64,000 bases of DNA from Erysipelotrichaceae bacterium (GTDB taxonomy: Bacteria; Bacillota_I; Bacilli_A; Erysipelotrichales; Erysipelotrichaceae). The stretch is from NCBI GenBank assembly GCA_017432885.1, contig JAFRIE010000033.1, positions 124,001 through 188,000 on the forward strand, in the 5' to 3' direction. Below are positions 1-64,000 of this stretch, one piece after another. A model generated the notes under the pieces. It was not told the DNA's origin. It did no database searches and worked only from the letters and a program-made list of their open reading frames with translations. How positions within the stretch are numbered: position 1 is the stretch's first letter; the number at the start of each line of letters is the position of its first letter. The position numbers were made by a program, and so were the translations under genes.

Positions 1-3000
1 TCATCAACATCTATGAAGGCGCAGTGCTTGAATCCGATGAAATAGCCGTATATCTGCCTTCCGGCGGAACGACAACTATCAGCGGCGGAACCATCACCGG
101 TACGACTGCCGTCTATCAGAAGTCAGGAACACTCAATATCAGCGGCGGTACCCTGCATGCTACAGGAGCTGCTGCCGACTATGCCTATAACGGCAACGGC
201 GCTTATTCAACAGGCGACGCTCTGGTTGTAGACAACTGCGGTTATCCGGGCGGAACTCCTGTTACGGCAGTATCGGGTGGAACCTTCATTTCCGACAACG
301 CGAAACCGTTCGGTTTCTATGCATATGGCGAAGGCAATGAACCGATCAGCGAATACATCGCCCTGGAAGACGGAGAGAGTTTCTACGTCAATAAAGAACT
401 GGGTGAAAATTATCTGCCTGACGGTTATGTTTGCATACTGTTAAGCGAAGGAGAACATGCCGGACTGTATGAAGTAACATTAGGTTATACGGTATCCTTC
501 GATACCAATGGCGGTACACCTGCAACGATGGAAGATCAGAAAGTCGCAAAAGGCGAAAAGGCCACGAAACCGGCAGATCCGGCAATGGATGGCTATTCGT
601 TCGCCGGATGGTATCTGGGAGAAGAAGCCTTCGACTTCGATACGGTCATTACAGACAACATTACGCTTAAGGCACATTGGAGTCTGAATGTAGCGAAGAT
701 CGGCGATACGTTCTATCCGACCCTTCCGGCAGCATTTGCCGCTGCTCAGGCAGGTGACACGATCGTACTGCTGACGGACACCGAGATCGAAACGATCGTG
801 GTAGACAGGCAGATCATCCTGGATCTCAACGGACATGAAGCAAGTTCCGACAGTTCCGAACTCTTCGTCGTAAGCACAAGCGGTGATCTCACGATCACCG
901 GTAACGGCAAGATTACGGGTCCGGCAAACGGTGAAGCCTTCGACGGCGAAGCTCTGATCAGAGTAGAAGGCGGAAAACTTACGGTCGAAAACGGTACGCT
1001 TACCGCGACCGGTTCAGGATCCGACGGAATGTATGGCGTCTATGTGCTTAAAGGCGGCACGGCTGTCTTCGGAAACGAAGAAGGCGGTCCGACAGTCACG
1101 GCACACTTCGCAGCGATCGGAACCAACAACACGACAGCTCCGGCGACGATCATCGTCAACGGAGGTACATACACGGCCAATGCCGTACCTGCAAACAACG
1201 AGTGGTGGTATTACTTCTGCGCTCCGGTATATGCGGCGGCAAACGGTACTTACACATTCAATGGCGGTATGTTCAAAGGCTACTACGGCCTCTCCAGCCG
1301 TTATGCGGATACGGATCAGGATATTACCCTGAACAATGTAACGATAGAAGCTTCATCCGGCATCGATGTCTTCATCGACAGCCAGACGGGTTCTACCAAT
1401 ACGCCTGACCGTCACATCCAGTCTTCGGACAACACTCTGACGCTTCCGGAAGCTTATTTGTGGAAACCGCTTGAAAGCGGAATGTACGAAGCGGCGGAAC
1501 CGAGTGTCATGGTGACATTCGATCCGGACAACGGCAATGATGCCGTCAAAGTCGAAGTCATCAAGGGCAAGAAGGTTGAAGAACCTGCTGCACCAAGCAA
1601 CGGTGAATTCGTATTCATCGGCTGGTACAACGGCGATACGGAGTTTGATTTCGATACTGAACTCAATGAAGATGTCAATCTGAAAGCATGGTGGAAGACG
1701 ACAGTCATCTACAATGTCGACGGAGCTGTAACGGAACTGGAAGCCATCTACCATCAGCCGACTCCGACCATTGACGATCCAACCAAAGAAAACTATGTGT
1801 TTGACGGATGGCTGAAGAGCGGCGCCGAGGAGAAGGGCGTGGATGAAACGGTTGAAGCGGCGAAAGTACTTTACATCGCAACCTGGAAGGGTGAAGAAAA
1901 GATCGTCGTCTATGCGGATGGTCTTGGAAACGTGCTTGAGTACTACATGCTCAACTATGGCGATGATACCCCTGCTTTCACCGGAACGCTTCCGACAAGA
2001 GAAGGCTTCCACCTCGATGAAGAACACCTGTGGACGCCTGAAGTAAAACCGACAGTCACTTCTGACATGGCCTATGAGCTCAACTGGCTCGTGGATATGT
2101 TTACGGTCAAGTTCGTCTCCGATGGCGAAGAAGTCGAGAGACGCGATGTCGCTTATGGCCGTCCGGTATCAGCACCGGATGAAATCGTAAAAGAGAATTA
2201 CGTATTCCTGGGCTGGTATTATACGGTTGACGGCGTAGAGAAGCTGTGGGAATTCGAAACCGATACCGTAAAATCCGATCTTGTTCTGACGGCCAAGTGG
2301 GCGTCCTGTGAGTGGGAACTGACATTGCCGTTCACTGAAGGCACACTGACGGAGACCGGAGCATACTTCAGTGACCTGATACTCGAATTCTATCCTGCAG
2401 ATCCATCGATCGGCAGAACGAAAGACGGTTACTGGGTAGGTGTCAAGTTCATCGCTCCTGAAGTTATAACCGAAGAGAACGTCGACGACGCCACATTCAC
2501 TTACAACGGCGGAGAGACCTGGCTCAGCTTCGCGGATGCAAACGACGGTCAGGGAGAAGACGGAAGATACTACTTGGAGGCCTGGGTGATCCTGACGGAA
2601 GAAGAAGTCGAGGAACTGCTCGCCGCACAGGAAACAAAGAAGACAACTTTCACGTTTACCTGGAACGGAAACAGACAGGAGACGCAGAGCTTCCTGATCG
2701 AGATCGATCCAAGCAACATCCTTCTGATCAAAGACGGCGAAATTCAGATGGCCGTTGAAGATGGAGTGATCGTCGAAAAGAACGAATACTACACGGTAAC
2801 ATTCGATGCCAACGGCGGTTCGCAGGTCGATCCGCAGTCGGTCAAATACAATCAGAAAGCAGTCAGACCGGAAGATCCGAACAGAGATTCCGCGAATTTC
2901 CTGGGCTGGTTCCTGGGTGAAGAAGAATATGACTTCGATACGCCGGTAACCGGAGATATCGTTCTGATTGCGAAATGGGAAGAAGTCGACTGGGGCGATG

Positions 3001-4799
3001 TCTTACCGGAAGACCGTCCGTACTTCGTAGACGGAGATCTGTGGATCACGCCACTGAATGACATGGTTTACGACGGTACGGCCAAGAAACCGGAATTCCG
3101 CGTCTATCATGGAACAAAGCTTCTGACTGAAGGCACAGACTACAGCGTCAAGTATTCCAACAACAAGAATGCCGCCGATAAGACGGCCAAGAAGGCTCCT
3201 ACAGTAACAGTTACCGGTAAGGGCAACTACAACAAGAAGACTGCAAGGACATTCTCGATTCTTCCTGCGGAAGCGAATGAAAACAATACGGTCATCATTC
3301 TGAACAAGGATGCATTCCCGCATACCGGTAAAGTCCAGAAACCGACCGTAAGTGTCGAATTCAACGGCAAGAAGCTGAAGAACAACAAGGATTATGTAGC
3401 GGAATTCGAGAATCCGAATTCTGCCGATGAAGGCACATACAAGATCACTGTCAAGTTCAGCGGCAACTGCAAGGGAAGTATGGAAACTGTTTACCGGATC
3501 GCCAAGAATATCGTTCCTGTAAGCAAGCTTTCGATCTCCGGAATCAAGGCCCTGAATTACACGGGTGAAGAACTGACTCAGGCTTTGACCGTAAAGGAAG
3601 GCACAAAAGTTCTGGAGAAAGACAGAGATTATACTGTAAGCTACAGAAACAATGTCAATGCCGGAACGGCTTATGTGACGATCACCGGTATGGGCGGCTA
3701 CACCGGATCTGTAACCAAGAGCTTTAAGATCAACCCGGTCAAGCTCACGGCAGCGAATACGGTCGTAACAGGTATGTCTGACAGCGTGAAGTACCACGGC
3801 GTAACGACATTTGATCTGACGGTGAAACTGGCAGGTCAGACTGCGGCTCTTGTCGAGAACAAAGACTACACCGTTACCTACAAGAACAACGCCAAGGTCG
3901 GCAAGGCTGCCGTTACCATCAAGGGTATCGGCAACTACAGCGGCTCTTTCAACAAGAACTTCCAGATCGAAGCAATCAGTCTGAATGATGTAACGATCGT
4001 CCAGATCACGGATCAGCCATATCAGAAGGGCGGCAACAAGCCGGATATATCCGCTTATGACAGCTACAATGATGCCGAACTGAAACTGAACAAGGATTAT
4101 ACTCTGACTTACAGCAACAACAACGCAATCGGTACAGCTACCGTTACCGTCAAGGGTAAGGGCAACTATACCGGAAGCAAGACGCTGACATTCAAGATTG
4201 AAAAGGCTCCGTTGTCTGCCCTGACAGTAACGGCTCTTGACAAGGTCTACTCCGGCAAGAAGAATGCCTACAAGACGACCGTAACGGTTACGGATCTCAA
4301 CGGCAAGAAGCTTTCCGGCGGAAAAGATTATGACAAGAATGTCGTATATACCTACAAGGAAGATACGCTGGTCATCGATCTGAATACGTCAAAGATCGCA
4401 AGCAGAGCTGCCGGTTCAGCGGTACAGGAGAACGATGTGATTCCTGCTGAAACAACGATCATTGTGACCGTTACAGCTCTGGGTAACTACAGCGGAACTG
4501 CTACGGCTGAATTCAGGATCGTCAAGTCCAATATCTCTAAGGCATCTGTTAAAGTGCCAAATCAGACTTACACCGGTAAACCGGTCACTCTGAAGAAAGA
4601 GGATCTGACGGTGAAGGTCGGAAAAGAGATACTGAAACCGGAAGATTTCGAAATCGTCTCCTATAGCAACAACACGAACAAAGGCTCGGCTTCCGTAGTC
4701 ATTAAGGGTGTTGGAAACTATGGCGGAACCAAGACGGTCAAGTTCAAGATCGTTCAGAAATCATTCCTTGAAGCGATCTGGGAAACGCTGTTCCACTAA
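1..4799 (+). CDS. Giant InlB-repeat surface protein, 5' end outside window
   Basis: The reading frame is already open at base 3, so the N-terminus and any signal peptide lie upstream of the window. From the N side the visible part contains a beta-helix-like stretch of 'GGT..ISGGT' turns, an InlB B-repeat (bases about 487-681, ending GWY...LKAHW), a second beta-helix-like region, then four more B-repeat-like units (about 1506-2300 and 2790-2980). Seven tandem Ig-like units of about 80-90 residues follow (3049-4775), each with a 'Y.G....DY.V.Y.NN' core and a 'GKGNY.G' strand. It ends in FLEAIWETLFH with no LPXTG, membrane segment or charged tail, so the attachment mode is unclear. The family is typical of secreted or wall-bound adhesins; the function here is inferred. 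A hairpin terminator follows immediately. Confidence 0.85.
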   Translation, partial: INIYEGAVLESDEIAVYLPSGGTTTISGGTITGTTAVYQKSGTLNISGGTLHATGAAADYAYNGNGAYSTGDALVVDNCGYPGGTPVTAVSGGTFISDNAKPFGFYAYGEGNEPISEYIALEDGESFYVNKELGENYLPDGYVCILLSEGEHAGLYEVTLGYTVSFDTNGGTPATMEDQKVAKGEKATKPADPAMDGYSFAGWYLGEEAFDFDTVITDNITLKAHWSLNVAKIGDTFYPTLPAAFAAAQAGDTIVLLTDTEIETIVVDRQIILDLNGHEASSDSSELFVVSTSGDLTITGNGKITGPANGEAFDGEALIRVEGGKLTVENGTLTATGSGSDGMYGVYVLKGGTAVFGNEEGGPTVTAHFAAIGTNNTTAPATIIVNGGTYTANAVPANNEWWYYFCAPVYAAANGTYTFNGGMFKGYYGLSSRYADTDQDITLNNVTIEASSGIDVFIDSQTGSTNTPDRHIQSSDNTLTLPEAYLWKPLESGMYEAAEPSVMVTFDPDNGNDAVKVEVIKGKKVEEPAAPSNGEFVFIGWYNGDTEFDFDTELNEDVNLKAWWKTTVIYNVDGAVTELEAIYHQPTPTIDDPTKENYVFDGWLKSGAEEKGVDETVEAAKVLYIATWKGEEKIVVYADGLGNVLEYYMLNYGDDTPAFTGTLPTREGFHLDEEHLWTPEVKPTVTSDMAYELNWLVDMFTVKFVSDGEEVERRDVAYGRPVSAPDEIVKENYVFLGWYYTVDGVEKLWEFETDTVKSDLVLTAKWASCEWELTLPFTEGTLTETGAYFSDLILEFYPADPSIGRTKDGYWVGVKFIAPEVITEENVDDATFTYNGGETWLSFADANDGQGEDGRYYLEAWVILTEEEVEELLAAQETKKTTFTFTWNGNRQETQSFLIEIDPSNILLIKDGEIQMAVEDGVIVEKNEYYTVTFDANGGSQVDPQSVKYNQKAVRPEDPNRDSANFLGWFLGEEEYDFDTPVTGDIVLIAKWEEVDWGDVLPEDRPYFVDGDLWITPLNDMVYDGTAKKPEFRVYHGTKLLTEGTDYSVKYSNNKNAADKTAKKAPTVTVTGKGNYNKKTARTFSILPAEANENNTVIILNKDAFPHTGKVQKPTVSVEFNGKKLKNNKDYVAEFENPNSADEGTYKITVKFSGNCKGSMETVYRIAKNIVPVSKLSISGIKALNYTGEELTQALTVKEGTKVLEKDRDYTVSYRNNVNAGTAYVTITGMGGYTGSVTKSFKINPVKLTAANTVVTGMSDSVKYHGVTTFDLTVKLAGQTAALVENKDYTVTYKNNAKVGKAAVTIKGIGNYSGSFNKNFQIEAISLNDVTIVQITDQPYQKGGNKPDISAYDSYNDAELKLNKDYTLTYSNNNAIGTATVTVKGKGNYTGSKTLTFKIEKAPLSALTVTALDKVYSGKKNAYKTTVTVTDLNGKKLSGGKDYDKNVVYTYKEDTLVIDLNTSKIASRAAGSAVQENDVIPAETTIIVTVTALGNYSGTATAEFRIVKSNISKASVKVPNQTYTGKPVTLKKEDLTVKVGKEILKPEDFEIVSYSNNTNKGSASVVIKGVGNYGGTKTVKFKIVQKSFLEAIWETLFH
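3049..4775 (+). repeat. Seven tandem Ig-like protein repeats
   Basis: Seven copies of an 80-90 residue unit lie back to back at the C-terminus of the surface protein. Each starts near a 'Y.G' strand (VYDGTAKKPE, LNYTGEEL, QTYTGKPV and similar), has a central 'DY.V.Y.NN.N.G' turn and ends with 'VTI.G.GNY.G...F.I'. The copies are diverged in DNA, so this is an old protein repeat and not a recent tandem DNA expansion. Confidence 0.85.
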
Positions 4800-4820
4800 A
4801 GGAACAAGCAAGAATCAAAA

Positions 4821-4853
4821 AAGGAACTAAGAGCTCTTAGTTCCTTTTCTTTT
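4821..4853. terminator. Bidirectional intrinsic terminator
   Basis: A perfect palindrome (arms AAGGAACTAAGAG/CTCTTAGTTCCTT, 4821-4846) is flanked by an A-run on the left and a T-rich run on the right. It sits between the convergent surface-protein gene and the PAP2 gene and can serve both. Confidence 0.85.
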
Positions 4854-4882
4854 GTTTCAGGATAAAAAGATATTCTTTGTTT

Positions 4883-5836
4883 CTATTGTCTGTCTTCCGC
4901 CTTCTGATCGTCTTTCTGGAAAAGCCTGATTACTGCAGGCCATACAAAAATGATAAAGAACGCCAGGAACATCTGGGATACCATGGCGCAGATGTTTGTT
5001 TCCAGATAAGGTGAAAGCAGAATCGGAAAATACTGGCTGATAAGAGACATCAGTACGATCCCGATCAGCGATAGAACAATACCTCTGCCGTTTAAACCGG
5101 TTTCTTTAAACCTGATCAGATGTTTTTCCAGAAAACGGGCAGCGCAGCATGCCACAAACATGCCGATATCTTTGTAGCCGTCTTTCATCATCCGGTGCGG
5201 ATCTACCAGCAGTTCTCCGTTCACATATTCCGTCGGATACTGCTTGTAAGTAATGTAGAAAAGCGCAGAGATGCCGAAGGCGAAACCGAAAAACAGGAAC
5301 AGATCCTCTTTCTCCGGATGATTATCCAGATAAAGGAAAAGCTTATGCATCAGATAAAGAGATCCTGTGCCGATCATCAGTGCAGCCAGTACATCCTGCG
5401 GTGTATGGACACCCAGATAATTACGGGAAAAGGCAGTAATCAGGATCAGGAAAACGCAGAGATATGTAAGCCACCTCTTCTTAAAAGTATAGGCCAGACC
5501 GCCGTAGATCGGTGCCGAAGTCGCTACATGCCCGCTGGGAAAGGAATAACCGGTCGCTTCTGTCATGGCATCTCCCGCAGGAATGACTCTAATATCCTTG
5601 ATCCAGGGACGGTAAATGCAGGCGGTCAGTTTAATGACGGCATTGACGCTCAAAGACAGTGCCAGTGAAGCAAGAACAAAGAGTCCCTTCCGCTTGCTGA
5701 CACACCAGTAAACAAAAACCGGAACAGCCACCAGATAGGCAACTGCAAAATGTGAGATCCATTCCATGAACGGCGTCAGCGCATCGTTGATCGCGTTACG
5801 GAAATTCTGCAGCCACAGCAGGTATTCAATATCCAT
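4883..5836 (-). CDS. PAP2-family membrane phosphatase
   Basis: 317-residue polytopic membrane protein with the three type 2 phosphatidic acid phosphatase motifs: K69-x6-R76-P77, the P100-S101-G102-H103 block with the proton-donor histidine, and S137-R138-x5-H144-x3-D148 with the nucleophilic histidine. Family members dephosphorylate lipid phosphates or undecaprenyl pyrophosphate at the outer face of the membrane; the substrate cannot be read from sequence. The protein is longer than minimal PAP2 enzymes because of three or four extra C-terminal membrane helices. A small membrane-protein gene lies just upstream on the same strand, with a 23-base gap, so the two are probably cotranscribed. Confidence 0.88.
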   Translation of the reverse strand: MDIEYLLWLQNFRNAINDALTPFMEWISHFAVAYLVAVPVFVYWCVSKRKGLFVLASLALSLSVNAVIKLTACIYRPWIKDIRVIPAGDAMTEATGYSFPSGHVATSAPIYGGLAYTFKKRWLTYLCVFLILITAFSRNYLGVHTPQDVLAALMIGTGSLYLMHKLFLYLDNHPEKEDLFLFFGFAFGISALFYITYKQYPTEYVNGELLVDPHRMMKDGYKDIGMFVACCAARFLEKHLIRFKETGLNGRGIVLSLIGIVLMSLISQYFPILLSPYLETNICAMVSQMFLAFFIIFVWPAVIRLFQKDDQKAEDRQ

Positions 5837-5859
5837 GTCCCATCTCCTTCATCACATAC

Positions 5860-6327
5860 CTAACTATTTTTGTTCAAAGAATGATAACGTTTTTTCTTTC
5901 GGATTGCTTTCACGGTCTTGATTCCGATCACGATCAGATAAGTGTAACACAGACAAAGGATCAGCCGGTCAAAAAACTCGTAACGGTCGTAGTACATACA
6001 CAGTACTCCGACGATCATGACGATGATCAAAGTTTCGATGACCATCAGGATCCTTCCCAGGATCTTCGGGAAACCTTTGATCTGCAAAGACAGGATCACG
6101 ATCAGACTGTAAAGAGAAACGATGATTCCGATCATAGAAAGTCTGGATTTAGTCAGACCTCCGGAAATCTTCAGATCTGTGAGAAAAAGACGGATATCCG
6201 CGGAGAACAGATCCGGTAAAGGTCTAGCGATCTGTACAAGCAGTACAGCGGTCAGAAAAGCGATAAGCAGTTCCAGCACATCTGTTTGATTTTTCAGATA
6301 GTAGTCTACCAGTTTCTTAAACCACAT
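5860..6327 (-). CDS. Hypothetical membrane protein
   Basis: 155 residues with four predicted membrane segments (about 19-36, 64-82, 88-110 and 120-137), short polar loops and a basic C-terminus (RKKKRYHSLNKNS). I do not recognise the family. It is the first gene of a leftward pair with the PAP2 phosphatase, with a short gap, and its start is divergent from the nicotinamidase-like gene 72 bases away. Because PAP2 enzymes often share operons with accessory lipid-metabolism membrane proteins, a related role is possible but unproven. Confidence 0.7.
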   Translation of the reverse strand: MWFKKLVDYYLKNQTDVLELLIAFLTAVLLVQIARPLPDLFSADIRLFLTDLKISGGLTKSRLSMIGIIVSLYSLIVILSLQIKGFPKILGRILMVIETLIIVMIVGVLCMYYDRYEFFDRLILCLCYTYLIVIGIKTVKAIRKKKRYHSLNKNS

Positions 6328-6363
6328 AAAGGCCTCTCTATTAATTTTAACAGAGAGAAGGGA

Positions 6364-6369
6364 TATAAT
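6364..6369 (+). promoter_or_regulatory. -10 box upstream of nicotinamidase-like gene
   Basis: TATAAT lies 30 bases before the ATG, leaving room for a short leader with its AGGAGG. No convincing -35 hexamer is seen at 16-18 bases (the nearest reads TTAATT). Confidence 0.45.
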
Positions 6370-6399
6370 AAAAAGGCAGATGGATCAGGAGGTAGAAAC

Positions 6400-6930
6400 A
6401 TGAACAAAGTGCTGGTTGTAGTAGACATGCAGAACGACTTCATCGACGGATCTTTAGGAAGCAAGGAAGCGCAGAGTATTATAGCCAACGCAGCCGCAGA
6501 GATCAGAAAAGACTATGATTTTGTCGTGGCGACAAGAGATACGCATGGCGAGAATTATCTTAATACCAACGAAGGAAAACACCTTCCGGTCGTTCACTGC
6601 GTCAAGGATAGTGAAGGCTGGCAGATCGCCGATACGATAAAGGAAGCCTTGAAAGAAAAAGAGGATCTTGTGATCCTGGATAAACCGGTTTTCGGTTCAG
6701 AAAAACTCGTAGATGTATTAAAAAAATATGATAAAGAAAAACCGATCGAAAGTATCACTTTGATCGGTCTATGTACGGATATCTGCGTCGTAAGCAACGC
6801 CCTGCCGGTAAAGATGGCCTTTCCGGAAATTCCGATTCATGTCGTAGCGGACTGTTGTGCAGGGGTAACGCCGCAAAGCCACGAGGCCGCTCTACTGACG
6901 ATGAAGATGTGTCAGATCGAGATCATCTAA
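6400..6930 (+). CDS. Isochorismatase-fold cysteine hydrolase, nicotinamidase-like
   Basis: 176 residues from the ATG at 6400, which is preceded by TCAGGAGGT at a normal distance; the longer in-frame reading upstream has no such signal. The isochorismatase/nicotinamidase triad is visible: D9 in VVVDMQNDF, K95 in ILDKPVF and the nucleophile C129 in LCTDICV. D47/H49 and H66 occupy the region that binds metal in PncA-type enzymes, although the exact D-W-H signature is not kept. The likely reaction is hydrolysis of an amide such as nicotinamide, which would feed NAD salvage with the PnuC/NMNAT genes at 24.7-26 kb. Its stop codon overlaps that of the convergent msrA. Confidence 0.85.
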   Translation: MNKVLVVVDMQNDFIDGSLGSKEAQSIIANAAAEIRKDYDFVVATRDTHGENYLNTNEGKHLPVVHCVKDSEGWQIADTIKEALKEKEDLVILDKPVFGSEKLVDVLKKYDKEKPIESITLIGLCTDICVVSNALPVKMAFPEIPIHVVADCCAGVTPQSHEAALLTMKMCQIEII

Positions 6931-7433
6931 TTCTTCCTGTAGTTTCTGGCAATCTCAAACATTTTCCTGTCGATGTGACAGTAGCCTTCCGGATTCTTGA
7001 TCAGGTAGTCCTGATGATATTCTTCCGCAACCGTAAAGTTTTCCAGCGGAAGCAGTTCCGTCCGGATCGGTTCGCTGTACTTAAGAGACAGTTCCTTTAA
7101 GCCCTGCTGTATGACCGGCAGGTTTTTTTCATCTATGTAATAGATCCCGGTACGGTACTGATGACCGATGTCGTGTCCCTGCTGATCGATCAGGGTCGGA
7201 TCGATGATCACAAAGAAAAGATCCAGGACCTCTTTCAAGGAAATCACATTTTCGTCGTATTCCACTTCTACCGTTTCCGATGCGCTGGAACGCTGCGCTT
7301 TCAGATCTTCATAGGAAGGATGATCGATGTCACTGTTGGCGTATCCGACTGTCGTTCTGACGATCCCCTCTACCAGAGAAAGAAAATGTTCAACACCCCA
7401 GAAACAGCCTCCGGCCAGATAGATCTTCTTCAT
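6927..7433 (-). CDS. msrA: Peptide methionine sulfoxide reductase MsrA
   Basis: 168 residues from the ATG at 7433, chosen because AGGAGG lies just upstream (7440-7445) and because the family starts close to the GCFWG motif; in-frame codons further upstream add only basic, unconserved residues. C10 in AGGCFWGVEHF is the catalytic cysteine. The GYANSD, YHQDYL and 'HCHID'-like downstream motifs of MsrA are recognisable. The enzyme reduces the S-epimer of protein methionine sulfoxide in the cytoplasm. There is no fused MsrB domain and no msrB in the window; the free-methionine-R-sulfoxide reductase at 9.7 kb is complementary. Confidence 0.93.
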   Translation of the reverse strand: MKKIYLAGGCFWGVEHFLSLVEGIVRTTVGYANSDIDHPSYEDLKAQRSSASETVEVEYDENVISLKEVLDLFFVIIDPTLIDQQGHDIGHQYRTGIYYIDEKNLPVIQQGLKELSLKYSEPIRTELLPLENFTVAEEYHQDYLIKNPEGYCHIDRKMFEIARNYRKN

Positions 7434-7549
7434 AGAATACCTCCTTCTGTTTCTTCTATTATATAGGATTCTGCGTTTCACAGAAGCATTGTGCCCTATC
7501 GCGTTCCAATATCATTTATAATAGAAGTGATAAAAAGGAGGTCAGAAAC

Positions 7550-8242
7550 ATGAATGACTATACGATTTATTACGGATTGACATTCCTGGCGTTCGCCATC
7601 TCCATGGCTGCACAGTTCTATGTCAGATCTGTTTACAGTACATATGACAGAACCGGCGCCAGAAGAAACATCAGCGGCGCGCAGGCAGCCAGAGAACTGC
7701 TTGATCGAAACGGGATGTACGAGGTAGGGATCCGACAGGTCAATGGCTTTCTAACCGACCACTACGACCCAAGAAGCAAGGAAGTAAGACTTTCCACAAA
7801 CAACTACCAGGGAACTTCCCTGGCGAATGTAACGATTGCCTGCCACGAATGCGGACATGCGATACAGGATGCCGAAAGCTATCGTCTGCTTAACATCCGT
7901 TCCGCTTTGATCCCTGCCGTGAATATCTCTTCCTATGCCGGATATTTTGCGATCATGATGGGAACACTGCTGGGCATGCTGCAGATCATCTGGATCGGGA
8001 TTGTACTGGAAATGGTGATCCTGCTTTTCCAGGTCATCACACTGCCGATCGAATTCGATGCCAGTGCCAGAGCCCTGAAACAGATCGAATCCATCCGTCT
8101 GCTGGACGAAGACGAATTGCAGGGAGGAAAGAAAGTGCTCAATGCCGCCGCTTTGACTTATGTCGCTGGTGTTGCCGCCACACTGCTGGAAATCTTAAGA
8201 CTGATCTTGTTCTATGGACGTAGGAACGACAGAAGACGTTAA
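7550..8242 (+). CDS. YugP-like membrane zinc metallopeptidase
   Basis: 230 residues with an N-terminal membrane helix (about 5-25), the zinc signature H99-E100-x2-H103 in CHECGHAIQ, and two further membrane helices (about 125-165 and the C-terminus). This is the PF04298 architecture ('neutral zinc metallopeptidase', YugP). Physiological substrates are largely unknown. AAGGAGGT precedes the ATG at normal spacing. It has its own strong hairpin terminator and looks monocistronic. Confidence 0.88.
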   Translation: MNDYTIYYGLTFLAFAISMAAQFYVRSVYSTYDRTGARRNISGAQAARELLDRNGMYEVGIRQVNGFLTDHYDPRSKEVRLSTNNYQGTSLANVTIACHECGHAIQDAESYRLLNIRSALIPAVNISSYAGYFAIMMGTLLGMLQIIWIGIVLEMVILLFQVITLPIEFDASARALKQIESIRLLDEDELQGGKKVLNAAALTYVAGVAATLLEILRLILFYGRRNDRRR

Positions 8243-8244
8243 AC

Positions 8245-8269
8245 AAAAGGATCCATCCGGATCCTTTTT
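8245..8269. terminator. Bidirectional intrinsic terminator
   Basis: Ten-base-pair stem AAAAGGATCC/GGATCCTTTT with an ATCC loop between the convergent zinc peptidase and phosphodiester glycosidase genes. The stop codon of the leftward gene overlaps the right arm. Confidence 0.85.
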
Positions 8270-9611
8270 ATTTGATATACAGTCCCATCGCAACCGCTCT
8301 TTCTTTTTCCTGAAAGTTCTCCGGATCCCGATCCGAGATCATCAGCTGTCTTTGGTTGTTGATCAGGATCTGAGCCGATCCTCCGCCATCCAGATGAACG
8401 GCATGATATAGGCCGAGTTTTTTACAGATGTCTGCCGTTTCCGAAAGCGATGCTCCGCAGCTTCCTTCTCCCTTGACATGACCGAACTTGCCTGCTCCCT
8501 CCAGCCACAGCAGGACCGGTCTATTCTCTTTGTCTGCACCGAGAACCATACGTGGAGCACGGTCTTTTTTGTAGTTTAGAGGATACATGGCCGGCGGAAA
8601 AGAAACAGCCCATGGTCTTAGGAAATGATAAAAAGGAGAAATAAAGCGTTCTGTCTTTCTGCCGTTTACGATGGCGCTGTTGCCTGCCTGTATCGCAAAG
8701 GCGATATCTTCCAGATCGTGGAAGAGTACTTTCTTGTTTTGAATCTCATTGATCATATGCTCCGTCTGTATCACAAAGCCTGCGGAAGGAATCGTCGTTC
8801 TTCCGCCTTTTCGGACAGCGACAACGCGGTTTCCTTCTATGACGATGTCACAGATACCCGCCGGTGTTTTGCTTCTCTGCGGACGTGAGAAAAAGCGGGA
8901 ATTGCTGCCGTCTTGATAGAGCCTGCCATCGATCTCGACACCGATCTCTTTTAAAGATATACGGGACACAGAGACCCTGCCTTCTTTATCGACCGTCAAT
9001 ACTTCCCGCTCAAACAGAGGCGGCAGCAGGATCTTTCCGTTTTTCACACACAAACCAAACGGAATACCGATTTTGTCATAGACGGATGGACAGTCCAGCC
9101 GGTCAAACAGAAAGAACGATGCGTTTAGTTTCAGCGATGCATTGATACTGTTTTCTGAGAGATAACCCATGGTATCTCCTGCCGGAAGAAAACGGATCGA
9201 AGAACGTTTTCCGTCCAGTTCATAAAGACAGCCTCTTTGTTTCAGCTGCCGATAGATCTCTTCTGTATCCCGATCCGAAAAAGACAGTTTCTTTCTTTTA
9301 AAAGAAACATTCTTCCGAAACATCGAAACAAGGGCTGCCGTCCGGTCGTAGAATATTTCATCTTCCTGCCTCAGAAAAGAAACCGGAAGCATGAGATCTT
9401 CTGGAACACGGAACAGAACCACCCTTCCCTCGATCAGTGATAGTCTGGGCATAAAGAAATCCCGGTAAAGCCCTACAAGTCCCTGAAAAGACCTCTGGGA
9501 ATATTCCGGAATCAGGAACTCAAGATCCTGCCAACTGTCAAAAGAAACGCGTTGAACACGCTGAATATTTCCATCCGGATAATGAAATGTCCTGCTGTCT
9601 GAATTGATCAT
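8268..9611 (-). CDS. Phosphodiester glycosidase (NAGPA-like) family protein
   Basis: 447 residues. The C-terminal half carries the features of the NAGPA/phosphodiester glycosidase fold: short 'GLCVKNGKI'-type strands, 'AGICDIVIEGNRVVAV', and the diagnostic H-L-D-G-G-G-S near residues 403-410. The family contains enzymes that remove terminal GlcNAc-phosphodiester caps and bacterial exopolysaccharide-associated proteins. No signal peptide is apparent, so it may act inside the cell. The first about 130 residues resemble nothing I recognise. The start at 9611 is the only ATG before conserved sequence but has no strong ribosome binding site. Confidence 0.75.
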   Translation of the reverse strand: MINSDSRTFHYPDGNIQRVQRVSFDSWQDLEFLIPEYSQRSFQGLVGLYRDFFMPRLSLIEGRVVLFRVPEDLMLPVSFLRQEDEIFYDRTAALVSMFRKNVSFKRKKLSFSDRDTEEIYRQLKQRGCLYELDGKRSSIRFLPAGDTMGYLSENSINASLKLNASFFLFDRLDCPSVYDKIGIPFGLCVKNGKILLPPLFEREVLTVDKEGRVSVSRISLKEIGVEIDGRLYQDGSNSRFFSRPQRSKTPAGICDIVIEGNRVVAVRKGGRTTIPSAGFVIQTEHMINEIQNKKVLFHDLEDIAFAIQAGNSAIVNGRKTERFISPFYHFLRPWAVSFPPAMYPLNYKKDRAPRMVLGADKENRPVLLWLEGAGKFGHVKGEGSCGASLSETADICKKLGLYHAVHLDGGGSAQILINNQRQLMISDRDPENFQEKERAVAMGLYIK

Positions 9612-9675
9612 AAGTTATCGGGAACAAGAGTTCCTACACATGTATTATAATTGAAACAGGAATGAGGAAAAAGCC

Positions 9676-10134
9676 ATGAAACAAGATTACGAAATGATGT
9701 CGAAACAGATCACTTCTCTGGCGGAAATATCCAACCGCTGTCTTCCTGTACTGGCCAATGCCAGTGCCATCCTGTATGATGCCCTTCCTGACCTCAACTG
9801 GGCAGGATTCTATCTGGTAGAAGAGGAACATCTGATCCTGGGACCTTTCCAGGGAAAGTTTGCCTGTGTCAGGATCGAAAAAGGAAAAGGAGTCTGCGGC
9901 ACAGCCTATGCGGCAGATCAGACCCAGGTAGTACCGGATGTTCATCAGTTCCCGGGACATATCGCCTGTGACAGCGCATCCAACTCCGAGATCGTCATTC
10001 CTTTGCATACGCAAGGAAAAGTAGTCGCCGTCATGGATATCGATTCTCCAATGTTCGACCGTTTCTCTGTGGAAGATGTAGAAGGCTTAAGCGATTTCGC
10101 TAGAACTCTGGAAGAGATCATCTGCTGGGAATAA
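9676..10134 (+). CDS. msrC: Free methionine-(R)-sulfoxide reductase (GAF domain)
   Basis: 152-residue single GAF domain with the three cysteines of the fRMsr family: C64 in FACVRI, C74 in GVCGTA and C98 in HIACDSASNSE, corresponding to Cys84/94/118 of E. coli MsrC. The enzyme reduces free methionine-R-sulfoxide with thioredoxin-type recycling in the cytosol. The gene starts at ATG 9676 after GAGGAAAAAG. It lies 12 bases ahead of the alpha/beta hydrolase gene and probably shares its transcript. Together with msrA it covers the S-protein and R-free pools. Confidence 0.9.
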   Translation: MKQDYEMMSKQITSLAEISNRCLPVLANASAILYDALPDLNWAGFYLVEEEHLILGPFQGKFACVRIEKGKGVCGTAYAADQTQVVPDVHQFPGHIACDSASNSEIVIPLHTQGKVVAVMDIDSPMFDRFSVEDVEGLSDFARTLEEIICWE

Positions 10135-10146
10135 AGGAGGATCCTT

Positions 10147-11025
10147 ATGTCGCTTCTAAGCATGTATATCCGTTACGACTTCGGTAAAGGCGACCGGAAA
10201 AGAGATGCCGGTCTTCAAACGCCGGATGATGTCAGACGTTTTGACGACATCGCCTACGGTCCAAACAAAAAGTATCAGCTGCTAGATGTCTACCGGCCAA
10301 AGGATGCAGAAGGAAAGCTCCCGGTCATCGTCTCCGTCCATGGCGGAGGATGGGTCTACGGCACCAAAGAGACCTACCAATTCTACTGCATGTCTCTGGC
10401 GCAAAGAGGTTTTGCGGTGGTCAACTATTCTTACCGACTGGCTCCGGAATACAAGTATCCCGCCCAGATCGAAGACACCAATATGGTCATCAGATGGATC
10501 CTGGACAACGGTGAGAGTTACGGTTTTGATTTAAACAACATCTTCGCTCTCGGCGATTCTGCCGGAGGACACCTGCTGTCCGTCTATACAGCCATGTTGA
10601 ATGACAGGGCCTATGCAATGCATTACAGGATCGATACGCCGGAAGATTTCCGATTCAATGCCATTGCGTTAAACTGCGGCGTCTATCATCAGGAATATAC
10701 CGGAAAAGGAATGACCATCCGGCTGCTCAACGATCTGCTGCCAAAAGGATGGACCAGGGAAGATCTGGAAATGCTGAACAGCGCCGATAAGATCAGCCCG
10801 GCTTATCCTCCGACATATGTCATGAGTGCCAACGGAGATTTCCTGAAGGACCAGGTCGATTTCATCGTACCGGAACTGAAGAAAAACGGGATCCCTCACG
10901 TCGTCAAGATCTACGGCGATACAGACAACGTACTGAGACACGTCTTTCATGTCAACATAAAACAGAAGGATGCCGCCGTATGCAACGATGAAGAATGTGC
11001 GTTCTTCCGGTCTTATCTGAAATAA
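10147..11025 (+). CDS. Alpha/beta hydrolase, HSL-type esterase
   Basis: 292 residues with the oxyanion-hole block H65-G-G-G-W69, the nucleophile elbow G136-D-S138-A-G-G and a C-terminal histidine in LRHVFH, as expected for hormone-sensitive-lipase-like carboxylesterases. The substrate is unknown. AAAGGAGGATCCTT precedes the ATG. It sits between the fRMsr and aldo/keto reductase genes with gaps of 12 and 13 bases, so the three are very likely one operon. It is a different subfamily from the second hydrolase at 16.6 kb. Confidence 0.88.
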   Translation: MSLLSMYIRYDFGKGDRKRDAGLQTPDDVRRFDDIAYGPNKKYQLLDVYRPKDAEGKLPVIVSVHGGGWVYGTKETYQFYCMSLAQRGFAVVNYSYRLAPEYKYPAQIEDTNMVIRWILDNGESYGFDLNNIFALGDSAGGHLLSVYTAMLNDRAYAMHYRIDTPEDFRFNAIALNCGVYHQEYTGKGMTIRLLNDLLPKGWTREDLEMLNSADKISPAYPPTYVMSANGDFLKDQVDFIVPELKKNGIPHVVKIYGDTDNVLRHVFHVNIKQKDAAVCNDEECAFFRSYLK

Positions 11026-11038
11026 AAGGAGAATAGAG

Positions 11039-12226
11039 ATGATTTACAGTGACTTTCACGGATTAAAACTATCCCGTCTGGGCTTCGGCTGTATGCGTTT
11101 TACGACCGATCCGAGCACCGGTGAAGTCGATCAGGACAAGGTCAATGCCATGTTCGATCTGGCAATCAAAAACGGCGTCAACTACTTCGATACGGCTTAT
11201 CCGTATCTTGGAGGAAAATCGGAAGGAGCCATGGCGGAAGCCCTAAGCAAGTATCCGCGTGATTCCTACTATCTGGCCGACAAGTTCCCGGGTCATTCCC
11301 TTCCGGGACCGGTAGATAACCTCGCTCTTTTCAACGTTTCTTTGAAGCGCTGCCGGACGGACTACTTCGATTTCTACCTTCTCCACAATATCACCGAATG
11401 GTCAGTCAAAATCTACGAGAGCGAAGAATATCACATCATTCCCGATGTTATAAAACTGAAAGAAGAAGGAAAGATCCGGCATCTCGGCTTTTCCTTCCAC
11501 GGCGGACCTCAGCTGCTGGAAGAATTCCTGAACCGGCACGAAGGCATCTTCGAATTCGTTCAGATCCAGTGTAACTATCTGGACTGGACTCTGCAGGACG
11601 CCAGAAAGAAATACGATATCATCACTTCCCACGGTCTGGGCGTCTGGGTCATGGAACCGTGCAGAGGCGGAAAACTGGCGGTCCTTTCGGAAGAAAACTC
11701 CGGAAAACTGAAAACTCTTGATCCGAATGCCAGCGACGCATCCTACGCTTTCCGCTACCTTCAGGATCTCGACAACATCAAAGTCATTCTCTCGGGTATG
11801 AATGAAGTAACGCAGGTCGAAGACAACCTAGACACTTTCAAGGAACACCGACCTCTATCAGATCAGGAAAGAGATACACTCTACGAGATCGCCGAATCCC
11901 TGAAGAAAGGCGTACCTTGTACCGGATGTAGATACTGCTGTGAAGGATGTCCGATGGAACTGAATATCCCGTATCTGCTGGAATGTTACAACGACTACAA
12001 GTATGCCTCAGCCCTGACTCCTTCCATGCGGCTGGATGCTTTGGAAGAAGACAAGAAGCCTTCCGCCTGTATCGGATGCGGCCAGTGTTCCCACGCCTGC
12101 CCGCAGCACATCGATGTGCCTGCCGCTCTGGCGGAACTCGCGGAACTTTACCGCAGCGGACCGAAGTGGTCGGAAATGGTAAAGGGCCGTCATGAAGCGA
12201 TCATCAAAGATTTGAAAGACAGATGA
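11039..12226 (+). CDS. Aldo/keto reductase with C-terminal 4Fe-4S domain
   Basis: 395 residues. The TIM-barrel part has the AKR tetrad D51, Y56, K82 and H116 (FDTAYPY, LADKF, YLLHN). From about residue 294 a bacterial ferredoxin-like tail follows, with two cysteine clusters, C-T-G-C-x2-C-C-x2-C-P and C-I-G-C-x2-C-x3-C-P. This places it in the iron-sulfur aldo/keto reductase group common in anaerobes, whose physiological substrates are mostly unknown. It follows the esterase gene closely (GGAG seven bases before the ATG). A thioesterase remnant begins three bases after its stop. Confidence 0.92.
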   Translation: MIYSDFHGLKLSRLGFGCMRFTTDPSTGEVDQDKVNAMFDLAIKNGVNYFDTAYPYLGGKSEGAMAEALSKYPRDSYYLADKFPGHSLPGPVDNLALFNVSLKRCRTDYFDFYLLHNITEWSVKIYESEEYHIIPDVIKLKEEGKIRHLGFSFHGGPQLLEEFLNRHEGIFEFVQIQCNYLDWTLQDARKKYDIITSHGLGVWVMEPCRGGKLAVLSEENSGKLKTLDPNASDASYAFRYLQDLDNIKVILSGMNEVTQVEDNLDTFKEHRPLSDQERDTLYEIAESLKKGVPCTGCRYCCEGCPMELNIPYLLECYNDYKYASALTPSMRLDALEEDKKPSACIGCGQCSHACPQHIDVPAALAELAELYRSGPKWSEMVKGRHEAIIKDLKDR

Positions 12227-12228
12227 TT

Positions 12229-12548
12229 ATGGAAAGAATATTCGCATCTCTTTTTGACAGGGGCATGAACTTCCCGGCTTTGTCTACGGGGGCTATCTCT
12301 ACACGCTATGCGATTCTGCCGCCGGACTTCTGGGTTATTCCCTGGGCGACTACATCGTCACCCAGCAGGCCAGCATTTCCTACACCTCCTCTGCCGCTTT
12401 AAAAGATACCCTGACCGTTACCGGCGAATGCATCCACAACGGAAAGACTACAAAAGTCGCAGAGATCAGCGTGAAAAACCAGAACGACAGACTCATATGC
12501 AAGGCCGTTTTTACTCTATTCTCCATCCGCAAAACAAATGATCAATAA
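12229..12548 (+). pseudogene. Remnant of PaaI-family thioesterase
   Basis: An open stretch in one frame (12258-12548, stop TAA at 12546) encodes the second two-thirds of a hotdog thioesterase: GFVYGGYLYTLCDSAAG, then QASISYT and a 'L.V.G.....GK.T...EI.V.N' strand pattern. The normal N-terminal 30-40 residues are missing. A plausible original ATG at 12229, three bases after the aldo/keto reductase stop, is in a different frame, and the intact frame has a TGA at 12255-12257. The simplest reading is an internal deletion plus frameshift of a formerly cotranscribed thioesterase gene. Confidence 0.7.
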
Positions 12549-12590
12549 ACGTTTGTTGTGCTACAATGATTCTGTAGTGAGGTAACAAAA

Positions 12591-13010
12591 ATGAAACTAT
12601 TAAAAAACCTATTCAGTTCTATAGCCCTTCTTCTGGTAACAGGAGGGGCCTGTGTCCTGGCATGGCAATATTTCCGCAATAAACAGCTCTTTGTCGTACT
12701 GCTTTCCAATTCCATCGTCAAAGGTTCTATGCGTGTTCTGCAGACCATGGGTCTGGCTGTCATTGCCATCATCGTCGGACTGATCTTCTTCGTTATTTCC
12801 TTGAAAATCGGCGGTGTCGTCAGAAGGAATGAAAGAGAAAAAAGAGAAGCGCTTCGTGAGCAGCAAAGAGAGGCCGACGAACTGAAACGCCAGCTGAGAA
12901 AAGAAGCCGAGGACGCCAAGGCTGAAGCGGAAGAAGCCAGAGCCGAAACCGAAAGGATCCGTCTCTCTTTCAAGAAAGAAGAAACAGAAGAGGAAAAGAA
13001 AGAAGACTGA
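12591..13010 (+). CDS. Two-helix membrane protein with charged coiled-coil tail
   Basis: 139 residues. Two membrane helices (about 8-25 and 52-72) are followed from residue 78 by a cytoplasmic, almost purely Glu/Lys/Arg/Ala segment with a heptad-like pattern (REALREQQREADELKRQL and onward) that should form a single helix or coiled coil. I do not recognise a named family. The start is preceded by GTGAGG, with a possible -10 TACAAT at 12562. It stands alone between the thioesterase remnant and a terminator. Confidence 0.75.
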   Translation: MKLLKNLFSSIALLLVTGGACVLAWQYFRNKQLFVVLLSNSIVKGSMRVLQTMGLAVIAIIVGLIFFVISLKIGGVVRRNEREKREALREQQREADELKRQLRKEAEDAKAEAEEARAETERIRLSFKKEETEEEKKED

Positions 13011-13030
13011 TTCTCAAAACAAAAAAGAAG

Positions 13031-13055
13031 AAAGGAGCGTAAACTCCTTTTTCTT
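13031..13055 (+). terminator. Intrinsic terminator
   Basis: Stem AAAGGAG/CTCCTTT with a six-base loop followed by a T-run, extended by A-T pairs outside. It separates the coiled-coil membrane protein gene from the GH2 gene. Confidence 0.75.
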
Positions 13056-13097
13056 ATGCATGATAGAATGAGAGAGAGAAACATACGGAGAACGAAC

Positions 13098-15425
13098 ATG
13101 ATAAGTCTGAACGATAAATGGTTATTCACAGAAAACTGGAACGAAGATTTTCTCAACGGAAAAGACAGGAATGTTGTAGAGGTACGTATTCCGCACACCG
13201 TAAAGATGCTTCCGCTGCATTATGCGGACGACAAGGACTACCAGATGATCAGCGGCTACCGGAAAAAGATCCGGATCCCGAAGGAAGCCAAAGATAAGCG
13301 GATCTTCCTGCAGTTTGATGCCGCGGGACACATCGCCACAGTCTACGTCAACGGGAAAGAACTCTGCACCCATATGGGAGGCTATACGGCTTTCCGGGTT
13401 GAGATCACCGACGAAGTGAAAGCGGGAAAACAAGCCGATATTTGCGTAAAACTGGATTCCACCGAAAACAAGACAGTCCCTCCTTTCGGCTACGTCATCG
13501 ACTACCTCACCTACGGCGGGATCTACCGTCCGGTATGGCTGGACATTCAGGAGAAAGAATACCTCTCCGATGTCTTTGTCACGACACCGGAAACCGACAG
13601 GGTACATCTGCAGATCAGCGTAGACGGAAATCCGAAACAGAAAAAGACCGTAACGGTTAAGACCCCGGACGGTCAGGTATTGTATCAAACCGAAACGAAA
13701 GAAAACGAACTGGAATTTCAGGTCAAAGATGTCAGGAAATGGGATGTCGATGATCCGAATCTCTACCTTTGTGAAGTGGCTTTAGATAACGGTTCCCGGA
13801 AAGAAGTACGCTTCGGCTTCCGGACCATCGCCTTCCAGAAAGACGGTTTCTATCTCAACGGCAACCGTCTGGTCATGCGGGGTCTGGACAGACACCAGTG
13901 CTATCCGTATGTCGGCTATGCCGTAAGTGATTCGCTGCAGAGAGAAGATGCCAGGATCCTCAAGGAGGAACTCTGCTGCAATTCCGTGCGTACCTCCCAC
14001 TATCCGCAGTCCCAGGCCTTTATCGACGCCTGCGACGAACTGGGTCTTCTGGTCTTTACCGAGATCCCGGGCTGGCAGCATGTGGGTGACGAAGCCTGGA
14101 AAGACATCGCCTGCAAACATGTCGAAGAAATGGTTCTGCAGTACCGCAACCATCCTTCCATTGTCCTCTGGGGCGTGCGGATCAATGAATCCCAGGATGA
14201 TGACGCCTTTTACACCAGAACCAACGCGATCGCCCACAGACTCGATCCGAGCCGTCCGACTTCGGGTGTACGCTATCTGCTGAAATCCTCTCTGCTGGAA
14301 GACGTCTACGCCTACAACGACTTCTCCCATACCGGAAACAATCCAGGTGCCCGGAAGAAAAAGGATGTCACCACCGACATGAATAAGGCTCTTCTGATCT
14401 CCGAAGCCAACGGACACATGTTCCCGACGAAGGCTTTCGATAAATGGTCTCTGCGACAGGATCACGCCCTGAGACATGCGACCGTCATGAATGCCGCACT
14501 GGGTTCCGGGGAACATGCCGGTGTCTTCCAGTGGTGCATGTTCGACTATGCGACCCACAAGGACTTCGGCAGCGGCGACCGCATCTGCTACCACGGTGTC
14601 ATGGATGCCTTCCGCAACCCGAAACTGGCTTCCTATGTCTATGCGATACAGGGAGACAAGAAAGACGTGCTGGAAGTCTCCTCCACCATGGACATCGGCG
14701 ATTATCCGGGCGGAACAGTCGGCGATTTCTACGTCTTTTCCAACGCCGACAGCGTATGTCTGTACAAGAACGATGTCTTCGTCAAGGAGTATCAAAACAG
14801 CCGTTATACGGCCTTAAATCACGGTCCTATGCGTATCGACGATACGATCGGCGAACTTTTGATCCACAACGAAGGCTTCGACAAGAAAAAAGCCAAAGAC
14901 ATTCACGATGCCCTACAGATCCTGAAGAAATACGGAACCGAACACTTCCCTCCGGCACAGGCAGTGAAACTGGCCGCGACCATCAGGAGATACAAAGTGT
15001 CCGATGAAGAAGCCAACCGTCTCTACGGCAAGTATGTCGGCAACTGGGGCGGAGAGGCGACGGTATGGCGCTTTGATGCGATCAAGGGGGATGAAATCGT
15101 CAAGACAAGAAGACTCTGTCCGAGTGCCGATCTGCATCTTGAGGTCCGAAACAGCTCCGGTGTTTTGAAAGAAGGCGATACTTACGACATGGCCGCCATC
15201 CGTATCCGGGTCGTGGATGCCAACGGAAACATCGCACCGTATGCCCAGCTTCCTGTACAGTACAGGACGGAAGGCGTTATTGAGATCGTAGGACCTGACG
15301 TCTCTACGGCCGAAGGCGGAATGACCGGAACCTATGTCAAAACGACAGGAAAGACTGGGAAGGGAAAACTGACGATCCACGCTGACGGACTGGAAGATGT
15401 CGTGATCGATTACACGGTGCAATAG
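13098..15425 (+). CDS. Glycoside hydrolase family 2 (beta-galactosidase/glucuronidase type)
   Basis: 775 residues from the ATG at 13098 (MISLNDKW), preceded by GGAGAACGAAC; an in-frame ATG 14 codons upstream lacks a good site. The order is jelly-roll sugar-binding domain, immunoglobulin-like domain, TIM barrel and a C-terminal beta domain. The barrel carries CNSVRTSHYPQS, the acid/base E364 in VRINES and the nucleophile E436 in ISEANGH. There is no signal peptide, so it hydrolyses imported beta-glycosides in the cytoplasm; the exact sugar is not readable. The ADP-ribosyltransferase-like gene begins one base after its stop. Confidence 0.9.
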   Translation: MISLNDKWLFTENWNEDFLNGKDRNVVEVRIPHTVKMLPLHYADDKDYQMISGYRKKIRIPKEAKDKRIFLQFDAAGHIATVYVNGKELCTHMGGYTAFRVEITDEVKAGKQADICVKLDSTENKTVPPFGYVIDYLTYGGIYRPVWLDIQEKEYLSDVFVTTPETDRVHLQISVDGNPKQKKTVTVKTPDGQVLYQTETKENELEFQVKDVRKWDVDDPNLYLCEVALDNGSRKEVRFGFRTIAFQKDGFYLNGNRLVMRGLDRHQCYPYVGYAVSDSLQREDARILKEELCCNSVRTSHYPQSQAFIDACDELGLLVFTEIPGWQHVGDEAWKDIACKHVEEMVLQYRNHPSIVLWGVRINESQDDDAFYTRTNAIAHRLDPSRPTSGVRYLLKSSLLEDVYAYNDFSHTGNNPGARKKKDVTTDMNKALLISEANGHMFPTKAFDKWSLRQDHALRHATVMNAALGSGEHAGVFQWCMFDYATHKDFGSGDRICYHGVMDAFRNPKLASYVYAIQGDKKDVLEVSSTMDIGDYPGGTVGDFYVFSNADSVCLYKNDVFVKEYQNSRYTALNHGPMRIDDTIGELLIHNEGFDKKKAKDIHDALQILKKYGTEHFPPAQAVKLAATIRRYKVSDEEANRLYGKYVGNWGGEATVWRFDAIKGDEIVKTRRLCPSADLHLEVRNSSGVLKEGDTYDMAAIRIRVVDANGNIAPYAQLPVQYRTEGVIEIVGPDVSTAEGGMTGTYVKTTGKTGKGKLTIHADGLEDVVIDYTVQ

Positions 15426-15426
15426 A

Positions 15427-16179
15427 ATGAACGAGAAACAGCTCAAAGCGATACGCTTTTACGAAGGAGACGTCTTTGGGGAAGATCCCTTCTGGTCCGA
15501 TCCCAAAGCCTACGTCACCATCAATTCCCTCTTCTTTGACGGAATAGAAACGGAAAGAAGAAGAGCGAAGGAGAAGAAATATCTCAACCCCGAGATCATC
15601 AAAGATCCGGTGAGACTCTATGCCCTTCTGAAGGATCTTTTAAGCGCCTTTCAGGAATCGGGGGAAGAAAGAACGACCTACCGGGTAGAGCGTTACGAAG
15701 ACTATCTGGAAATGAAGAAAAAGGGTCAGACCCTATCTTTTACTTCGACTTCCAAAGACGGTTTCCTGAAGGAATACGGAGACAGGATCGGGATCGCTCT
15801 GCTGGTCTTTCATATCCCCGCAGGAGGCCTTTGTCTGCCTTTTCAGGAGGTTTTGAAGGAAGGATATCTAAAAGTACAGGAGAACGAGATCCTGCTTCCG
15901 CCGGGGCTTTCTCTGGAGCTAAAAGAGATCCCTCTACAGGAAGAAGACCTGGAAATCAGGGATGCTTTGGGGAATCCCCCGACCGTGAAGTGTGAAGTCT
16001 TTGTCAGGGATAAAAGCACAAGCCGGAACAGAGATCTTTCCCTGCCGATCTGCAGTACGAAAGGACCGGAAAGCGGGATGAGAGTATACGAAGCCCTGAA
16101 TGAAGGAAAAGAACCCAAAGCGGAAGACGTAGAGATCTATACGGAATGGAAAAGAAGTTTTATTGAAAAGCTTCTGTAA
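15427..16179 (+). CDS. Putative mono-ADP-ribosyltransferase (R-S-E class)
   Basis: 250 residues without a signal peptide. The central part shows the three blocks of arginine-type ADP-ribosyltransferase folds: R86 in TTYRVERY, the S107-T108-S109 motif in LSFTSTSKD after a short strand, and E152-x-E154 in QENEILLPPG, followed by the usual beta strand. In known families the Arg and STS position NAD and the last Glu is catalytic, with an E/Q-x-E pair marking arginine-modifying enzymes. The target is unknown. It starts one base after the GH2 stop with no evident ribosome binding site of its own, suggesting translational coupling. Erasers of the same modification (macrodomain, ADP-ribosylglycohydrolase) lie at 22.6-24.7 kb. 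Confidence 0.72.
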   Translation: MNEKQLKAIRFYEGDVFGEDPFWSDPKAYVTINSLFFDGIETERRRAKEKKYLNPEIIKDPVRLYALLKDLLSAFQESGEERTTYRVERYEDYLEMKKKGQTLSFTSTSKDGFLKEYGDRIGIALLVFHIPAGGLCLPFQEVLKEGYLKVQENEILLPPGLSLELKEIPLQEEDLEIRDALGNPPTVKCEVFVRDKSTSRNRDLSLPICSTKGPESGMRVYEALNEGKEPKAEDVEIYTEWKRSFIEKLL

Positions 16180-16191
16180 ACAGAAACGATA

Positions 16192-16587
16192 GTGCATAGG
16201 AAATATAAACATACCGACCGTCCGGGTTTCTGGATCGGCTTCATCGACTTCTTTACGGCAGGGATCTTCCTGCTTTTCTACATGAAACGTTCCGGACTGC
16301 AGAAGGAACTGGAAGAAATCCTCGGCCATGAGCTGCAGGACTACTGGAAAGCCTATCTGCTGGGCATTCCGAATCTGTTTCTTTATACCCTGGTCTGGAT
16401 GGCGAGAATCGCCGAAGAACTGAAAGACAAGGCGATCAAGCTGGGGATCGAAGGACCCTACACTTCCTTCCGGCACATGTTCGGATGGAACACCTTGGGA
16501 CTGCTTCTGTTTGGACCGGCTGTTGCGACACAAAGATTTTTTGATACACTGAATAAGGTCGAAAGAAAACTGAACGGGGAGAGATAG
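16192..16587 (+). CDS. Small membrane protein, DUF4234-like
   Basis: 131 residues, probably initiated at GTG 16192. It has a hydrophobic pair of helices near the N-terminus (FWIGFIDFFTAGIFLLFYM) and further hydrophobic segments around residues 60-75 and 100-118, with a charged 'LQKELEEILGHEL' helix between. The pattern recalls DUF4234 proteins, whose function is not known. It is the third gene of the GH2 transcript, 12 bases downstream of the ADP-ribosyltransferase-like gene and three bases upstream of the second esterase. Confidence 0.6.
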   Translation: MHRKYKHTDRPGFWIGFIDFFTAGIFLLFYMKRSGLQKELEEILGHELQDYWKAYLLGIPNLFLYTLVWMARIAEELKDKAIKLGIEGPYTSFRHMFGWNTLGLLLFGPAVATQRFFDTLNKVERKLNGER

Positions 16588-16590
16588 AAG

Positions 16591-17487
16591 ATGGAGAGAT
16601 CGAAACAGGCGGCGATCTGCGAGAGGATCGCAAGAAAGGCGGTGGTGCCGAAGGGAAAGACGATGAGCGATGTCATCCTGGCTTTCCGCCGCGCCAAAGG
16701 AAAGAAGCAGTACAGACTTCCTTTACTGGTAAAAATCAGGGACAAAGGCAAGATCGACGATGTCTCTTCCGACATGCGTCTTTTCTACATGAACGTGGAA
16801 AGTGAAAGCGACCGGCTGATCATCTACCTGCACGGAGGGGCATACGTCGAAGAGATGCTGCCGTTCCACTGGCTGATGCTGGACAAGATCACTTCCAGAG
16901 TTGATTCCACCTTCATCATTCCCGACTATCCTCTGGCTCCCTATTCCGATTTCCGGGAATGCTACGAGAAGATGCGGGTCTTCTACGAGAAGGTGCTGAA
17001 GTACTATCCGGACAAAAAGATCCTCTTCATGGGCGATTCGGCCGGAGGCGGACTGGCGCTCGGACTGAACATGTATTTTCATAGACTGGGCTTAAGAACG
17101 GCCGATAAGCTGATCCTGATGTCTCCCTGGGTGGATCTGATCATGGACAATCCGGAAATAAAGAAATACCAAAAGGTCGATCCGACCCTGAAGTATGATG
17201 ATCTCAGCGTAGAGGCCTTCTATTGGGCGAATGGGGAAGATCTGCATGATTACCGTCTGTCGCCGATCTACGGAGACATGGAAGGCCTGAAGGACGTGAC
17301 TCTGTTTACCGGGACCCACGAGTTCTTCTATCCGGATATCGTGAAATTTGTGAAGATCCTGGAAGACAAAGGGATCCGAACCAGACTCTATGTCGGGGAA
17401 GGACTTAACCACGTCTATCCCGCTTTTCCGATCCCGGAGGCCGAAAAGGCCATCGAGACCATGTGCGATATTATCAAAGAAGAATAA
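16591..17487 (+). CDS. Alpha/beta hydrolase, steryl-acetyl-hydrolase type
   Basis: 298 residues with the HSL-family oxyanion block YLHGGAY, the nucleophile motif FMGDSAGGGLALG and a late histidine in LNHVYP. The downstream Asp (in TGTHEF...PD) is in the usual place. Substrate unknown; enzymes of this type deacetylate small esters or drugs. GGGGAGAGATAGAAG precedes the ATG. It is the last gene of the GH2 operon and is followed by a strong terminator. Confidence 0.87.
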   Translation: MERSKQAAICERIARKAVVPKGKTMSDVILAFRRAKGKKQYRLPLLVKIRDKGKIDDVSSDMRLFYMNVESESDRLIIYLHGGAYVEEMLPFHWLMLDKITSRVDSTFIIPDYPLAPYSDFRECYEKMRVFYEKVLKYYPDKKILFMGDSAGGGLALGLNMYFHRLGLRTADKLILMSPWVDLIMDNPEIKKYQKVDPTLKYDDLSVEAFYWANGEDLHDYRLSPIYGDMEGLKDVTLFTGTHEFFYPDIVKFVKILEDKGIRTRLYVGEGLNHVYPAFPIPEAEKAIETMCDIIKEE

Positions 17488-17488
17488 A

Positions 17489-17515
17489 AAAACTGCCTAA
17501 GAGGCAGTTTTGTTT
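17489..17515. terminator. Bidirectional intrinsic terminator
   Basis: Stem AACTGCCT/AGGCAGTT (17491-17509, three-base loop) flanked by A and T runs, between the convergent esterase gene and the Asp/Tyr-tail gene. Confidence 0.85.
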
Positions 17516-18304
17516 TTACCAGTCTGAATCCCAGTCGGATCCGCCGGAATCCCAGGAATCCCAGTCGTCATCGTCGTCCCAGCCGGAATCATAGTCGTCG
17601 TAGTCATAGTCATCATCGTCGTAGTCGCTGCTGCTGTAACTGCTGCTGCCGGAGTAGTAGTGTGAATCGTAGAAGTCCGTGTAGCTGTCGTTGTAGTAGT
17701 AGTCGTCGTAATAGGTATAGTCGTCGTAATAGTCGTCGTAGAACGTATCGTACGGACCGTAGTAGTACCAGTCGTCGTTGTCGTAGTAGTAGACGTCATG
17801 ACCCTGGGTGTAGTAGGTTCCGGAAGGCGTGACGTAGTAGCCGTCATTCTTATGCAGGCGGCGCTGGTAGGATACGACGCCAAAGATCAGACCGGTCGTG
17901 ACCAGGAACGATCCAAGTATCCCGATCAGGGCTACCTTCAGTGTGCTGTGTTTTCGGCCGCGGCTGTCGGTATAGTAGGACCTTGTCCTCTCCGGCTGTA
18001 TGAGCTTTCTGGCGAAGAGCGGACGCTTTCTCACTTCTTCCAGGAACTTCTGGTAGTATTCGCTGACCGCGATCTTTTCGTTCGGTCCCTTGTAACGTAA
18101 AGCCCTGGTTCCATCGGCTTTCATCTTGTATACGACATAGTCGCCGAAATCATCCTGGTAGATGACAAAAGCCTTGGGATCCGTATAGTCGTCCCCGATG
18201 AAGAATCGCGTCTTTTCGGAATCGATATGGAACTCCTCAAAAATATTCTTCAGTTCTTCATAGCTTTCTACCCGGTCGGGCAGATATTTCTTCTCATTTT
18301 CCAT
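17516..18304 (-). CDS. Membrane protein with Asp/Tyr/Trp-rich tail (paralogue 1)
   Basis: 262 residues from the ATG at 18304 (MENEKKYLP). An N-terminal domain of about 110 residues, rich in IGDDYTDPKAFVIYQDDFG-type strands, precedes a membrane helix (about residues 122-145), a 'YYVTP.G.YY.QG.DVYYY' linker and a tail made almost entirely of Asp, Tyr, Ser, Gly and Trp, ending SGGSDWDSDW. A closely similar paralogue lies 0.7 kb away on the same strand. I do not recognise the family. The start has no ribosome binding site but a TATAAT exactly six bases upstream, suggesting a leaderless message. An in-frame ATG nine codons upstream is the alternative. Confidence 0.75.
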   Translation of the reverse strand: MENEKKYLPDRVESYEELKNIFEEFHIDSEKTRFFIGDDYTDPKAFVIYQDDFGDYVVYKMKADGTRALRYKGPNEKIAVSEYYQKFLEEVRKRPLFARKLIQPERTRSYYTDSRGRKHSTLKVALIGILGSFLVTTGLIFGVVSYQRRLHKNDGYYVTPSGTYYTQGHDVYYYDNDDWYYYGPYDTFYDDYYDDYTYYDDYYYNDSYTDFYDSHYYSGSSSYSSSDYDDDDYDYDDYDSGWDDDDDWDSWDSGGSDWDSDW

Positions 18305-18310
18305 AATTCC

Positions 18311-18316
18311 ATTATA
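18311..18316 (-). promoter_or_regulatory. -10 box placed for a leaderless transcript (paralogue 1)
   Basis: On the minus strand GGTCTTATAAT ends six bases before the ATG, so transcription would start at or within a base or two of the start codon. The same GGTCTTATAAT with the same six-base gap precedes paralogue 2. The -35 match is weak (GTGAAA at 17 bases). Confidence 0.6.
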
Positions 18317-18349
18317 AGACCCTATTTTCATATTTTCACATCATTTCTC

Positions 18350-18398
18350 TTGACAATAGTTCGGAACCGAAATATAATGAAATTGTTTCGGAACCGAA
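18350..18398 (+). promoter_or_regulatory. MarR gene promoter with two operator copies
   Basis: TTGACA (18350-18355), 17 bases, TATAAT (18373-18378) form a consensus sigma-A promoter. The inverted repeat TTCGGAACCGAA occurs once inside the spacer (18360-18371) and once just after the expected transcription start (18387-18398), 27 bases centre to centre. Occupation of both by the MarR dimer encoded downstream would block polymerase, so autorepression is the natural reading. The leftward paralogue 1 promoter is about 40 bases away and could be affected too. Confidence 0.85.
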
Positions 18399-18419
18399 TT
18401 AATGAAAGGAGTGATGTTT

Positions 18420-18938
18420 ATGCCTAGCAATATAGAATTATTCAGAAAGATGATGATCGTATCCCACGGTCTTAGAAGGAATGCCTTCAGAAGAGATGAA
18501 AAGAGAGAATGTCCAAGACATCCGCTGCATCGGATGAGGATGCCGGAAGAAGGAAAACATCCGTTTGGGGAAAGAAGGATCCATGGAGGACCAAGAGGCA
18601 TGTCCAGGGAAAGACTGTTGACGATCATCAGTGAATTCCCTGAGGGTGTCAATCAGAAACAGCTGGCGGAACACGCCAACATCAACGCCTCTTCGACTTC
18701 GGAAGTCGTAAGCAGGCTGGAGGATGACGGCTATCTCGTAAGAGAGATCGATCCTAACGACAGAAGGGCGACCATCCTGAAGCTCACGGAAATGGGCCAG
18801 GTCAGGGCGGAAGAAGTCAGAAACGAGCGGGAAGGAATGCTGGAAGGACTGTTTTCCAAACTGACGGAAGAAGAGAAAGAGACGCTCTCCAATCTTCTGG
18901 ACAAACTGATCGACAAGGTTCAGACGGATCAGGAATAA
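18420..18938 (+). CDS. MarR-family transcriptional regulator
   Basis: 172 residues from ATG 18420, which has AAAGGAG at eight bases; ATGs at 18402 and 18414 are badly spaced. After an unusually Arg/His-rich, probably disordered N-terminus of about 50 residues comes a MarR winged helix: 'LLTIISEFPEGVNQKQLAEH', the recognition helix INASSTSEVVSRLEDDGYL, and the wing REIDPNDRRATILKLTEMG, followed by a dimerisation helix. It likely represses itself through the two TTCGGAACCGAA sites. It stands alone, divergent from paralogue 1 and convergent with paralogue 2, and may control those two genes; the inducer is unknown. Confidence 0.92.
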   Translation: MPSNIELFRKMMIVSHGLRRNAFRRDEKRECPRHPLHRMRMPEEGKHPFGERRIHGGPRGMSRERLLTIISEFPEGVNQKQLAEHANINASSTSEVVSRLEDDGYLVREIDPNDRRATILKLTEMGQVRAEEVRNEREGMLEGLFSKLTEEEKETLSNLLDKLIDKVQTDQE

Positions 18939-18955
18939 ATGATCCGTTTCCTATA

Positions 18956-18989
18956 AAAAAGCTCTGATTTTTCAGAGCTTTCTTTTTTA
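18956..18989. terminator. Bidirectional intrinsic terminator
   Basis: Stem AAGCTCTGA/TCAGAGCTT with a TTTT loop (18959-18980), A-run on the left and TCTTTTTT on the right, between marR and the convergent paralogue 2. Confidence 0.85.
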
Positions 18990-19913
18990 TTACCAGTCCG
19001 AATCCCAGTCGGATCCGCCGGAATCCCAGGAGTCCCAGGAATCGGAGTCCGAATCCCAGCCGGAGTCGTAGTCGCTGTCGGAATCCCAGCCGGAACTCGT
19101 CCAGTCGTCGTAGTAGTCCGAGTAGGTGAAGTCGTCGTAGTCTTCGTTGTAGTAGTAATCGTCGTAGTAGGTATAATCGTCGTAGCTGCTGTGGAAATGG
19201 TCGTAGGTGCCGTAGTAGTACCAGTCGTCGTTGTTGTAGTAGTAGACATCGTTTCCCTGGGCGTAGTAAGCGCCGTACGGTGTGACGTAGTAGCCGTCAT
19301 GTTTATGGATATAACGTTTGTATACCATCGAACCGGAACCGAAGAGCAGCACCAGAACCAGGGCGACGATGCTAAAAGCTTTCGGCGGGAATACGGTGCT
19401 TCTTCCGCTCTTGTCGGCGATCCAGCTCCAGAGGAAAATACCCGGATTTACTAGCAGGAACAGGATGACGGCTGCCCAGATCGGGAACAGTCCGAACATG
19501 GATAAAATAAGCAGACCGATCGCCCCAAACAGCATTCCGAGGAACCACTTGGTGTCGGGATCCATCTTTGTTTTCCTTCTCTTCCCTGTTCTTATCGTAG
19601 AAGGTCTTAAAAGCTTCCTGGCAAAAGCCGGACGCTTTCTTACTTCCTCCAGGAACTTCTGATAGTATTCACTGACCGCGTGTCTTTCATCTTTGCCCTT
19701 GTAACGCAAAGCTCTGCTTCCATCGGCTTTCATCTTGTACACGACAAAATCCCCGAAGTCGTCCTGATAGATAACAAAAGCCTTGGGATCCGTATAGTCG
19801 TCCCCGATATAGAATCTGGTCTTCTCCGAATCGATCTTGAATTCCTCAAAGACCCTTCTCAACGCTTCATAAGTCTCCACCTTTTCAGGCAGATATTTCT
19901 TCTCGTTTTCCAT
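18990..19913 (-). CDS. Membrane protein with Asp/Ser/Trp-rich tail (paralogue 2)
   Basis: 307 residues from the ATG at 19913 (MENEKKYLPEK). The N-terminal about 110 residues are nearly the same as in paralogue 1 (IDSEKTRFYIGDDYTDPKAF and onward). It has more membrane segments (three helices between about 120 and 205), the same 'HDGYYVTP.G.YY.QG.DVYYY' linker and a longer tail with repeated 'GWDSDSD' units ending in the identical SGGSDWDSDW. The function is unknown. A TATAAT sits exactly six bases before the ATG with no ribosome binding site, as in paralogue 1. The tail-coding DNA is repetitive and might vary in length between strains. Confidence 0.75.
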   Translation of the reverse strand: MENEKKYLPEKVETYEALRRVFEEFKIDSEKTRFYIGDDYTDPKAFVIYQDDFGDFVVYKMKADGSRALRYKGKDERHAVSEYYQKFLEEVRKRPAFARKLLRPSTIRTGKRRKTKMDPDTKWFLGMLFGAIGLLILSMFGLFPIWAAVILFLLVNPGIFLWSWIADKSGRSTVFPPKAFSIVALVLVLLFGSGSMVYKRYIHKHDGYYVTPYGAYYAQGNDVYYYNNDDWYYYGTYDHFHSSYDDYTYYDDYYYNEDYDDFTYSDYYDDWTSSGWDSDSDYDSGWDSDSDSWDSWDSGGSDWDSDW

Positions 19914-19919
19914 GACTTT

Positions 19920-19925
19920 ATTATA
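19920..19925 (-). promoter_or_regulatory. -10 box placed for a leaderless transcript (paralogue 2)
   Basis: Minus-strand GGTCTTATAAT followed by AAAGTC and then the ATG. The hexamer-to-start distance matches that of paralogue 1, while the six intervening bases differ. A TTGAAA lies 15 bases upstream, a short spacer. Confidence 0.6.
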
Positions 19926-20015
19926 AGACCTGCCGGACGATTTCAACACCCCCTGTTTCCCATGACAAAAGAATAAAAGCGCGATAAGATTAAAATAAAT
20001 ACAGGAGACAGGAAG

Positions 20016-20924
20016 ATGAAGAAACTGCTGATAATACTAATGGTCACGCTGATGCTGTGCGGATGTACGGGAACTGCCAACGAAGGAAGCGGCACACCCA
20101 AGGAAGAAGAGAAAGTCTATACGCTGGAAGACGGGATCATTCCCTATCTGGCCCATTCTACCATCAACATCGTATACAGCGTGATCGTGGAACGGGATCA
20201 GTCGAGTGATTATACGGTAAGCAGGCTGGTCCGGCTTGTACCGCTGAAAGAAGAAGGCGAGTTCTATGAAACGATGAAGCAGCAGTTCAGCGAGGAACAG
20301 CTGGACGGAGAGCTGTACTTTGTCAGTGAAATGATAGAATCAGACAGACACCTGCAATACGACCAGATGGATCTGGAGAAGAATTATTTAAATTATTTCT
20401 GGGTCATGAAAGATGATCCGGAAGCAAAGGTCCTGACGATCCACCAGTACAGCAGTGATCGGGAGACGGTCTACGATCAGCAGAAACAGGATTGGGTTCC
20501 GGGAAATCTGAGTTTTGAAATGGACTACGGCAATGACCGTTATGTGATCGACTATTCCAAGATGGAAGAAGACGACTGGGATCTGCTGGCAACGGAGAGT
20601 TTTGCCTACTCGGATTCGTTCGCATCCAGGCCCTATGACTACAAGGGCTATGTGACCGTTTATGATCCGGTGAAAGGAATTCCGGAGTATACCTACATCG
20701 CTCTGGTAGAAAACGGCGTCAGAATGCGCAGTACGCCGGAGATCCGCGATGACAACAAGCTTGGTGTACTGAAAGCCTACAGCACGAACGATTTCTGGTT
20801 CAGGTTCTTTCTGTATGAGAAGACAGAGAACGACGGCTATACCTGGTACAGAGTCGGAAAGAAACACTGGATCGCCAGTGACGGGACCTGGGTAGAGGAA
20901 CATCAGCTGAAAGCGGAAGGATAG
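20016..20924 (+). CDS. Lipoprotein with C-terminal SH3-like domain
   Basis: 302 residues. The N-terminus (MKKLLIILMVTLMLCGC) is a lipoprotein signal with the lipidated Cys at 17. A charged linker and a domain of unknown type follow. From about residue 225 the pattern 'YIALVENGVRMRSTPEIRDD....L....F....E.....YTWYRV' is that of a bacterial SH3 domain, which usually binds cell-wall peptides. ACAGGAGACAGGAAG precedes the ATG. It lies three bases ahead of the cation-efflux gene and is probably cotranscribed with it, although no functional link is evident. Confidence 0.8.
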   Translation: MKKLLIILMVTLMLCGCTGTANEGSGTPKEEEKVYTLEDGIIPYLAHSTINIVYSVIVERDQSSDYTVSRLVRLVPLKEEGEFYETMKQQFSEEQLDGELYFVSEMIESDRHLQYDQMDLEKNYLNYFWVMKDDPEAKVLTIHQYSSDRETVYDQQKQDWVPGNLSFEMDYGNDRYVIDYSKMEEDDWDLLATESFAYSDSFASRPYDYKGYVTVYDPVKGIPEYTYIALVENGVRMRSTPEIRDDNKLGVLKAYSTNDFWFRFFLYEKTENDGYTWYRVGKKHWIASDGTWVEEHQLKAEG

Positions 20925-20927
20925 AAT

Positions 20928-22028
20928 ATGAATCAGACCGTCAAGGAAGAAAGAGACAGGATATCGAAGATATCCGGTATTACAGGAATCGTAATCAACG
21001 TATTCCTGTGTACGATGAAACTGATCATCGGAAAGAAGGTTAACTCCATTTCGATTCTTTCGGACGGTTTTAATAATCTCAGTGACGTATTTAATGCCCT
21101 AATGGTATTCGTGGGTTACCGTCTTACGGGCAAGCCTGCGGATCGGGAACATCCCTATGGTCACGGACGTTTCGAATACATGATGTCACAGTTCATCGCC
21201 ATCATGGTGATGTATGTGGGGATCTCTTTGTTAAGGAGCTGCGTGGAGAGACTGATCCGTCCCGAGACTGTTCTGATGGACAGATATGCGGTGATCGTAC
21301 TTGGCGTATCATTGTTTGTGAAACTGGGACTGGCGTTCTGGTACGACAGGATGTACCGAAAGAGCGAGCTAACACCGCTGCAGGCACAGAAAGCGGATTC
21401 CCTGTCGGATGTGGCAGGAACAGGAGTGATTCTTGCGGGTTATCTCATGGGATCGGTAATAAGTCTTCCGGTAGACTCCATCATCGGTATCGTCGTATCC
21501 GTCATCATCATTCTGGGCGGTTCCAGGATCTTCCTTAGAATGACATCCATTCTGCTGGGACAGCCGGCGAATGAAGAACTGTACAGAAGCATCGAAGAGA
21601 TCCTGAAACAGGACAAGGAGATTAGAGGCTATCATGATCTTAGGCTGCACAGTTACGGTTCAGGGAATGTGTACGGAAGCTGTGACGTAGAAGTCAACGG
21701 GGATGACAGTCTGTTTGAGATCCACGACTTTCTGGATGTGATAGAGAAAAGGATCTTCGAATACACGGGTGTGCAGATGACTCTGCATCCCGATCCGATC
21801 GGAACAAGCAGGAAGATCAAGGAATACGGCAGGATCATCAGTGATGCGTTGAAGAAATATGACGAGAGGATCTCCTACCACGATCTGCAGTACAACGGGA
21901 TGAGTAAGAGTTATTCTCTGGATGTGGTGATCCCTTATGATCTGAAGGTAAATGAAGAGGAACTGTGTAAAGAGATCAGAAAGGTATTTGAAGAAGACAG
22001 TGTAGAAATAAAGGTGGATAGAGAATAA
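20928..22028 (+). CDS. Cation diffusion facilitator (CDF) transporter
   Basis: 366 residues with six membrane helices in the first two-thirds and a cytoplasmic C-terminal domain. Signature elements are SDGFNNLSDVFNA in helix 2 with the metal-binding Asp, HPYGHGRFEYM in the following loop and KADSLSDVAG in helix 5. CDF proteins export Zn, Mn, Fe, Co or Cd in exchange for protons; the N/D...D/D site (N-x3-D in helix 2, D-x3-D in helix 5) may favour manganese or iron over zinc, but this is tentative. A terminator follows. Confidence 0.92.
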   Translation: MNQTVKEERDRISKISGITGIVINVFLCTMKLIIGKKVNSISILSDGFNNLSDVFNALMVFVGYRLTGKPADREHPYGHGRFEYMMSQFIAIMVMYVGISLLRSCVERLIRPETVLMDRYAVIVLGVSLFVKLGLAFWYDRMYRKSELTPLQAQKADSLSDVAGTGVILAGYLMGSVISLPVDSIIGIVVSVIIILGGSRIFLRMTSILLGQPANEELYRSIEEILKQDKEIRGYHDLRLHSYGSGNVYGSCDVEVNGDDSLFEIHDFLDVIEKRIFEYTGVQMTLHPDPIGTSRKIKEYGRIISDALKKYDERISYHDLQYNGMSKSYSLDVVIPYDLKVNEEELCKEIRKVFEEDSVEIKVDRE

Positions 22029-22068
22029 AAAGACGGGGTTGTGTCGATTATAAGACCTCGTCTTTTAG
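22028..22068 (+). terminator. Intrinsic terminator
   Basis: Twelve-pair stem AAAAGACGGGGT/ACCTCGTCTTTT (one G-T pair) with a 15-base loop. It ends the lipoprotein-CDF transcript. Confidence 0.75.
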
Positions 22069-22147
22069 CTTGACCGTTGTCGTGTTTTTTGCATGATCCT
22101 TAACATAGCATAAAGTAAAATAATAATGAATGGATGAAGGAGAAAGC

Positions 22148-22600
22148 ATGAATAAGAAACATTCCGATAAAGATGTGATTTATAAAGAAATAATTACCGG
22201 ATCTTATAATCCAAGACGTTACTCGATGAAGATCATAGACGGAGAAACTCCTTTGGTCGTGTTGACGAGCTGTTACTTGCTTGATTTCGAATCGGAGAAG
22301 ACCGCCAGTTATAATCTGAACAAAGAGGGCATTGATAAGATCAAAGAACGGATCGAAAATGCAAGATATCTTTTCAATGATGAACCTCTTGAAGAATGTG
22401 ACTATTTTGTCTTAGATGGCTGCAAGGAAGAGTATTTCTTCCGATCCGGAAATAAGAAAGCCAAAATTAAAAAAGACAATTTCAGTCTTATATACTCCGA
22501 AATGTCGAAGGATACAAAAGCAGGAGAGATCATGAATATCATTGATTCAATCCATGAAATACTGAAGGAATATGGAATTGCTCTGGATGAACCGGCATAG
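22148..22600 (+). CDS. Hypothetical protein
   Basis: 150 residues from ATG 22148, chosen for its AAGGAG at eight bases. It is soluble, acidic and mixed alpha/beta, without membrane segments or motifs I recognise; it contains the strand-like segments ITGSYNPRRYSMKIIDGETP and PLEECDYFVLDGCKEEYFF. It is monocistronic: a terminator precedes it and the next gene points the other way. It is the first gene of the region with a visibly higher A+T content. Confidence 0.65.
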   Translation: MNKKHSDKDVIYKEIITGSYNPRRYSMKIIDGETPLVVLTSCYLLDFESEKTASYNLNKEGIDKIKERIENARYLFNDEPLEECDYFVLDGCKEEYFFRSGNKKAKIKKDNFSLIYSEMSKDTKAGEIMNIIDSIHEILKEYGIALDEPA

Positions 22601-22629
22601 ATTTCGATTGTCTGCTACATCTGTTCTGA

Positions 22630-23637
22630 TTAAATATCTCTCCTATCAATAAAAGTCTTATCAAACAGTCCAAGTTTCACAAGACCTTCGTTGATCTTCT
22701 CAAGATCATAGGTCTTGTTTTTTATACAGATCAGGATAAACTGGTCCGACTTATCCGACGGATTAAAAGCCATGGAATTGCGTGAAAGCAGGTCCATAGT
22801 CTGCTGTACATTGAGCTTTAAAGCCAGACACAGAGCGATAGCCGCGTCTTTTCGCGGACTGTAGTTACCGCACATGATCCGGGAATACGTCCTTCTAGGA
22901 AGCCATGCGCGGTCGTAAATCGCAGATGGTTTTTCATCAAGAAGATCAACATAGTAATAGAGTTTATCCGCAAAGGTTGAGACATCATTCGGTAGTTCAT
23001 ATCGATAAGAAGTCCCGACCCTTTTATGAACCTTGATCAGTTTCGATTTCTTCGATCTCTCCATGACCGTTTCATATCTTGAACCGTATTCTTCCTGAAG
23101 TTTCTCTGTCGCCTTCTGCCTGCTGATGAATTCTTCTACGTTCTCGGCGATCTTGCCGGAAAGCATAAAAGAATCTTCATCAAAGATACAGATGATCACT
23201 TTCACATTTCCGTGCTTCATCAAAAATTCGTTGATCTCGCTGGTAGCGATATTCAGAGCCTCGTCTTTTGGAAAGCCATATACTCCCGTAGAGATCAAAG
23301 GAAAGGCGATCGATCTGCACTGTTCCCTTAATGCCAAGGCCAGAGAGATACGGTAACAGTTTCTTAGATTCTCCAGTTCGTTGTGTTGTCCGTCTATCCA
23401 TCTTGGTCCTACCGTATGAATAATGACTCTGCATAGATCAAACCCCGATGTCACCCTGGCATCGCCGACATCGATCGCTCCGATCTTTTTCCTCTCGGCA
23501 AGAAGCCGTTCCGCTCCGGCCGCCTTGTATATAGCCGAATCAACGCCTCCTCCGATTATCGGTAAAGGGTTGGCTGAATTGACGATTGCATCAACCTTCA
23601 GTGTTGTAATATCCGCTCTAACATATTTAATCGCCAT
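22630..23637 (-). CDS. Macrodomain protein with C-terminal HTH-like domain
   Basis: 335 residues from the ATG at 23637, which has GAGGTGATTTT in front; upstream in-frame codons lack a site. Residues 1-170 are a macrodomain: ADI at 8-10, N20-x2-N23, the GGGVD loop 29-33 and the STGVYGFP loop 116-123, all known to bind ADP-ribose. After a linker, residues about 236-295 (AWLPRRTYSRIMCGNYSPRKD, ALCLALKLNVQQTMDLL) resemble a Cro/XRE-like helix-turn-helix that I have seen attached to other domains in Firmicutes. Divergent from the NAD-salvage operon, with a 19-bp palindrome in its own promoter region, it is a good candidate for an ADP-ribose-responsive repressor; catalytic de-ADP-ribosylation is the alternative. 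Confidence 0.82.
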   Translation of the reverse strand: MAIKYVRADITTLKVDAIVNSANPLPIIGGGVDSAIYKAAGAERLLAERKKIGAIDVGDARVTSGFDLCRVIIHTVGPRWIDGQHNELENLRNCYRISLALALREQCRSIAFPLISTGVYGFPKDEALNIATSEINEFLMKHGNVKVIICIFDEDSFMLSGKIAENVEEFISRQKATEKLQEEYGSRYETVMERSKKSKLIKVHKRVGTSYRYELPNDVSTFADKLYYYVDLLDEKPSAIYDRAWLPRRTYSRIMCGNYSPRKDAAIALCLALKLNVQQTMDLLSRNSMAFNPSDKSDQFILICIKNKTYDLEKINEGLVKLGLFDKTFIDRRDI

Positions 23638-23665
23638 AAAATCACCTCTTTTATAATTATACAAA

Positions 23666-23684
23666 TGTCTCATTAAATGAGACA
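23666..23684. promoter_or_regulatory. 19-bp perfect palindrome, candidate operator
   Basis: TGTCTCATTAAATGAGACA has nine-base arms around a single central base. It lies between the divergent macrodomain-HTH gene and the small-ORF/ADP-ribosylglycohydrolase/NMNAT/PnuC operon. It covers the -35 region of the leftward promoter, whose -10 TATAAT is read on the minus strand just before the ribosome binding site. It has no T-run, so it is not a terminator. Confidence 0.75.
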
Positions 23685-23735
23685 AGAATAATATTTTTCG
23701 CCTGTATTATTTAGTCAGTAAAGGAGGAAAATAGT

Positions 23736-23927
23736 ATGAAACAGATTAAAGAAGTTGAAGAAATGACAAAGGTGGATCTGATTAAGGTAATTGAAACAAT
23801 AGGAGAACAAATCAAGGAATTGACAAGTGATTTTGATCCTGCAGGGAAATTAATCTTGGCTCAAACGGTCATTAGTGGAGTTTTGGCTTTCGCCTATGCA
23901 TTAAGTCGCAGTAAAGGAGGAGAATAA
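23736..23927 (+). CDS. Small protein, first gene of NAD-salvage operon
   Basis: 63 residues with AAAGGAGGAAAATAGT before the ATG. An amphipathic helical N-terminal half (EEMTKVDLIKVIETIGEQIKEL) precedes a hydrophobic segment (LILAQTVISGVLAFAYAL) that could cross or lie on the membrane. No family is recognised. The gene is one base upstream of the ADP-ribosylglycohydrolase gene, whose ribosome binding site is inside its 3' end, so it is translated from the same message. The good ribosome binding site and coupling argue that it is real. Confidence 0.7.
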   Translation: MKQIKEVEEMTKVDLIKVIETIGEQIKELTSDFDPAGKLILAQTVISGVLAFAYALSRSKGGE

Positions 23928-23928
23928 C

Positions 23929-24732
23929 ATGTTTGGAGCTACATTAGGAGACATTATCGGGAGTAGATTTGAATTTGACAGAGGCAATCATACGAAGGAG
24001 TTCCAGCTGTTTACAAAGAGATGCAGTTTTACCGATGATACGGTCATGACAGTTGCGGTAGCGAAAACCCTTCTGGAAACAGACAGAAACGCTTCAGAAG
24101 AAGAATTAAAAAAAGCGCTGATCGTAAACATGCAGAAACTGGGAAGACGTTATCCCTATGCCGGATATGGAAGCAGATTCATTCACTGGGTTTTTGCCAA
24201 GGAACCAAGGCCTTATAATTCCTGGGGAAACGGTTCGGCCATGAGAGTATCAGCAGCAGGATGGCTTTATGATTCCCTGGAGAGAACAAGGGAGGTTGCC
24301 AGATGGACCGCGGAAGTGTCTCATAATCATCCGGAAGGAATCAAGGGAGCGGAATGTGCGGCAGCGGTCATCTATCTGGCAAGGACAGGAAGTACGAAAG
24401 AAGAAATCAGAGAATATGTCATAAAAGAGTTTGATTATGATCTTCATGAAAGTCTTGAAGAACTGAGAAAAAGACACCGTCATGATGAATCGTGCATGGA
24501 TTCTCTTCCAAAAGCCCTGGTATCTTTCCTGGAAGGAAATTCATATGAAGACGTTATCAGGAATGCCGTGTCTCTGGGCGGAGATACCGACACTTTGGGG
24601 GCGATCGCAGGAGGTATGGCGGAAGGGTATTATGAGATTCCGGAAGAGATGATCAAACAGGGAAAGGAATACCTTACAGAGGAGCTGAAAGAGATCCTCT
24701 GCATGATCGATACAGGGAGGACTGATGAATAA
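23929..24732 (+). CDS. ADP-ribosylglycohydrolase (DraG family)
   Basis: 267-residue all-helical DraG/ARH fold. Metal-binding residues are visible in FTDDT (T35-D36-D37-T38) and GGDTDT (217-222), and the GNGSAMRV substrate loop is at 101-108. Such enzymes remove ADP-ribose from arginine, from other groups or from small molecules using two Mg or Mn ions. AAAGGAGGAGAATAAC precedes the ATG. The NMNAT-like gene overlaps its last eight bases. Its placement with NMN uptake and adenylylation points to recycling of ADP-ribose or to a NAD-related signal; it could also reverse the action of the transferase at 15.4 kb. Confidence 0.9.
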   Translation: MFGATLGDIIGSRFEFDRGNHTKEFQLFTKRCSFTDDTVMTVAVAKTLLETDRNASEEELKKALIVNMQKLGRRYPYAGYGSRFIHWVFAKEPRPYNSWGNGSAMRVSAAGWLYDSLERTREVARWTAEVSHNHPEGIKGAECAAAVIYLARTGSTKEEIREYVIKEFDYDLHESLEELRKRHRHDESCMDSLPKALVSFLEGNSYEDVIRNAVSLGGDTDTLGAIAGGMAEGYYEIPEEMIKQGKEYLTEELKEILCMIDTGRTDE

Positions 24733-25231
24733 GAAATACAAGATAGGAATGTACGGAGGCAAGTTTCTGCCTTTCCACAAGGGACACAGATACTGCGTAG
24801 AATTCGCTGCTGATGAATGCGAAACGGTATATGTGATTCTGTTTTACGGCTGTGCCGATGAGGAAAAAATACTAAAGGAACATCCCGAATGGTGGCTGTC
24901 TCTGGAAGAGAGAAAGAAACAGCTGATGAAAATATACGATGACACAAAAGACAGGGCCAGGATCATTCCGGCACTAATCGATGTATCAGAACTGCGTACG
25001 CCAGAAGGAGAAGAGGACTGGGATGCGGAAACGCCTCTGGTCAGAGACCTGTTGGGACCGCATCTTAATGCGGTCTACAGCAGTGAGCCTTCTTATGAAG
25101 ATTATTTCAGAAGAGCTTATCCGGAAGCCGATCATAGGCTGGTGGATGTTCCCAGGATTCATTTTCCGATCAGCAGCACCAGGATCAGGGAGATGAAAGA
25201 TAAAGAAGAAAGAGAGGAATGGATGATATGA
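24725..25231 (+). CDS. NadR-like NMN adenylyltransferase
   Basis: 168 residues of a nucleotidyltransferase fold: GGKFLPFHKGH with the H18-x2-H21 ATP-binding motif, and ISSTRIR (149-155), the second ATP-phosphate motif. The length equals one catalytic domain, resembling the adenylyltransferase part of NadR without its HTH or kinase domains. It would convert NMN (or a ribosylated nicotinamide after kinase action) to NAD. GGAGG precedes the ATG inside the upstream gene, so translation is coupled. It is followed by pnuC, its natural partner; another cytidylyl- or adenylyltransferase activity cannot be excluded. Confidence 0.82.
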   Translation: MNKKYKIGMYGGKFLPFHKGHRYCVEFAADECETVYVILFYGCADEEKILKEHPEWWLSLEERKKQLMKIYDDTKDRARIIPALIDVSELRTPEGEEDWDAETPLVRDLLGPHLNAVYSSEPSYEDYFRRAYPEADHRLVDVPRIHFPISSTRIREMKDKEEREEWMI

Positions 25232-25950
25232 GAATGGAGAATCTAAGGAAGAGTTTTAAGGAACTGACATGGTACGAATATCTGATGGGGATTGTGATGA
25301 TTGTCATTGCTGCAAAGGCAATGATTGAGGGCTTTGCGACAGGTTCTTCCAATGGGAATCCGGCATGGCTGACCGTCATTAATTTCATCAGTGCCGTCTG
25401 TGGAGTGATATGCATCTTCTTTACGGCTAAAGCCAATATCTCGAACTTTATCTTCGCTTCAGTCAATACGATCGTCTATGCCATATATCTTGTCTATTGG
25501 CATATCTGGGGCACGGCCGCTTTGGAAATCTTCTTCTACATTCCGACCAATTTCATTTCCTGGTATCACTGGGCAAAACACAGGGATGAGATGATCAGTC
25601 AGAAGACGAAAGCAAAGAGACTGACGGTGTTGCAGAATGTAGTGTGCACAATGATTGTTGTCTGTTCCGCCGTCTTGTATCACATGATCCTGGTAAGGTT
25701 TGGCGGAGAGGTAGCATGGCTGGATGCATTCACTTTGAGCATTGGGATTATTGCTACGATACTGGAGATGTTCAGGTATGCGGAGCAGTATGTGTGGTGG
25801 CTGATTACGGATATAGTAGCGGTAGCGATGTATATTGTTCACTTTGATCCGGTCTATCTGACAAAGAAGAGTATCTATCTGATCATGGCAGTGATTGGGC
25901 TGTACAACTGGATCAAATTGAACAAAGAAAGAAACATAGAGAATGATTAA
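25228..25950 (+). CDS. pnuC: Nicotinamide nucleoside transporter PnuC
   Basis: 240 residues from ATG 25228, which overlaps the preceding stop as ATGA and has GAGAGG at ten bases; the ATG at 25219 is too close to that site. It has seven or so membrane helices with family hallmarks: FYIPTNFISWYHWAKHR in the middle, WWLITDIVAVAMYI near the end and a late IYLIMAVIGLYNW segment. PnuC carries nicotinamide riboside (or related vitamers) into the cell by facilitated diffusion driven by later phosphorylation. It is the last gene of the four-gene operon. Confidence 0.92.
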   Translation: MRMENLRKSFKELTWYEYLMGIVMIVIAAKAMIEGFATGSSNGNPAWLTVINFISAVCGVICIFFTAKANISNFIFASVNTIVYAIYLVYWHIWGTAALEIFFYIPTNFISWYHWAKHRDEMISQKTKAKRLTVLQNVVCTMIVVCSAVLYHMILVRFGGEVAWLDAFTLSIGIIATILEMFRYAEQYVWWLITDIVAVAMYIVHFDPVYLTKKSIYLIMAVIGLYNWIKLNKERNIEND

Positions 25951-26074
25951 GGAAAGAAAGCGGAATAATGAACTTAAAAAACGGCCATATTACTGGGAGA
26001 AGAATAGATGGATTGTTATAATTAAAGTATAAAAAGCACAGTCAAGAGACATTAATAATAACGAAGGTATTGAT

Positions 26075-27106
26075 ATGGCGAACGAACTTACAAAAAGAAA
26101 TGAAAATCAACCAGAGAATCAAAAGCTTGATCTTTATGATGCGCAGTTTGACTCTTTATCATTAATGAAGATCAACGAGCAGAAGCAACAAGAAGCAGAC
26201 AAAATCATTTCAAGAATAACTGCAGCCCTTGTTGACAAGGATATTGCAAAAAAGGTCAAGAAGAAAGGCAGTCCGGAATATGAATATGTAGTACAGATGG
26301 ACGACAAGACAAAAGAAGCTCTTGAGAAAGGTCTTATCAAGTTTGATGTAGCGAAAGATGGAAGGGTGTTTGCGCAGTTGAGAGAAAATGGAAAATACAG
26401 CAAGAAACTCTCAATCGATAAAGTAATGAAAGACGAGGGAATTAAACCTGAAGAATTAACTGGTGCTCTTCAGGTCAAAGCAATACAAAGTCAACTTGAA
26501 GAAATGGCTGCTACTCTTGAAAGCATCGAACAGACTGTAAGCGAGGTCAAACAAGGTCAGCAGGATGATAGGATTGGTCTTTTCTACAGCGGCATGAACA
26601 TGTATTTAGAAGGCAAAACTATCATGGATCCAGAATTAAGGAAATATGTCACATCCCAGGCTTTGCAATCAATAAGCAACGCCAGTGCACAGTTGATTCA
26701 ACAGATTCAGACCGATAGAAACTACCTGTTAAACGGAAATTATAAAAAGAAAAAAGGACAAAGCTATGATGAACTTCAGTCCAGGATGGAGAGCATTAAT
26801 AAAGCGTTTGAGATCATTTATCAATCGGCAATGTTAAAAGCCGGGATATATTATGATCAAAACGAATTACAGTCAATGATGATGGTCTTGAATGAATACA
26901 AGCGGTTTATTGAAAAGGTCATTATGCCAGTTGCACCAAAACTGATTGAATTTGATGAAAATGTCACTGTACTGAAGGACAGCGTTTGGGATAGGCGGGC
27001 AAATACGTTAATATGCGCTGAAACGATCAATCAGCAGATAATGCATGCAGATCATTATTTGATTGAATACAAGGAGGAAGAAAAAGTATGTCAGACAAAA
27101 GAGTAA
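26075..27106 (+). CDS. Hypothetical helical protein
   Basis: 343 residues, mostly helical, with a probable coiled coil around residues 140-180 (VKAIQSQLEEMAATLESIEQ) and no signal peptide. The middle part, QMDDKTKEALEKGLIKFDV..GRVFAQLRENGKYSKKL, looks like a small alpha/beta unit. I do not recognise the family. The last 19 bases overlap the start of the zinc-ribbon gene, so the two form one unit. Base composition is more A+T-rich than the housekeeping genes, and both sit next to a type I restriction system, which suggests a mobile or defence role without proving it. Confidence 0.65.
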   Translation: MANELTKRNENQPENQKLDLYDAQFDSLSLMKINEQKQQEADKIISRITAALVDKDIAKKVKKKGSPEYEYVVQMDDKTKEALEKGLIKFDVAKDGRVFAQLRENGKYSKKLSIDKVMKDEGIKPEELTGALQVKAIQSQLEEMAATLESIEQTVSEVKQGQQDDRIGLFYSGMNMYLEGKTIMDPELRKYVTSQALQSISNASAQLIQQIQTDRNYLLNGNYKKKKGQSYDELQSRMESINKAFEIIYQSAMLKAGIYYDQNELQSMMMVLNEYKRFIEKVIMPVAPKLIEFDENVTVLKDSVWDRRANTLICAETINQQIMHADHYLIEYKEEEKVCQTKE

Positions 27107-27414
27107 AAGGATGCCCAAACGAGAATTGTAAGGATTACAAGAAAATAAGATACAAAGCCGAAGATAGATTTTGCAAATCCTGTGGATCAGAATTGATTTT
27201 TGTTTGTAGCAAATGCTGGACCCCGCTTGCCGACGATGATCAGAAAAAGAAAATCTGTGCAAAATGCGAAGCAAAAAGGGAAGATCGAAAAGAAAACATC
27301 ATTAATACTGCAAAAAAGATAGGCGAGGGAACGGTAGCTGTTATCGCATTAGTTCCTACTGTTTTGAAAACTGTTCCAACATTGATAGAAAAAATTCCTA
27401 CCAAAAAGGAGTAG
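27088..27414 (+). CDS. Zinc-ribbon protein with hydrophobic C-terminal helix
   Basis: 108 residues. Four cysteine pairs (CPNENC, CKSC, CSKC, CAKC at about residues 9-60) form two zinc-ribbon modules in the first 60 residues, followed by a basic helix and a hydrophobic stretch (GTVAVIALVPTVLKTVPTLI) that may attach to a membrane. AAGGAGGAAGAAAAAGT precedes the ATG, inside the upstream gene. Cofunction with the 343-residue partner is likely; the actual role is unknown. Confidence 0.68.
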   Translation: MSDKRVKGCPNENCKDYKKIRYKAEDRFCKSCGSELIFVCSKCWTPLADDDQKKKICAKCEAKREDRKENIINTAKKIGEGTVAVIALVPTVLKTVPTLIEKIPTKKE

Positions 27415-27627
27415 ATTAAGTTTTTTTCAACTTTTATAAAAAAGCAGAGTTCATATTATCTCTCTTTTTATAATGCTATTACAAGAAAAATAATGTAGTT
27501 TTTTGCCTGGGGAAGAAATAGTATTCTATTATATGCCAAGTTGAATTAGTCGTATTTTTTGAACAATCCTTTGTTAAAATAATAATGATAAAATCTGAGA
27601 ATTATTTGATAATAATCGAGGCATAAT

Positions 27628-29199
27628 ATGGACAATACAAAAGAACTTCAAAGACAGGAACTACATAATGCAATCTGGAAAATAGCCAACGATTTACGTG
27701 GAGCGGTAGATGGATGGGACTTTAAACAGTATGTTCTTGGAACACTGTTTTACAGATATATCAGTGAGAACATTACCGCCTATATCAACAAAGGCGAACG
27801 GAAAGCCGGTAACACAGATTTTGATTATGCCAGGATGTCTGATGAAGAAGCAGAAGAAGCGAGAGAGGATCTTGTAGAAGAGAAAGGATTCTTTATTCTA
27901 CCTTCTGAATTATTCTGTAATGTCCGTACAAAAGCAAAGAACAACCCTAATCTGAATGAAACATTAGAGAAGACCTTTAATCACATTGAAGATTCTGCAA
28001 AAGGTACAGGGTCAGAAGATGATTTTAAAGGTCTTTTTGATGATTATGATGTCAACTCCAATAAGCTTGGTGGGACCGTTGAAGAAAGAAACAAGAGATT
28101 GCTTGCGCTTCTTAATGGCGTTGGCGATATGAACCTTGGAGACTTTCAGGATAACACCATAGACGCTTTTGGCGATGCCTATGAATTCCTTATGACCATG
28201 TATGCATCCAATGCCGGAAAATCTGGCGGAGAGTTCTTCACTCCGCAGGAAGTATCCAGACTATTAACGCTTCTAGCCTTAGGAGACAAGAAACAAGTAA
28301 ATAAAGTATATGACCCGGCGTGCGGTTCAGGATCACTGCTTTTGCAGGCAGCCAAGATACTTGGACCAGAAAACATCAAGATCGGTTTCTTTGGTCAGGA
28401 AGTCAATATCACTACATACAACCTCTGCAGGATCAACATGTTCCTGCATGATATCAACTACAACAATTTTGATATTGCATATGGTGATACACTTGTAAAT
28501 CCGTTACATTGGGATGATGAGCCTTTTGATGTCATCGTCTCCAATCCACCTTACAGCATCAAATGGGAAGGTGATGACAACGTTACGTTGATCAATGACG
28601 AAAGGTTCTCTCCTGCAGGTGTACTGGCTCCAAAATCAAAAGCAGACTTTGCTTTTATCATGCATTCCTTAAGCTGGCTGTCTTCAACGGGAACGGCAGC
28701 GATCGTATGCTTCCCTGGCATCTTCTACAGAGGCGGAGCAGAGAAGAAGATCAGACAGTATCTGGTTGATAACAATTTCATTGACTGCGTTATTCAGATG
28801 CCGGACAATCTGTTCTTTGGCACTTCTATTGCTACATGTATCATGGTTCTAAAGAAAAACAAAAAGGATAACAGCATTCTTTTCATTGATGCATCAAAGG
28901 AATGTGTCAAGGTAACCAATAGCAACAAGTTGTCAGAAAACAACATCCAGAACGTTTTTAAGATGTTTGCAGATCGTAAAGACATCCAGCATGTGACCAA
29001 GCTGACATCTTATGAAGAGGTTAAGGAGAACGACTATAACCTTTCTGTATCGACCTATGTTGAACAGGAAGATACAAGAGAAAAGATAGATATCAAGGTT
29101 CTTAACCAGCAGATCAAAGAGATCGTTGCAAGAGAAAACGAGCTCAGAGCGTCTATAGATAAAATCATTGCAGAAATAGAGGGAGATACTGATGAGTAA
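27628..29199 (+). CDS. hsdM: Type I restriction-modification methyltransferase subunit HsdM
   Basis: 523 residues. An N-terminal helical HsdM domain ([21 protein letters not shown]) precedes the gamma-class adenine methyltransferase with SAM motif I at 229-235 (DPACGSG) and the catalytic N306-P-P-Y motif IV. It methylates adenine in the sequence chosen by HsdS and is part of both the methylase and restriction complexes. The start overlaps nothing; a 210-base A+T-rich gap with promoter-like sequence lies upstream. It overlaps hsdS by eight bases. Confidence 0.95.
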
Positions 29200-30385
29200 G
29201 TTAGAAGAATTGATTCAACAGTATTGTCCTGATGGTGTAAAATACGTAAAACTGTTGGATGTGGCTGAGGTGTTATATGGTTTTCCTTGTGATGCTTCAC
29301 AGTTTAACACCAACGGAAATGGAAAACCGCTTGCAAGAATAAGAGATGTGCTAAATGGTTATTCGGGGACTTATACCACTGAGCCAGTGCCAGTAAAATA
29401 TGAACTGAGTAAAAATGATCTTTTAGTAGGTATGGATGGAAATTTCCATGTTGGGAATTGGAAACAAGATGGAGGAATATTGTGCCAACGTGTTTGTAAA
29501 ATATTCGCCAAAAATAATGAACAAGAAATCTTAAATGGTTTTTTGTCCCACTTAATGAAGCCGATAATGAAAAAAATAGAAGATAGTAAACAAAGCGGGA
29601 CAGTAAAACACTTACTTGACAAAGATATCCGAGGTATTGAAGTTCCGCTACCGGCTTTGCCGGTACAAAGAGAAATCGTCCGTATACTGGATGAGTTCTC
29701 TTTGTTATCAGCCGAGCTTGCAGCCGAGCTTGCAGCTCGTAAGCAACAATATGAATATTATAAAAACGAGCTATTGGAATTTCCTGAATGCGAAACAATC
29801 ACTTTATCCGAATTGTTTAACACAAGAAACGGATTCACGCCGTCTAAAGGTAATCCAGACTACTGGACTAACGGAACATTGCCATGGTTCAGAATGGAAG
29901 ATATAAGAGAGAACGGTCGAATACTATCTGATGCAATACAGCATATTACAATGGAGGCAGCTAAAAATAAACCGTTCCCAGCTAACTCAATTATTGTTTC
30001 TACATCTGCAACCATAGGGGAGCACGCTTTAATAACTACAGATTTTCTATCCAACCAGAGATTTACTTGTTTGACGATTAAAGACGAATATAAAAAACAA
30101 TTTGATATGAAGTTTTTGTTCTATTATTGCTTTAAGCTTGATGAGTATTGCTTGAATAATCTCAATCAAGGCAACTTTGCATCAGTTGATATGACACAAT
30201 TCGCTAAGTTCAAATTTCCTATTGTTCCAATTGACGAACAGAGGAAAGTTGTTTCTTTGCTTGAGAAGTTTGATTGCTTGGCCAATGATATCAACGAAGG
30301 TCTTCCTGCAGAAATCGAAGCAAGACAAAAACAGTATGAATACTATCGCGATAGATTATTGAGTTTTGAAAGAAAAGAGGCTTAA
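29192..30385 (+). CDS. hsdS: Type I restriction specificity subunit HsdS
   Basis: 397 residues with the usual duplicated layout: target recognition domain 1 (about 10-150), central conserved helix '[17 protein letters not shown]...[13 protein letters not shown]' (about 152-195), recognition domain 2 (about 200-340) and a distal conserved helix '[16 protein letters not shown]....[13 protein letters not shown]'. It reads a bipartite DNA sequence. The central helix contains a tandem 12-base duplication encoding AELAAELA, in the place where repeat number sets spacer length in the EcoR124I family. No second hsdS or recombinase is visible nearby, so shuffling is unlikely. Confidence 0.95.
29711..29734 (+). 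repeat. Two tandem 12-bp repeats in hsdS central region
   Basis: GCCGAGCTTGCA occurs twice in direct succession, followed by a partial third (GCTCG). It encodes AELA-AELA in the helix joining the two recognition domains. In EcoR124I and its relatives, two versus three copies of a comparable four-residue unit change the spacer of the recognition site by one base. Confidence 0.85.
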
Positions 30386-30388
30386 TTT

Positions 30389-31042
30389 ATGGTAAAAGGC
30401 GTTGTATATATCTTGACAAATCCCAGTTTTCCTGACTATGTCAAGATTGGGTATGCTGCTGATATCGAGAAAAGACTGAAACAACTGAATAAGAGTGAAA
30501 CAATCCCGTTTGCTTTCAGAGTTTATGCAGTCTATGAAGTCGATAAATCCCTGACCGACAAGGAACTGCATAAGCTTATTGACACACTCAACCCAGATCT
30601 AAGATCCATAGAAACGTTTGATGGTAGAGCTAGAGTAAAAGAATTCTATGCAATGTCTGCAGAAGATGCTTATGGACTGTTGGAGTGCATTGCGAGGATA
30701 AGTGGCACTGAAGACAGACTGAAAAGGATGAAACCGGAAGGTCACGAGATTCTGGATATGCAGATCGCCAAAGAAGTTCAGGAGAACGAGTTTCGCGGAA
30801 AATTCAGATTTACTGATATTGGCATTCCTGTCGGCAGTATTCTAAAACTGTTGGGGAAACCGGAGGTTGAAGTGAAAGTAGTTGATGATAGGCATGTCGA
30901 GTATCAGGGAAAGACGACATCCCTTTCTGCGCTTGCCAAAGAGCTCAATAATTTCAATTACCCGGTAAACGGGGCAAAGCACTTTACATACAACGGCAAA
31001 ACAGTATGGGAGATCAGGAGAACCCACTCCATTTTAGATTGA
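30389..31042 (+). CDS. T5orf172-type GIY-YIG protein with RAMA-like C-terminus
   Basis: 217 residues. The first about 90 residues match the T5orf172 subgroup of GIY-YIG nucleases (GVVYILTNPSFPDYVKIGYA, then a Glu-containing helix 'LTDKELHKLIDTL'). The last about 65 residues, 'IPVGSILKLLGKPEVEVKVVDDRHVEYQGKTTSLSALAKEL....GAKHFTYNGKTVWEIR' in pattern, resemble RAMA-like modules associated with modified-base recognition. It is inserted between hsdS and hsdR with three- and twelve-base gaps, so it belongs to the restriction operon. It could cut or recognise modified DNA; the exact role is not known. Confidence 0.78.
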   Translation: MVKGVVYILTNPSFPDYVKIGYAADIEKRLKQLNKSETIPFAFRVYAVYEVDKSLTDKELHKLIDTLNPDLRSIETFDGRARVKEFYAMSAEDAYGLLECIARISGTEDRLKRMKPEGHEILDMQIAKEVQENEFRGKFRFTDIGIPVGSILKLLGKPEVEVKVVDDRHVEYQGKTTSLSALAKELNNFNYPVNGAKHFTYNGKTVWEIRRTHSILD

Positions 31043-31054
31043 TAATTGCAAACC

Positions 31055-34000
31055 ATGGCCAATTATAACATCATTTCACAGAACCCTGAATCGACAGTGG
31101 TCACCGAATATACTCCAATCGCCAGAAAGTCTGACGCTTTTCAAAGTGAAGCGGCACTGGAAGCTGAATTTATCAGGATGCTCTGTGAACAGGGATATGA
31201 AAGATTAAACATTCATACTGAAGCAGAGTTAATAGACAACCTGCGTATACAGATCCAGAAACTCAATAAGTATGAGTTCACTGACACTGAATGGGATTAC
31301 TTCTTCAAGACCTTCCTGGCTAACGCCAACGAGGGAATCAAAGAGAAGACCAGAACCATTCAGGAAGACTATGTTAAGCCTACAAAACTTGATGATGGTT
31401 CTACAAAAAACATCAAACTGATTGATAAAGAAAACATCCATAATAACTCTCTTCAGGTACTTAATCAGTACGAAGCAGAAGGAAGCCGCAAGAACAGATA
31501 TGATGTCACTGTTCTGGTAAATGGCTTGCCTTTAGTACATATTGAACTAAAGAGGCGCGGTGTAGCGATCAGAGAAGCATTCAACCAGATCAACAGATAC
31601 CAGAGAGATTCCTTCTGGAGCGGATGCGGATTGTACCAGTACGTACAGATCTTTATCATATCCAACGGTACTCATACCAAGTATTATTCCAATACGACCA
31701 GGTATTCTCATACGGAAAACAAGAACGGAAAAAGCAAGTCGAAGACTTCCAATTCTTTCGAGTTCACGTCTTATTGGGCAGATGCCAAGAACAGAACCAT
31801 TCCGGATCTGGTAGACTTTACCAGAACCTTCATGACTAGGCATACACTGCTTAATATTTTGACCAAGTACTGTGTATTTACGGTTGATGATTTATTGCTT
31901 GTGATGCGTCCGTATCAGATCGTCGCAACCGAAAAGATTTTAAACAAGATACAGATCAGCACCAACTATAAAATCTTCTCTACCCCTGCTGCCGGAGGTT
32001 ACATCTGGCATACCACCGGATCAGGAAAGACATTGACTTCTTTCAAGACAGCCCAGCTTGCCACAAAGCTCGATTATATCGATAAAGTACTGTTTGTCGT
32101 AGATAGAAAAGATCTGGACTATCAGACGATGAAGGAATATGACAAGTTCAAGAAAGGCGCTGCGAATTCCAATAAATCTACAGCTATACTAAAGGCTCAG
32201 ATCGAAGATTCTGAAACAAGGATTATTATTACTACGATACAGAAACTGGATATCTACTGTAAACAGAACAAAGGCTCTGAAGCGTTTAACAAGCATATCG
32301 TTCTGATATTCGATGAATGTCACAGATCGCAGTTCGGTGAGTTCCATGCGAATATCACTTCTTCCTTCAAGAAGTATCATCTGTTCGGATTTACCGGTAC
32401 GCCGATCTTTGCCGAGAATGCCGGTTCTATTACGCTGACAAAAGGATTCGTCGATAAGAATGGAATCGTGTTAAAGACGACACCGCAGGTCTTTGGTGAA
32501 TGTCTGCACGACTATACGATCATCAATGCAATCAACGATGAAAACGTTCTTCCTTTTAAGGTTGACTATATTCAGACTATCAAGGAAAAAGAGATCAAGG
32601 ACAAGGATGTTTCCGACATCGATAGAGAAAGAGCATTGAAGGATCCACGAAGAGTCAGCGAGGTTGTTTCTTATATCCTGGAGCATTTCGATCAGAAGAC
32701 CAAGAGGAACGCGGACACCTATGTACATACGCTGATATCCAATGTAACGGATGTTGCGATCAGACAGGCTCTGGAAGAAAAGGAAAAGAAGAGAATCAGA
32801 GGATTCAACTCCATCTTTGCTACGGCTTCCATTGAGTTCGCAAAGCTGTATTATGCCGAATTCAAGAAACAGCTTAAGGTTTCTGAAAAGCCTTTGAAGA
32901 TCGCTTTGATCTATTCTTATGGAGCAAACGATGAAGTCGGTGATTTTGTTGAAGATGAAAACTCCGATGATACGAACGGATTGGATGTATCAGACAGAGA
33001 CTTTCTGGATAGCGCAATCAAGGATTACAACCTGATGTTCCATACGAACTACGATACATCATCCGATAGATTCCAGAACTACTACAAGGATGTATCGATG
33101 CGTATGAAGAATCAGGAGATCGATATCCTGATCGTTGTGAATATGTTCCTGACCGGGTTTGATGCGACAACGCTGAATACGTTGTGGGTGGATAAGAATC
33201 TGAGATATCACGGCCTGTTACAGGCTTTCTCCAGAACGAATCGTATTCTTAACAGTATTAAGACGTTTGGCAACATTGTATGCTTCAGGAACCTGGAAAA
33301 GGCCACAGATGAAGCTCTGGCTTTGTTCTCGGATAAAGAAGCCGGAGGCATTATCCTGTTAAAACCGTACAAGGATTACTTTGAAGGGTTTGATGAAAAC
33401 GGCAGGCACTTTGAAGGATATCTGGAGATCGTTGATAGGCTTCTAAAGGAGTTCCCGCTCAGCAAGTGGCAGGAATATGTTCTCGGTGAAAAAGCAGAAA
33501 AGACATTCATTCGTCTGATGGGTGTACTGTTGAAACTGAGAAATATTCTGACGGCTTTTGATGAGTTTGAAGATATTCTTACACCGATCACCCTGCAGGA
33601 TTACTTGAGCAAGTACAATGATCTGTACGACAAGTATCGCAGGAAGAGCGATGACGAAAAAGAAATCATCAACGACGATATTGTCTTTGAAGTGGAACTG
33701 GTAAAACAGATTGAAGTAAACATCGATTATATTTTGGCTTTGATTGCAAAGAAGAAAAAAGAGGGTGCTACCAACAAGCAGATCGTCGCATCTCTTAATT
33801 CTGCGATGAACTCATCCTTTGCGTTAAGGTCTAAAATAAAGCTGATTGAAAACTTCATTGAAACACTGGGTGGAGAAGATGTCAGGGCATCCTGGGAAAC
33901 TTATATTAAACAGAAAATTGTAGATGATCTGGAAGAGATCATTCAGAGCGAGAATCTGAACGCTGCTGAAACGTATCAGTTCACTCATGATAGTCTGGAG

Positions 34001-34162
34001 AACGGAAGATTTGACACATCCGGAACGGCAATGAATCAGATCCTTCCGCCGATGTCCCGATTTAATAAAAACAGAGCATCTGTCAAGGAAAGAGTCATTG
34101 AGAAACTAAGAGAATTCTTTGACAGGTACTGGGATCTGGGAATCAATGTTACTGATAGGTAA
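31055..34162 (+). CDS. hsdR: Type I restriction endonuclease subunit HsdR
   Basis: 1035 residues from ATG 31055 (MANYNIISQ); a TTG nine bases upstream is an unlikely start. The N-terminal nuclease has D150 and E164-x-K166 (HIELKRRG). The helicase motor has Walker A TTGSGKT at 320-326 and a DEAD-box variant D420-E-C-H, then a 'TGFDATTLNTLWVDKNLRYHGLLQAFSRTNRI' motif VI block and a helical C-terminus that contacts the methylase. It translocates DNA and cuts at a distance when the site is unmethylated. It is the last gene of a complete, intact M-S-(GIY-YIG)-R operon. Confidence 0.95.
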   Translation: MANYNIISQNPESTVVTEYTPIARKSDAFQSEAALEAEFIRMLCEQGYERLNIHTEAELIDNLRIQIQKLNKYEFTDTEWDYFFKTFLANANEGIKEKTRTIQEDYVKPTKLDDGSTKNIKLIDKENIHNNSLQVLNQYEAEGSRKNRYDVTVLVNGLPLVHIELKRRGVAIREAFNQINRYQRDSFWSGCGLYQYVQIFIISNGTHTKYYSNTTRYSHTENKNGKSKSKTSNSFEFTSYWADAKNRTIPDLVDFTRTFMTRHTLLNILTKYCVFTVDDLLLVMRPYQIVATEKILNKIQISTNYKIFSTPAAGGYIWHTTGSGKTLTSFKTAQLATKLDYIDKVLFVVDRKDLDYQTMKEYDKFKKGAANSNKSTAILKAQIEDSETRIIITTIQKLDIYCKQNKGSEAFNKHIVLIFDECHRSQFGEFHANITSSFKKYHLFGFTGTPIFAENAGSITLTKGFVDKNGIVLKTTPQVFGECLHDYTIINAINDENVLPFKVDYIQTIKEKEIKDKDVSDIDRERALKDPRRVSEVVSYILEHFDQKTKRNADTYVHTLISNVTDVAIRQALEEKEKKRIRGFNSIFATASIEFAKLYYAEFKKQLKVSEKPLKIALIYSYGANDEVGDFVEDENSDDTNGLDVSDRDFLDSAIKDYNLMFHTNYDTSSDRFQNYYKDVSMRMKNQEIDILIVVNMFLTGFDATTLNTLWVDKNLRYHGLLQAFSRTNRILNSIKTFGNIVCFRNLEKATDEALALFSDKEAGGIILLKPYKDYFEGFDENGRHFEGYLEIVDRLLKEFPLSKWQEYVLGEKAEKTFIRLMGVLLKLRNILTAFDEFEDILTPITLQDYLSKYNDLYDKYRRKSDDEKEIINDDIVFEVELVKQIEVNIDYILALIAKKKKEGATNKQIVASLNSAMNSSFALRSKIKLIENFIETLGGEDVRASWETYIKQKIVDDLEEIIQSENLNAAETYQFTHDSLENGRFDTSGTAMNQILPPMSRFNKNRASVKERVIEKLREFFDRYWDLGINVTDR

Positions 34163-34198
34163 AAAGCATGACAGAAAAATACGAAGGAGGGTACTAAA

Positions 34199-35248
34199 AT
34201 GGAAAGTATATTAGCGGTTTTATTTTTCGTTGCTTTAATTGCAAGTATTGTTTTTTTTAAGAAAGCGAAAAAACAAAAAAAGAACAATGAAGACTATTCA
34301 GACAACAAAAAGAAAGCATGGATATGTCTTGCGGTGACAATTCTTTCGCTGATTGTGTTCAGTTTCTTTTCAAATCCAAGTAAAAGCGGAAATAGTTCTT
34401 CAGTAAAGAAACCTGAACAAAAAGAAACAACAAAAGAAGACAAACCAAATATGGAGTCATTTAAAGCAAAGTGCGATGAAATGATGAAGGAACTAAACAA
34501 CGATTATTATAATTCTTGGATTTCTTCAGGAGGGTATTTAGTTCTTGAAGTATCAAACAATGGAGTTGCGGACGAAACAAGATCTGCTATAGAAGGAAAC
34601 AAAGAGGCAAGAGCTAGTTGGAATATCTTAAGAGACAGTGTTCTTTCTGACTACAAGAAACTTGTTAGTGCAGCAAAAGAATCTGGCATTGATAATCCAC
34701 TAATTTCTTATAATGTTGTAGATGAAACAGATACAACAAAATACTTATTGACCGTTCAAGGCGGTGTTGTGGCTTATGATGCAGTAGAAGAAGCCGTTGC
34801 TGAAGCAATCAATTCAGCAACTACAGGTGAAAAAAATGCCCTTAAAAGCGCTCAATCATATCTAAACTATACCGCGTTCTCCTATGACGGATTGATCAGA
34901 CAACTTGAATTTGAGGGATATACAGAAAGCGAAGCTATTTTTGCTGTCAACAACTGTGAAGCCGATTGGATGGAACAGGCCTTAAAATGCGCTAAATCAT
35001 ATCTGAACTACACTGCATTCTCTTATGATGGATTAATCAGACAACTTGAATTTGAAGGGTTTACTTCAGAAGAGGCAACACATGGAGTAGATAATTGTGG
35101 AGCTGATTGGTATGAGCAGGCTGCAAAATGTGCCAAAAACTATCTAGACTATTCATCTTTTTCAAAATCAAGTTTGATTAACCAGCTTGAGTTTGAGGGA
35201 TTTACACACGATCAAGCTGTATATGGAGCAGAACAAAACGGTTATTAA
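34199..35248 (+). CDS. Ltp-like membrane protein, possible superinfection exclusion
   Basis: 349 residues with two N-terminal membrane helices (about 3-20 and 41-57), a polar linker, a domain of about 120 residues (MESFKAKCDEMMKELNNDYY and onward) and three C-terminal repeats of about 48 residues of the form 'A...A..YL.YTAFSYDGLIRQLEFEG.T..EA..AV..C.ADW'. These match the host-cell-surface-exposed lipoprotein (Ltp) repeat of PF07553, known from phage TP-J34 Ltp, which blocks phage DNA injection. Here the anchor is a transmembrane pair, not a lipobox. GGAGGG precedes the ATG. It lies 36 bases after hsdR, which supports a defence context. Confidence 0.8.
   Translation: MESILAVLFFVALIASIVFFKKAKKQKKNNEDYSDNKKKAWICLAVTILSLIVFSFFSNPSKSGNSSSVKKPEQKETTKEDKPNMESFKAKCDEMMKELNNDYYNSWISSGGYLVLEVSNNGVADETRSAIEGNKEARASWNILRDSVLSDYKKLVSAAKESGIDNPLISYNVVDETDTTKYLLTVQGGVVAYDAVEEAVAEAINSATTGEKNALKSAQSYLNYTAFSYDGLIRQLEFEGYTESEAIFAVNNCEADWMEQALKCAKSYLNYTAFSYDGLIRQLEFEGFTSEEATHGVDNCGADWYEQAAKCAKNYLDYSSFSKSSLINQLEFEGFTHDQAVYGAEQNGY
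34841..35245 (+). repeat. Three Ltp-type repeats
   Basis: Three copies of a unit of about 47 codons end the Ltp-like gene. Copies 1 and 2 are nearly identical in protein (YLNYTAFSYDGLIRQLEFEG) but differ at many third positions; copy 3 is more diverged (YLDYSSFSKSSLINQLEFEG). They are therefore under selection as protein and not recently duplicated. Confidence 0.85.
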
Positions 35249-35325
35249 TCATTCAAGAAATGATTCAACAATATTTCGTTTTTAGTATCTAACACATAAC
35301 TATTGATTAGCATGAGAAAAAGTTA

Positions 35326-35682
35326 ATGCAATCCATTTCCGATGCTCTTGTTAAACTGGACCATTCCAAATTCCGTTCCAGCTTTAAACTCACAAAGAAA
35401 GAACAGCAGTATCTCACGGAAAAAGGCATGCCCCTCATCCGGAAACATGCCTGTGATTTCGTACGGACCAAACTCGCTCCGGCAGATCCCCTCAACGACG
35501 GGAAACAAACACCCATGCACGGACATCCCGTCTTCAAGGCGATGCATGCTACAGCCTGCTGCTGCAGAGGATGCCTGAACAAGTGGTACAGAGTCCCTCT
35601 ACACAAAGAACTGACCGAGGAACAGCAGGAGAAGATCGTAAACCTGCTGATGGCCTGGATCGAGAAACAGACAGATAAATAA
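35326..35682 (+). CDS. DUF4186 family protein
   Basis: 118 residues. The conserved core 'RKHACDFVRTKLAPADPLND' and 'GKQTPMHGHPVFKAMHATACC' with the CCCRGCLNKW cysteine cluster is typical of DUF4186, a small family of unknown function whose Cys/His pattern suggests metal binding. The start at 35326 has only a weak purine stretch in front. It marks the return to housekeeping-like base composition after the restriction island. Confidence 0.82.
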   Translation: MQSISDALVKLDHSKFRSSFKLTKKEQQYLTEKGMPLIRKHACDFVRTKLAPADPLNDGKQTPMHGHPVFKAMHATACCCRGCLNKWYRVPLHKELTEEQQEKIVNLLMAWIEKQTDK

Positions 35683-35683
35683 G

Positions 35684-35706
35684 AAAAGGCCTTCCGGCCT
35701 TTTATT
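35684..35706. terminator. Bidirectional intrinsic terminator
   Basis: Stem AAAAGGCC/GGCCTTTT with a TTCC loop between the convergent DUF4186 and cupin genes. The cupin stop codon overlaps the right flank. Confidence 0.85.
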
Positions 35707-36049
35707 TCAGTAAGATCATTGCGATTACTTCGCAGTCTTCCTCGGAATAATTCGTAATGCCGTGTCCTTCCCCATCCTCACAGATCAGGACATCACCCTC
35801 CTTGACTTCATATTCCGTTCCATTGTCATTGTAGATGGCTTTCCCCTTGTTTATAAGAAAGATCTCCTTCTCATTCTCATGGATGTGGTAACCGATGCCG
35901 CAGTCCTTTTTCAGTAACATCTGCGCATACGTCCTGCTTTTGTCATACATCTGCTCCCTGCTGGCGATATCCGTAATGACGACCTGACCGGGACCTTCCC
36001 GCATCGCTTCCCTGACTTTTACGTTCCTCTGTTCTTTTCTGATGATCAT
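35702..36049 (-). CDS. Small cupin-domain protein
   Basis: 115 residues of a single conserved barrel. Motif 1 is represented by 'GYHIHENEKEIFLINKGKAIY' (two His, one Glu metal ligands) and motif 2 by 'GDVLICEDGEGHGITN' (third His). Members bind a metal and act as isomerases, dioxygenases or sugar-binding sensors; there is nothing here to choose among these. CACAAGGAGGACAAT precedes the ATG, an optimal ribosome binding site. Divergent from the iron alcohol dehydrogenase gene. Confidence 0.85.
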   Translation of the reverse strand: MIIRKEQRNVKVREAMREGPGQVVITDIASREQMYDKSRTYAQMLLKKDCGIGYHIHENEKEIFLINKGKAIYNDNGTEYEVKEGDVLICEDGEGHGITNYSEEDCEVIAMILLK

Positions 36050-36113
36050 ATTGTCCTCCTTGTGCTGCTGTACCTGTTTTATAATTAAATTATAAAGGAA
36101 AAACAGTACGTCT

Positions 36114-37208
36114 ATGAAGAATTACATGCCTGTGAGGGTCTATACAGGACCCGGTGTTTTAGCGAAACAGAAGATGTTTTTTGAGGGTCTGGGAAAACGC
36201 TGTCTGATCGTCACTTCATTACATTCCGGAAAAGCTTCCGGAGCGATCGATGATCTGGAAGAGATCTTCAAAGAATACGGGATCGATTATAAGATCTACG
36301 ATAGGATCAAAAAGAATCCGACTGTCGTTTCCTGTATCGAAGCCGGTCTTTGTGCCTGTGATTTCAAGGCGTCTTTTCTTGTGGGTGTCGGAGGCGGTTC
36401 GGTCCTGGATGCAGCCAAGACGGCAGCGGTCGTCGCAAGGAATCCCGATCTTGATGAAGAAGGCATCTACAGGCAGGACTGGCAGAACAAACCTCTGCCT
36501 TTGATCCTGGTGGGAACAACTGCCGGAACGGGATCGGAAGTGACTTACGTATCGGTCATGACCAACGCCCAGGGAATGAAGAAGTCCATCCACAACGACG
36601 ATCTCTACGCCCTCTATGCCTTTGGCGATCCCGCCTATACGAAGTCCATGCCAACGAAGGTACGGAACTCCACGGCTGTGGATGCTTTGGCACATCTGGT
36701 AGAGTCCTACTTCAGCAACAGTGCCGATGATCTTTCTAGGGGCTATTCCTTGCAGGGGATCCGTCTTCTGTATCCGATGCTGAGGAAGATGGCGGCAGGA
36801 GAAGAACTAAACGATGAAGAAAGACAGACGGTATACGATGCTTCCATTCTGGGCGGTCTAGCCATCAACAGTACCGGTACGGTCTTCTGTCATACACTGG
36901 GCTACTACTTTACGGAACACTATCATCTTCCGCACGGTTTTGCCTGTGCGATCTTCATGAACGATCTGCTGGATTATGAAGCGGTCCATCATCCGGAATA
37001 CGCGGATCCGTTCTATGCGACATTACAGATTAAAAAAGAAGAACTGCAGGAGACGGTGAAGAAGCTGCTTCCGGTCCTGGATTTCCGGATGAGCGAAAAG
37101 GAGATCGAAGCCCTTCTGCCGCGTTATGACGGCAACAAGTCGGTTAGGAATACGTACGGAAAGATGGGTATCGAGGATATCCGGGAAGTGCTGAATAAAT
37201 TAAAATAG
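36114..37208 (+). CDS. Iron-containing alcohol dehydrogenase
   Basis: 364 residues. The NAD-binding motif GVGGGSVLDAAK, the TTAGTGSEVT loop and the metal-binding D-x3-H / H-x3-H...H set (VDALAHLVESY, FCHTLGYYF, HLPHGFACAIF) identify a group III, Fe-dependent alcohol dehydrogenase. It reduces aldehydes or oxidises alcohols or diols in fermentation. No clear ribosome binding site precedes the ATG at 36114; a TATAAT about 30 bases upstream suggests a short leader. Confidence 0.92.
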   Translation: MKNYMPVRVYTGPGVLAKQKMFFEGLGKRCLIVTSLHSGKASGAIDDLEEIFKEYGIDYKIYDRIKKNPTVVSCIEAGLCACDFKASFLVGVGGGSVLDAAKTAAVVARNPDLDEEGIYRQDWQNKPLPLILVGTTAGTGSEVTYVSVMTNAQGMKKSIHNDDLYALYAFGDPAYTKSMPTKVRNSTAVDALAHLVESYFSNSADDLSRGYSLQGIRLLYPMLRKMAAGEELNDEERQTVYDASILGGLAINSTGTVFCHTLGYYFTEHYHLPHGFACAIFMNDLLDYEAVHHPEYADPFYATLQIKKEELQETVKKLLPVLDFRMSEKEIEALLPRYDGNKSVRNTYGKMGIEDIREVLNKLK

Positions 37209-37240
37209 AGTGATATAAAAGAAACAGGTTTATAAAGAGT

Positions 37241-38317
37241 ATGCTGAATCCTTCAAAACTATCAACCAATATCATGGTAACCATTATGATGATCCTGATG
37301 GTCATCGTTTTTCCTGCTGTCGATGCCTGGATCTGTAAAAGACTGGGCGTCAGTCTGAGCGATCGCTTAAGTTCCAACCCGTCTGCCGACAGACTCTTGC
37401 ATCTGCGCAAATACCTGCTGATCTTTATTTTTATACTCTATCTTCTGGGTGTCGGCTATGTGACTTTCTTCTCCCGTAACGCTTCCCAGGACTATCTTCT
37501 GCATACGACCTTCATGGAAGGTTTTATCAGTTCTTTCGATATCGATCTGGGCATTCTGGGATTCTTCCGCATGATCTTTAAAAACGGTCTTCCGGAAGCC
37601 GTCTCCCATGTCCGGATCACCGGTTTTGAAAACATCTACCAGGTCTATCTGAACATCTGTATGTTTATTCCTTTGGGATTCCTGCTTCCTTATGTTTTTG
37701 ACTGGTATCGGAAAAACAGCAGAAGAAAGGTCGTGCTTACTTCTTTTCTGGCTTCTCTGGCCATTGAAAACATTCAGCTCGTCTCCAAGATGGGTTACTA
37801 CGATGTCGATGATCTGTTTACCAATACTCTGGGAGGATGGATCGGCGTATTGCTTTTCAGAGCCTTTGCCTACATGGTCACCAATCCGAACTGGAGACAG
37901 GATCTGAAAGAGTTCAACCGGTGGCAGTCCCACTACAAGGACCGCGCCCTGGTTCCGTTCTTCCGGAAGATCCATGTGAGCAGAACGACGCTGTTTGCTT
38001 CGGATTCTGAGACGGTAAGAAATTTCTTTGGGGATCGTCTGGGTTTCTATCTGCGTAAGACGGTCGAAGGAGAAAAGGAGATCGGTTATCTTTATGAGTT
38101 CGGCAAGACGCAGCTGGAGATCCGCTGCAGCAGAAACTACAAAAAGCTTCCGCAGCAGAATCTGACCATTGCCTGCAACAATTCGGAATACCTGAAGCAG
38201 AGACTGGAGAAGCATCAGATCCCGGTATCTGTTTATCAGGAGGATCCTTATACAGGATTAAGAACTTTCTGTTTTGAGGGACCGGATCAGATCAAAGTGA
38301 CGATCATCGAGGAATAA
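37241..38317 (+). CDS. VanZ-family membrane protein fused to a VOC-like domain
   Basis: 358 residues. Residues about 55-212 hold the VanZ-like membrane domain: several helices, 'NICMFIPLGFLLPYVF' and the conserved acidic 'VDDLFTNTLGGWIGVLLFR'. From about 244 to the end lies a soluble region with the strand pattern of a glyoxalase/VOC half-barrel pair (RTTLFASDSETVRNFFGDRLGFYL ... QLEIRCS ... TFCFEGPDQIKVTII). VanZ proteins relate to teicoplanin or lipoglycopeptide tolerance; VOC folds include antibiotic-binding proteins. The fusion is unusual. No ribosome binding site is clear; TTTATAAAGAGT directly precedes the ATG. Confidence 0.78.
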   Translation: MLNPSKLSTNIMVTIMMILMVIVFPAVDAWICKRLGVSLSDRLSSNPSADRLLHLRKYLLIFIFILYLLGVGYVTFFSRNASQDYLLHTTFMEGFISSFDIDLGILGFFRMIFKNGLPEAVSHVRITGFENIYQVYLNICMFIPLGFLLPYVFDWYRKNSRRKVVLTSFLASLAIENIQLVSKMGYYDVDDLFTNTLGGWIGVLLFRAFAYMVTNPNWRQDLKEFNRWQSHYKDRALVPFFRKIHVSRTTLFASDSETVRNFFGDRLGFYLRKTVEGEKEIGYLYEFGKTQLEIRCSRNYKKLPQQNLTIACNNSEYLKQRLEKHQIPVSVYQEDPYTGLRTFCFEGPDQIKVTIIEE

Positions 38318-38337
38318 GTAGATCGGAGAGGTTCATG

Positions 38338-38369
38338 ACGTTTATGACTGGAATCATAAACGTTTTTTA
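38338..38369 (+). terminator. Intrinsic terminator
   Basis: Ten-pair stem ACGTTTATGA/TCATAAACGT with a six-base loop and a following T-run, between the VanZ-VOC gene and the C39-like gene. Confidence 0.85.
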
Positions 38370-38390
38370 TAGGATAATAGAAAAAGAGAT

Positions 38391-39257
38391 ATGTTAAGGA
38401 AATTGCGGAATCTGTTTCTTGCTGTTGCGGTGATCGGTGTTATGCTTCTGTTGCAGAAGTTATATCTGGATCATCACAAGGATCCTGTCGCTGAGAATAA
38501 TGTCAGTGAGGTTTTAAACGGGGAACAGAAGGAAGAAACAGTGAAAGAGGAGAATCTATCCGTAGAGAAGAAAGAAGAGCCTGAAGAGCCTGAAAATGTC
38601 CCAGAAACAAAGATGGAAGAAACGGAGGACAGACCGGTCTACAGGATGCTGGACTTCGACCGGAGGCTGATCCTGAATGTCGGACAGCAAGATCCGGAGA
38701 TCTGCAGCATCTTCTGTCTGGCTTACGGAAGAGCCATCCTGGATCAGGATTATGAAGCGGATCCTTACGACTATTACGACGGCGAGGGAGCGGTATGGCG
38801 ATGGGCAGGCTTTGAGGACATCGCTTTGTCGGATCCTCTGGACACCGTCCTTCAAAGAGCCTACGACGAGATCAGCGCAGGAAGACCGTGTATCTTCTAC
38901 GTCAGCGATACCTACGCCTTTACGGCAACCGAAAAGCCCGATTCGAGAAGTGCCTGGCAGCACTACGTCCTGCTGATCGGGTATCGGAAAGATGCCGACT
39001 ACAGGAACCTGAAAGCTTCCGACTTCTATGCCGCCGATCCTACGGCAGGCTATCGCTCCAACGATGAAAACTACATTCCTTGGGTGGTGCTGACGGACGA
39101 AGCGCCGGAGAAGACTTCAGGAGAATATGCCCTGTATGCCTGCCAGGAAGATGACAGACATCTGGAGCTGTGCGATGCCTATGCCGATGCGGTAAGATGG
39201 GATGCCAAGCCTAAGGAAGCGGTATACGCAAAAAGGAAAGAGAATGGATCCCGATAG
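38391..39257 (+). CDS. Membrane-anchored C39-like cysteine peptidase domain protein
   Basis: 288 residues. An N-terminal signal anchor (about 8-25) is followed by a Glu/Lys-rich linker (about 40-80) and a papain-like C39_2 domain: Cys in 'PEICSIFCLAYGRAI', His in 'AWQHYVLLIGY' and Asp in 'FYAADPTAGY'. Such domains process or bind peptides outside the cell; physiological substrates are unknown. It begins downstream of a terminator and is followed by an overlapping small gene, so the two are cotranscribed. Confidence 0.8.
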   Translation: MLRKLRNLFLAVAVIGVMLLLQKLYLDHHKDPVAENNVSEVLNGEQKEETVKEENLSVEKKEEPEEPENVPETKMEETEDRPVYRMLDFDRRLILNVGQQDPEICSIFCLAYGRAILDQDYEADPYDYYDGEGAVWRWAGFEDIALSDPLDTVLQRAYDEISAGRPCIFYVSDTYAFTATEKPDSRSAWQHYVLLIGYRKDADYRNLKASDFYAADPTAGYRSNDENYIPWVVLTDEAPEKTSGEYALYACQEDDRHLELCDAYADAVRWDAKPKEAVYAKRKENGSR

Positions 39258-39408
39258 AAAAGAACTGCTGGAAAAGCTGGGATCCTACTACGGTACTGCC
39301 GCTGTGAACGGTTTCCCTGAAGCTCTGCCGGAACTGTATGATCTGGATTTCCTGGATGAGGAACCGTTAAAAGAACTGGTTAAAGAAGCCGGACTTATAG
39401 ATGTCTAA
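39244..39408 (+). CDS. Small hypothetical protein
   Basis: 54 residues from ATG 39244, which lies inside the 3' end of the C39-like gene and has AAAGGAAAGAG just before it. The sequence (DRKELLEKLGSYYGTAAVNG, then an acidic region) resembles short helical proteins found in clusters but gives no function. Overlap with the upstream gene by 14 bases implies coupled translation. Confidence 0.6.
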   Translation: MDPDRKELLEKLGSYYGTAAVNGFPEALPELYDLDFLDEEPLKELVKEAGLIDV

Positions 39409-39501
39409 AGACCTATACTGCGGACGGAAGAAGCGTATCCGGATGCCATCGCAGGCAGGAATATGTAAAATTGAACATAGAAGATAAGGAGAATATCTAT
39501 T

Positions 39502-40086
39502 ATGACGAAATTTCATTTTGCGGGAAGATACAACGACGATCCGGAATCTCTGATCACTCATCCCCATGAACCGGATTACGTTCCGTTCAAGGAAGTGCAA
39601 AATATGAATAAGCTTGCGGTGGTCATGAACATTCTGGCTCTGGTGATCGGCGTGATCACCATCGGGATTTATCTCGTCGTTGCCAGAAAACCGCTGGAAG
39701 TTTGGGGCTGGGTCCTGTTCATTCTTTCCCTGGTTCCCCACGAGTTTCTGCATGCCCTATGTTTCAAAGGCGATGTCTACATGTACGAGAATCTGAGGAA
39801 AGGAATGCTGTTTGTGGTAGGACCGGGAACCTTCAGCAAAGGAGAGTTCATCTTCATGTCGATGCTTCCCAACCTCGTCTTCGGCTTTATCCCTTTCCTG
39901 ATCTTTCTGACCGATCCTTCCCATACGATCCTGGGAACCCTGGGAGCCGTTGCCATCACCGGAGGAGCGGGAGACTACTACAATGTTTTCAATGTCCTGA
40001 CGCAGATGCCGAAAGGTTCCAGGACCTACATGCACGGAACGAATTCATTCTGGTACATGCCCGCAGATTCAAAGCAGAACGGATAA
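39502..40086 (+). CDS. DUF3267 membrane zinc metalloprotease
   Basis: 194 residues, four membrane helices. H-E-F-L-H (HExxH) in 'SLVPHEFLHALCFKGDVYMY' gives the zinc site; a later helical segment with 'GGAGDYYNVFNVL' carries the probable third ligand Asp. This is the DUF3267 (putative zincin peptidase) layout, a relative of site-2 proteases. AAGGAGAATATCTATT precedes the ATG. It is followed by a hairpin terminator. Confidence 0.85.
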   Translation: MTKFHFAGRYNDDPESLITHPHEPDYVPFKEVQNMNKLAVVMNILALVIGVITIGIYLVVARKPLEVWGWVLFILSLVPHEFLHALCFKGDVYMYENLRKGMLFVVGPGTFSKGEFIFMSMLPNLVFGFIPFLIFLTDPSHTILGTLGAVAITGGAGDYYNVFNVLTQMPKGSRTYMHGTNSFWYMPADSKQNG

Positions 40087-40088
40087 GA

Positions 40089-40113
40089 AAAAGATCTCGC
40101 AGGAGATCTTTTG
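40089..40113 (+). terminator. Intrinsic terminator
   Basis: Ten-pair stem AAAAGATCTC/GAGATCTTTT with a GCAG loop after the DUF3267 gene. Confidence 0.85.
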
Positions 40114-40191
40114 TTATGCTGGAGAATACTATGGAAGGATAAAACACTATGGAGATCTTATCCTGACAAGAGTGCTGAATCGGTGCTAAAT

Positions 40192-40234
40192 TTAGCACTC
40201 AGCTATTGACAGTGCTAACAGAAAGAACTATAAC
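40192..40234 (+). promoter_or_regulatory. CIRCE (HrcA) operator overlapping sigma-A promoter
   Basis: TTAGCACTC (40192-40200), nine bases, CAGTGCTAA (40210-40218) match CIRCE (TTAGCACTC-N9-GAGTGCTAA) at 17 of 18 positions. TTGACA (40206-40211) overlaps the right arm and TATAAC (40229-40234) follows at 17 bases. A second palindrome, GTGCTAAATTTAGCAC, overlaps the left arm. HrcA bound here would occlude the -35, so the hsp20 gene should be heat-inducible. Confidence 0.92.
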
Positions 40235-40361
40235 GAAGATGTAAAGGAAATCAGAGAAGATTCCTTAAGGCAATACTTAGGATCCAAACCCTCCATTCCC
40301 CTTACTGATACATAGTTCATTTCAGATGAACAATGATGAAAGTAAAGGAGGTAAATGTACT

Positions 40362-40814
40362 ATGTTAATGCCGAAAGTATTTAGAAGAGAGAATCTGTTT
40401 GATGATTGGTTCGACGGTTATGATCTGATGGACCGTGAAATGGAGCAGCTGAACCGTAAGCTTTACGGCAAGCGTTCCAACAGAGAAATGCTGACAGACA
40501 TCAAGGAACACGAGGATCATTACGATGTCGTGATAGATCTTCCGGGATTCAAGAAGGAAGATATTCAGGTAGAACTGAATGACGGTTATCTGACGATCAG
40601 CGCTTCCAAGGGTCATGATGAAGAAGAGAAGAAACACGGAAAGATCATCCGTCAGGAGAGATATTCCGGTATGATGTCAAGGTCCTTCTATGTAGGTGAT
40701 GAGATCACTTCGGATGAGATCCAGGGCAAGTACGAGGGAGGTGTACTGACTTTACATGTTCCGAAGAAGGAAGAAAAGGAAGTCGAACACCAGAACCGGA
40801 TCATGATCGAATAA
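40362..40814 (+). CDS. hsp20: Hsp20/alpha-crystallin small heat-shock protein
   Basis: 150 residues from ATG 40362; AAAGGAGGTAAATGTACT in front decides this start over an in-frame ATG 12 codons upstream. The alpha-crystallin domain shows 'YDVVIDLPGFKKEDIQVELN', 'GYLTISASK', a 'SRSFYVGDEI' strand and the terminal GVLTLHVPKK; a C-terminal RIMIE provides an I-x-I-type anchor. It holds unfolded proteins as an oligomeric chaperone. Control is by the CIRCE site 140 bases upstream, leaving a leader of about 120 bases that ends in the ribosome binding site. Confidence 0.95.
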   Translation: MLMPKVFRRENLFDDWFDGYDLMDREMEQLNRKLYGKRSNREMLTDIKEHEDHYDVVIDLPGFKKEDIQVELNDGYLTISASKGHDEEEKKHGKIIRQERYSGMMSRSFYVGDEITSDEIQGKYEGGVLTLHVPKKEEKEVEHQNRIMIE

Positions 40815-40841
40815 ACGGATTAAAACTGTAATGGCAGATTA

Positions 40842-40868
40842 AAAAGAACACATTGCGTGTTCTTTTTT
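40842..40868. terminator. Bidirectional intrinsic terminator
   Basis: Ten-pair stem AAAAGAACAC/GTGTTCTTTT with an ATTGC loop and flanking A and T runs, between hsp20 and the convergent Cna-B gene. Confidence 0.88.
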
Positions 40869-40880
40869 GTTAATATCGGT

Positions 40881-42159
40881 TTATTCGATTCCCGTCTTGG
40901 GGATCTCGTAGCTTGGGGTCGTTTCTGTCTTGTGTATGTTGGTGATGATGAAGCCGTCGTTCATGTTTCCGGTAATCGCAACGGAGTAGCTTCTTTCGGC
41001 GTTGTTTCCGTTAAGCACGTCGGTTTCTATTTCTTTGACCGTATAATCGATCTCTTTTTCATCTTCGAATACAGGAACGTTTTCGAATGCGCCTCTCCAT
41101 TCGTTTTCTATCGAAAGGGTGATCCTGTCGATCTCATCTCCCCTGATGCACAGTGCGATCTCTACGGATTCCGGACGGATTTTGTCCTTGTCGTTGTTGT
41201 CGTCCCAGACTTTCTGCACGTTGATCGTTCTGCGAGGAGTATGGGTGTTGGTGATGACGAAACCTTTCATCTTGTCCCCTTCCGATTTGTCGGCATAAGT
41301 GCCCGGTCCGTCCTGTCCGGTGACTACATTGTTATGTATCTCAGAAACTACGAATTCATAATACGGCTCATCTCTTACGTCTTTGAGTTGCAGCTTCCAG
41401 CCGTCTTTCGCATATAATATCAAAGTTTCCTCTTTGTCGTTGCCCTTGTTTTTCAGAATGAGATCGATGGATTCCGGCCGTATCCCTTCGTAATCATCGC
41501 CGTCATCCCAGACTTTCGTTATATCAAGATCGATGGTCCATCTCGCATAGATGTGATTGCCGACGGTAAATACGGTATCCGCCTTGACTTCGTTTCCGTC
41601 GAGATCGTACCATCCCTGGAATTCGTGTTTTTCCCAGCTGACTTCCGGAATGTAAGGAAGTGTTGTGCTGCTGTTTATCGGGAAAGAAAAAGTAATCTCC
41701 TTGTCTTCCCCGACAGCGCTTTGATCCGCGAACATTCCGCCGTTCGGATTGAACTTCACTTTCATCGGAGCGGTCATCTTTAACGTGGCTTTTCTCTCTG
41801 ATCCGGAAGGGATTAATTCAACGGTATCTATTCCGCCGTAATAGGGACTGACTTTTATATACTGATAACAGTAATCTCCTTCCCATTCCAAATGTTTACT
41901 AAACAAAGAAAAACCGTGCGATAGCCTGTTAAGTTCATCATTCGACAGTGTTCCTTCGCCGAATTTAATAATCAGTCTGATGATTTTTGTTGTGGAGAAA
42001 TCGTTGAATGTTAACTCACCGTAATCGTCGCTGTCATACAGATTCAGTTCCATATCATAATCCAGGGCTTCCGCTTTTTTTTGTTGAGAAGGCAAATACT
42101 CCCGTAAACAGAATCGCACACAGTACGATTTTTATTAGTTTTTTTGCAGTTTTGTTCAT
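40881..42159 (-). pseudogene. Cna-B surface protein split by a poly(A) frameshift
   Basis: AGAGGAAAACGCTT and the ATG at 42159 begin a signal peptide (MNKTAKKLIKIVLCAILFTG) that runs into a stop soon after an A8 tract (42075-42082 on the plus strand as T8). One A fewer would join it to the long frame ending at 40881, giving '...FSTKKAEALDYDMEL'. That frame encodes one B-repeat-like unit (KVKFNPNGGMF ... YARW) and two Cna-B domains (TKVWDDGDDYEGIRPESI; VQKVWDDNNDKDKIRPESV). It ends SYEIPKTGIE-stop, a sorting motif without its membrane helix and tail. Phase variation, recent decay or a sequencing slip are all possible; the lost C-terminus favours decay. Confidence 0.8.
42075..42082 (-). other. 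A8 homopolymer at the frameshift point
   Basis: Eight A on the coding strand directly after the signal-peptide codons. A change of one base would switch the surface-protein frame, as in contingency loci. Confidence 0.75.
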
Positions 42160-42339
42160 AAGCGTTTTCCTCTACGAGTATTATATAACATCACTGACGG
42201 ATGTTTTCCGAATCGTCGTTTCTTGTTTTAGAATAAAAGTAAGAAAAGAGTGTTTCTTACTGGTTTGTCGTAGACCGTAATAATGATAAAAGCAAAGAAG
42301 CGACGATTACGATAGAGAAAGAACACTAATGGTGATGTT

Positions 42340-43845
42340 ATGAGTAAAAACAAATTCAGGGATCTGATCGTTTATGAGATTTACCCGACTTCTTTTAAGG
42401 ACAGTAACGGGGATGGGGTAGGCGATCTGAAGGGAATCACATCGAAACTGGATTATATAAAGGAAACGGGATTCAATGCGGTCTGGCTGAATCCTTTCTA
42501 CAAGTCTCCGTTTCTGGATGGGGGCTATGATGTCGAGGATTTCTTTGACGTAGATCCGAAATTCGGTACGTTGAAGGATTTCCGGAAGTTGAGCAAAGAG
42601 GCCCACAAAAAAGACATCCGGATCATCGTCGATCTGGTAGCCGGACATGCCTCGTTCCGGAATCCCGATTTCCTGAAGAGTGCACAGGCACAAAGAAACG
42701 AATACAGCGATCTGTTCATCTGGAACGACAATCCCTGGGACAAGGGAAACAGTTTGATCTCGGGAATGTTTGATCGGCACGGCTGCTACATGGTGAACTT
42801 CTTTGCTCACCAGCCGGCTTTTAACTACGGTTTTAAGCAGATCACCCATCCGGAGTGGCAGATGTCCTATCAAGACAAAAGGACCTTCTTGGCAAGGGAA
42901 TACATGCTTAGGGTGATGCGTTTCTGGCTGAACAACGGAGCGGACGGTTTCCGTGTCGACATGGCCGATTCGCTGGTGAAAAACGATGAAGACAAGTCGG
43001 CGACGATCGAGGTCTGGAAGTGGATGTTTAAAAAGATACGGAAGGAATATCCGGATGTTTTCTTTGTAAGTGAGTGGTCTTATCCGAAACGTTCTTTCGA
43101 GGCGGGCTTTGATGCGGACTTTGTCCTGGATCACTGGGACAACTTTTACCACCGATTTTTCCGTAGCGATCAAAGTACCAGAGGCGATTCCATCTTTCAT
43201 GGAAATAACGACATCAGCTTTACCTTGAAAGATATGAGGGATAGATTTTCTGCTGCGGAAAAGAAAAAAGCCCATTTGGCTTTGATCAGCGGCAATCACG
43301 ACACCTGGCGGATCGCAAACTATCTCAGTCATGAGGAACTTAAGGTGTTTTATATGATGCTTTTCTGTCTGCCGGGGATCCCTTTTGTCCTGTACGGAGA
43401 CGAGATCGAAATGAAGACCTCGGATCTTCCGTCAAAGGATGGCGGCTACCAGCGGACCGGGACCAGGATCCCGATGATCTGGGACGATAAAGAGCCATAT
43501 CACGGTTTCACATCCGCCAAGGATCCTTATCTTCCGTTCAATCGTGAGAATACAGTCTCGGTGAAACAGGCGATGAAAGACAAAGATTCCCTGTATCATT
43601 TCATTTGTGAACTGATCTCATTAAGAAAGCGGATCAGGGATCTGCGCGATCCCCATGTGGAGATCAAGGAAAAGAACAGAGTGTTCTTCTTCACAAGAGG
43701 GAGATATCTGCTGATCGTAAACACATCAAAGAAGGACTACATCTTTAAAGGGAAGCTTATTTTCAGTACCGGAACGGAAGGAAACGTTCTTCCTCCGGGA
43801 TCTGCAGTGCTGGTTTATGAATCATTACGGATTCAGAAAGTGTAA
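42340..43845 (+). CDS. GH13 alpha-amylase family enzyme
   Basis: 501 residues, no signal peptide. GH13 regions are clear: 'GFNAVWLNPFYKSP' early in the barrel, DLVAGHAS (region I), GADGFRVDMAD with nucleophile D207, VSEW with acid/base E245 and SGNHDTWR with H320-D321. The short N-terminus and 'YEIYPTSFKDSNGDGVGDLKGI' resemble the oligo-1,6-glucosidase or trehalose-6-phosphate hydrolase branch, but the substrate is uncertain. GGTGATGTT precedes the ATG. Monocistronic or first of a unit with the next gene, which is 24 bases away. Confidence 0.9.
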   Translation: MSKNKFRDLIVYEIYPTSFKDSNGDGVGDLKGITSKLDYIKETGFNAVWLNPFYKSPFLDGGYDVEDFFDVDPKFGTLKDFRKLSKEAHKKDIRIIVDLVAGHASFRNPDFLKSAQAQRNEYSDLFIWNDNPWDKGNSLISGMFDRHGCYMVNFFAHQPAFNYGFKQITHPEWQMSYQDKRTFLAREYMLRVMRFWLNNGADGFRVDMADSLVKNDEDKSATIEVWKWMFKKIRKEYPDVFFVSEWSYPKRSFEAGFDADFVLDHWDNFYHRFFRSDQSTRGDSIFHGNNDISFTLKDMRDRFSAAEKKKAHLALISGNHDTWRIANYLSHEELKVFYMMLFCLPGIPFVLYGDEIEMKTSDLPSKDGGYQRTGTRIPMIWDDKEPYHGFTSAKDPYLPFNRENTVSVKQAMKDKDSLYHFICELISLRKRIRDLRDPHVEIKEKNRVFFFTRGRYLLIVNTSKKDYIFKGKLIFSTGTEGNVLPPGSAVLVYESLRIQKV

Positions 43846-43869
43846 GATAGGTATAGGAAGAAATCATCG

Positions 43870-44394
43870 ATGAATGAATTAGAAATAGAGCTGATTGAAG
43901 AATATAAAAGAATAGACATCCTAATTAAGGACATGTTCAATTCCGAAACAGGAGTAAGTGAATACATCTCAAGAATGGATGGCAATCAAAGAGCTTCTTA
44001 TTCTGTTCCCGGCTGGAACAGCGACTACAGGCAGCTGAAACATATGCGTTATGTTAGAAACAGGATCATGCACAATGAAGGGGATTCTCTTTGCACGGAA
44101 TCTGATTTGGACTTTGCGTATGATTTTCATGATCGTCTGTTAAGTATGGATGATCCGTTGGCTAAATTGTGTGCGGCTAGAAAAAAGCCGGATGTATACG
44201 TCGATTATAGAGAAGCGACACAGAATGATTACAGTATGCGTAATCAGTATCAGCAGCGTTTCAGCGTTTTTATGAAAATTCTTTTTCTGGTTATTCTTTT
44301 TTTGATAGTATTTTTTTCATTTAAAGAAATAAGATTTATTAAAAGAATTCTGAGAAGATTCGTTAAAATGATACTAGGTATTCTACCCAAGTAA
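43870..44394 (+). CDS. Hypothetical protein with C-terminal membrane helix
   Basis: 174 residues. The first 110 are helical with a 'QLKHMRYVRNRIMHNEGDSL' segment, a pattern seen in Firmicute hypothetical proteins of DUF6548 type, and related to HEPN-like 'RNxxxH' motifs (R-N-R-I-M-H). The last 45 residues are a hydrophobic helix (about 138-155) followed by basic residues, suggesting a C-terminal membrane anchor facing the cytoplasm. AGGAAG precedes the ATG. If it is a HEPN domain it would be a ribonuclease, but this is only suggested by the motif. Confidence 0.65.
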   Translation: MNELEIELIEEYKRIDILIKDMFNSETGVSEYISRMDGNQRASYSVPGWNSDYRQLKHMRYVRNRIMHNEGDSLCTESDLDFAYDFHDRLLSMDDPLAKLCAARKKPDVYVDYREATQNDYSMRNQYQQRFSVFMKILFLVILFLIVFFSFKEIRFIKRILRRFVKMILGILPK

Positions 44395-44409
44395 AAAAGA
44401 GGTATATTT

Positions 44410-45132
44410 ATGGCAATCATGGTTCTGGTACTGCTGGCATCGTTTATTCCTTCTATCCTGCTGTTTCTGTTTCTCAGAAAAAACAAGGACGATGAGGATT
44501 ACCGTAAGACCTGCGATAAACTGTTCTGGCAGGGTTTTCTGATCGCTACCGCTGTCGGACTTGCCGATGCGGTCATCGTTCTGCTTTGGAGACTGACCGG
44601 TCTTGGGCAGAAGAATGTGATCGTGGATCTGCTTTTTAGGACGTTCATTGTGAATGCGACAGTGGAAGAAACGATGAAGTTTCTGACCGGAAAAAGATTC
44701 ATCAAGAAGGATCTGGCCAAGGTTTCGAGACTCGACGTGATCACCTACATGGCGATCGCGGCGATGGCGTTCGGACTGTTTGAGGATATTTTTTATATGT
44801 TTGAGACGAATATCGGACAGATCCTGGTCAGAGGTTTTCTGATGGGACATGTCGGATACGGAATGGTCATGGGAAGGCTCTACGGCAAGGGGATGAAGGA
44901 AGACAAGACACTTTACAAGGTATTGGGTTTACTGATCCCGATCCTCCTGCACGGTCTGTACAACTTCTCTTTAGGGGAAGGTCTACCTGACGTCTTTGCC
45001 TTCGTCGTCGTGACAGAAACTTTCCTGGTGACGGTCTTCCTCGTATACATGATCATCTTCATCCGCAAGAAGAAAAACGATCCGGAATTTACCGAACCGA
45101 TCTATCAGAAAAATGAAGCACTATCGGAATAG
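44410..45132 (+). CDS. PrsW-family intramembrane metalloprotease
   Basis: 240 residues, about seven membrane helices. The three conserved blocks are visible: VEETMKF (E-E-x2-K) near residue 82, the 'FGLFEDIFYM' segment (E-D) near 120 and 'LLIPILLHGLYNFSL' (H...N) near 178, as in PrsW and related CPBP proteases. B. subtilis PrsW cleaves anti-sigma factor RsiW at site 1; no anti-sigma gene is adjacent here. The stop lies inside the left arm of the terminator hairpin. Confidence 0.87.
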   Translation: MAIMVLVLLASFIPSILLFLFLRKNKDDEDYRKTCDKLFWQGFLIATAVGLADAVIVLLWRLTGLGQKNVIVDLLFRTFIVNATVEETMKFLTGKRFIKKDLAKVSRLDVITYMAIAAMAFGLFEDIFYMFETNIGQILVRGFLMGHVGYGMVMGRLYGKGMKEDKTLYKVLGLLIPILLHGLYNFSLGEGLPDVFAFVVVTETFLVTVFLVYMIIFIRKKKNDPEFTEPIYQKNEALSE

Positions 45133-45140
45133 TGCTTTTT
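45116..45140. terminator. Bidirectional intrinsic terminator
   Basis: Nine-pair stem AAGCACTAT/ATAGTGCTT with a CGGA loop that includes the last codons and stop of the PrsW gene; a T-run follows on the right. The EamA gene ends from the other side. Confidence 0.85.
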
Positions 45141-46000
45141 TATTTTTTGTCTGCGAAGACTTCGTTTCCTACCGAAGCCAGGATGATCATCACGGCGCCT
45201 AGGATGCCGGTCAGGGAGATCTTTTCTTTCAGGATGAGTGCTCCTATCAGGAGATTCAGAACGGGCTCCAGGTAGCCTAATACGGCAATGCTTTGGGCAG
45301 GAAGGGTATCGATGGAAGAGAAGTAGCAGATGTAGGCCACGCCGGTATGCAGGAAGCCCAGCATCAGAACGATAGCCGTTGACAGGGGATCAAACTGTTT
45401 CGGAAAGCCGTCATTGAAATAGACGTAAGGAAGGACGATCATCGCCGAAAAAAGAAGCTGTACCAGAGTCTTTTCCAGTGGACGGATATCCTGCAGCCTG
45501 CGGTTGCACAGAACGAGGATGACAAAGCCGATCGCTGCCAGAGAGCCATAGATGACGCAGCGCATGTCGACCGTATCGTTTGTTTCGAATATGCCCATCA
45601 TCATCAACATGCCCGCAAAAGCCAGGACGATGCACAGGATCTGTTTTAGATTGATCTTTTCCTTGTAGAACAGGGAAGTGATGACGACGACGATGACCGG
45701 AGCCATGTAGTTACACAGGGAAGAGATGGCGATGCCGTAGCGGTATCCCGCAAACAGGAAGACCCAGTTGAGTCCTAGGGCGATACCCGACAGGGCAAGC
45801 AGGATGAGGTTCTTCCGGATGGCGTTTTTATCGATCTTCTTTTTCTGGAAACGGAGTACCAGAAAAATGAATAAAGAACCCAGCAGACCTCTGCACAGCA
45901 CGATGAATTCACTGGAATAGACCGTGAAATGCAGGAAGAATCCGATGGTTCCATATAACGTTAAGGCAAACAGATATCGGAGAATGACCTTATCTTTCAT
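45140..46000 (-). CDS. EamA/DMT-family transporter
   Basis: 286 residues, ten membrane helices in two five-helix EamA repeats; the first repeat shows 'FIVLCRGLLGSLFIFLVL' and 'GLNWVFLFAGYRYGIAISSLCNYMAPV', the second 'SSIDTLPAQSIAVLGYLEPVLNLLIGALILKEKI' in pattern. These proteins export metabolites such as amino acids; the substrate is unknown. The ATG has no ribosome binding site, and promoter-like GTATAGTATAG lies within 20 bases, so the leader is very short. Convergent with PrsW, divergent from the phosphatase lipoprotein. Confidence 0.9.
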   Translation of the reverse strand: MKDKVILRYLFALTLYGTIGFFLHFTVYSSEFIVLCRGLLGSLFIFLVLRFQKKKIDKNAIRKNLILLALSGIALGLNWVFLFAGYRYGIAISSLCNYMAPVIVVVITSLFYKEKINLKQILCIVLAFAGMLMMMGIFETNDTVDMRCVIYGSLAAIGFVILVLCNRRLQDIRPLEKTLVQLLFSAMIVLPYVYFNDGFPKQFDPLSTAIVLMLGFLHTGVAYICYFSSIDTLPAQSIAVLGYLEPVLNLLIGALILKEKISLTGILGAVMIILASVGNEVFADKK

Positions 46001-46049
46001 TGTTGTCTATACTATACACTTTTTATGAAAAATGCGTTAGGAAAATGAA

Positions 46050-46079
46050 CTGACAGAAAGAATGAATAGAAGATATAAT
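46050..46079 (+). promoter_or_regulatory. Sigma-A promoter of the phosphatase lipoprotein gene
   Basis: CTGACA (46050-46055), 18 bases, TATAAT (46074-46079), 30 bases before the ATG with AAGGAG in between. Five of six -35 bases and all -10 bases match consensus. Confidence 0.75.
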
Positions 46080-46108
46080 TATCTGTAAGAAAACAAGGAG
46101 CATATCCG

Positions 46109-47296
46109 ATGAAGAGTATGATAAAACAATTGTCGATCGTTCTGCTGTGTCTGTGTCTTCTGATGGGCGCAGGATGTCAGAAAAAAGATACGCAGCCGGT
46201 AGGATCCGATACACTTGAAGTCAAGGATCTCGCTACGGAACATGAAAAGGAATTCGGCGGAGTTTATCTGAAAATAAAGATCGATGATTTTAACGATCTG
46301 GGTTTTCAATACGGAGACAGCGTGGATGTTCTGTTTTCTAACGGCTACCGGCTGGAGGATATTCCCTACTACAACGGCTACTATGTTCCGGCAGGAGATG
46401 CGCTGCTGATTGCCTATCCGGGATACGACTACATCAAGGCGGCGATCAACTACGGAGACGATCTGTGGCAGAAGGCGGGACTAAAAGCTTCCAGGGGAGA
46501 AAGCCTGTGGCTGGCGGCCGATCTGAATGAACACTCCACGGCTACGGTCATATTAAGAGAGGCAGGCAAATACTACGACAACCAGCTTGCCAGAGACATC
46601 CACTATACGGATTTCAGAAAGGACTATCCGAGCGATGAAGTGTTTGCGAATTTCCGCAATATCACTGTGGGCAATATTAAAGAAGGCAGGATCTACCGTT
46701 CCGCGTCTCCCTGTGACAACCAGCACAGCAGAGCCACTTATGTGAATGATCTGATCAGGGAAGCGGGGATCAATGCGATCCTGAATCTTTCAGACAACGA
46801 AGAAAAGATCGAGAAGTATATCGCTCAGGAAGATTTCTCCTGCAACTGTTTTCTGGAACTCTATGAAAAAGGCAATGTCTTCCCAATCGCCCTGAACATG
46901 AACTATCTCTCGCAGGAATTCGCCGAAAAGATCGCTCAAGGATTCATTGAGATTTCCGAAAAGGAAGGGCCTTATCTGATCCACTGTACGGAGGGAAAGG
47001 ACAGAACGGGATTCGTATGCATGCTGGTGGAAGCGCTGGCAGACGCGGACTACCGGTCCATCGTGGACGACTACATGCTGACATACGACAACTACTACAA
47101 GATCAACAAAACGAAAGAACCGCTGAAGTACCGGATCATTAAGGAACAGAACATTGACGAGATGCTGAGATTCCTGGTCTACGACGGTAGCGATATTGAG
47201 ACTGCGGACCTGTCTTTCTATGCCAGAGGCTATCTGGAAAACGCCGGCATGAGTCAGGAACAGATCGATCTTTTCCTCGAAAGGATCACACGATAG
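46109..47296 (+). CDS. Tyrosine-phosphatase lipoprotein with SAM-adenosyltransferase-like domain
   Basis: 395 residues. A signal peptide ends at C23 (LMGAGC, a slightly atypical lipobox). Residues about 50-145 (FQYGDSVDVLFSNGYRLEDI ... YYVPAGDALLIAYPGYDYIKAAINYGDDLW in pattern) resemble the C-terminal domain of SAM-hydroxide adenosyltransferases. Residues about 180-330 form an IphP-type phosphatase with I-H-C293-T-E-G-K-D-R299-T-G. It would act at the outer membrane face on tyrosine or lipid phosphates. The gene is followed, two bases after its stop, by a small conserved gene, so both form one operon. Confidence 0.88.
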   Translation: MKSMIKQLSIVLLCLCLLMGAGCQKKDTQPVGSDTLEVKDLATEHEKEFGGVYLKIKIDDFNDLGFQYGDSVDVLFSNGYRLEDIPYYNGYYVPAGDALLIAYPGYDYIKAAINYGDDLWQKAGLKASRGESLWLAADLNEHSTATVILREAGKYYDNQLARDIHYTDFRKDYPSDEVFANFRNITVGNIKEGRIYRSASPCDNQHSRATYVNDLIREAGINAILNLSDNEEKIEKYIAQEDFSCNCFLELYEKGNVFPIALNMNYLSQEFAEKIAQGFIEISEKEGPYLIHCTEGKDRTGFVCMLVEALADADYRSIVDDYMLTYDNYYKINKTKEPLKYRIIKEQNIDEMLRFLVYDGSDIETADLSFYARGYLENAGMSQEQIDLFLERITR

Positions 47297-47298
47297 AC

Positions 47299-47739
47299 AT
47301 GGAAGAGAAGGTTTACCGTTTCTACGGTTCGGATCACGATATCGGAATCGATCATCCCGAATATCCGGATATTCACGACATCAGGGAACTGTACGATGTT
47401 CTGTGTAAACTCTGGTGCAGGGAGACCTGTGCGCCTAGAATGAGGAAAGACTGGTGCGAAGAAAACAGGACTCTGGGTCAGTGTTCCATCACGGCCTTTC
47501 TGGTTCAGGATATTCTCGGGGGTGAAGTCTACGGTGTCGATCTGAAGGACGGGAACTTCCACTGCTTCAATGTGGTAAACGGCTGCAGTTTCGATCTGAC
47601 CAGCGAGCAGTTTCTGCCTGAAATGCTATGCTACGAGAACGCGATACGGCAGTCCAGAGATGTTCATTTTGCCAAGGAAGAGAAGCGCTTGCGTTATGTT
47701 TATCTGAAGGCTGCATTAAAGAACCATGAAAGGAAATGA
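47299..47739 (+). CDS. Conserved hypothetical protein (YunG-like)
   Basis: 146 residues. Its core 'LCKLWCRETCAPRMRKDW', 'LGQCSITAFLVQDILGGEVYGV', 'FHCFNVVNG' and 'FDLTSEQF' recalls a family of YunG-like proteins of unknown function; the ordered Cys...His...Asp positions would fit a papain-like or transglutaminase-like fold, but this is a guess. There is no signal peptide. It is cotranscribed with the phosphatase lipoprotein and followed by a terminator. Confidence 0.7.
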   Translation: MEEKVYRFYGSDHDIGIDHPEYPDIHDIRELYDVLCKLWCRETCAPRMRKDWCEENRTLGQCSITAFLVQDILGGEVYGVDLKDGNFHCFNVVNGCSFDLTSEQFLPEMLCYENAIRQSRDVHFAKEEKRLRYVYLKAALKNHERK

Positions 47740-47768
47740 AGGCCTAAATGAAGAGGCCTTTTGTTTTG
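47739..47768 (+). terminator. Intrinsic terminator
   Basis: Seven-pair stem AAGGCCT/AGGCCTT with an eight-base loop and following T-rich sequence, at the end of the phosphatase operon. The gap between 47740 and 48075 otherwise holds promoter sequence and the guanine riboswitch described separately. Confidence 0.75.
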
Positions 47769-47851
47769 TAAAGAGGTAAACGCTTACAGTTGAATTCTCA
47801 TTCGATTGTGTGTAAGGGAACGGTTTTTTGTGCTAAACTGAAGAAGTAATT

Positions 47852-47920
47852 TATCGTATAATCCTTCAGATATGGTGAAGGAGTCTCTACCCCGGTGCCG
47901 TAAAGACCGGGACTATGATA
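47852..47920 (+). ncRNA. Guanine-type purine riboswitch aptamer
   Basis: Conserved elements appear in order: P1 strand TATCGTA, then ATAATCC, GATATGG, GGAGTCTCTACC, the P3 stem CCGGTGCC/GACCGG-type pairing with a GTAAA loop, and GACTATGA closing P1 with TATGATA. The C at 47913 corresponds to position 74 of the xpt aptamer; C there recognises guanine or hypoxanthine, whereas adenine switches have U. It lies 156 bases upstream of the transporter gene with a terminator between, so purine excess should stop transcription. Confidence 0.93.
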
Positions 47921-47995
47921 GGATTCCCTTTCTTAGGTAATCCTTGATAAGACGATAGGATTACAAAAGAAGGAGCAGGTATCATCAGCTCCCGC

Positions 47996-48046
47996 AGAAG
48001 TCTTCTTGAAGTGATCATTTATAGACACTGTTTGAGAAGCTTTTTT
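47996..48046 (+). terminator. Riboswitch expression-platform terminator
   Basis: AGAAG-(T)-CTTCTTGAAGTG pairs with CACTGTTTGAGAAGCTT around a central loop and is followed by T6. It can form when the aptamer P1 is stabilised by ligand, giving an OFF switch. Several extra hairpins built on AGGATT/AATCCT (47920-47965) lie between aptamer and terminator and may form the alternative structure. Confidence 0.75.
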
Positions 48047-48075
48047 GCATTTCATCAAAGAAAGGAAGAAAAGAG

Positions 48076-49320
48076 ATGAAAAAACTGTTTACTGCTTTAC
48101 TGGTTCTTCTGATGGTCTTCTCCATGACTGCCTGCGGCAAGAAGGAAGAAGGCGGCGAAGAAGGCTACAACGGACCTAAGATCGGTGTGATCCTGGTCGG
48201 TGATGAAAACGAAGGCTATACCTACGCGCATATTCTGGGTATCCGGGAAGCTGCGAAAAAGCTGGAGATCCCTGATGAGGCGATCATCTGGAAGTACAAC
48301 GTTCCGGAAGATCAGACGACTTACGACATGGCGATCGACCTGGTCGAAAACGGCGCCACGCTGGTTATTTCCAACTCTTACGCTCATCAGTCCTTCATGC
48401 AGCAGGCTGCAGGCGAGAATCCTGAAGTTACCTTCGTCGCTCTGACAGGTGACAACGGCGCTCCTTCCGGACTGAACAACCTGAAGAACGCGTTCCCGCA
48501 GACTTATGAATCAAGATATGTTTCCGGTGTTGTTGCCGGTATGAAGATCAAGGAACTGGCTGACAACGGTGCACTGGTCGATGCCAACTTCAATGAAGAA
48601 GGCAAAGTCAAGGTCGGTTATGTCGGTGCATTCCCTTATGCGGAAGTCGTTTCCGGCTATACCGCTTTCTATCTGGGTATCCGTTCCGTTTATCCTGATG
48701 TAACGATGTATGTCGAATATACGAACTCCTGGTTTGATCTGACTGCGGAAGCTACTGTCGGTGACGATCTGATGTCCAAGGGCTGTGTCATCATCGGTCA
48801 GCACGCAGACTCCACGGGTGCTCCTTCCAGACTGCAGGGCAACATGGAAAACAACACCTACGGATTCACTGCCTACTCCGTCGGCTACAACGTATCGATG
48901 CTGGATGTTGCACCGGATGTAGCGCTGACTTCTGCAGGCAACGTCTGGGAGAAATACTACACTTACGCTTTCCAGTGCTGGAAGAACGGTGAAGAGATCA
49001 TGACCGACTGGTCGGAAGGCTACAAGACGGATGCAGTCGAAATCACGCCGTTAGGCAAGGCTGTCGCTGCCGGAACACAAGAAGCTGTCGACGCCGCTGT
49101 CGCTGCAATCAAGGATGGAACACTCCATGTCTTCGATGCTTCGACCTTCACGATCGACGGTCAGACTCCGACCTCCATGGTTGCGGATGCCTTCTCGGAT
49201 CCTGCATTCACGCCGGATACCGAAGCTCTGATCGACGGCTACTTCCACGAGTCTGAATTCAGAAGCGCTCCTTACTTCTCATTCAGAATCGACGGTATCG
49301 TTGAACTGAGTTCCAACTAA
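48076..49320 (+). CDS. BMP-family nucleoside ABC transporter substrate-binding lipoprotein
   Basis: 414 residues. The lipoprotein signal ends at C20 (MTAC-GKKEE). The mature protein has the BMP/PnrA fold: 'GPKIGVILVGDENEGYTYAHILGIREAAKKL', 'VEFVALTG'-type strand and 'GVIIGQHAD' near residue 235. PnrA-like proteins bind purine nucleosides; the guanine riboswitch upstream supports guanosine or related purines. AAAGGAAGAAAAGAG precedes the ATG. A strong hairpin after the stop separates it from the ATPase gene and probably lets it be made in excess. Confidence 0.92.
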   Translation: MKKLFTALLVLLMVFSMTACGKKEEGGEEGYNGPKIGVILVGDENEGYTYAHILGIREAAKKLEIPDEAIIWKYNVPEDQTTYDMAIDLVENGATLVISNSYAHQSFMQQAAGENPEVTFVALTGDNGAPSGLNNLKNAFPQTYESRYVSGVVAGMKIKELADNGALVDANFNEEGKVKVGYVGAFPYAEVVSGYTAFYLGIRSVYPDVTMYVEYTNSWFDLTAEATVGDDLMSKGCVIIGQHADSTGAPSRLQGNMENNTYGFTAYSVGYNVSMLDVAPDVALTSAGNVWEKYYTYAFQCWKNGEEIMTDWSEGYKTDAVEITPLGKAVAAGTQEAVDAAVAAIKDGTLHVFDASTFTIDGQTPTSMVADAFSDPAFTPDTEALIDGYFHESEFRSAPYFSFRIDGIVELSSN

Positions 49321-49345
49321 TTCAAGTTCTATATTATGTTTCAAG

Positions 49346-49390
49346 ACATTACAGGCTTCCTGAAAGAAGCCTGTAATGTTTTCTGTTTTC
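49346..49390 (+). terminator. Intercistronic hairpin between binding protein and ATPase genes
   Basis: Fourteen-pair stem ACATTACAGGCTTC/GAAGCCTGTAATGT with a six-base loop and a T-rich tail, 26 bases after the binding-protein stop. It likely acts as a leaky terminator or a 3'-end protecting structure, since the downstream genes belong to the same transporter. Confidence 0.85.
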
Positions 49391-49402
49391 AGGAGGGTAA
49401 TT

Positions 49403-50926
49403 ATGAGTGAAGCGGCTGTTTCCATGCGTCATATCAGCAAGGCTTTCGGCAAGAAGGTCCTGGCCAACAAAGACGTCGATCTGGATATTTATCATGGGGA
49501 GATCCTTTCGCTTCTGGGGGAGAACGGAAGCGGAAAGACGACGCTCATGAACATGCTTTCGGGGGTCTATTATCCGGATGAAGGAGAGATCTTTATCGAC
49601 GGAAAACCGGTCAGTATCGCTTCTCCGAAGGATGCTTACGATCTTGGCATCGGCATGATCCACCAGCACTTCAAGCTGATCGACGTGTTTACGGCTCTGG
49701 AGAATATCCTGATCGGTCTGCCGAAACAGAATAGTGAAAAGAAGTGCCGGAAGGAAGTCGAGGACATCTGCAGCCGGTACGGTTTTGAACTGGATCTGGA
49801 CAAAAAGATCTACGACATGTCGGTATCGGAGAAAGAGACGCTGGAGATCGTCAAGACGCTTTACCGCGGTGCAGATGTGCTGATCCTAGATGAGCCGACG
49901 GCCGTTCTGACGCCGCAGGAGATCCGCAGGCTTTTTGAGATCCTCAGAAACATGAAAGACGACGGCAAGGCGATCGTGATCATCACGCACAAGCTCAACG
50001 AGGTCATGGAGATCTCAGATCGCATTACGGTACTGCGTAAGGGGGAAAATGTCGGTACTGTCCTGAAAACAGAAACCAATGAACAGCAGCTGACCGAGAT
50101 GATGGTCGGTGAGAAAGTGGTATTGAATATTGCCAGAGACTTGGTGGAAGACAAGGCAAAGCGTCTGGAAGTGAAACACCTTTCGGTCAAGAATAAAGAA
50201 GACAAGCTGGTCGTGGATGATATTTCTTTTGATTTGTACAGCGGCGAGATCCTGGGGATCGCGGGTATTTCCGGATCCGGTCAGAAGGAACTGCTGGAAG
50301 CGATCATGGGCCTGCAGAAATGCGAGGAAGGCTCTTCCGTCATCTACAATTCGACTGCCCACGGCGTCCATGAACTGGTCGGTCTCAGCACCAAGGAGAT
50401 CATCCAGTTCGGTCTGCATCTGGCTTTCGTTCCGGAAGACCGTCTGGGCATGGGTCTGGTCGGAAATATGGGTATGACGGACAATGTGATGCTGAAGAGG
50501 TATCGGAAGGGCAGCGGTCCTTTCCTGCACCGGAAACAGCCGGAAGCGACGGCTCAGAAGATCAAAGATGAACTGGGCGTCCTGACTCCGGATCTGGATT
50601 ATCCGGTCAGAAGACTTTCCGGCGGCAATGTGCAGAAGATTCTGGTCGGCAGAGAGATCAACAACAAGCCGACTGTTCTGATGACGGCTTATGCGGTCAG
50701 AGGTCTGGATATCAATACATCTTATGCGATCTACAATCTTCTGAATGAACAGAAGAAAAAAGGCGTAGCGGTCATCTATGTCGGTGAAGACCTGGATGTC
50801 CTGCTTGCCCTGTCGGATCGGATCATGGTGCTGTGTTCCGGTAAACTCAACGGAATGCTGGATGGCAGAAGCGCTTCGAAGGAAGAAGTCGGCTATCTGA
50901 TGACGCATCTGAAGGAGGAAGCCTAA
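49403..50926 (+). CDS. Nucleoside ABC transporter ATP-binding protein (two NBDs)
   Basis: 507 residues from ATG 49403 with AGGAGGG in front. The first nucleotide-binding domain has Walker A GENGSGKT (39-46) and Walker B LILDEPT (about 161-166) but a degenerate signature (MSVSEKE). The second has a modified Walker A (GISGSGQKE) and a good signature LSGGNVQK, while its Walker B region reads VLMTAYAVRGLD, lacking the usual acidic residue. Such asymmetry between the halves is usual for RbsA/NupO-type ATPases. It energises the two permeases encoded next; its stop overlaps the first permease start by one base. Confidence 0.92.
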   Translation: MSEAAVSMRHISKAFGKKVLANKDVDLDIYHGEILSLLGENGSGKTTLMNMLSGVYYPDEGEIFIDGKPVSIASPKDAYDLGIGMIHQHFKLIDVFTALENILIGLPKQNSEKKCRKEVEDICSRYGFELDLDKKIYDMSVSEKETLEIVKTLYRGADVLILDEPTAVLTPQEIRRLFEILRNMKDDGKAIVIITHKLNEVMEISDRITVLRKGENVGTVLKTETNEQQLTEMMVGEKVVLNIARDLVEDKAKRLEVKHLSVKNKEDKLVVDDISFDLYSGEILGIAGISGSGQKELLEAIMGLQKCEEGSSVIYNSTAHGVHELVGLSTKEIIQFGLHLAFVPEDRLGMGLVGNMGMTDNVMLKRYRKGSGPFLHRKQPEATAQKIKDELGVLTPDLDYPVRRLSGGNVQKILVGREINNKPTVLMTAYAVRGLDINTSYAIYNLLNEQKKKGVAVIYVGEDLDVLLALSDRIMVLCSGKLNGMLDGRSASKEEVGYLMTHLKEEA

Positions 50927-52026
50927 TGGAAAAGAAAAATCACAGGGAACCTCTGTTCCATATCGTAAAAAAAGATGAAGCAAGTCTTCCTCTTAAAATG
51001 CTTACGGTTGCTTTGACGGTACTGGCAGCTCTGCTGGTATCGGCCTTATTCATCAACTTCGTAACGAAACTGGATCCGATCAGCGTCTATCAGTCGATGT
51101 TCAAGGGCGCTTTCGGTACATCGAGAAGGACCTGGATCACGGTTAGAGATACCTGCCTGCTGCTGCTGATCTCCGTATCTCTGACACCGGCTTTCCGGAT
51201 GCGTTTCTGGAACTGCGGCGCGGAAGGTCAGATCCTGATCGGCGGTTTAAGCACGGCCGCGCTGATGATCTATCTGGGAGACCGGATCCCTACGGCAGTG
51301 CTGCTGATAATCATGTTCGTGGTATCGGCACTGTGCGGCGCTTTGTGGTCCCTGCTTCCGGCGGTCTTCAAGGCCAGATACGATACCAATGAAACTTTAT
51401 TTACTTTAATGATGAACTACGTGGCGATCCAGATCGTCGAGTTCTTCGTGGATTTCTGGGACAAGAAACAGTCCCACTCCGTCGGCATCATCAACATGAA
51501 TACGATGGGCGGATGGTTCCCGAAGATCTTCGGTCAGCAGTACATTCTGAATGTGCTGATCGTCGTCGTCATTACCGTAGCGGTATACATCTACATGCGC
51601 TATTCTAAGCACGGCTATGAGGATGCGGTCGTCGGCGAATCCGTCGCGACAGCCAGATATGCCGGCATCAACGTGCCGAAGGTCATCCGGAACAATGTCC
51701 TGCTTTCGGGTGCGATTTCCGGCATTGCGGGTTTTGTGGAAGTAGCCGGCATCTCCCACACTATTTCGAATGAAACAGCCGGGGGAAGAGGCTTTACCGC
51801 CATTATCGTGTGCTGGCTGGCAAAGTTCAATCCGTTTACGATGATCCTGATCTCGGCCTTCATCGTCTTCCTGGATAAGGGTGCATCCCAGATCTCCAGC
51901 GACTTCGGTCTGAACGAATATGCTTCGAACATCATTACCGGTATTATCCTGTTCTTTATCTTAAGTTCGGAGTTCTTCAACAACTACAGAATAACGGTTC
52001 ATAAAAACAGAAAGGAAGGTGAATAG
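50926..52026 (+). CDS. Nucleoside ABC transporter permease 1 (NupP-like)
   Basis: 366 residues; the ATG shares its first base with the preceding TAA. About ten membrane helices, with 'RDTCLLLLISVSLTPAFRMRFWNCGAEGQILIGGL' and 'GYEDAVVGESVATARYAGINVPKVIRNNVLLSGAISGIAGFVEV' typical of the BMP-associated branched-chain-type permeases. It forms the membrane channel with the second permease. Gene order binding protein, ATPase, permease, permease matches the B. subtilis nupNOPQ guanosine importer. Confidence 0.9.
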   Translation: MEKKNHREPLFHIVKKDEASLPLKMLTVALTVLAALLVSALFINFVTKLDPISVYQSMFKGAFGTSRRTWITVRDTCLLLLISVSLTPAFRMRFWNCGAEGQILIGGLSTAALMIYLGDRIPTAVLLIIMFVVSALCGALWSLLPAVFKARYDTNETLFTLMMNYVAIQIVEFFVDFWDKKQSHSVGIINMNTMGGWFPKIFGQQYILNVLIVVVITVAVYIYMRYSKHGYEDAVVGESVATARYAGINVPKVIRNNVLLSGAISGIAGFVEVAGISHTISNETAGGRGFTAIIVCWLAKFNPFTMILISAFIVFLDKGASQISSDFGLNEYASNIITGIILFFILSSEFFNNYRITVHKNRKEGE

Positions 52027-52027
52027 G

Positions 52028-53059
52028 ATGGGTGTTTCCCAGATCATTTCCTGGTTCGTGGCGGCGATCACGTTCGGTACGGTGATTATGTACGGCTGTA
52101 TCGGCGAGACAATCAACCAGAAAGCCGGAGGACTCAACCTCGGCGTTCCCGGCGTGATGCAGATCGGAGGCATCGCTTCCCTGGCCTGTGCCTTTCTTTA
52201 CGAGAGTTCCGTATCCAACCCAAGTCCGATCGTCGGAATGCTCCTGTGTCTGCTTAGCACGCTGATCGCATCGGCACTGGCCGGACTGCTGTATTCTTTC
52301 CTGACGGTTACGCTGAAGGTCAATCAGAACGTCACAGGACTGACACTGACGATATTCGGAACAGGCGTAGCGAACTTCTTCGGCGGAAACATGATGAAGC
52401 TTTCCGGAGGGGTCGGGACGATCTCGGTCGCTGTCACTTCCAGTGCTTTCAGGGCCAAGCTGCCTTTCCTGTTCGGTCGCTTCGGGACCGTTGGTTCCAT
52501 CCTTTTCTCCCACGGCTGGATGGTCTACGTAGCACTGATCATGGCTTTCCTGATCCAGTATTTCCTGAACAGAACCAGAACGGGTCTGAATCTGAGGGCG
52601 GTCGGTGAGAATCCGGCAACAGCCGATGCAGCAGGCATCAATGTCACGAGATACAAGTATCTGGCTTCTCTGACCGGTTCGATGATCTGCGGTCTGGGCG
52701 GTCTGTTCTATGTCATGGACTACATCAAGGGTACTTGGGCGAACGACTCGGCAATCGAAGCGCTGGGCTGGCTGGCGGTAGCACTGGTCATCTTTACCAG
52801 CTGGAAGCCGAAGAACGCCACCTGGGGCGCTTATCTGTTCGGTTTGTGCTACTGGGCATACATTTATATTCCGATGGAGATTTCGCGTTTTCTGGCGGCT
52901 AAAATGAAGCTGCAGAGCGCCACATACATGCAGAACCTGTACAAGATGCTTCCGTATATCGTAACCATCGTCGTACTGTGTGCGGTATCGAAACGGAAGA
53001 AAAAGGAGAACTTGGCACCGTCTTCACTGGGTCAGAGCTATTTCAGAGAAGAAAGATAA
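52028..53059 (+). CDS. Nucleoside ABC transporter permease 2 (NupQ-like)
   Basis: 343 residues from ATG 52028 (MGVSQIIS), preceded by GGAAGGTGAATAGG inside the end of permease 1. About nine membrane helices; the early 'YGCIGETINQKAGGLNLGVPGVMQIGG' and the later 'GLNLRAVGENPATADAAGINVTRYKY' loops match the partner permease family. Completes the purine nucleoside importer. The C-terminus is polar and basic. One base separates its stop from the next ATG. Confidence 0.9.
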   Translation: MGVSQIISWFVAAITFGTVIMYGCIGETINQKAGGLNLGVPGVMQIGGIASLACAFLYESSVSNPSPIVGMLLCLLSTLIASALAGLLYSFLTVTLKVNQNVTGLTLTIFGTGVANFFGGNMMKLSGGVGTISVAVTSSAFRAKLPFLFGRFGTVGSILFSHGWMVYVALIMAFLIQYFLNRTRTGLNLRAVGENPATADAAGINVTRYKYLASLTGSMICGLGGLFYVMDYIKGTWANDSAIEALGWLAVALVIFTSWKPKNATWGAYLFGLCYWAYIYIPMEISRFLAAKMKLQSATYMQNLYKMLPYIVTIVVLCAVSKRKKKENLAPSSLGQSYFREER

Positions 53060-53060
53060 A

Positions 53061-53516
53061 ATGATGGATACAAGAAAAGCGGGAATCAAAATGAGCCTGA
53101 TGATAGGCGGAACGATCAGTTTCGTCAACTCTTTGGTCGGGACATTGAGTTCGGGAAGATTTACCTTTGGCGGATTTCTGTTGAGTTTCCTGATCAGTTT
53201 CCTGATCGGTTTCGGATTGGGCCTGCTAATTCCGATCAAAAAGATCGGCGATACGCTGATCCGGAAAAACGGGCTGCAGCCAGGGACACGGAAAGCCAGA
53301 CTGCTGGAAGCACTGGTGTCCGATCTGGTCTATTCACCGATCATGACTTTCGTGATGGTTTACCTGGCCTACTCTCAGGCCACGTCACATGGGGCAAAGA
53401 TCCCATTTGGACCGATGCTTCTGAAATCGGAATGCATCAGTTTTGTAGCGGCGTTTATTCTGAGTTTTCTGCTTACTCCGTTTTATACAAAGCTGATATT
53501 CAAGAAGTCAAATTAA
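53061..53516 (+). CDS. Small four-helix membrane protein, DUF2798-like
   Basis: 151 residues from ATG 53061 (or 53064), with AGAGAAGAAAGATAAA in front. Two helix pairs, each with 'FLLSFLISFLIGFGLGLLIPIKKIG' or 'VAAFILSFLLTPFYTKLIF' endings, give a tandem layout like DUF2798 proteins. The function is unknown. It is the last gene of the riboswitch-controlled operon and may be an accessory to purine uptake or simply a passenger. Confidence 0.65.
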   Translation: MMDTRKAGIKMSLMIGGTISFVNSLVGTLSSGRFTFGGFLLSFLISFLIGFGLGLLIPIKKIGDTLIRKNGLQPGTRKARLLEALVSDLVYSPIMTFVMVYLAYSQATSHGAKIPFGPMLLKSECISFVAAFILSFLLTPFYTKLIFKKSN

Positions 53517-53526
53517 ACATTAATAA

Positions 53527-53558
53527 GAAAAGACCATCCAGTCGGATGATTTTTCTTT
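53527..53558 (+). terminator. Probable terminator of the nucleoside transporter operon
   Basis: Short stem CATCC/GGATG with an AGTC loop, extended by A-T pairs around a mismatch, and followed by TTTTTCTTTT. Weaker than the others in the window. Confidence 0.55.
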
Positions 53559-53591
53559 TAGCGGGTCAGACCTCCAATAAAATGATTATTG

Positions 53592-53597
53592 TATAAT
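53592..53597 (+). promoter_or_regulatory. -10 box upstream of the transglutaminase-like surface protein gene
   Basis: TATAAT 33 bases before the ATG at 53631; no convincing -35 was found. Confidence 0.45.
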
Positions 53598-53630
53598 AGA
53601 AGAGGACAAAATATGCAAGGAGAGCCTATC

Positions 53631-56600
53631 ATGAAACGATGCATAATTCGATTATTAAGTATTCTTTTATTCTGTTCTTCTCTAATCAGTACAAGGATCG
53701 TATATGCGGAAGAAGACCAGACAGATCTTGCTTCGATTACGACTGTTGAGCAGGATCCTGTTACCGGAAATCTGCTGATAACATCTGAAAACAGAGAATG
53801 GCTGAATGAGATCTATGCGTTAAAGAATGCCGGTTATGACTGGAGCAAAACGATCTATTTCTCTACGGGAGAAAGGATTAACTATAACAACCGCTGGTCG
53901 CCTGTTGTTTTTGAATCGGATGATGAAGGCATATGCGGTATCACAATAACACATGATGCACTGCTGTACCATGAAGTAGCAAGCGGTGATACTGTGATTA
54001 CTTTTCCGGCGACGGATTCGTTTGAGAACTTTTCTTTAGAGTTACAGGATCTTGATGCATGCATGGAAATGACCGATAATGTTGCGGTTCATATGGACGA
54101 TGAGAAAAATCTGATCATTGAAGTTGATGATTGTGCATGGGCTGAAGAGATGGCTACATGGGATAGCAACATGAAGGATATTAATAACCATATCAGTCTG
54201 GATTCTTCATCAGCTCATTTTGATATCTGGTCGGATGGATATAGCTTTATTTATGAAAATGGTATTGTTACAGTTCAGAATTTCGAACTGGTTTCTAGAG
54301 GGGTTTCTGATGGGATATATGACCTGATTTTCCATGTTTATGGTTATGTGCCTTATCGATTGGATGCGGATTTGAGTATTTCGGGAATTATTAAAGAAAG
54401 AACAGCTGAACTAAGTGTGACTGCTGAAACAGGAGATCTGGTGATCACTTGTGGTGATGCGGACTTTCTGGATGGGATTATGAGATATAACGAGAGATAT
54501 TCCGATGAGAACGGCAATCAGATCAGATATGTTCCAGGCGGCAGAGTAAATATTGATCTTGAGAATGGTAGTGCGGAATTGAGGAACGATAGAGGTCATA
54601 GACCTGATGGTAGCACCTGGGAGAACGACAGTTTTCACAGAGACGGGAATACGATAGTTGTTTATAATGAAACGCTTAAGAATTGGGGTAATCTTTATGA
54701 TACCGATTCAGCAAGAGTAAGAGTGCATTCTTACGGATACAGTGAAGAGACAATCAATAATGTTATTATCAGAAATATAAGAAGCGAAGGTTCGCCTTTG
54801 GTATCGGTTGTTCAGGACGAAGATACCCATGATCTGCTGATTACTTCAGGTAACAGGCAATGGCTGAACGAGATGTATGAACTGTCGCTTGATCGGCCTG
54901 GCGGTTCAAGCTTATCAGATTTCAGATTTTCCACCGGACAGATCATTACCTATACCGGAAGATATTCCGACAATTTTACCAATATCGTTTATACAAGGGA
55001 TCAGGATGGTGTAAACGGCATTACGATTAAGTATAATGCTCTGTTAGACAGCAATGTTGAAAGCGGAAACAGCACCTTGTTCTTGCCTAGAACAGCATCT
55101 TTTCCTGGGATTTCGATCGAAATCGAAAATCTTGTTGCCTGTGAAGATGCGCCGGAAGATGTGCGGGTCCATCTTGACGAAAACAACAACCTGATCATTA
55201 CACCCGGTGATTCACAATGGGCAGATCGGCTGGTAAACTGGGATGGATATGGTGATTTTACCAATCATATCGATCTGGTCGGTTCCGGAAGTTATGGTTA
55301 TATGATAAAAATTAACAAGTATTATGCAACTCTTGAAGAAAATCAAATAACGGTTCCTGAATATCTTTTAGTATCTGCAGCGATTCCGGATGGAATCTAT
55401 GATTTGGATTTTTATCTATATGGATATGCTGTTCTTCATCTAGATGCAGATATTGAAGTTACGGGTATTATGAAAGAACTGCGGGAAGAAGTAAGTGTTA
55501 CGGCAGAAAACGGAGATCTGGTGATTACTTGCTATGACGAAGATTTCTTAGAGGGTATCGAAAAATATACCGAATACTATAATCAGACACAAAAGAGGAT
55601 ACCAGGTGGATTTGTAGACGTTTTTATTCAAAATCCGGATAATTCATCAGGGTATCTGTATTCCGCTTATGCGCCGTTCAATAATGTTAAGACATATGAT
55701 GATGGCGGAACATATGAAAGAACAGAACTCAGCAGAGTGAATAACTCTGTTGTTGTAAGTAACAAAAGATTAAAAACAACCAATCTGCATAATACCGATT
55801 CGGCAAGAGTTGAGATTCATGCTTATGGTTACCAGCCGGTAGTAATAGAAAACGTAATCATTAGAAATGTGCGTAGAACAGACGTACCGGATGATGTTTC
55901 AGTAACAATCGATGCAAACGGTGATTTTATAATTAACAGCCAGAACAACAAGGATTGGCTCGAAAAGCTATGTGAATACTCAGTCGAACCGGATTATTCT
56001 TCTTTCGGAAAGATTATTCTTTTGCAGTTCGATGAAAGAAATCAGCGATATGAACAAAAGGGACAGCTGATATATTATTTTTACTATTTTGACGGAGAAA
56101 AGGTTGTTCTCGAGGCTGACAAGCTGATTCACAGCGGCATTCCTAGCGGGACGTATAGACTGAAGTTTGCTGCGGAGGGATATATGGATCTGGATACCGA
56201 ACTGGAAATTACCATTGTCGGTACAAAAGAAAAACCAGACGACATAGCTGTCAGACTTGATGAAAACGGAGATCTGATCATTTATTTAGAAAACGGAGAA
56301 GACGAAGAGTATCTTGCGAATATTGCAAAGCAGGGATCATATGACGGAAACGAACCGATAGAAGTCGGTGGAGAGGTGATTCTTAAAAACAATAATGTGC
56401 AGGAGTGGATATCAAACGCGCGGCAACCCGGAATGATCGTTTATGATGAAGAAAACAACATAACAAGAGTTCGTTTTAGTGTGTATAAATTTCCGTATTT
56501 ATCCGGAAATCATATTGTAAGTATTTTTTCTGCGGGATATGGATCAGTATACAAGGCCAACAACGATTACATAAATCTGGAGATTTTCTTGCCGTTTATC

Positions 56601-58886
56601 AATGAATCATTCGCCACAAATCTCATCGTTGGCGATTCTGTGCAGTATACTGTGAATACAGACAAGAATATAAGCTGGTCAACAGATGATGTAGATGTGG
56701 CGAGCGTCGATGAGAACGGCCTGCTTACGGCCAAGAAAGCCGGAACGGTACATCTCAACATGCAGGTAGAAGGTTATGAATATGTTGATTCATTAGAGAT
56801 AACGATCAGTAAAAATGTGAAGTTTGCGATCACTTACGGGAACATGCTAGAAAGTGATGAGAATCCCAACCCTGAATACTATATCTATGATGAAACTGAT
56901 GTCATAACGCTTCAAAATGCCTTCAGGAACGGATACAACTTCCTAGGGTGGTTTACGCTTGACGGAACAAACGGCAAATGGGGAACGCAGGTTAAGACAA
57001 TCAAGAGAAATCTGGAAGAGCCGGTAACGGTATACGCCAAGTGGTCTCCAATCAAATATACGATCAAGTATATACTTAACGGAGGTACTAACAATAAAGC
57101 AAACAAGACTTCCTATACGGTTGAAACCTGTTTCGATCTGACTGATCCTGTGAAAAAAGGATATGCTTTCCTTGGATGGACAGACCAGTATGGAAATGCA
57201 GTTACAACAACGGAAGGACGTTATGAGAATCTGACACTTACCGCAACGTTTGCATCGGAACCGACACAGTATGAGATCGTTCTCGATCCGATGGACGGAA
57301 CGCTTGCGGCAAAGCAGTCCTACGATGCCAGACTGATACTGCAGAATGATGGAACATATACAGGTTCTTACAACGTAACGGATACGACATACAAGCTTCC
57401 GAAGCTTGTGAAGGATTTCTACAAGTTCAATGGATGGTACGATCATGAGACGGAAAAGAAAGTTAGTTCAGTTGCCAAGGGTTCAATAGGAAACAAGGAT
57501 CTGTATGCGAACTTTACGCCTGTTTCCTACAAGATCACCTATAACACAAACAAGGGCAAGATCCTGGTGAAGAACACCAAGGCGGAGAAGTTTTATGATA
57601 CGACATTCTCGATAGAAACGGAGTCGCTGGATCTTCCTGTTTCTGAAGAGGTCTACAGAAAGGGTTATATTTTCAAGGGATGGTATCTGGATAAGGAGCT
57701 TACTGTACCTTATGTTTCCATTGAAGATCTGGAACTGAGGAATACGGCTATTTATGCAAAATGGGAACCGATCACTTATAGGATTCAGTTTGTATCCGAT
57801 CAGTATGAATCGGAACCGGTCACGATCCAATATGATCAGTCCTACAGGATTCCGGACGATATCTTCCATGTCCCTGGTATGAAGGTACAGAAGTATACCT
57901 ATATGTTGAACGGGAAAACCGTAACCGTAGCAGCAAACAAAACGATCAAGAACCTTGTTTCCGAGAACGGAACCGATACGATCGTCTTCCGTGTCGCAAA
58001 GGACAGCAATCAGAACGAATTATGGGACATCTATTCTCCTGACGGGAAGAAGCTCCCAATCAAAAACAGATTCGGCGAAAAAGTCTATACGTATTGTAAT
58101 ACGCAGATCCCTGCCGGATTGGGTACCCCGACATTGTCCAATGCACAGATCGATGAGCTGATCGCCATGGTTGATTCCCAAAGAGGTCTCTCTCCTGAAG
58201 AAGTGGATATCAGTGTCCTGGATGAGGTGGCTGCAAGGATCACGACCCTGGCGGATGCGGCGTGCTATTTGCAGAGGGCCAAATTCTCTTTCACAAATAA
58301 AGGTCTGGCTAATGCCGATATATTCGGACCGGATGTCGGAAACATCGGTTTTTCCGATGATGAGTTCCTTTATACGATTCCGGGAGCCGAATCACTGCTG
58401 GTGAATGAAGGACAATGCTCTTCCAGCACTTCTCTGATGGAATACCTCCTGCAAGGCGACTATGACGAATTGGGTTATATCAAGATCTCTCAGAACAATA
58501 ATGGTCATGCGATGATTTATATCCTGTCGGGAGATAAGTATTATCTGGTCGATCCTACGGAGTATGTTTACAGGGGCGGCGGCCTGTGGTTGAGATTCCT
58601 GAACGCTGACAAAGCGAGTTCACAATCCTTGGAAGAATTGGTTCAGATTGTTCATAATGCCAATTATCCTACACCGAGAGAACCGAATATCAAAACAGTT
58701 GCGTATGTCTATGACGGCGTCTTCTGCATGTGCGGAGAAGATGGATGGATCAATGACCCGGGGGTGAATATTAAGTTTCCGGTAGGGGCACAGGTCAAGG
58801 CATTTATCGGCTTTGATCATCCTGTATTTGCCCAACCGCAGCATTCAACATCTCAGTCCATGATTCTCGGTGTCATACTGAGATAG
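53631..58886 (+). CDS. Giant secreted protein with B-repeats and transglutaminase-like domain
   Basis: 1751 residues from ATG 53631 (AAGGAGAGCCTATC in front); the signal peptide ends near VYA-EE. The first about 950 residues are alternating repeats, most beginning '(V/I)..D..GDL.IT......WL..' and ending 'G.Y.L.....GY', in two related types that resemble DUF1533 modules. A BIG2-like domain follows (ISWSTDDVDVASVDENG, about 1010-1060), then four or five InlB B-repeats (about 1062-1450). The C-terminal 200 residues hold a transglutaminase-like triad C1596 (GQCSSST), H1626 (NGHAMIY) and D1641 (LVDPTEY). No LPXTG is present. It may crosslink or cleave peptides at the cell surface; attachment is unknown. 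Confidence 0.87.
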   Translation: MKRCIIRLLSILLFCSSLISTRIVYAEEDQTDLASITTVEQDPVTGNLLITSENREWLNEIYALKNAGYDWSKTIYFSTGERINYNNRWSPVVFESDDEGICGITITHDALLYHEVASGDTVITFPATDSFENFSLELQDLDACMEMTDNVAVHMDDEKNLIIEVDDCAWAEEMATWDSNMKDINNHISLDSSSAHFDIWSDGYSFIYENGIVTVQNFELVSRGVSDGIYDLIFHVYGYVPYRLDADLSISGIIKERTAELSVTAETGDLVITCGDADFLDGIMRYNERYSDENGNQIRYVPGGRVNIDLENGSAELRNDRGHRPDGSTWENDSFHRDGNTIVVYNETLKNWGNLYDTDSARVRVHSYGYSEETINNVIIRNIRSEGSPLVSVVQDEDTHDLLITSGNRQWLNEMYELSLDRPGGSSLSDFRFSTGQIITYTGRYSDNFTNIVYTRDQDGVNGITIKYNALLDSNVESGNSTLFLPRTASFPGISIEIENLVACEDAPEDVRVHLDENNNLIITPGDSQWADRLVNWDGYGDFTNHIDLVGSGSYGYMIKINKYYATLEENQITVPEYLLVSAAIPDGIYDLDFYLYGYAVLHLDADIEVTGIMKELREEVSVTAENGDLVITCYDEDFLEGIEKYTEYYNQTQKRIPGGFVDVFIQNPDNSSGYLYSAYAPFNNVKTYDDGGTYERTELSRVNNSVVVSNKRLKTTNLHNTDSARVEIHAYGYQPVVIENVIIRNVRRTDVPDDVSVTIDANGDFIINSQNNKDWLEKLCEYSVEPDYSSFGKIILLQFDERNQRYEQKGQLIYYFYYFDGEKVVLEADKLIHSGIPSGTYRLKFAAEGYMDLDTELEITIVGTKEKPDDIAVRLDENGDLIIYLENGEDEEYLANIAKQGSYDGNEPIEVGGEVILKNNNVQEWISNARQPGMIVYDEENNITRVRFSVYKFPYLSGNHIVSIFSAGYGSVYKANNDYINLEIFLPFINESFATNLIVGDSVQYTVNTDKNISWSTDDVDVASVDENGLLTAKKAGTVHLNMQVEGYEYVDSLEITISKNVKFAITYGNMLESDENPNPEYYIYDETDVITLQNAFRNGYNFLGWFTLDGTNGKWGTQVKTIKRNLEEPVTVYAKWSPIKYTIKYILNGGTNNKANKTSYTVETCFDLTDPVKKGYAFLGWTDQYGNAVTTTEGRYENLTLTATFASEPTQYEIVLDPMDGTLAAKQSYDARLILQNDGTYTGSYNVTDTTYKLPKLVKDFYKFNGWYDHETEKKVSSVAKGSIGNKDLYANFTPVSYKITYNTNKGKILVKNTKAEKFYDTTFSIETESLDLPVSEEVYRKGYIFKGWYLDKELTVPYVSIEDLELRNTAIYAKWEPITYRIQFVSDQYESEPVTIQYDQSYRIPDDIFHVPGMKVQKYTYMLNGKTVTVAANKTIKNLVSENGTDTIVFRVAKDSNQNELWDIYSPDGKKLPIKNRFGEKVYTYCNTQIPAGLGTPTLSNAQIDELIAMVDSQRGLSPEEVDISVLDEVAARITTLADAACYLQRAKFSFTNKGLANADIFGPDVGNIGFSDDEFLYTIPGAESLLVNEGQCSSSTSLMEYLLQGDYDELGYIKISQNNNGHAMIYILSGDKYYLVDPTEYVYRGGGLWLRFLNADKASSQSLEELVQIVHNANYPTPREPNIKTVAYVYDGVFCMCGEDGWINDPGVNIKFPVGAQVKAFIGFDHPVFAQPQHSTSQSMILGVILR

Positions 58887-58992
58887 CAGAATTGCTACAT
58901 TCTACATCGTAAACAGTAATTCTTAGTCCTGCTTTAAAAGACTGTTCCCCGTCTATTCGAGACTGGCGTTCAGGAAGATAGAAAAATAGATT

Positions 58993-59018
58993 AAACGGCT
59001 TGAAGAAGCCGTTTTTCT
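58993..59018 (+). terminator. Intrinsic terminator
   Basis: Nine-pair stem AAACGGCTT/AAGCCGTTT with a GAAG loop and following T-run, about 105 bases after the surface-protein stop. Confidence 0.85.
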
Positions 59019-59066
59019 GTCCGGATGTTATTCAATTATATTCAAATTAATTGTAAATAGTTATGA

Positions 59067-59088
59067 TATAGTGTAAAATTACACTATA
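59067..59088. promoter_or_regulatory. 22-bp palindrome, candidate XRE operator
   Basis: TATAGTGTAA-AA-TTACACTATA has perfect ten-base arms. It overlaps the probable -10 (TATGAT, 59062-59067) and ends next to AAGGAGG of the XRE gene, so the regulator probably represses itself there. Confidence 0.75.
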
Positions 59089-59097
59089 AGGAGGACT

Positions 59098-59565
59098 ATG
59101 GACAGGAAGGAGTTTATTCAAAGGGTTTCCAGAAACTGCAAGCTGATCCGTACGGAATACGGCTATTCGCAAGATCAGATGTCCCTGGCTATCGGCGTAT
59201 CTAAGAAGTCTTTGGTAGAGACAGAAAAAGGAAGAAGACTGCTGGGCTGGAACGAAGCGGTAACGGTCGCAACCGTATTTGCCGGAAGCAATCTTCTGCA
59301 GAATGAGTTTGGGGGAGAGTTATCTGACATGATCCGGGCGCTTGCTTTTGACCATACCGATGTCGTCTATCCGCAGACCATGGGAGGAAAGATCTGGTGG
59401 AAGATCGTCGAAGAGAAAAACGGCTACCGTCTGCAGCAGAACATCCTTTCCGGGCATTACCGTCTGTTGGATCCGCATGACGGCAGGATGGTCTCTTCTT
59501 TTGATCTTAATGAGATCCAAAACTTTATCAAAAACCTGTCCCTGTTTAAAGATGAAAACAAATAA
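59098..59565 (+). CDS. XRE-family transcriptional regulator
   Basis: 155 residues with AAGGAGGACT before the ATG. Residues about 10-65 form the helix-turn-helix (LIRTEYGYSQDQMSLAIGVSKKSLVETEKGRR). The rest, about 90 residues, is a mixed alpha/beta unit with 'KIWWKIVEEKNGYRLQQNILSGHYRLLDPHDG', likely for dimerisation or ligand sensing. It probably autoregulates through the 22-bp palindrome. The membrane protein gene overlaps its last 14 bases, a typical regulator plus regulated-membrane-partner arrangement. Confidence 0.88.
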   Translation: MDRKEFIQRVSRNCKLIRTEYGYSQDQMSLAIGVSKKSLVETEKGRRLLGWNEAVTVATVFAGSNLLQNEFGGELSDMIRALAFDHTDVVYPQTMGGKIWWKIVEEKNGYRLQQNILSGHYRLLDPHDGRMVSSFDLNEIQNFIKNLSLFKDENK

Positions 59566-60070
59566 AACGATCCGTTTGTACAATATCATTCTGCCGATCT
59601 GGCTACTGATATGGTGGCCAAGCTACCTTTGGCTGGGACTGATTCCGGCAAACTATCTTTTTGACTACCTGGTGACTTATCTGTCGATGAAAAAACTGGG
59701 GATCGAGGACTGTAAGCAGAAGGCACAGAATCATTCCTGGAAAGTCTGTCTGATCGGTTTCTTTTCGGACTTTGTTGCTGCGGCTTTTCTGCTGGCTTTT
59801 CTTTATCTGACAGACATCATACTGCCGAATGAATTGGGCGAATCGATTTCTTACGGATTAAGCTGGAAACCGAATCTGTTTTCCATCCTCATCATTCTGA
59901 TTGCGATTGCAATTGCGGGCGTACTGATCTATCTGCTGAACCGGTGGATGTTCAAAAAGGATACGGATCTTGGTAAGGAACAGATCCACAGGATCGCTCT
60001 GAATCTGGCAATCTTTACGGCTCCATATCTCTTCCTGATTCCTTCTTCCCTGATCTATCACGGAATGTGA
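59552..60070 (+). CDS. Membrane protein coupled to XRE regulator
   Basis: 172 residues from ATG 59552, inside the end of the XRE gene, in a different frame and without its own ribosome binding site, so translation is coupled. Four membrane helices (about 10-35, 60-85, 105-130 and 148-168), short loops, no motif recognised. The pairing suggests it responds to or transmits a signal to the XRE protein, but this is inference. Its stop overlaps the extended -10 of the ECF gene promoter. Confidence 0.72.
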   Translation: MKTNKTIRLYNIILPIWLLIWWPSYLWLGLIPANYLFDYLVTYLSMKKLGIEDCKQKAQNHSWKVCLIGFFSDFVAAAFLLAFLYLTDIILPNELGESISYGLSWKPNLFSILIILIAIAIAGVLIYLLNRWMFKKDTDLGKEQIHRIALNLAIFTAPYLFLIPSSLIYHGM

Positions 60071-60076
60071 TATAAT
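60068..60076 (+). promoter_or_regulatory. Extended -10 promoter of the ECF S-component gene
   Basis: TGATATAAT is a perfect extended -10 (TGn-TATAAT), overlapping the stop of the preceding gene. No strong -35 is needed in such promoters. The expected transcription start near 60083 gives a leader of about 120 bases. Confidence 0.65.
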
Positions 60077-60082
60077 AAAACC

Positions 60083-60190
60083 GTTCTTTCAGGAAGAAGG
60101 AACATCGGACTGAAGTCTTAGTAGAAGTAAGAATTAACGATATCACGAAGGTATCACTTTTCCGGCAAGGAAGAAAGATACCTTTTATTT
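60083..60190 (+). ncRNA. Structured attenuator leader, possible riboswitch of unassigned class
   Basis: A first hairpin (CCG..GTTC / GAAC..CGG, about 60081-60108) is followed by a purine-rich stretch. Then GATATC (60139-60144) can pair with GGTATC (60150-60155), while AAGGTATC (60148-60155) can instead pair with GATACCTT (60177-60184) and is followed by TTTTATTT, an intrinsic terminator. The two pairings exclude each other. I could not match the aptamer part to TPP, THF, preQ1, FMN, SAM, cobalamin or T-box consensus sequences. Confidence 0.6.
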
Positions 60191-60205
60191 GTGGAGGAAA
60201 GTAAT

Positions 60206-60724
60206 ATGAAAACAAAACAGCTGGTATTGACAGCCTTATTTATCGCCTTGGGTGTTGTTCTGCCGATGGCCTTCCATGCCATTCCAAACGGCGGAACGCT
60301 GTTTTCACCGATGCATATTCCGGTACTGATCTGTGGTCTGGTCACGGGACCTGTGACAGGACTGATCGCCGGTGCTGCAACGCCGCTTCTGTCGTCAACT
60401 CTGACAGGCATGCCTCCGGCACCGATGCTTCCGGGGATGGTTGTAGAATTGAGTGTCTATGGTCTGGCGAGCGGCCTGATGATGAAACTGATGAAAAGCA
60501 ACAAATCATTCAAGAAGATTTATATTGCCTTAGTCGTGGCGATGCTGTGCGGCAGGATCGCAGGCGGTCTGGTCAACGGACTGATCCTGAATGCCGGGAA
60601 CTATACGCTGAAGATGTGGGTCACGGCCTATTTTGTCAGAGGTATAGCCGGGATCGTAACGCATCTGCTGATCATACCGGTCGTCGTCAGGGCACTGCAG
60701 AGAGCCAACCTGACAGCCGTATAA
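60206..60724 (+). CDS. ECF transporter S component
   Basis: 172 residues from ATG 60206 with GGAGGAAAGTAAT in front; an in-frame GTG upstream is less likely. Six membrane helices; 'LVLTALFIALGVVLPMAFHAIPNGGTLFSPMHIPVLICGLVTGP' and 'GLIAGAATPLLSSTLTGMPP' are the S-component hallmarks (helix 1 docking residues and loop 1). It captures a vitamin or precursor and works with the EcfAAT module encoded elsewhere. The substrate is not readable; the attenuator leader suggests regulation by that vitamin. Confidence 0.88.
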   Translation: MKTKQLVLTALFIALGVVLPMAFHAIPNGGTLFSPMHIPVLICGLVTGPVTGLIAGAATPLLSSTLTGMPPAPMLPGMVVELSVYGLASGLMMKLMKSNKSFKKIYIALVVAMLCGRIAGGLVNGLILNAGNYTLKMWVTAYFVRGIAGIVTHLLIIPVVVRALQRANLTAV

Positions 60725-60784
60725 TCGCAACGAAGCAGCATGAAGCTGCTTTTTCTATGGCTGAAATAGATGACAGAAATATGC

Positions 60785-60790
60785 TATAAT
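60785..60790 (+). promoter_or_regulatory. -10 box of ogt, very short leader
   Basis: TATAAT ends 11 bases before the ogt ATG, so the leader would be about five bases, too short for a standard ribosome binding site. Confidence 0.5.
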
Positions 60791-60801
60791 TAGACAGAAA
60801 G

Positions 60802-61347
60802 ATGAATTACATAAAAAGATACCATACACCGGAGGGATTTTCCGATCTGATCCTGGTCAGTGACGGATCCTGTCTTACCGGTCTGTGTTTTGAAGGAACA
60901 AAGGATTCAAAGGATGCCCACGGGGAAGAAAAGGATCTTCCTGTTTTTGAAGAGACAGTCCGGTGGCTGGATATTTATTTCCAAGGCAAAGAACCGGATT
61001 TTCTGCCTCCTTACAGACTTTCTGCGGGAAGCGCATTCCGGGAAGAAGTCAGTGAACAGATGAAACAGATTCCTTTCGGTAAGACGCTTACCTATGGGGA
61101 ACTGGCAGAGACGATGGCAAAGAAAAGAGGCATCAAAAAAATGTCCGCCCAGGCGGTAGGAAATGCGGTTGGCGCCAATCCTTTATGTATTATCATTCCC
61201 TGCCATCGGGTCATGGGGAAAGACGGCAATCTGACCGGATACGGAGGCGGACTGGAAAACAAGCTGGCTCTATTGAAACTGGAAGGCGTCGATACGGAGA
61301 ATTTCCATTTTCCAAAAAAGAAAACAAAAGGAGCTGTTGCGAAATGA
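60802..61347 (+). CDS. ogt: Methylated-DNA-protein-cysteine methyltransferase
   Basis: 181 residues. The N-terminal about 85 residues form the ribonuclease-like domain; the C-terminal DNA-binding and methyl-accepting part has 'PFGKTLTYGELAETMAKK', AVGNAVGANP and the active-site I-I-P-C134-H-R-V, followed by 'TGYGGGLENKLALLKLEG'. It removes O6-methyl from guanine in a suicide reaction. The stop lies within the terminator hairpin. A TATAAT sits unusually close to the ATG. Confidence 0.93.
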   Translation: MNYIKRYHTPEGFSDLILVSDGSCLTGLCFEGTKDSKDAHGEEKDLPVFEETVRWLDIYFQGKEPDFLPPYRLSAGSAFREEVSEQMKQIPFGKTLTYGELAETMAKKRGIKKMSAQAVGNAVGANPLCIIIPCHRVMGKDGNLTGYGGGLENKLALLKLEGVDTENFHFPKKKTKGAVAK

Positions 61348-61366
61348 GAATACCAGCTCCTTTTTA
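61326..61366. terminator. Terminator overlapping the ogt stop
   Basis: Eleven-pair stem AAAAGGAGCTG/CAGCTCCTTTT; the loop contains the last ogt codons and its TGA. Flanking A and T runs also serve the convergent tatD gene, whose stop is nine bases further on. Confidence 0.8.
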
Positions 61367-61374
61367 TATGTCGT

Positions 61375-62127
61375 TCAGCGAAATACGCGGTCGAAGTTCA
61401 TTTCCACAGTCCTGCACAGTTCTGCAAGCGGAACCTGTTTCATATCCGCGATCGCTTTATAGATCCTGATCACATCCCATGGTTCATGTCTTTTGTCTTT
61501 GATCGGACTCTGATACGGCGCGTCTGTCTCAATCAGCAGTCTCTCCAACGGGACATGTCTTATTACTTCCGCGGGTCTTCTGGCACCCTTAAAGAGAATG
61601 CTGGCTCCAAAAGAGAGATAATAACCCTGTTTCAGATATAGATCGGCCGTTTCAACGGAACCGCTGTAACTGTGGATGATCCCCCGGACCTTGTACTGTT
61701 TCAGAATGTTCAGCGTATCCTGTGTGGCCTTGCGGCTATGGATATCAACCGGAAGATCTCTTTCACAGGCGATCTCCAGCTGTCTCCTGAAGAAATACTG
61801 CTGGTATTCTTTGGTGTGCGGATGGGAATAATAATCAAGCCCCGTCTCACCGATCATATCCGGTTTCACTTCATCGATGATTTTCTCAAGTCGATTCAGT
61901 CTGTCAAGGCTATGATCCTCTTCAAGATCCTGAGGATGAATAGCCATGGCAAGTCTGAGATCCGGATAAGCTTTTCTCAGCTCTATGCTCCGATCAAGAT
62001 CGTGCCTGCTGCAGCAGATGAGGATGGCTTTTCGGACGTTTGCTTCCATCATGGCTTCAAGCAGCTGCTGCCTGTCTTTTTCAAACTGCCTTGATCCAAG
62101 ATGACAATGCGCATCACAGTAAATCAT
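61375..62127 (-). CDS. tatD: TatD-family metal-dependent hydrolase
   Basis: 250 residues. Metal ligands are seen in CDAHCH (D5, H7, H9), GETGLDYY, DIHSRKA, GIIHSYSG and ETDAPYQSP. Family members are 3'-5' DNA exonucleases or phosphodiesterases for DNA repair and fragmentation, cytoplasmic. The nucleoside hydrolase gene starts 37 bases upstream on the same strand, so both form one leftward transcript; a link with nucleotide recycling is plausible. Confidence 0.92.
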   Translation of the reverse strand: MIYCDAHCHLGSRQFEKDRQQLLEAMMEANVRKAILICCSRHDLDRSIELRKAYPDLRLAMAIHPQDLEEDHSLDRLNRLEKIIDEVKPDMIGETGLDYYSHPHTKEYQQYFFRRQLEIACERDLPVDIHSRKATQDTLNILKQYKVRGIIHSYSGSVETADLYLKQGYYLSFGASILFKGARRPAEVIRHVPLERLLIETDAPYQSPIKDKRHEPWDVIRIYKAIADMKQVPLAELCRTVEMNFDRVFR

Positions 62128-62163
62128 TTTTCTAATGAGAGTAAAAGAAAAATCTTAGTGTAT

Positions 62164-63075
62164 TTACTGGAAACGGTCGATCATGTCTTTCATGACCTGA
62201 TAGTAGGTATCCAGATGGATTCCCACGGCAACCCGGGAATTCTTGTTTTCCGCATCATATTCGGCGACTGTCTGCCCTCTGTTGTAGACATCCCCGTCGA
62301 CGACATAAGTATAGGCATCCTTCCAGAGGATGACATCATCGGAGACCAGAGAGGAGATCGCGATCGCATCGTGCATCGCTTCACCGTTCCGGAAATCGAT
62401 CAGTTTCCGGATCACATCTTTGACATCTTCCCGGACTTTATCGCTTGTTCCCTCGAAGATGCTCTGTTTTAAAGGTGCCGTACGGGTGACGTTCAGTCCG
62501 ACCATGTCGATCGGAATGCCGGTAGCGAAGACGATCCTGGCAGCTTCCGCATCGTGCCAGATGTTGGCTTCACCGTATTCCGTGACATTGCCTCTGTCCA
62601 AAGATCCGCCCATTACGACGATTCTTTTGACCAGCTGTTTCAGTTCCGGATATTTCTGAAAAGCCATGGCGAGATTGGTTTCCGGTCCTACCGTTACAAG
62701 AACGAGTTCTCCCGGAAAGAGTTTCGCCTCTTCATAGATCTTGTCCCAGGCAGGCAGCGGATCGACCGCTCTGTCGCTGTGGGGGATCTCGACGTCTCCC
62801 AGTCCGTTGGTTCCGTGGAACTTGGCGACCGGTTCATCAAATTCGTTTGCCAGATAGGAATCGGCTCCTCTGGCAACCGGAACATCTTCTCTTCTTAAGA
62901 GTTTCAGGATGTCCAGAGCATTTCCGGTGGTCACATCCGTGGAGTTGTTTCCGCCGATCGTCGTAACCGCTCTTAAGTCAAAGAGCTCCGGAAAGGCGCA
63001 GCCGATCGCGATGCAGAAGAAATCATCTACACCCGGATCGGTATCAATGATAATGGGAATTCTATTTGTATTCAT
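62164..63075 (-). CDS. Inosine/uridine-preferring nucleoside hydrolase
   Basis: 303 residues. The calcium-binding DTDPGVDD at 11-18, VTTIGGNNST, 'MGGSLDRGN' and 'AEANIWHDAEAA' blocks are those of the IU-nucleoside hydrolase family, which splits nucleosides to base and ribose. It would process nucleosides brought in by the riboswitch-controlled ABC importer at 48-53 kb. The ATG at 63075 is the only start before conserved sequence; AAGGAG is present but lies about 16 bases upstream, a long spacing. Confidence 0.93.
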   Translation of the reverse strand: MNTNRIPIIIDTDPGVDDFFCIAIGCAFPELFDLRAVTTIGGNNSTDVTTGNALDILKLLRREDVPVARGADSYLANEFDEPVAKFHGTNGLGDVEIPHSDRAVDPLPAWDKIYEEAKLFPGELVLVTVGPETNLAMAFQKYPELKQLVKRIVVMGGSLDRGNVTEYGEANIWHDAEAARIVFATGIPIDMVGLNVTRTAPLKQSIFEGTSDKVREDVKDVIRKLIDFRNGEAMHDAIAISSLVSDDVILWKDAYTYVVDGDVYNRGQTVAEYDAENKNSRVAVGIHLDTYYQVMKDMIDRFQ

Positions 63076-63114
63076 ATCTTAATCTTAACATCTCCTTGAT
63101 TTAGAAGAAAACGG

Positions 63115-64000
63115 TTAGTCGATTCCGAACAGCAGGTCGAGATAGGAAGGCATCGGCCAGCAATCTCTGGCGGTGATCTGTTCCAGGACATCGGTATTGC
63201 GACGGATGGCTTCCATCAAAGGAATGATCCTTTCGCGGTAGAAGAATGCCGTGTCCAGATTGGTGGCACCATCTCTTTCGTTCAGCAGTTCCTCCATCTT
63301 CTGCAGATCCGCATGGATCTCTTTCTCTCGTTCCATGATCCTAATCAGCGTCTGCAGTTCATAACTGTCCCGGAGCGGCAGAGTCAGCTTCTGCATTTCC
63401 GTTACGATATCGCAGAGCCGTTTCTCATAGACCTGGCAGGCAGGGAGAATGTCCTTCTTCAGCATGTCGATCATGGTCAAGGCTTCGATGTTGATGGTCT
63501 TGTAGTATTTTTCCAGATAGATCTCGTAGCGGGAATGCAGCTCATTTTCACTAAGGACTTGATTGTCCGTGAATACGTTGACATTCTTTTCATCCAGATA
63601 GTGTGCCAGAGCTTCCGGTGTAGAACGGTAGTTGCTTAGACCTCTTTGTTCCGCTTCCTTGATCCAGGCTTCATCGTAACCGTTGCCGTTGAAGATGATC
63701 CGGGAATGTTTCTTCAGCGTATCCACGATCAGTTCATGGATAGCTCTGTTAAGATCGTCGGCATTTTCCAGCCGATCCGCAAAACCCTTCAGTTCCTGGG
63801 CAATTATAGTATTCAGGATCGTGTTTGGCGTCGAAATCGAAGCGCTGGAACCCGGCATCCGGAATTCGAACTTGTTGCCGGTAAAGGCAAACGGTGAAGT
63901 CCGGTTACGATCGGTGTTGTCTTTTGGAAAAGAAGGAATACCGTGGACGCCGATCTGCATCGGTGTCTTTTCTTTGCTGGTGTAGATGGTTCCGTTTTCC
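63115..64000 (-). CDS. glnN: Type III glutamine synthetase, C-terminal part
   Basis: The frame is open to the window edge (ENGTIYTSKEKTP precedes the first ATG), so the start lies beyond base 64000. The visible about 294 residues include 'DRNRTSPFAFTGNKFEFRMPGS', a block typical of GSIII enzymes that binds glutamate and ATP, then 'NTILNTIIAQELKGFADRL' and a helical C-terminus about 250 residues long, characteristic of the 690-740 residue dodecameric GSIII class and absent in GSI. It makes glutamine from glutamate and ammonia. A stop at 63115 is 40 bases from the nucleoside hydrolase start. Confidence 0.95.
   Translation of the reverse strand, partial: ENGTIYTSKEKTPMQIGVHGIPSFPKDNTDRNRTSPFAFTGNKFEFRMPGSSASISTPNTILNTIIAQELKGFADRLENADDLNRAIHELIVDTLKKHSRIIFNGNGYDEAWIKEAEQRGLSNYRSTPEALAHYLDEKNVNVFTDNQVLSENELHSRYEIYLEKYYKTINIEALTMIDMLKKDILPACQVYEKRLCDIVTEMQKLTLPLRDSYELQTLIRIMEREKEIHADLQKMEELLNERDGATNLDTAFFYRERIIPLMEAIRRNTDVLEQITARDCWPMPSYLDLLFGID

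Follow-up and report, generated by a model that had tools for sequence, protein, structure and literature searches.

A macrodomain protein with a Cro/C1-like helix-turn-helix tail as candidate regulator of a divergent ADP-ribosylglycohydrolase operon

What might a macrodomain protein with a putative DNA-binding tail control when its gene stands back to back with genes for ADP-ribosylation reversal and NAD salvage? The question is raised by a locus in the window, that is, the whole 64,000-nucleotide stretch of DNA analyzed, which comes from a gut bacterium (genome of 1.8 Mb in 58 contigs, 73% complete; closest named relatives, two Erysipelotrichaceae metagenome-assembled genomes, one of them from goat jejunum). 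NrtR is a Nudix–winged-helix-turn-helix (HTH) repressor of NAD genes, and a preliminary description had read the locus as an NrtR-like circuit built on a macrodomain, with NMN/NR salvage as its output. The gene arrangement given there was borne out by the ORFs and their domain matches: all five ORFs are present at the positions described, the gene for the macrodomain–HTH (macro-HTH) protein being divergent from four tightly linked genes, as follows.

22630–23637, minus strand: macro-HTH protein, 335 aa; Macro domain, E 4e-33 (Pfam); tail modelled as a Cro/C1 HTH
23736–23927, plus strand: small ORF, 63 aa; no counterpart found in relatives
23929–24732, plus strand: ADP-ribosylglycohydrolase (DraG/ARG family); ADP_ribosyl_GH PF03747, E 4e-36; TDD and GGDTD metal-site motifs retained
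24725–25231, plus strand: NadR-type NMN adenylyltransferase (NMNAT) domain (CTP_transf_like), 168 aa; Pfam/NCBIfam, TIGR01526 positions 2–144 of 325
25219–25950, plus strand: PnuC-family transporter; NMN_transporter, 6e-34; TIGR01528 above cut-off

The likely start of the macro-HTH gene is the ATG at 23637, the mechanically called TTG at 23685 being disfavored. The DraG and NMNAT genes overlap by 8 nt and the NMNAT and PnuC genes by 13 nt, overlaps that would suit translational coupling within an operon. Since the TIGR01526 match covers the NMNAT part alone, the 168-residue product lacks the ribosylnicotinamide-kinase half, unlike NadR, a single protein with HTH, NMNAT, and kinase parts. In the place of the 63-aa ORF, relatives have other small ORFs or none; its kinship with a 95-aa protein that precedes a radical-SAM gene elsewhere was rejected because no BLAST alignment was obtained. 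Type I restriction-modification genes adjoin the module.

The macro-HTH protein consists of a macrodomain (residues ~1–165), a helical linker (168–214), and the HTH tail (~215–321). Residues 1–165 align with MACROD2, YmdB, and O. iheyensis MacroD at 38–47% identity, sharing their fold and binding-loop residues, and are assigned by sequence to the MacroD type. The binding loop (NSANP...GGGVD) retains N23 and D33, ten residues apart, which are invariant in all eight alignment rows across the clade of divergent loci described below and are judged from spacing and context to be the equivalents of N30 and D40 in O. iheyensis MacroD. With these catalytic-type Asn and Asp residues, the macrodomain may hydrolyze its putative ligand too. 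Unlike MacroD-type hydrolases, it is fused via the helical linker to the HTH tail. Pfam gave no match on the tail of the window protein itself and matched HTH_26 weakly in 11 of 32 relatives. The tail was folded alone with AF2 from 32 sequences, giving a model (pLDDT 92.6) with helices at 10–21, 25–31, 36–43, 51–60, and 65–73, followed by two further ones. Its closest folds by Foldseek and VIA-align were 434 Cro, P22 c2, SinR, DdrO, and lambda repressor (Z 6.8–7.9); VIA Z values for the first four were 7.3–7.9 over 62–68 residues, a Z of 7–8 being middling for small helical domains and the Foldseek E-values exceeding 0.1. Moreover, nearly all top rows of the fold search were Cro/C1-type domains. 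The tail is thus taken as a Cro/C1-type (XRE-like) five-helix HTH, in agreement with the C-terminal HTH-like domain first proposed.

A tree of 52 macro-HTH proteins, from sampled loci of the family and nearby orders, placed the seven loci whose macro-HTH and DraG genes diverge in a single clade (support 100/100; hereafter the divergent clade). DraG lies near macro-HTH in 22 of the 52 loci, on the opposite strand in all seven of the divergent clade and co-directionally in 15 of the 45 others. Many of these 45 macro-HTH genes sit inside co-directional operons, and no shared palindrome was seen upstream of the 45. Because 45 of the 52 loci are without a divergent DraG or a shared palindrome, the HTH tail need not imply local regulation everywhere. 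Homologues extend to other families of the class, and a scan of genome contigs returned three loci, two of which are L034 and L035.

In the window, the region between the divergent genes holds the following predicted elements.

23666–23684, no strand: 19-bp palindrome TGTCTCATTAAATGAGACA, predicted operator; conserved with compensatory changes in the seven divergent loci
23656–23685, minus strand: predicted macro-HTH promoter, TTGTCT-18-TATAAT; best promoter-like site of the region, 10/12
23705–23710, plus strand: predicted −10 of the DraG operon, TATTAT; exactly 20 nt past the operator

A 19-bp palindrome of the form (T)GTC-N11-GAC(A) is present between the genes in all seven divergent loci, the six relatives carrying TGTCTCATAAAAAGAGACA, TGTCTCTTCAAAAGAGACA, TGTCTCATCAAGTGAGACA, CGTCTCGTTATACGAGACC, TGTCGTTTAAATAGCGACA, and TGTCGCTTATTTATCGACA at the same position. 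The sole occurrence of GTCTC-N7-GAGAC in the window is at 23666–23684, and pairing at 9/9 positions arose by chance in 4 of 1000 shuffles of the window intergenic region. Over the seven loci, 84% of the cells pair in register against 33–52% when slid by 1–3 columns, pairs 5/15 and 7/13 show compensatory changes, and between-locus identity is 82% in the palindrome arms against 36% in the adjacent 20 nt of spacer; the seven loci share descent, so that these figures represent few independent observations. The operator change from TGTCT to TGTCG accompanies a change of the putative recognition helix from PRRT or PKQS to DRRL. No Rfam match to a terminator or known RNA was found at the palindrome, which also lies upstream of both −10 boxes, and these explanations were rejected on both grounds. 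A family-wide operator was likewise rejected, the palindrome not having been found upstream of co-directional macro-HTH relatives. Because the operator is conserved, local regulation is likely in the divergent clade, and the idea of a macrodomain regulator gains support from it.

The palindrome end is separated from the TANNAT of the DraG operon by exactly 20 nt in all seven divergent loci, whereas its distance to the −10 of the macro gene differs among loci. For the DraG promoter, no −35 hexamer at spacings of 15–19 matched TTGACA at more than two of six positions in the seven loci. Given the predicted −10, the palindrome is centered near −42 of the DraG operon; lambda cI activates PRM from about −42. 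On the other side, the palindrome covers the predicted −35 and most of the spacer of the macro-HTH promoter. Spacing that is fixed on the DraG side and variable on the macro side suggests activation of DraG together with steric autorepression, although a fixed spacing could be compatible with a repressor as well. The protein resembles lambda cI and P22 c2 in its HTH fold and in a palindrome that lies near −42 of one promoter and covers the divergent other; it differs in its N-terminal macrodomain (against their C-terminal peptidase-like domain), in the single operator, and in not being a phage switch.

From the computed domains, HTH fold, conserved operator, fixed spacing, and core linkage to DraG, we infer that the macro-HTH protein binds the palindrome, and with it the sign of regulation, the ligand, and the enzyme substrates proposed here; a one-component macrodomain–HTH regulator of the DraG operon is, in our estimate, moderately probable. 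The macrodomain would be the sensor and the Cro/C1-type HTH the DNA-binding part of the 22630–23637 protein, of which a dimer would bind the 19-bp intergenic palindrome. The bound dimer would block its own −35 and spacer, leading to autorepression, and, placed at about −42 of a DraG operon that has a −10 and no −35, would probably activate that operon in the fashion of lambda cI. The effector would most likely be ADP-ribose or a small ADP-ribose derivative held in the macrodomain. As the output, DraG would strip ADP-ribose from macromolecules, and in three species NMNAT and PnuC, having joined the operon, would help to restore NAD. The predicted operator and its placement, together with seven natural variants, open this idea to direct tests.

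Published predictions offer the nearest comparison. Iyer et al. 2022 (PMC9503650) describe, in section 3.8, predicted systems centred on ARG in which a Nudix-HTH or WYL-HTH regulator is accompanied by phosphatases and by chaperones such as vWA, and propose them as a defence against viral ADP-ribosylation. As described in that section, they resemble the present locus in the combination of a DraG/ARG gene with a one-component HTH regulator bearing a putative ADP-ribose sensor and, in the wider macro-HTH family alone, in a vWA partner: a co-directional vWA gene lies within 3.5 kb in 39 of the 45 non-divergent loci and is absent from all seven divergent ones. Unlike the systems of that section, the locus has a macrodomain sensor instead of Nudix or WYL and a Cro/C1-like HTH, its clade is without phosphatase or vWA, and NMNAT–PnuC is added in three species. 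Macro-HTH would be a third sensor type beside Nudix-HTH and WYL-HTH. Although macrodomains rank among the most thoroughly studied readers of ADP-ribose, none was found described as the sensor of a bacterial transcription factor; as the preliminary description had it, no account of a macrodomain–HTH regulator was found in the literature searched, which covered few subscription journals and the main text of PMC9503650. As a tentative proposal, held with less than even confidence, the macrodomain may sense the ligand for a dual cI-like factor: ADP-ribose set free as ADP-ribosylation turns over would switch a promoter that serves ADP-ribose removal and, in some species, NAD salvage too; such a factor would add a third class of sensor to Nudix and WYL and possibly act as a trigger enzyme that destroys its own signal.

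The same comparison raises the alternative of a default-off host defence or recovery module, triggered by phage or toxin ADP-ribosylation, in which DraG erases the marks and NMNAT–PnuC refill NAD. The presence of vWA in 39 of the 45 related loci recalls the published ARG-centred systems, and one phage encodes a macro-HTH homologue, no viral relative of the close clade having been found in viral_contigs. Pfam found no ADP-ribosyltransferase (ART, DarT, DraT) or sirtuin among the window neighbours at 20928–27411, a screen that covered part of the flanks; in having no linked transferase among these neighbours, the module is also unlike DarTG or DraT–DraG pairs. The adjoining restriction-modification genes point the same way, although such a neighbour is weak evidence. 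Against this alternative, the module genes matched no defence family in PADLOC, for which reason membership of a known defence family was rejected, and the divergent clade lacks a phosphatase or other published core part. Counter-ADP-ribosylation immunity is possible and rather unlikely.

Less probable is a NAD-homeostasis circuit, in which macro-HTH would be the functional counterpart of NrtR, reading NAD turnover from ADP-ribose, with NMN/NR salvage as the main output. In its favor, NMNAT and PnuC are encoded in the operon by overlapping genes in three species, in two of which a UshA/NadN-family 5′-nucleotidase gene lies convergent beside the macro gene, and ADP-ribose sensing is known for NrtR, as cited in PMC9503650. 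However, NMNAT and PnuC stand beside macro-HTH in only 3 of the 52 loci, namely 3 of the seven divergent ones (DraG, 7/7), which form one clade of the three closest species within the divergent clade; the other four carry the same operator. Moreover, genus g31 has close NMNAT relatives (69–73%) at five loci: four of them place the NMNAT gene behind a radical-SAM gene and next to PnuC, preceded in three cases by a gene of 95 or 96 aa, and the fifth (L168) shows the NMNAT match alone. The genus of the window organism has another, divergent PnuC-family gene elsewhere, as well as NadD (in four of five genomes searched; none in the window's own genome, 73% complete), and the operon is without an NR-kinase domain. 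Because NMNAT–PnuC occurs in 3/7 divergent loci and is partnered elsewhere with a radical-SAM gene, the core link is that of macro-HTH with DraG, that is, with ADP-ribosylation reversal. NAD salvage as the conserved core output was rejected, being plausibly a recent, lineage-specific add-on rather than the defining output. Thus, of the neighbourhood in the preliminary description, the macro-HTH–DraG pair is conserved throughout the divergent clade and the NMNAT–PnuC pair is not; the NAD-salvage circuit is weakened and its proposed output gives way to DraG. The NrtR likeness is retained as an analogy: a likely local regulator with a conserved palindromic operator, joining a sensor of ADP-ribose-binding fold to an HTH beside NAD genes. 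The differences lie in Macro instead of Nudix (Pfam), the Cro/C1-like HTH, the conserved target DraG, and a geometry suggesting activation. Under the favored regulator of the DraG operon, the locus would illustrate NAD-salvage genes taken up by a regulated ADP-ribosylation-reversal unit.

It is similarly improbable that macro-HTH is chiefly an enzyme (de-ADP-ribosylase) whose tail merely autoregulates or holds a partner, transcription being free of ligand control. The catalytic-type N23 and D33 would fit such a role, as would the 45 of 52 loci without a divergent DraG, where no shared operator was found; in the divergent clade, however, the operator is conserved and varies together with the putative recognition helix, and the geometry at the DraG promoter is fixed. 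Binding of the palindrome by an unrelated host regulator, to which its absence from most macro-HTH relatives might point, is very unlikely, since the loci that have it are those of one macro-HTH clade, its sequence changes alongside the HTH, and, outside genes, the genomes searched have the exact site nowhere but in this intergenic region.

Exact TGTCTC-N7-GAGACA occurs in one copy per genome in four genomes, and the extra exact matches to TGTCG-N9-CGACA in two further genomes are all inside ORFs. A wider regulon was rejected, as one-mismatch sites were no commoner than control patterns in four of five genomes searched; the exception, G018, has 20 such sites against 8 for control patterns.

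We found that the genome from which the window derives carries a second gene for a macrodomain protein with a helix-turn-helix (HTH) tail (macro-HTH protein), located at 12859–14624 (–) of locus L004 and belonging to the vWA-linked type, that is, the genes co-directional with a vWA gene. The macrodomain encoded there has lost the Asn residue of the binding loop, with CPTD replacing NSAN. A full macro-HTH homologue is also encoded by the human-gut phage PV036457 (L106, 3299–4333 (+)), where it is annotated as a hypothetical protein.

Macro-HTH and DraG genes are adjoined in two different genera by a gene for a 156-residue protein (window, 22130–22600 (+); locus L050 of a relative, 9359–9850 (+)), the two proteins sharing 23% identity (E = 3e-7). 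Close to the divergent module of the related genome G018, there is a gene (L036, 3047–4489 (–)) whose product has Nmad3 (nucleotide modification associated) fused to a macrodomain.

In another genus of the family, NMNAT and PnuC are encoded in an operon with a radical-SAM protein (L166, 6066–8482; also L165, L167, and L169), preceded in most of these four loci by a gene for a 95-residue protein. The product made or taken up through this operon may be other than plain NAD.

Elsewhere in the window, two paralogues are encoded at 17516–18331 (–) and 18990–19949 (–), with a MarR-family regulator gene between them; they have a common N-terminal part (MENEKKYLP...) and long tails rich in Asp, Tyr, and Ser, and a Pfam search gave no match for either. 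The region 26075–34162 contains type I restriction-modification genes at 27628, 29192, and 31046, preceded by genes for a 343-residue protein and a zinc-ribbon protein, and a T5orf172/PDC-S57 gene at 30389 is sandwiched by the S and R subunit genes.

Follow-up and report, generated by a model that had tools for sequence, protein, structure and literature searches.

What reads the RNA leader of an ECF transporter S-component gene, when an intrinsic terminator stands between the promoter and the start codon? This question is raised by one locus in the window, a 64 kb (64,000-nucleotide) stretch of DNA from a gut-dwelling Erysipelotrichaceae bacterium. A reading of the sequence alone had placed here an extended -10 promoter, a leader of about 120 bases with a 5' hairpin, and two mutually exclusive pairings, one of them a terminator. 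We were able to locate each of these parts, the leader lying at 60083-60190 and running for ~123 nt up to the S-component ATG at 60206:

60068-60076, + strand: extended -10 promoter element TG-A-TATAAT, from the sequence (no entry in the promoter scan)
60083-60103, + strand: hairpin 1, GUUCUUUC-AGGAA-GAAGGAAC, from folding, loop search and same-genus covariation
60107-60118, + strand: hairpin 2, GGAC-UGAA-GUCU, from loop search and same-genus covariation
60139-60155, + strand: hairpin 3 (antiterminator), GAUAUC-ACGAA-GGUAUC, from loop search and stepwise folding
60147-60190, + strand: intrinsic terminator, 60147-60155 pairing with 60177-60185, inner stem 60158-60163 with 60169-60174, and a U-rich tail
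60193-60197, + strand: ribosome-binding site GGAGG, from the sequence
60206-60724, + strand: ECF transporter S-component gene (PF12822, 69.4 bits, cut-off 30.7)

A simple promoter/terminator scan missed both transcription signals, the promoter because it has no good -35 and the terminator because an internal loop interrupts its stem. The vitamin-transporter context originally given to the gene was right. An assignment as a folate transporter is unsupported, the folate S-component model TIGR04518 scoring 53.6 bits, below the curated cut-off of 60.

Coordinates and folding agree on the exclusive pairings. The arms of hairpin 3, GAUAUC (60139-60144) and GGUAUC (60150-60155), pair at the expense of the same GGUAUC with GAUACC (60177-60182), and vice versa, the latter pairing being the base of the 9-bp terminator stem. 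Moreover, all three hairpins obey one loop rule, (A)NGAA closed by C-G (AGGAA, UGAA and ACGAA). This common loop type is the main feature of the leader and was absent from the original prediction. The leader is the sole site on either strand of the window with two such hairpins within 70 nt. We define the proposed element as at least two (A)NGAA C-G hairpins before a target, the last sharing an arm with the terminator, and this arrangement is found in the window leader.

The minimum free energy of the full leader is -31.3 kcal/mol (z -3.94; as low in 0/200 shuffles), and that of the part up to the antiterminator is unremarkable (z -0.96; 32/200 shuffles as low). By energy alone the 5' part does not stand out; the case for the element rests on conservation. 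Forcing all three hairpins to form gives -24.2 at best, against -31.3 for the terminator fold, so the on-state is expected to require assistance. When the transcript is folded step by step, hairpin 3 comes first and the terminator from 60184 on; the antiterminator hairpin is seen at transcript ends 60156, 60160, 60175 and 60180, and lies inside a larger fold at 60165 and 60170.

Structural conservation in relatives had been set as one test of the prediction, and both hairpin enrichment and covariation were found. In the 230 nt upstream of the S gene at 110 loci (our own included, and a few drawn twice from one genome), we counted 108 hairpins of the (A)NGAA C-G type, compared with 0-7 for 25 control loop/closing types. 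The density before the S gene is 4.3 per kb, versus 0.23 per kb in the flanks. Across eight same-genus leaders 94.1% of cells pair, against 55.3% in slid controls, and 9/19 pairs change on both sides: 7/8 in hairpin 1 and 2/4 in hairpin 2, hairpin 3 being nearly invariant within the genus. Similarly, the spirochaete ECF-operon leaders are 96.3% paired with two-sided change in 6/15 pairs, hairpin 1 there lying within the last part of the preceding coding region and lacking such change, and the nikM leaders are 92.4% paired with two-sided change in 5/11. An arm of such a hairpin is common to the downstream terminator stem in 27/39 leaders, of which 38 were picked among hairpin-bearing leaders and one (L019) has no hairpin under the strict rule.

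The model R1 gave 18 strong matches (E 1.1e-6 or lower), one per genome, among 120 related genomes. Seventeen lie before the S gene, and one (G068) in the gap that separates it from the following gene. At that last locus (L129, about 1500-1600, minus strand) the tandem hairpins stand between the S gene and a 131 aa gene of unknown family. The 20 weak R1 matches elsewhere in relatives (E above 0.003) were set aside; the 12 with loci (L130-L141) were inspected and mostly look like isolated hairpins or chance hits within coding regions, with one exception, L136 (G084, E 0.015), where three such hairpins stand at a contig end. A multi-target regulon in our own genome was also discarded, only one strong R1 match being present in the 73% complete assembly.

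No known class had seemed to fit the leader, and this held under an Rfam 15 scan, which gave no family at the curated score and no relevant match at E up to 5. A known riboswitch is thereby ruled out at the gathering level and up to that E value. The scan of 60 related loci returned tRNAs only. GGA is the core of CsrA sites, and the AGGAA loop of hairpin 1 contains it; however, the UGAA and ACGAA loops do not, which excludes a CsrA/RsmA target, and the Rfam CsrB match (9.5 bits, cut-off 71) is a chance one. The closest likeness in design is to the ANTAR targets (EutV/eut, NasR/nasF, AmiR/amiE), for which the accessible text of PMC3369931 describes two tandem hairpins with hexanucleotide loops bearing A1 and G4. 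As there, the hairpins of the leader are small, in tandem and conserved in their loops, the last of them is incompatible with the terminator (in the window leader and in the same 27/39 leaders), and a protein acting in trans would stabilise the hairpin (PMC3369931). It differs from the ANTAR targets described in that text in having NGAA or (A)NGAA loops closed by C-G, often in three or four hairpins. ANTAR protein (PF03861) was found in 0/14 same-genus genomes tested, ours (73% complete) included. The loops AGGAA, UGAA and ACGAA and the absence of the protein from those 14 genomes led us to reject an ANTAR reading. LoaP leaders (dfn, mln) share protein-dependent read-through via a small leader hairpin in Gram-positive bacteria, and the accessible text of PMC12691694 gives them UNCG-loop hairpins with no terminator overlap. 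Recognition by LoaP was rejected, since none of the three hairpins has a UNCG tetraloop; the terminator overlap here is a further difference. The attenuator is genuine, conserved and not covered by Rfam. In mechanism it resembles ANTAR antitermination, yet it fails both the ANTAR loop and the ANTAR protein tests.

The hairpins are associated with a protein family, DUF3842 (PF12953). Hairpin leaders stand at the S gene in 39/55 genomes with DUF3842 (D+) versus 4/41 without (D-), with a Fisher p of about 1.6e-9 that overstates the case because the genomes are related and the counts are not independent. The association appears in three sets with slightly different criteria, the last two counted by hand. 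At least two hairpins were found in 15/25 D+ versus 2/25 D- genomes with the S gene (up to 3 kb upstream), in 21/24 versus 2/6 for relatives' leaders (230 nt), and in 3/6 versus 0/10 for genomes outside the earlier sets (260 nt). Exceptions occur in both directions. Three D+ genomes (G070, G073, G075) have no hairpins at the S gene, and four genomes (G011, G023, G068, G167) have hairpins with DUF3842 not found in a search that carried no positive control, G068 being 95% complete.

DUF3842 genes often adjoin the element, upstream on the same strand, divergent, or downstream, and a DUF3842 match is present in 63/141 loci (some loci duplicated). We took 85 DUF3842 genes with distinct sequences, a few of them sampled from two loci. 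The 260 nt at and after the gene end contain 114 hairpins of the type, spread over 58/85 genes; the controls there reach at most 9 for 13 loop types, and 9 hairpins lie in the 240 nt before the gene. In our own genome DUF3842 (G000:C30:58452-58835, 171 bits) is away from the element. Indeed, the family is unlinked to at least one target in this genome and in G030, G079 and G166, so its pairing with the element needs no linkage. DUF3842 occurs in only 13/392 genomes drawn over the phylum. In the DUF3842-ECF spacers of six loci (L051, L069, L074, L075, L062, L071) a further conserved stem, CCGGGCCTACCCGG or GTCGGGCGAACCCGAC, was seen by eye before the (A)NGAA hairpins.

The element also recurs at unrelated transporter genes. 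Where the S gene is the last in an ECF operon, the hairpin cluster lies before the operon, about 2.4-2.9 kb upstream. The three-part design, consisting of one or more hairpins, a linker, and a hairpin whose right arm is common to the terminator, was found before larC and the second S gene behind it in G030 (L242), before FecCD permeases in L217 and L219, and before a FecCD-like permease, called by eye, divergent from larC in G166. In addition, related hairpins lie between DUF3842 and nikM in six Erysipelotrichales relatives (L148, L153, L165, L168, L170, L171), within an AUCCC/GGGA pairing close to the start codon, where the effect might be on translation instead. In two further loci (L215, L216) hairpins stand before DUF3842 and between DUF3842 and larE-larB. 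The assignments of LarE, LarB and LarC come from curated models. No hairpin cluster was found at larA (0/6 larA loci of D+ genomes). These loci define an RNA regulon absent from Rfam, across Erysipelotrichales, Clostridia and spirochaetes.

The original prediction had left a choice between a new riboswitch and a protein-binding leader. The data support this pair of options, and the second fits better because of the repeated loops of one type, the variable number and spacing of the hairpins, and the associated partner family acting in trans. We favor, with some reserve, a protein-dependent transcription attenuator whose most likely reader is DUF3842, a putative RNA binder. RNA started near 60083 would fold hairpins 1, 2 and 3, with the C-(A)NGAA-G loops as recognition signs. 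A factor holding the hairpins would keep hairpin 3 closed and the terminator blocked, so that the S-component gene is transcribed; in its absence GGUAUC would re-pair with GAUACC and transcription would stop. DUF3842 is a small Rossmann-like protein; it is probably a sensor of the cofactor or nucleotide that the element-bearing genes import and synthesise. In this account the hairpins and their covariation, the mutually exclusive terminator, the recurrence at unrelated transporter genes and the association with DUF3842 are observed, and what we infer is that DUF3842 binds RNA, which way control runs and what the ligand is. The proposal gives a testable function to a family on which our literature search found no paper; the search also found nothing relevant on tandem-hairpin leaders of ECF or nickel genes.

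The structure model of DUF3842 is Rossmann-like and confident (pLDDT 93.4). Among solved structures it comes closest to 1sbz, an FMN-dependent UbiX-like protein, and to NAD-binding epimerases, at modest similarity (query TM 0.35-0.53 among the 50 matches listed), and no solved sequence relative was found (best E 0.13). The fold is not a known RNA-binding one, and most members are not basic but neutral to acidic (9 of the 12 examined have a pI of 5.1-6.7). From the model, a nucleotide-sensing role is plausible.

Another protein, encoded elsewhere, could read the hairpins, with DUF3842 co-occurring as an enzyme or carrier of the same cofactor pathway. We judge this unlikely, though several observations lean towards it: the nucleotide-binding-like fold with no basic surface excess, the position of DUF3842 inside a larE-larB-larC operon (L215, L216), and the four genomes with hairpins in which DUF3842 was not found. 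However, D- genomes keep S orthologs free of hairpins (10/10 in the third set), so DUF3842 tracks the RNA element and not the transporter alone, and no other candidate family was found, ANTAR being absent in the genus. That the RNA itself binds the ligand, with no protein needed, is quite improbable. ECF S genes are often controlled by riboswitches, and the leader does have alternative pairings with a terminator, but there is little sequence conservation between the hairpins, their variable number and spacing and repeated short loop are unlike a single binding pocket, no riboswitch matched in Rfam, and the association with DUF3842 is not predicted by such a mechanism. Finally, an ordinary terminator with processing hairpins and no specific reader is hardly credible, since, even though coding regions also give rise to GCAGAAGC-like hairpins (0.23 per kb as background in the flanks), loop identity is kept while stems change, the arms are placed to exclude the terminator in those 27/39 leaders, and the hairpins are associated with DUF3842.

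The target genes hint at a possible ligand. They include larE, larB, larC and nikM, of the nickel-pincer-nucleotide (NPN) pathway, together with FecCD importers and ECF S, which often has a gene for a uridine-kinase-like protein behind it, and the co-regulation of larE/larB/larC and nikM suggests NPN acquisition. An S gene of this family directly follows larC in three genomes (G026:C11:21975-23640, G041:C10:61081-62353 and, at L242, G030:C27:7270-8983), none of which has a LarB over the cut-off. LarB is missing in 14/18 D+ genomes with LarA, versus 5/10 D-; LarA without LarB in D+ genomes fits import, but also incomplete assemblies. LarA is present in only 3/14 same-genus genomes and does not separate D+ (18/47) from D- (10/33), so NPN as the ligand is a working hypothesis, a lead and not a result. 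The accessible text of PMC11796402 reports larB, larE and larC without larA in ~15% of surveyed genomes, from which NPN-binding proteins not yet known are suspected. It is conceivable, if rather doubtful, that DUF3842 proteins are antiterminators of a new family, able to bind RNA and sense nucleotides, which measure NPN or a precursor and switch on larE, larB, larC, nikM and the import of NPN or its precursor. In that case the NPN cofactor would have its first importers in the ECF S component (with its kinase) and the FecCD permease. Such a link would tie orphan vitamin-type transporters to NPN metabolism, where the same text already suspects cofactor-binding proteins beyond LarA (PMC11796402).

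A uridine-kinase-like P-loop protein adjoins the S gene in 32/141 loci (for example, L100:1284-2330 on the minus strand, L047:3423-3998, L054:3516-4103 and L154:1908-2957 on the minus strand); in some genomes it carries an additional N-terminal domain of unassigned family. In the 200 nt upstream of S, the orthologs without hairpins often share CCCCC-nn-GGGG-CTT(G/C), seen by eye just upstream of the -10 box (L037, L038, L041, L042, L050, L079, L080, L085, L090, L093, L099, L101, L102 and L104), perhaps the site at which a DNA-binding regulator stands in for the RNA switch. In the window, the region upstream of the leader (59098-60070, + strand) lacks the usual DUF3842 neighbor. It encodes an HTH-like protein with a weak TIGR03070 match and a small, membrane-like protein; the stop codon of the latter and the leader promoter overlap. 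The sole Rfam match in the window is a purine riboswitch (RF00167) at 47834-47935 on the + strand, with 78.9 bits.
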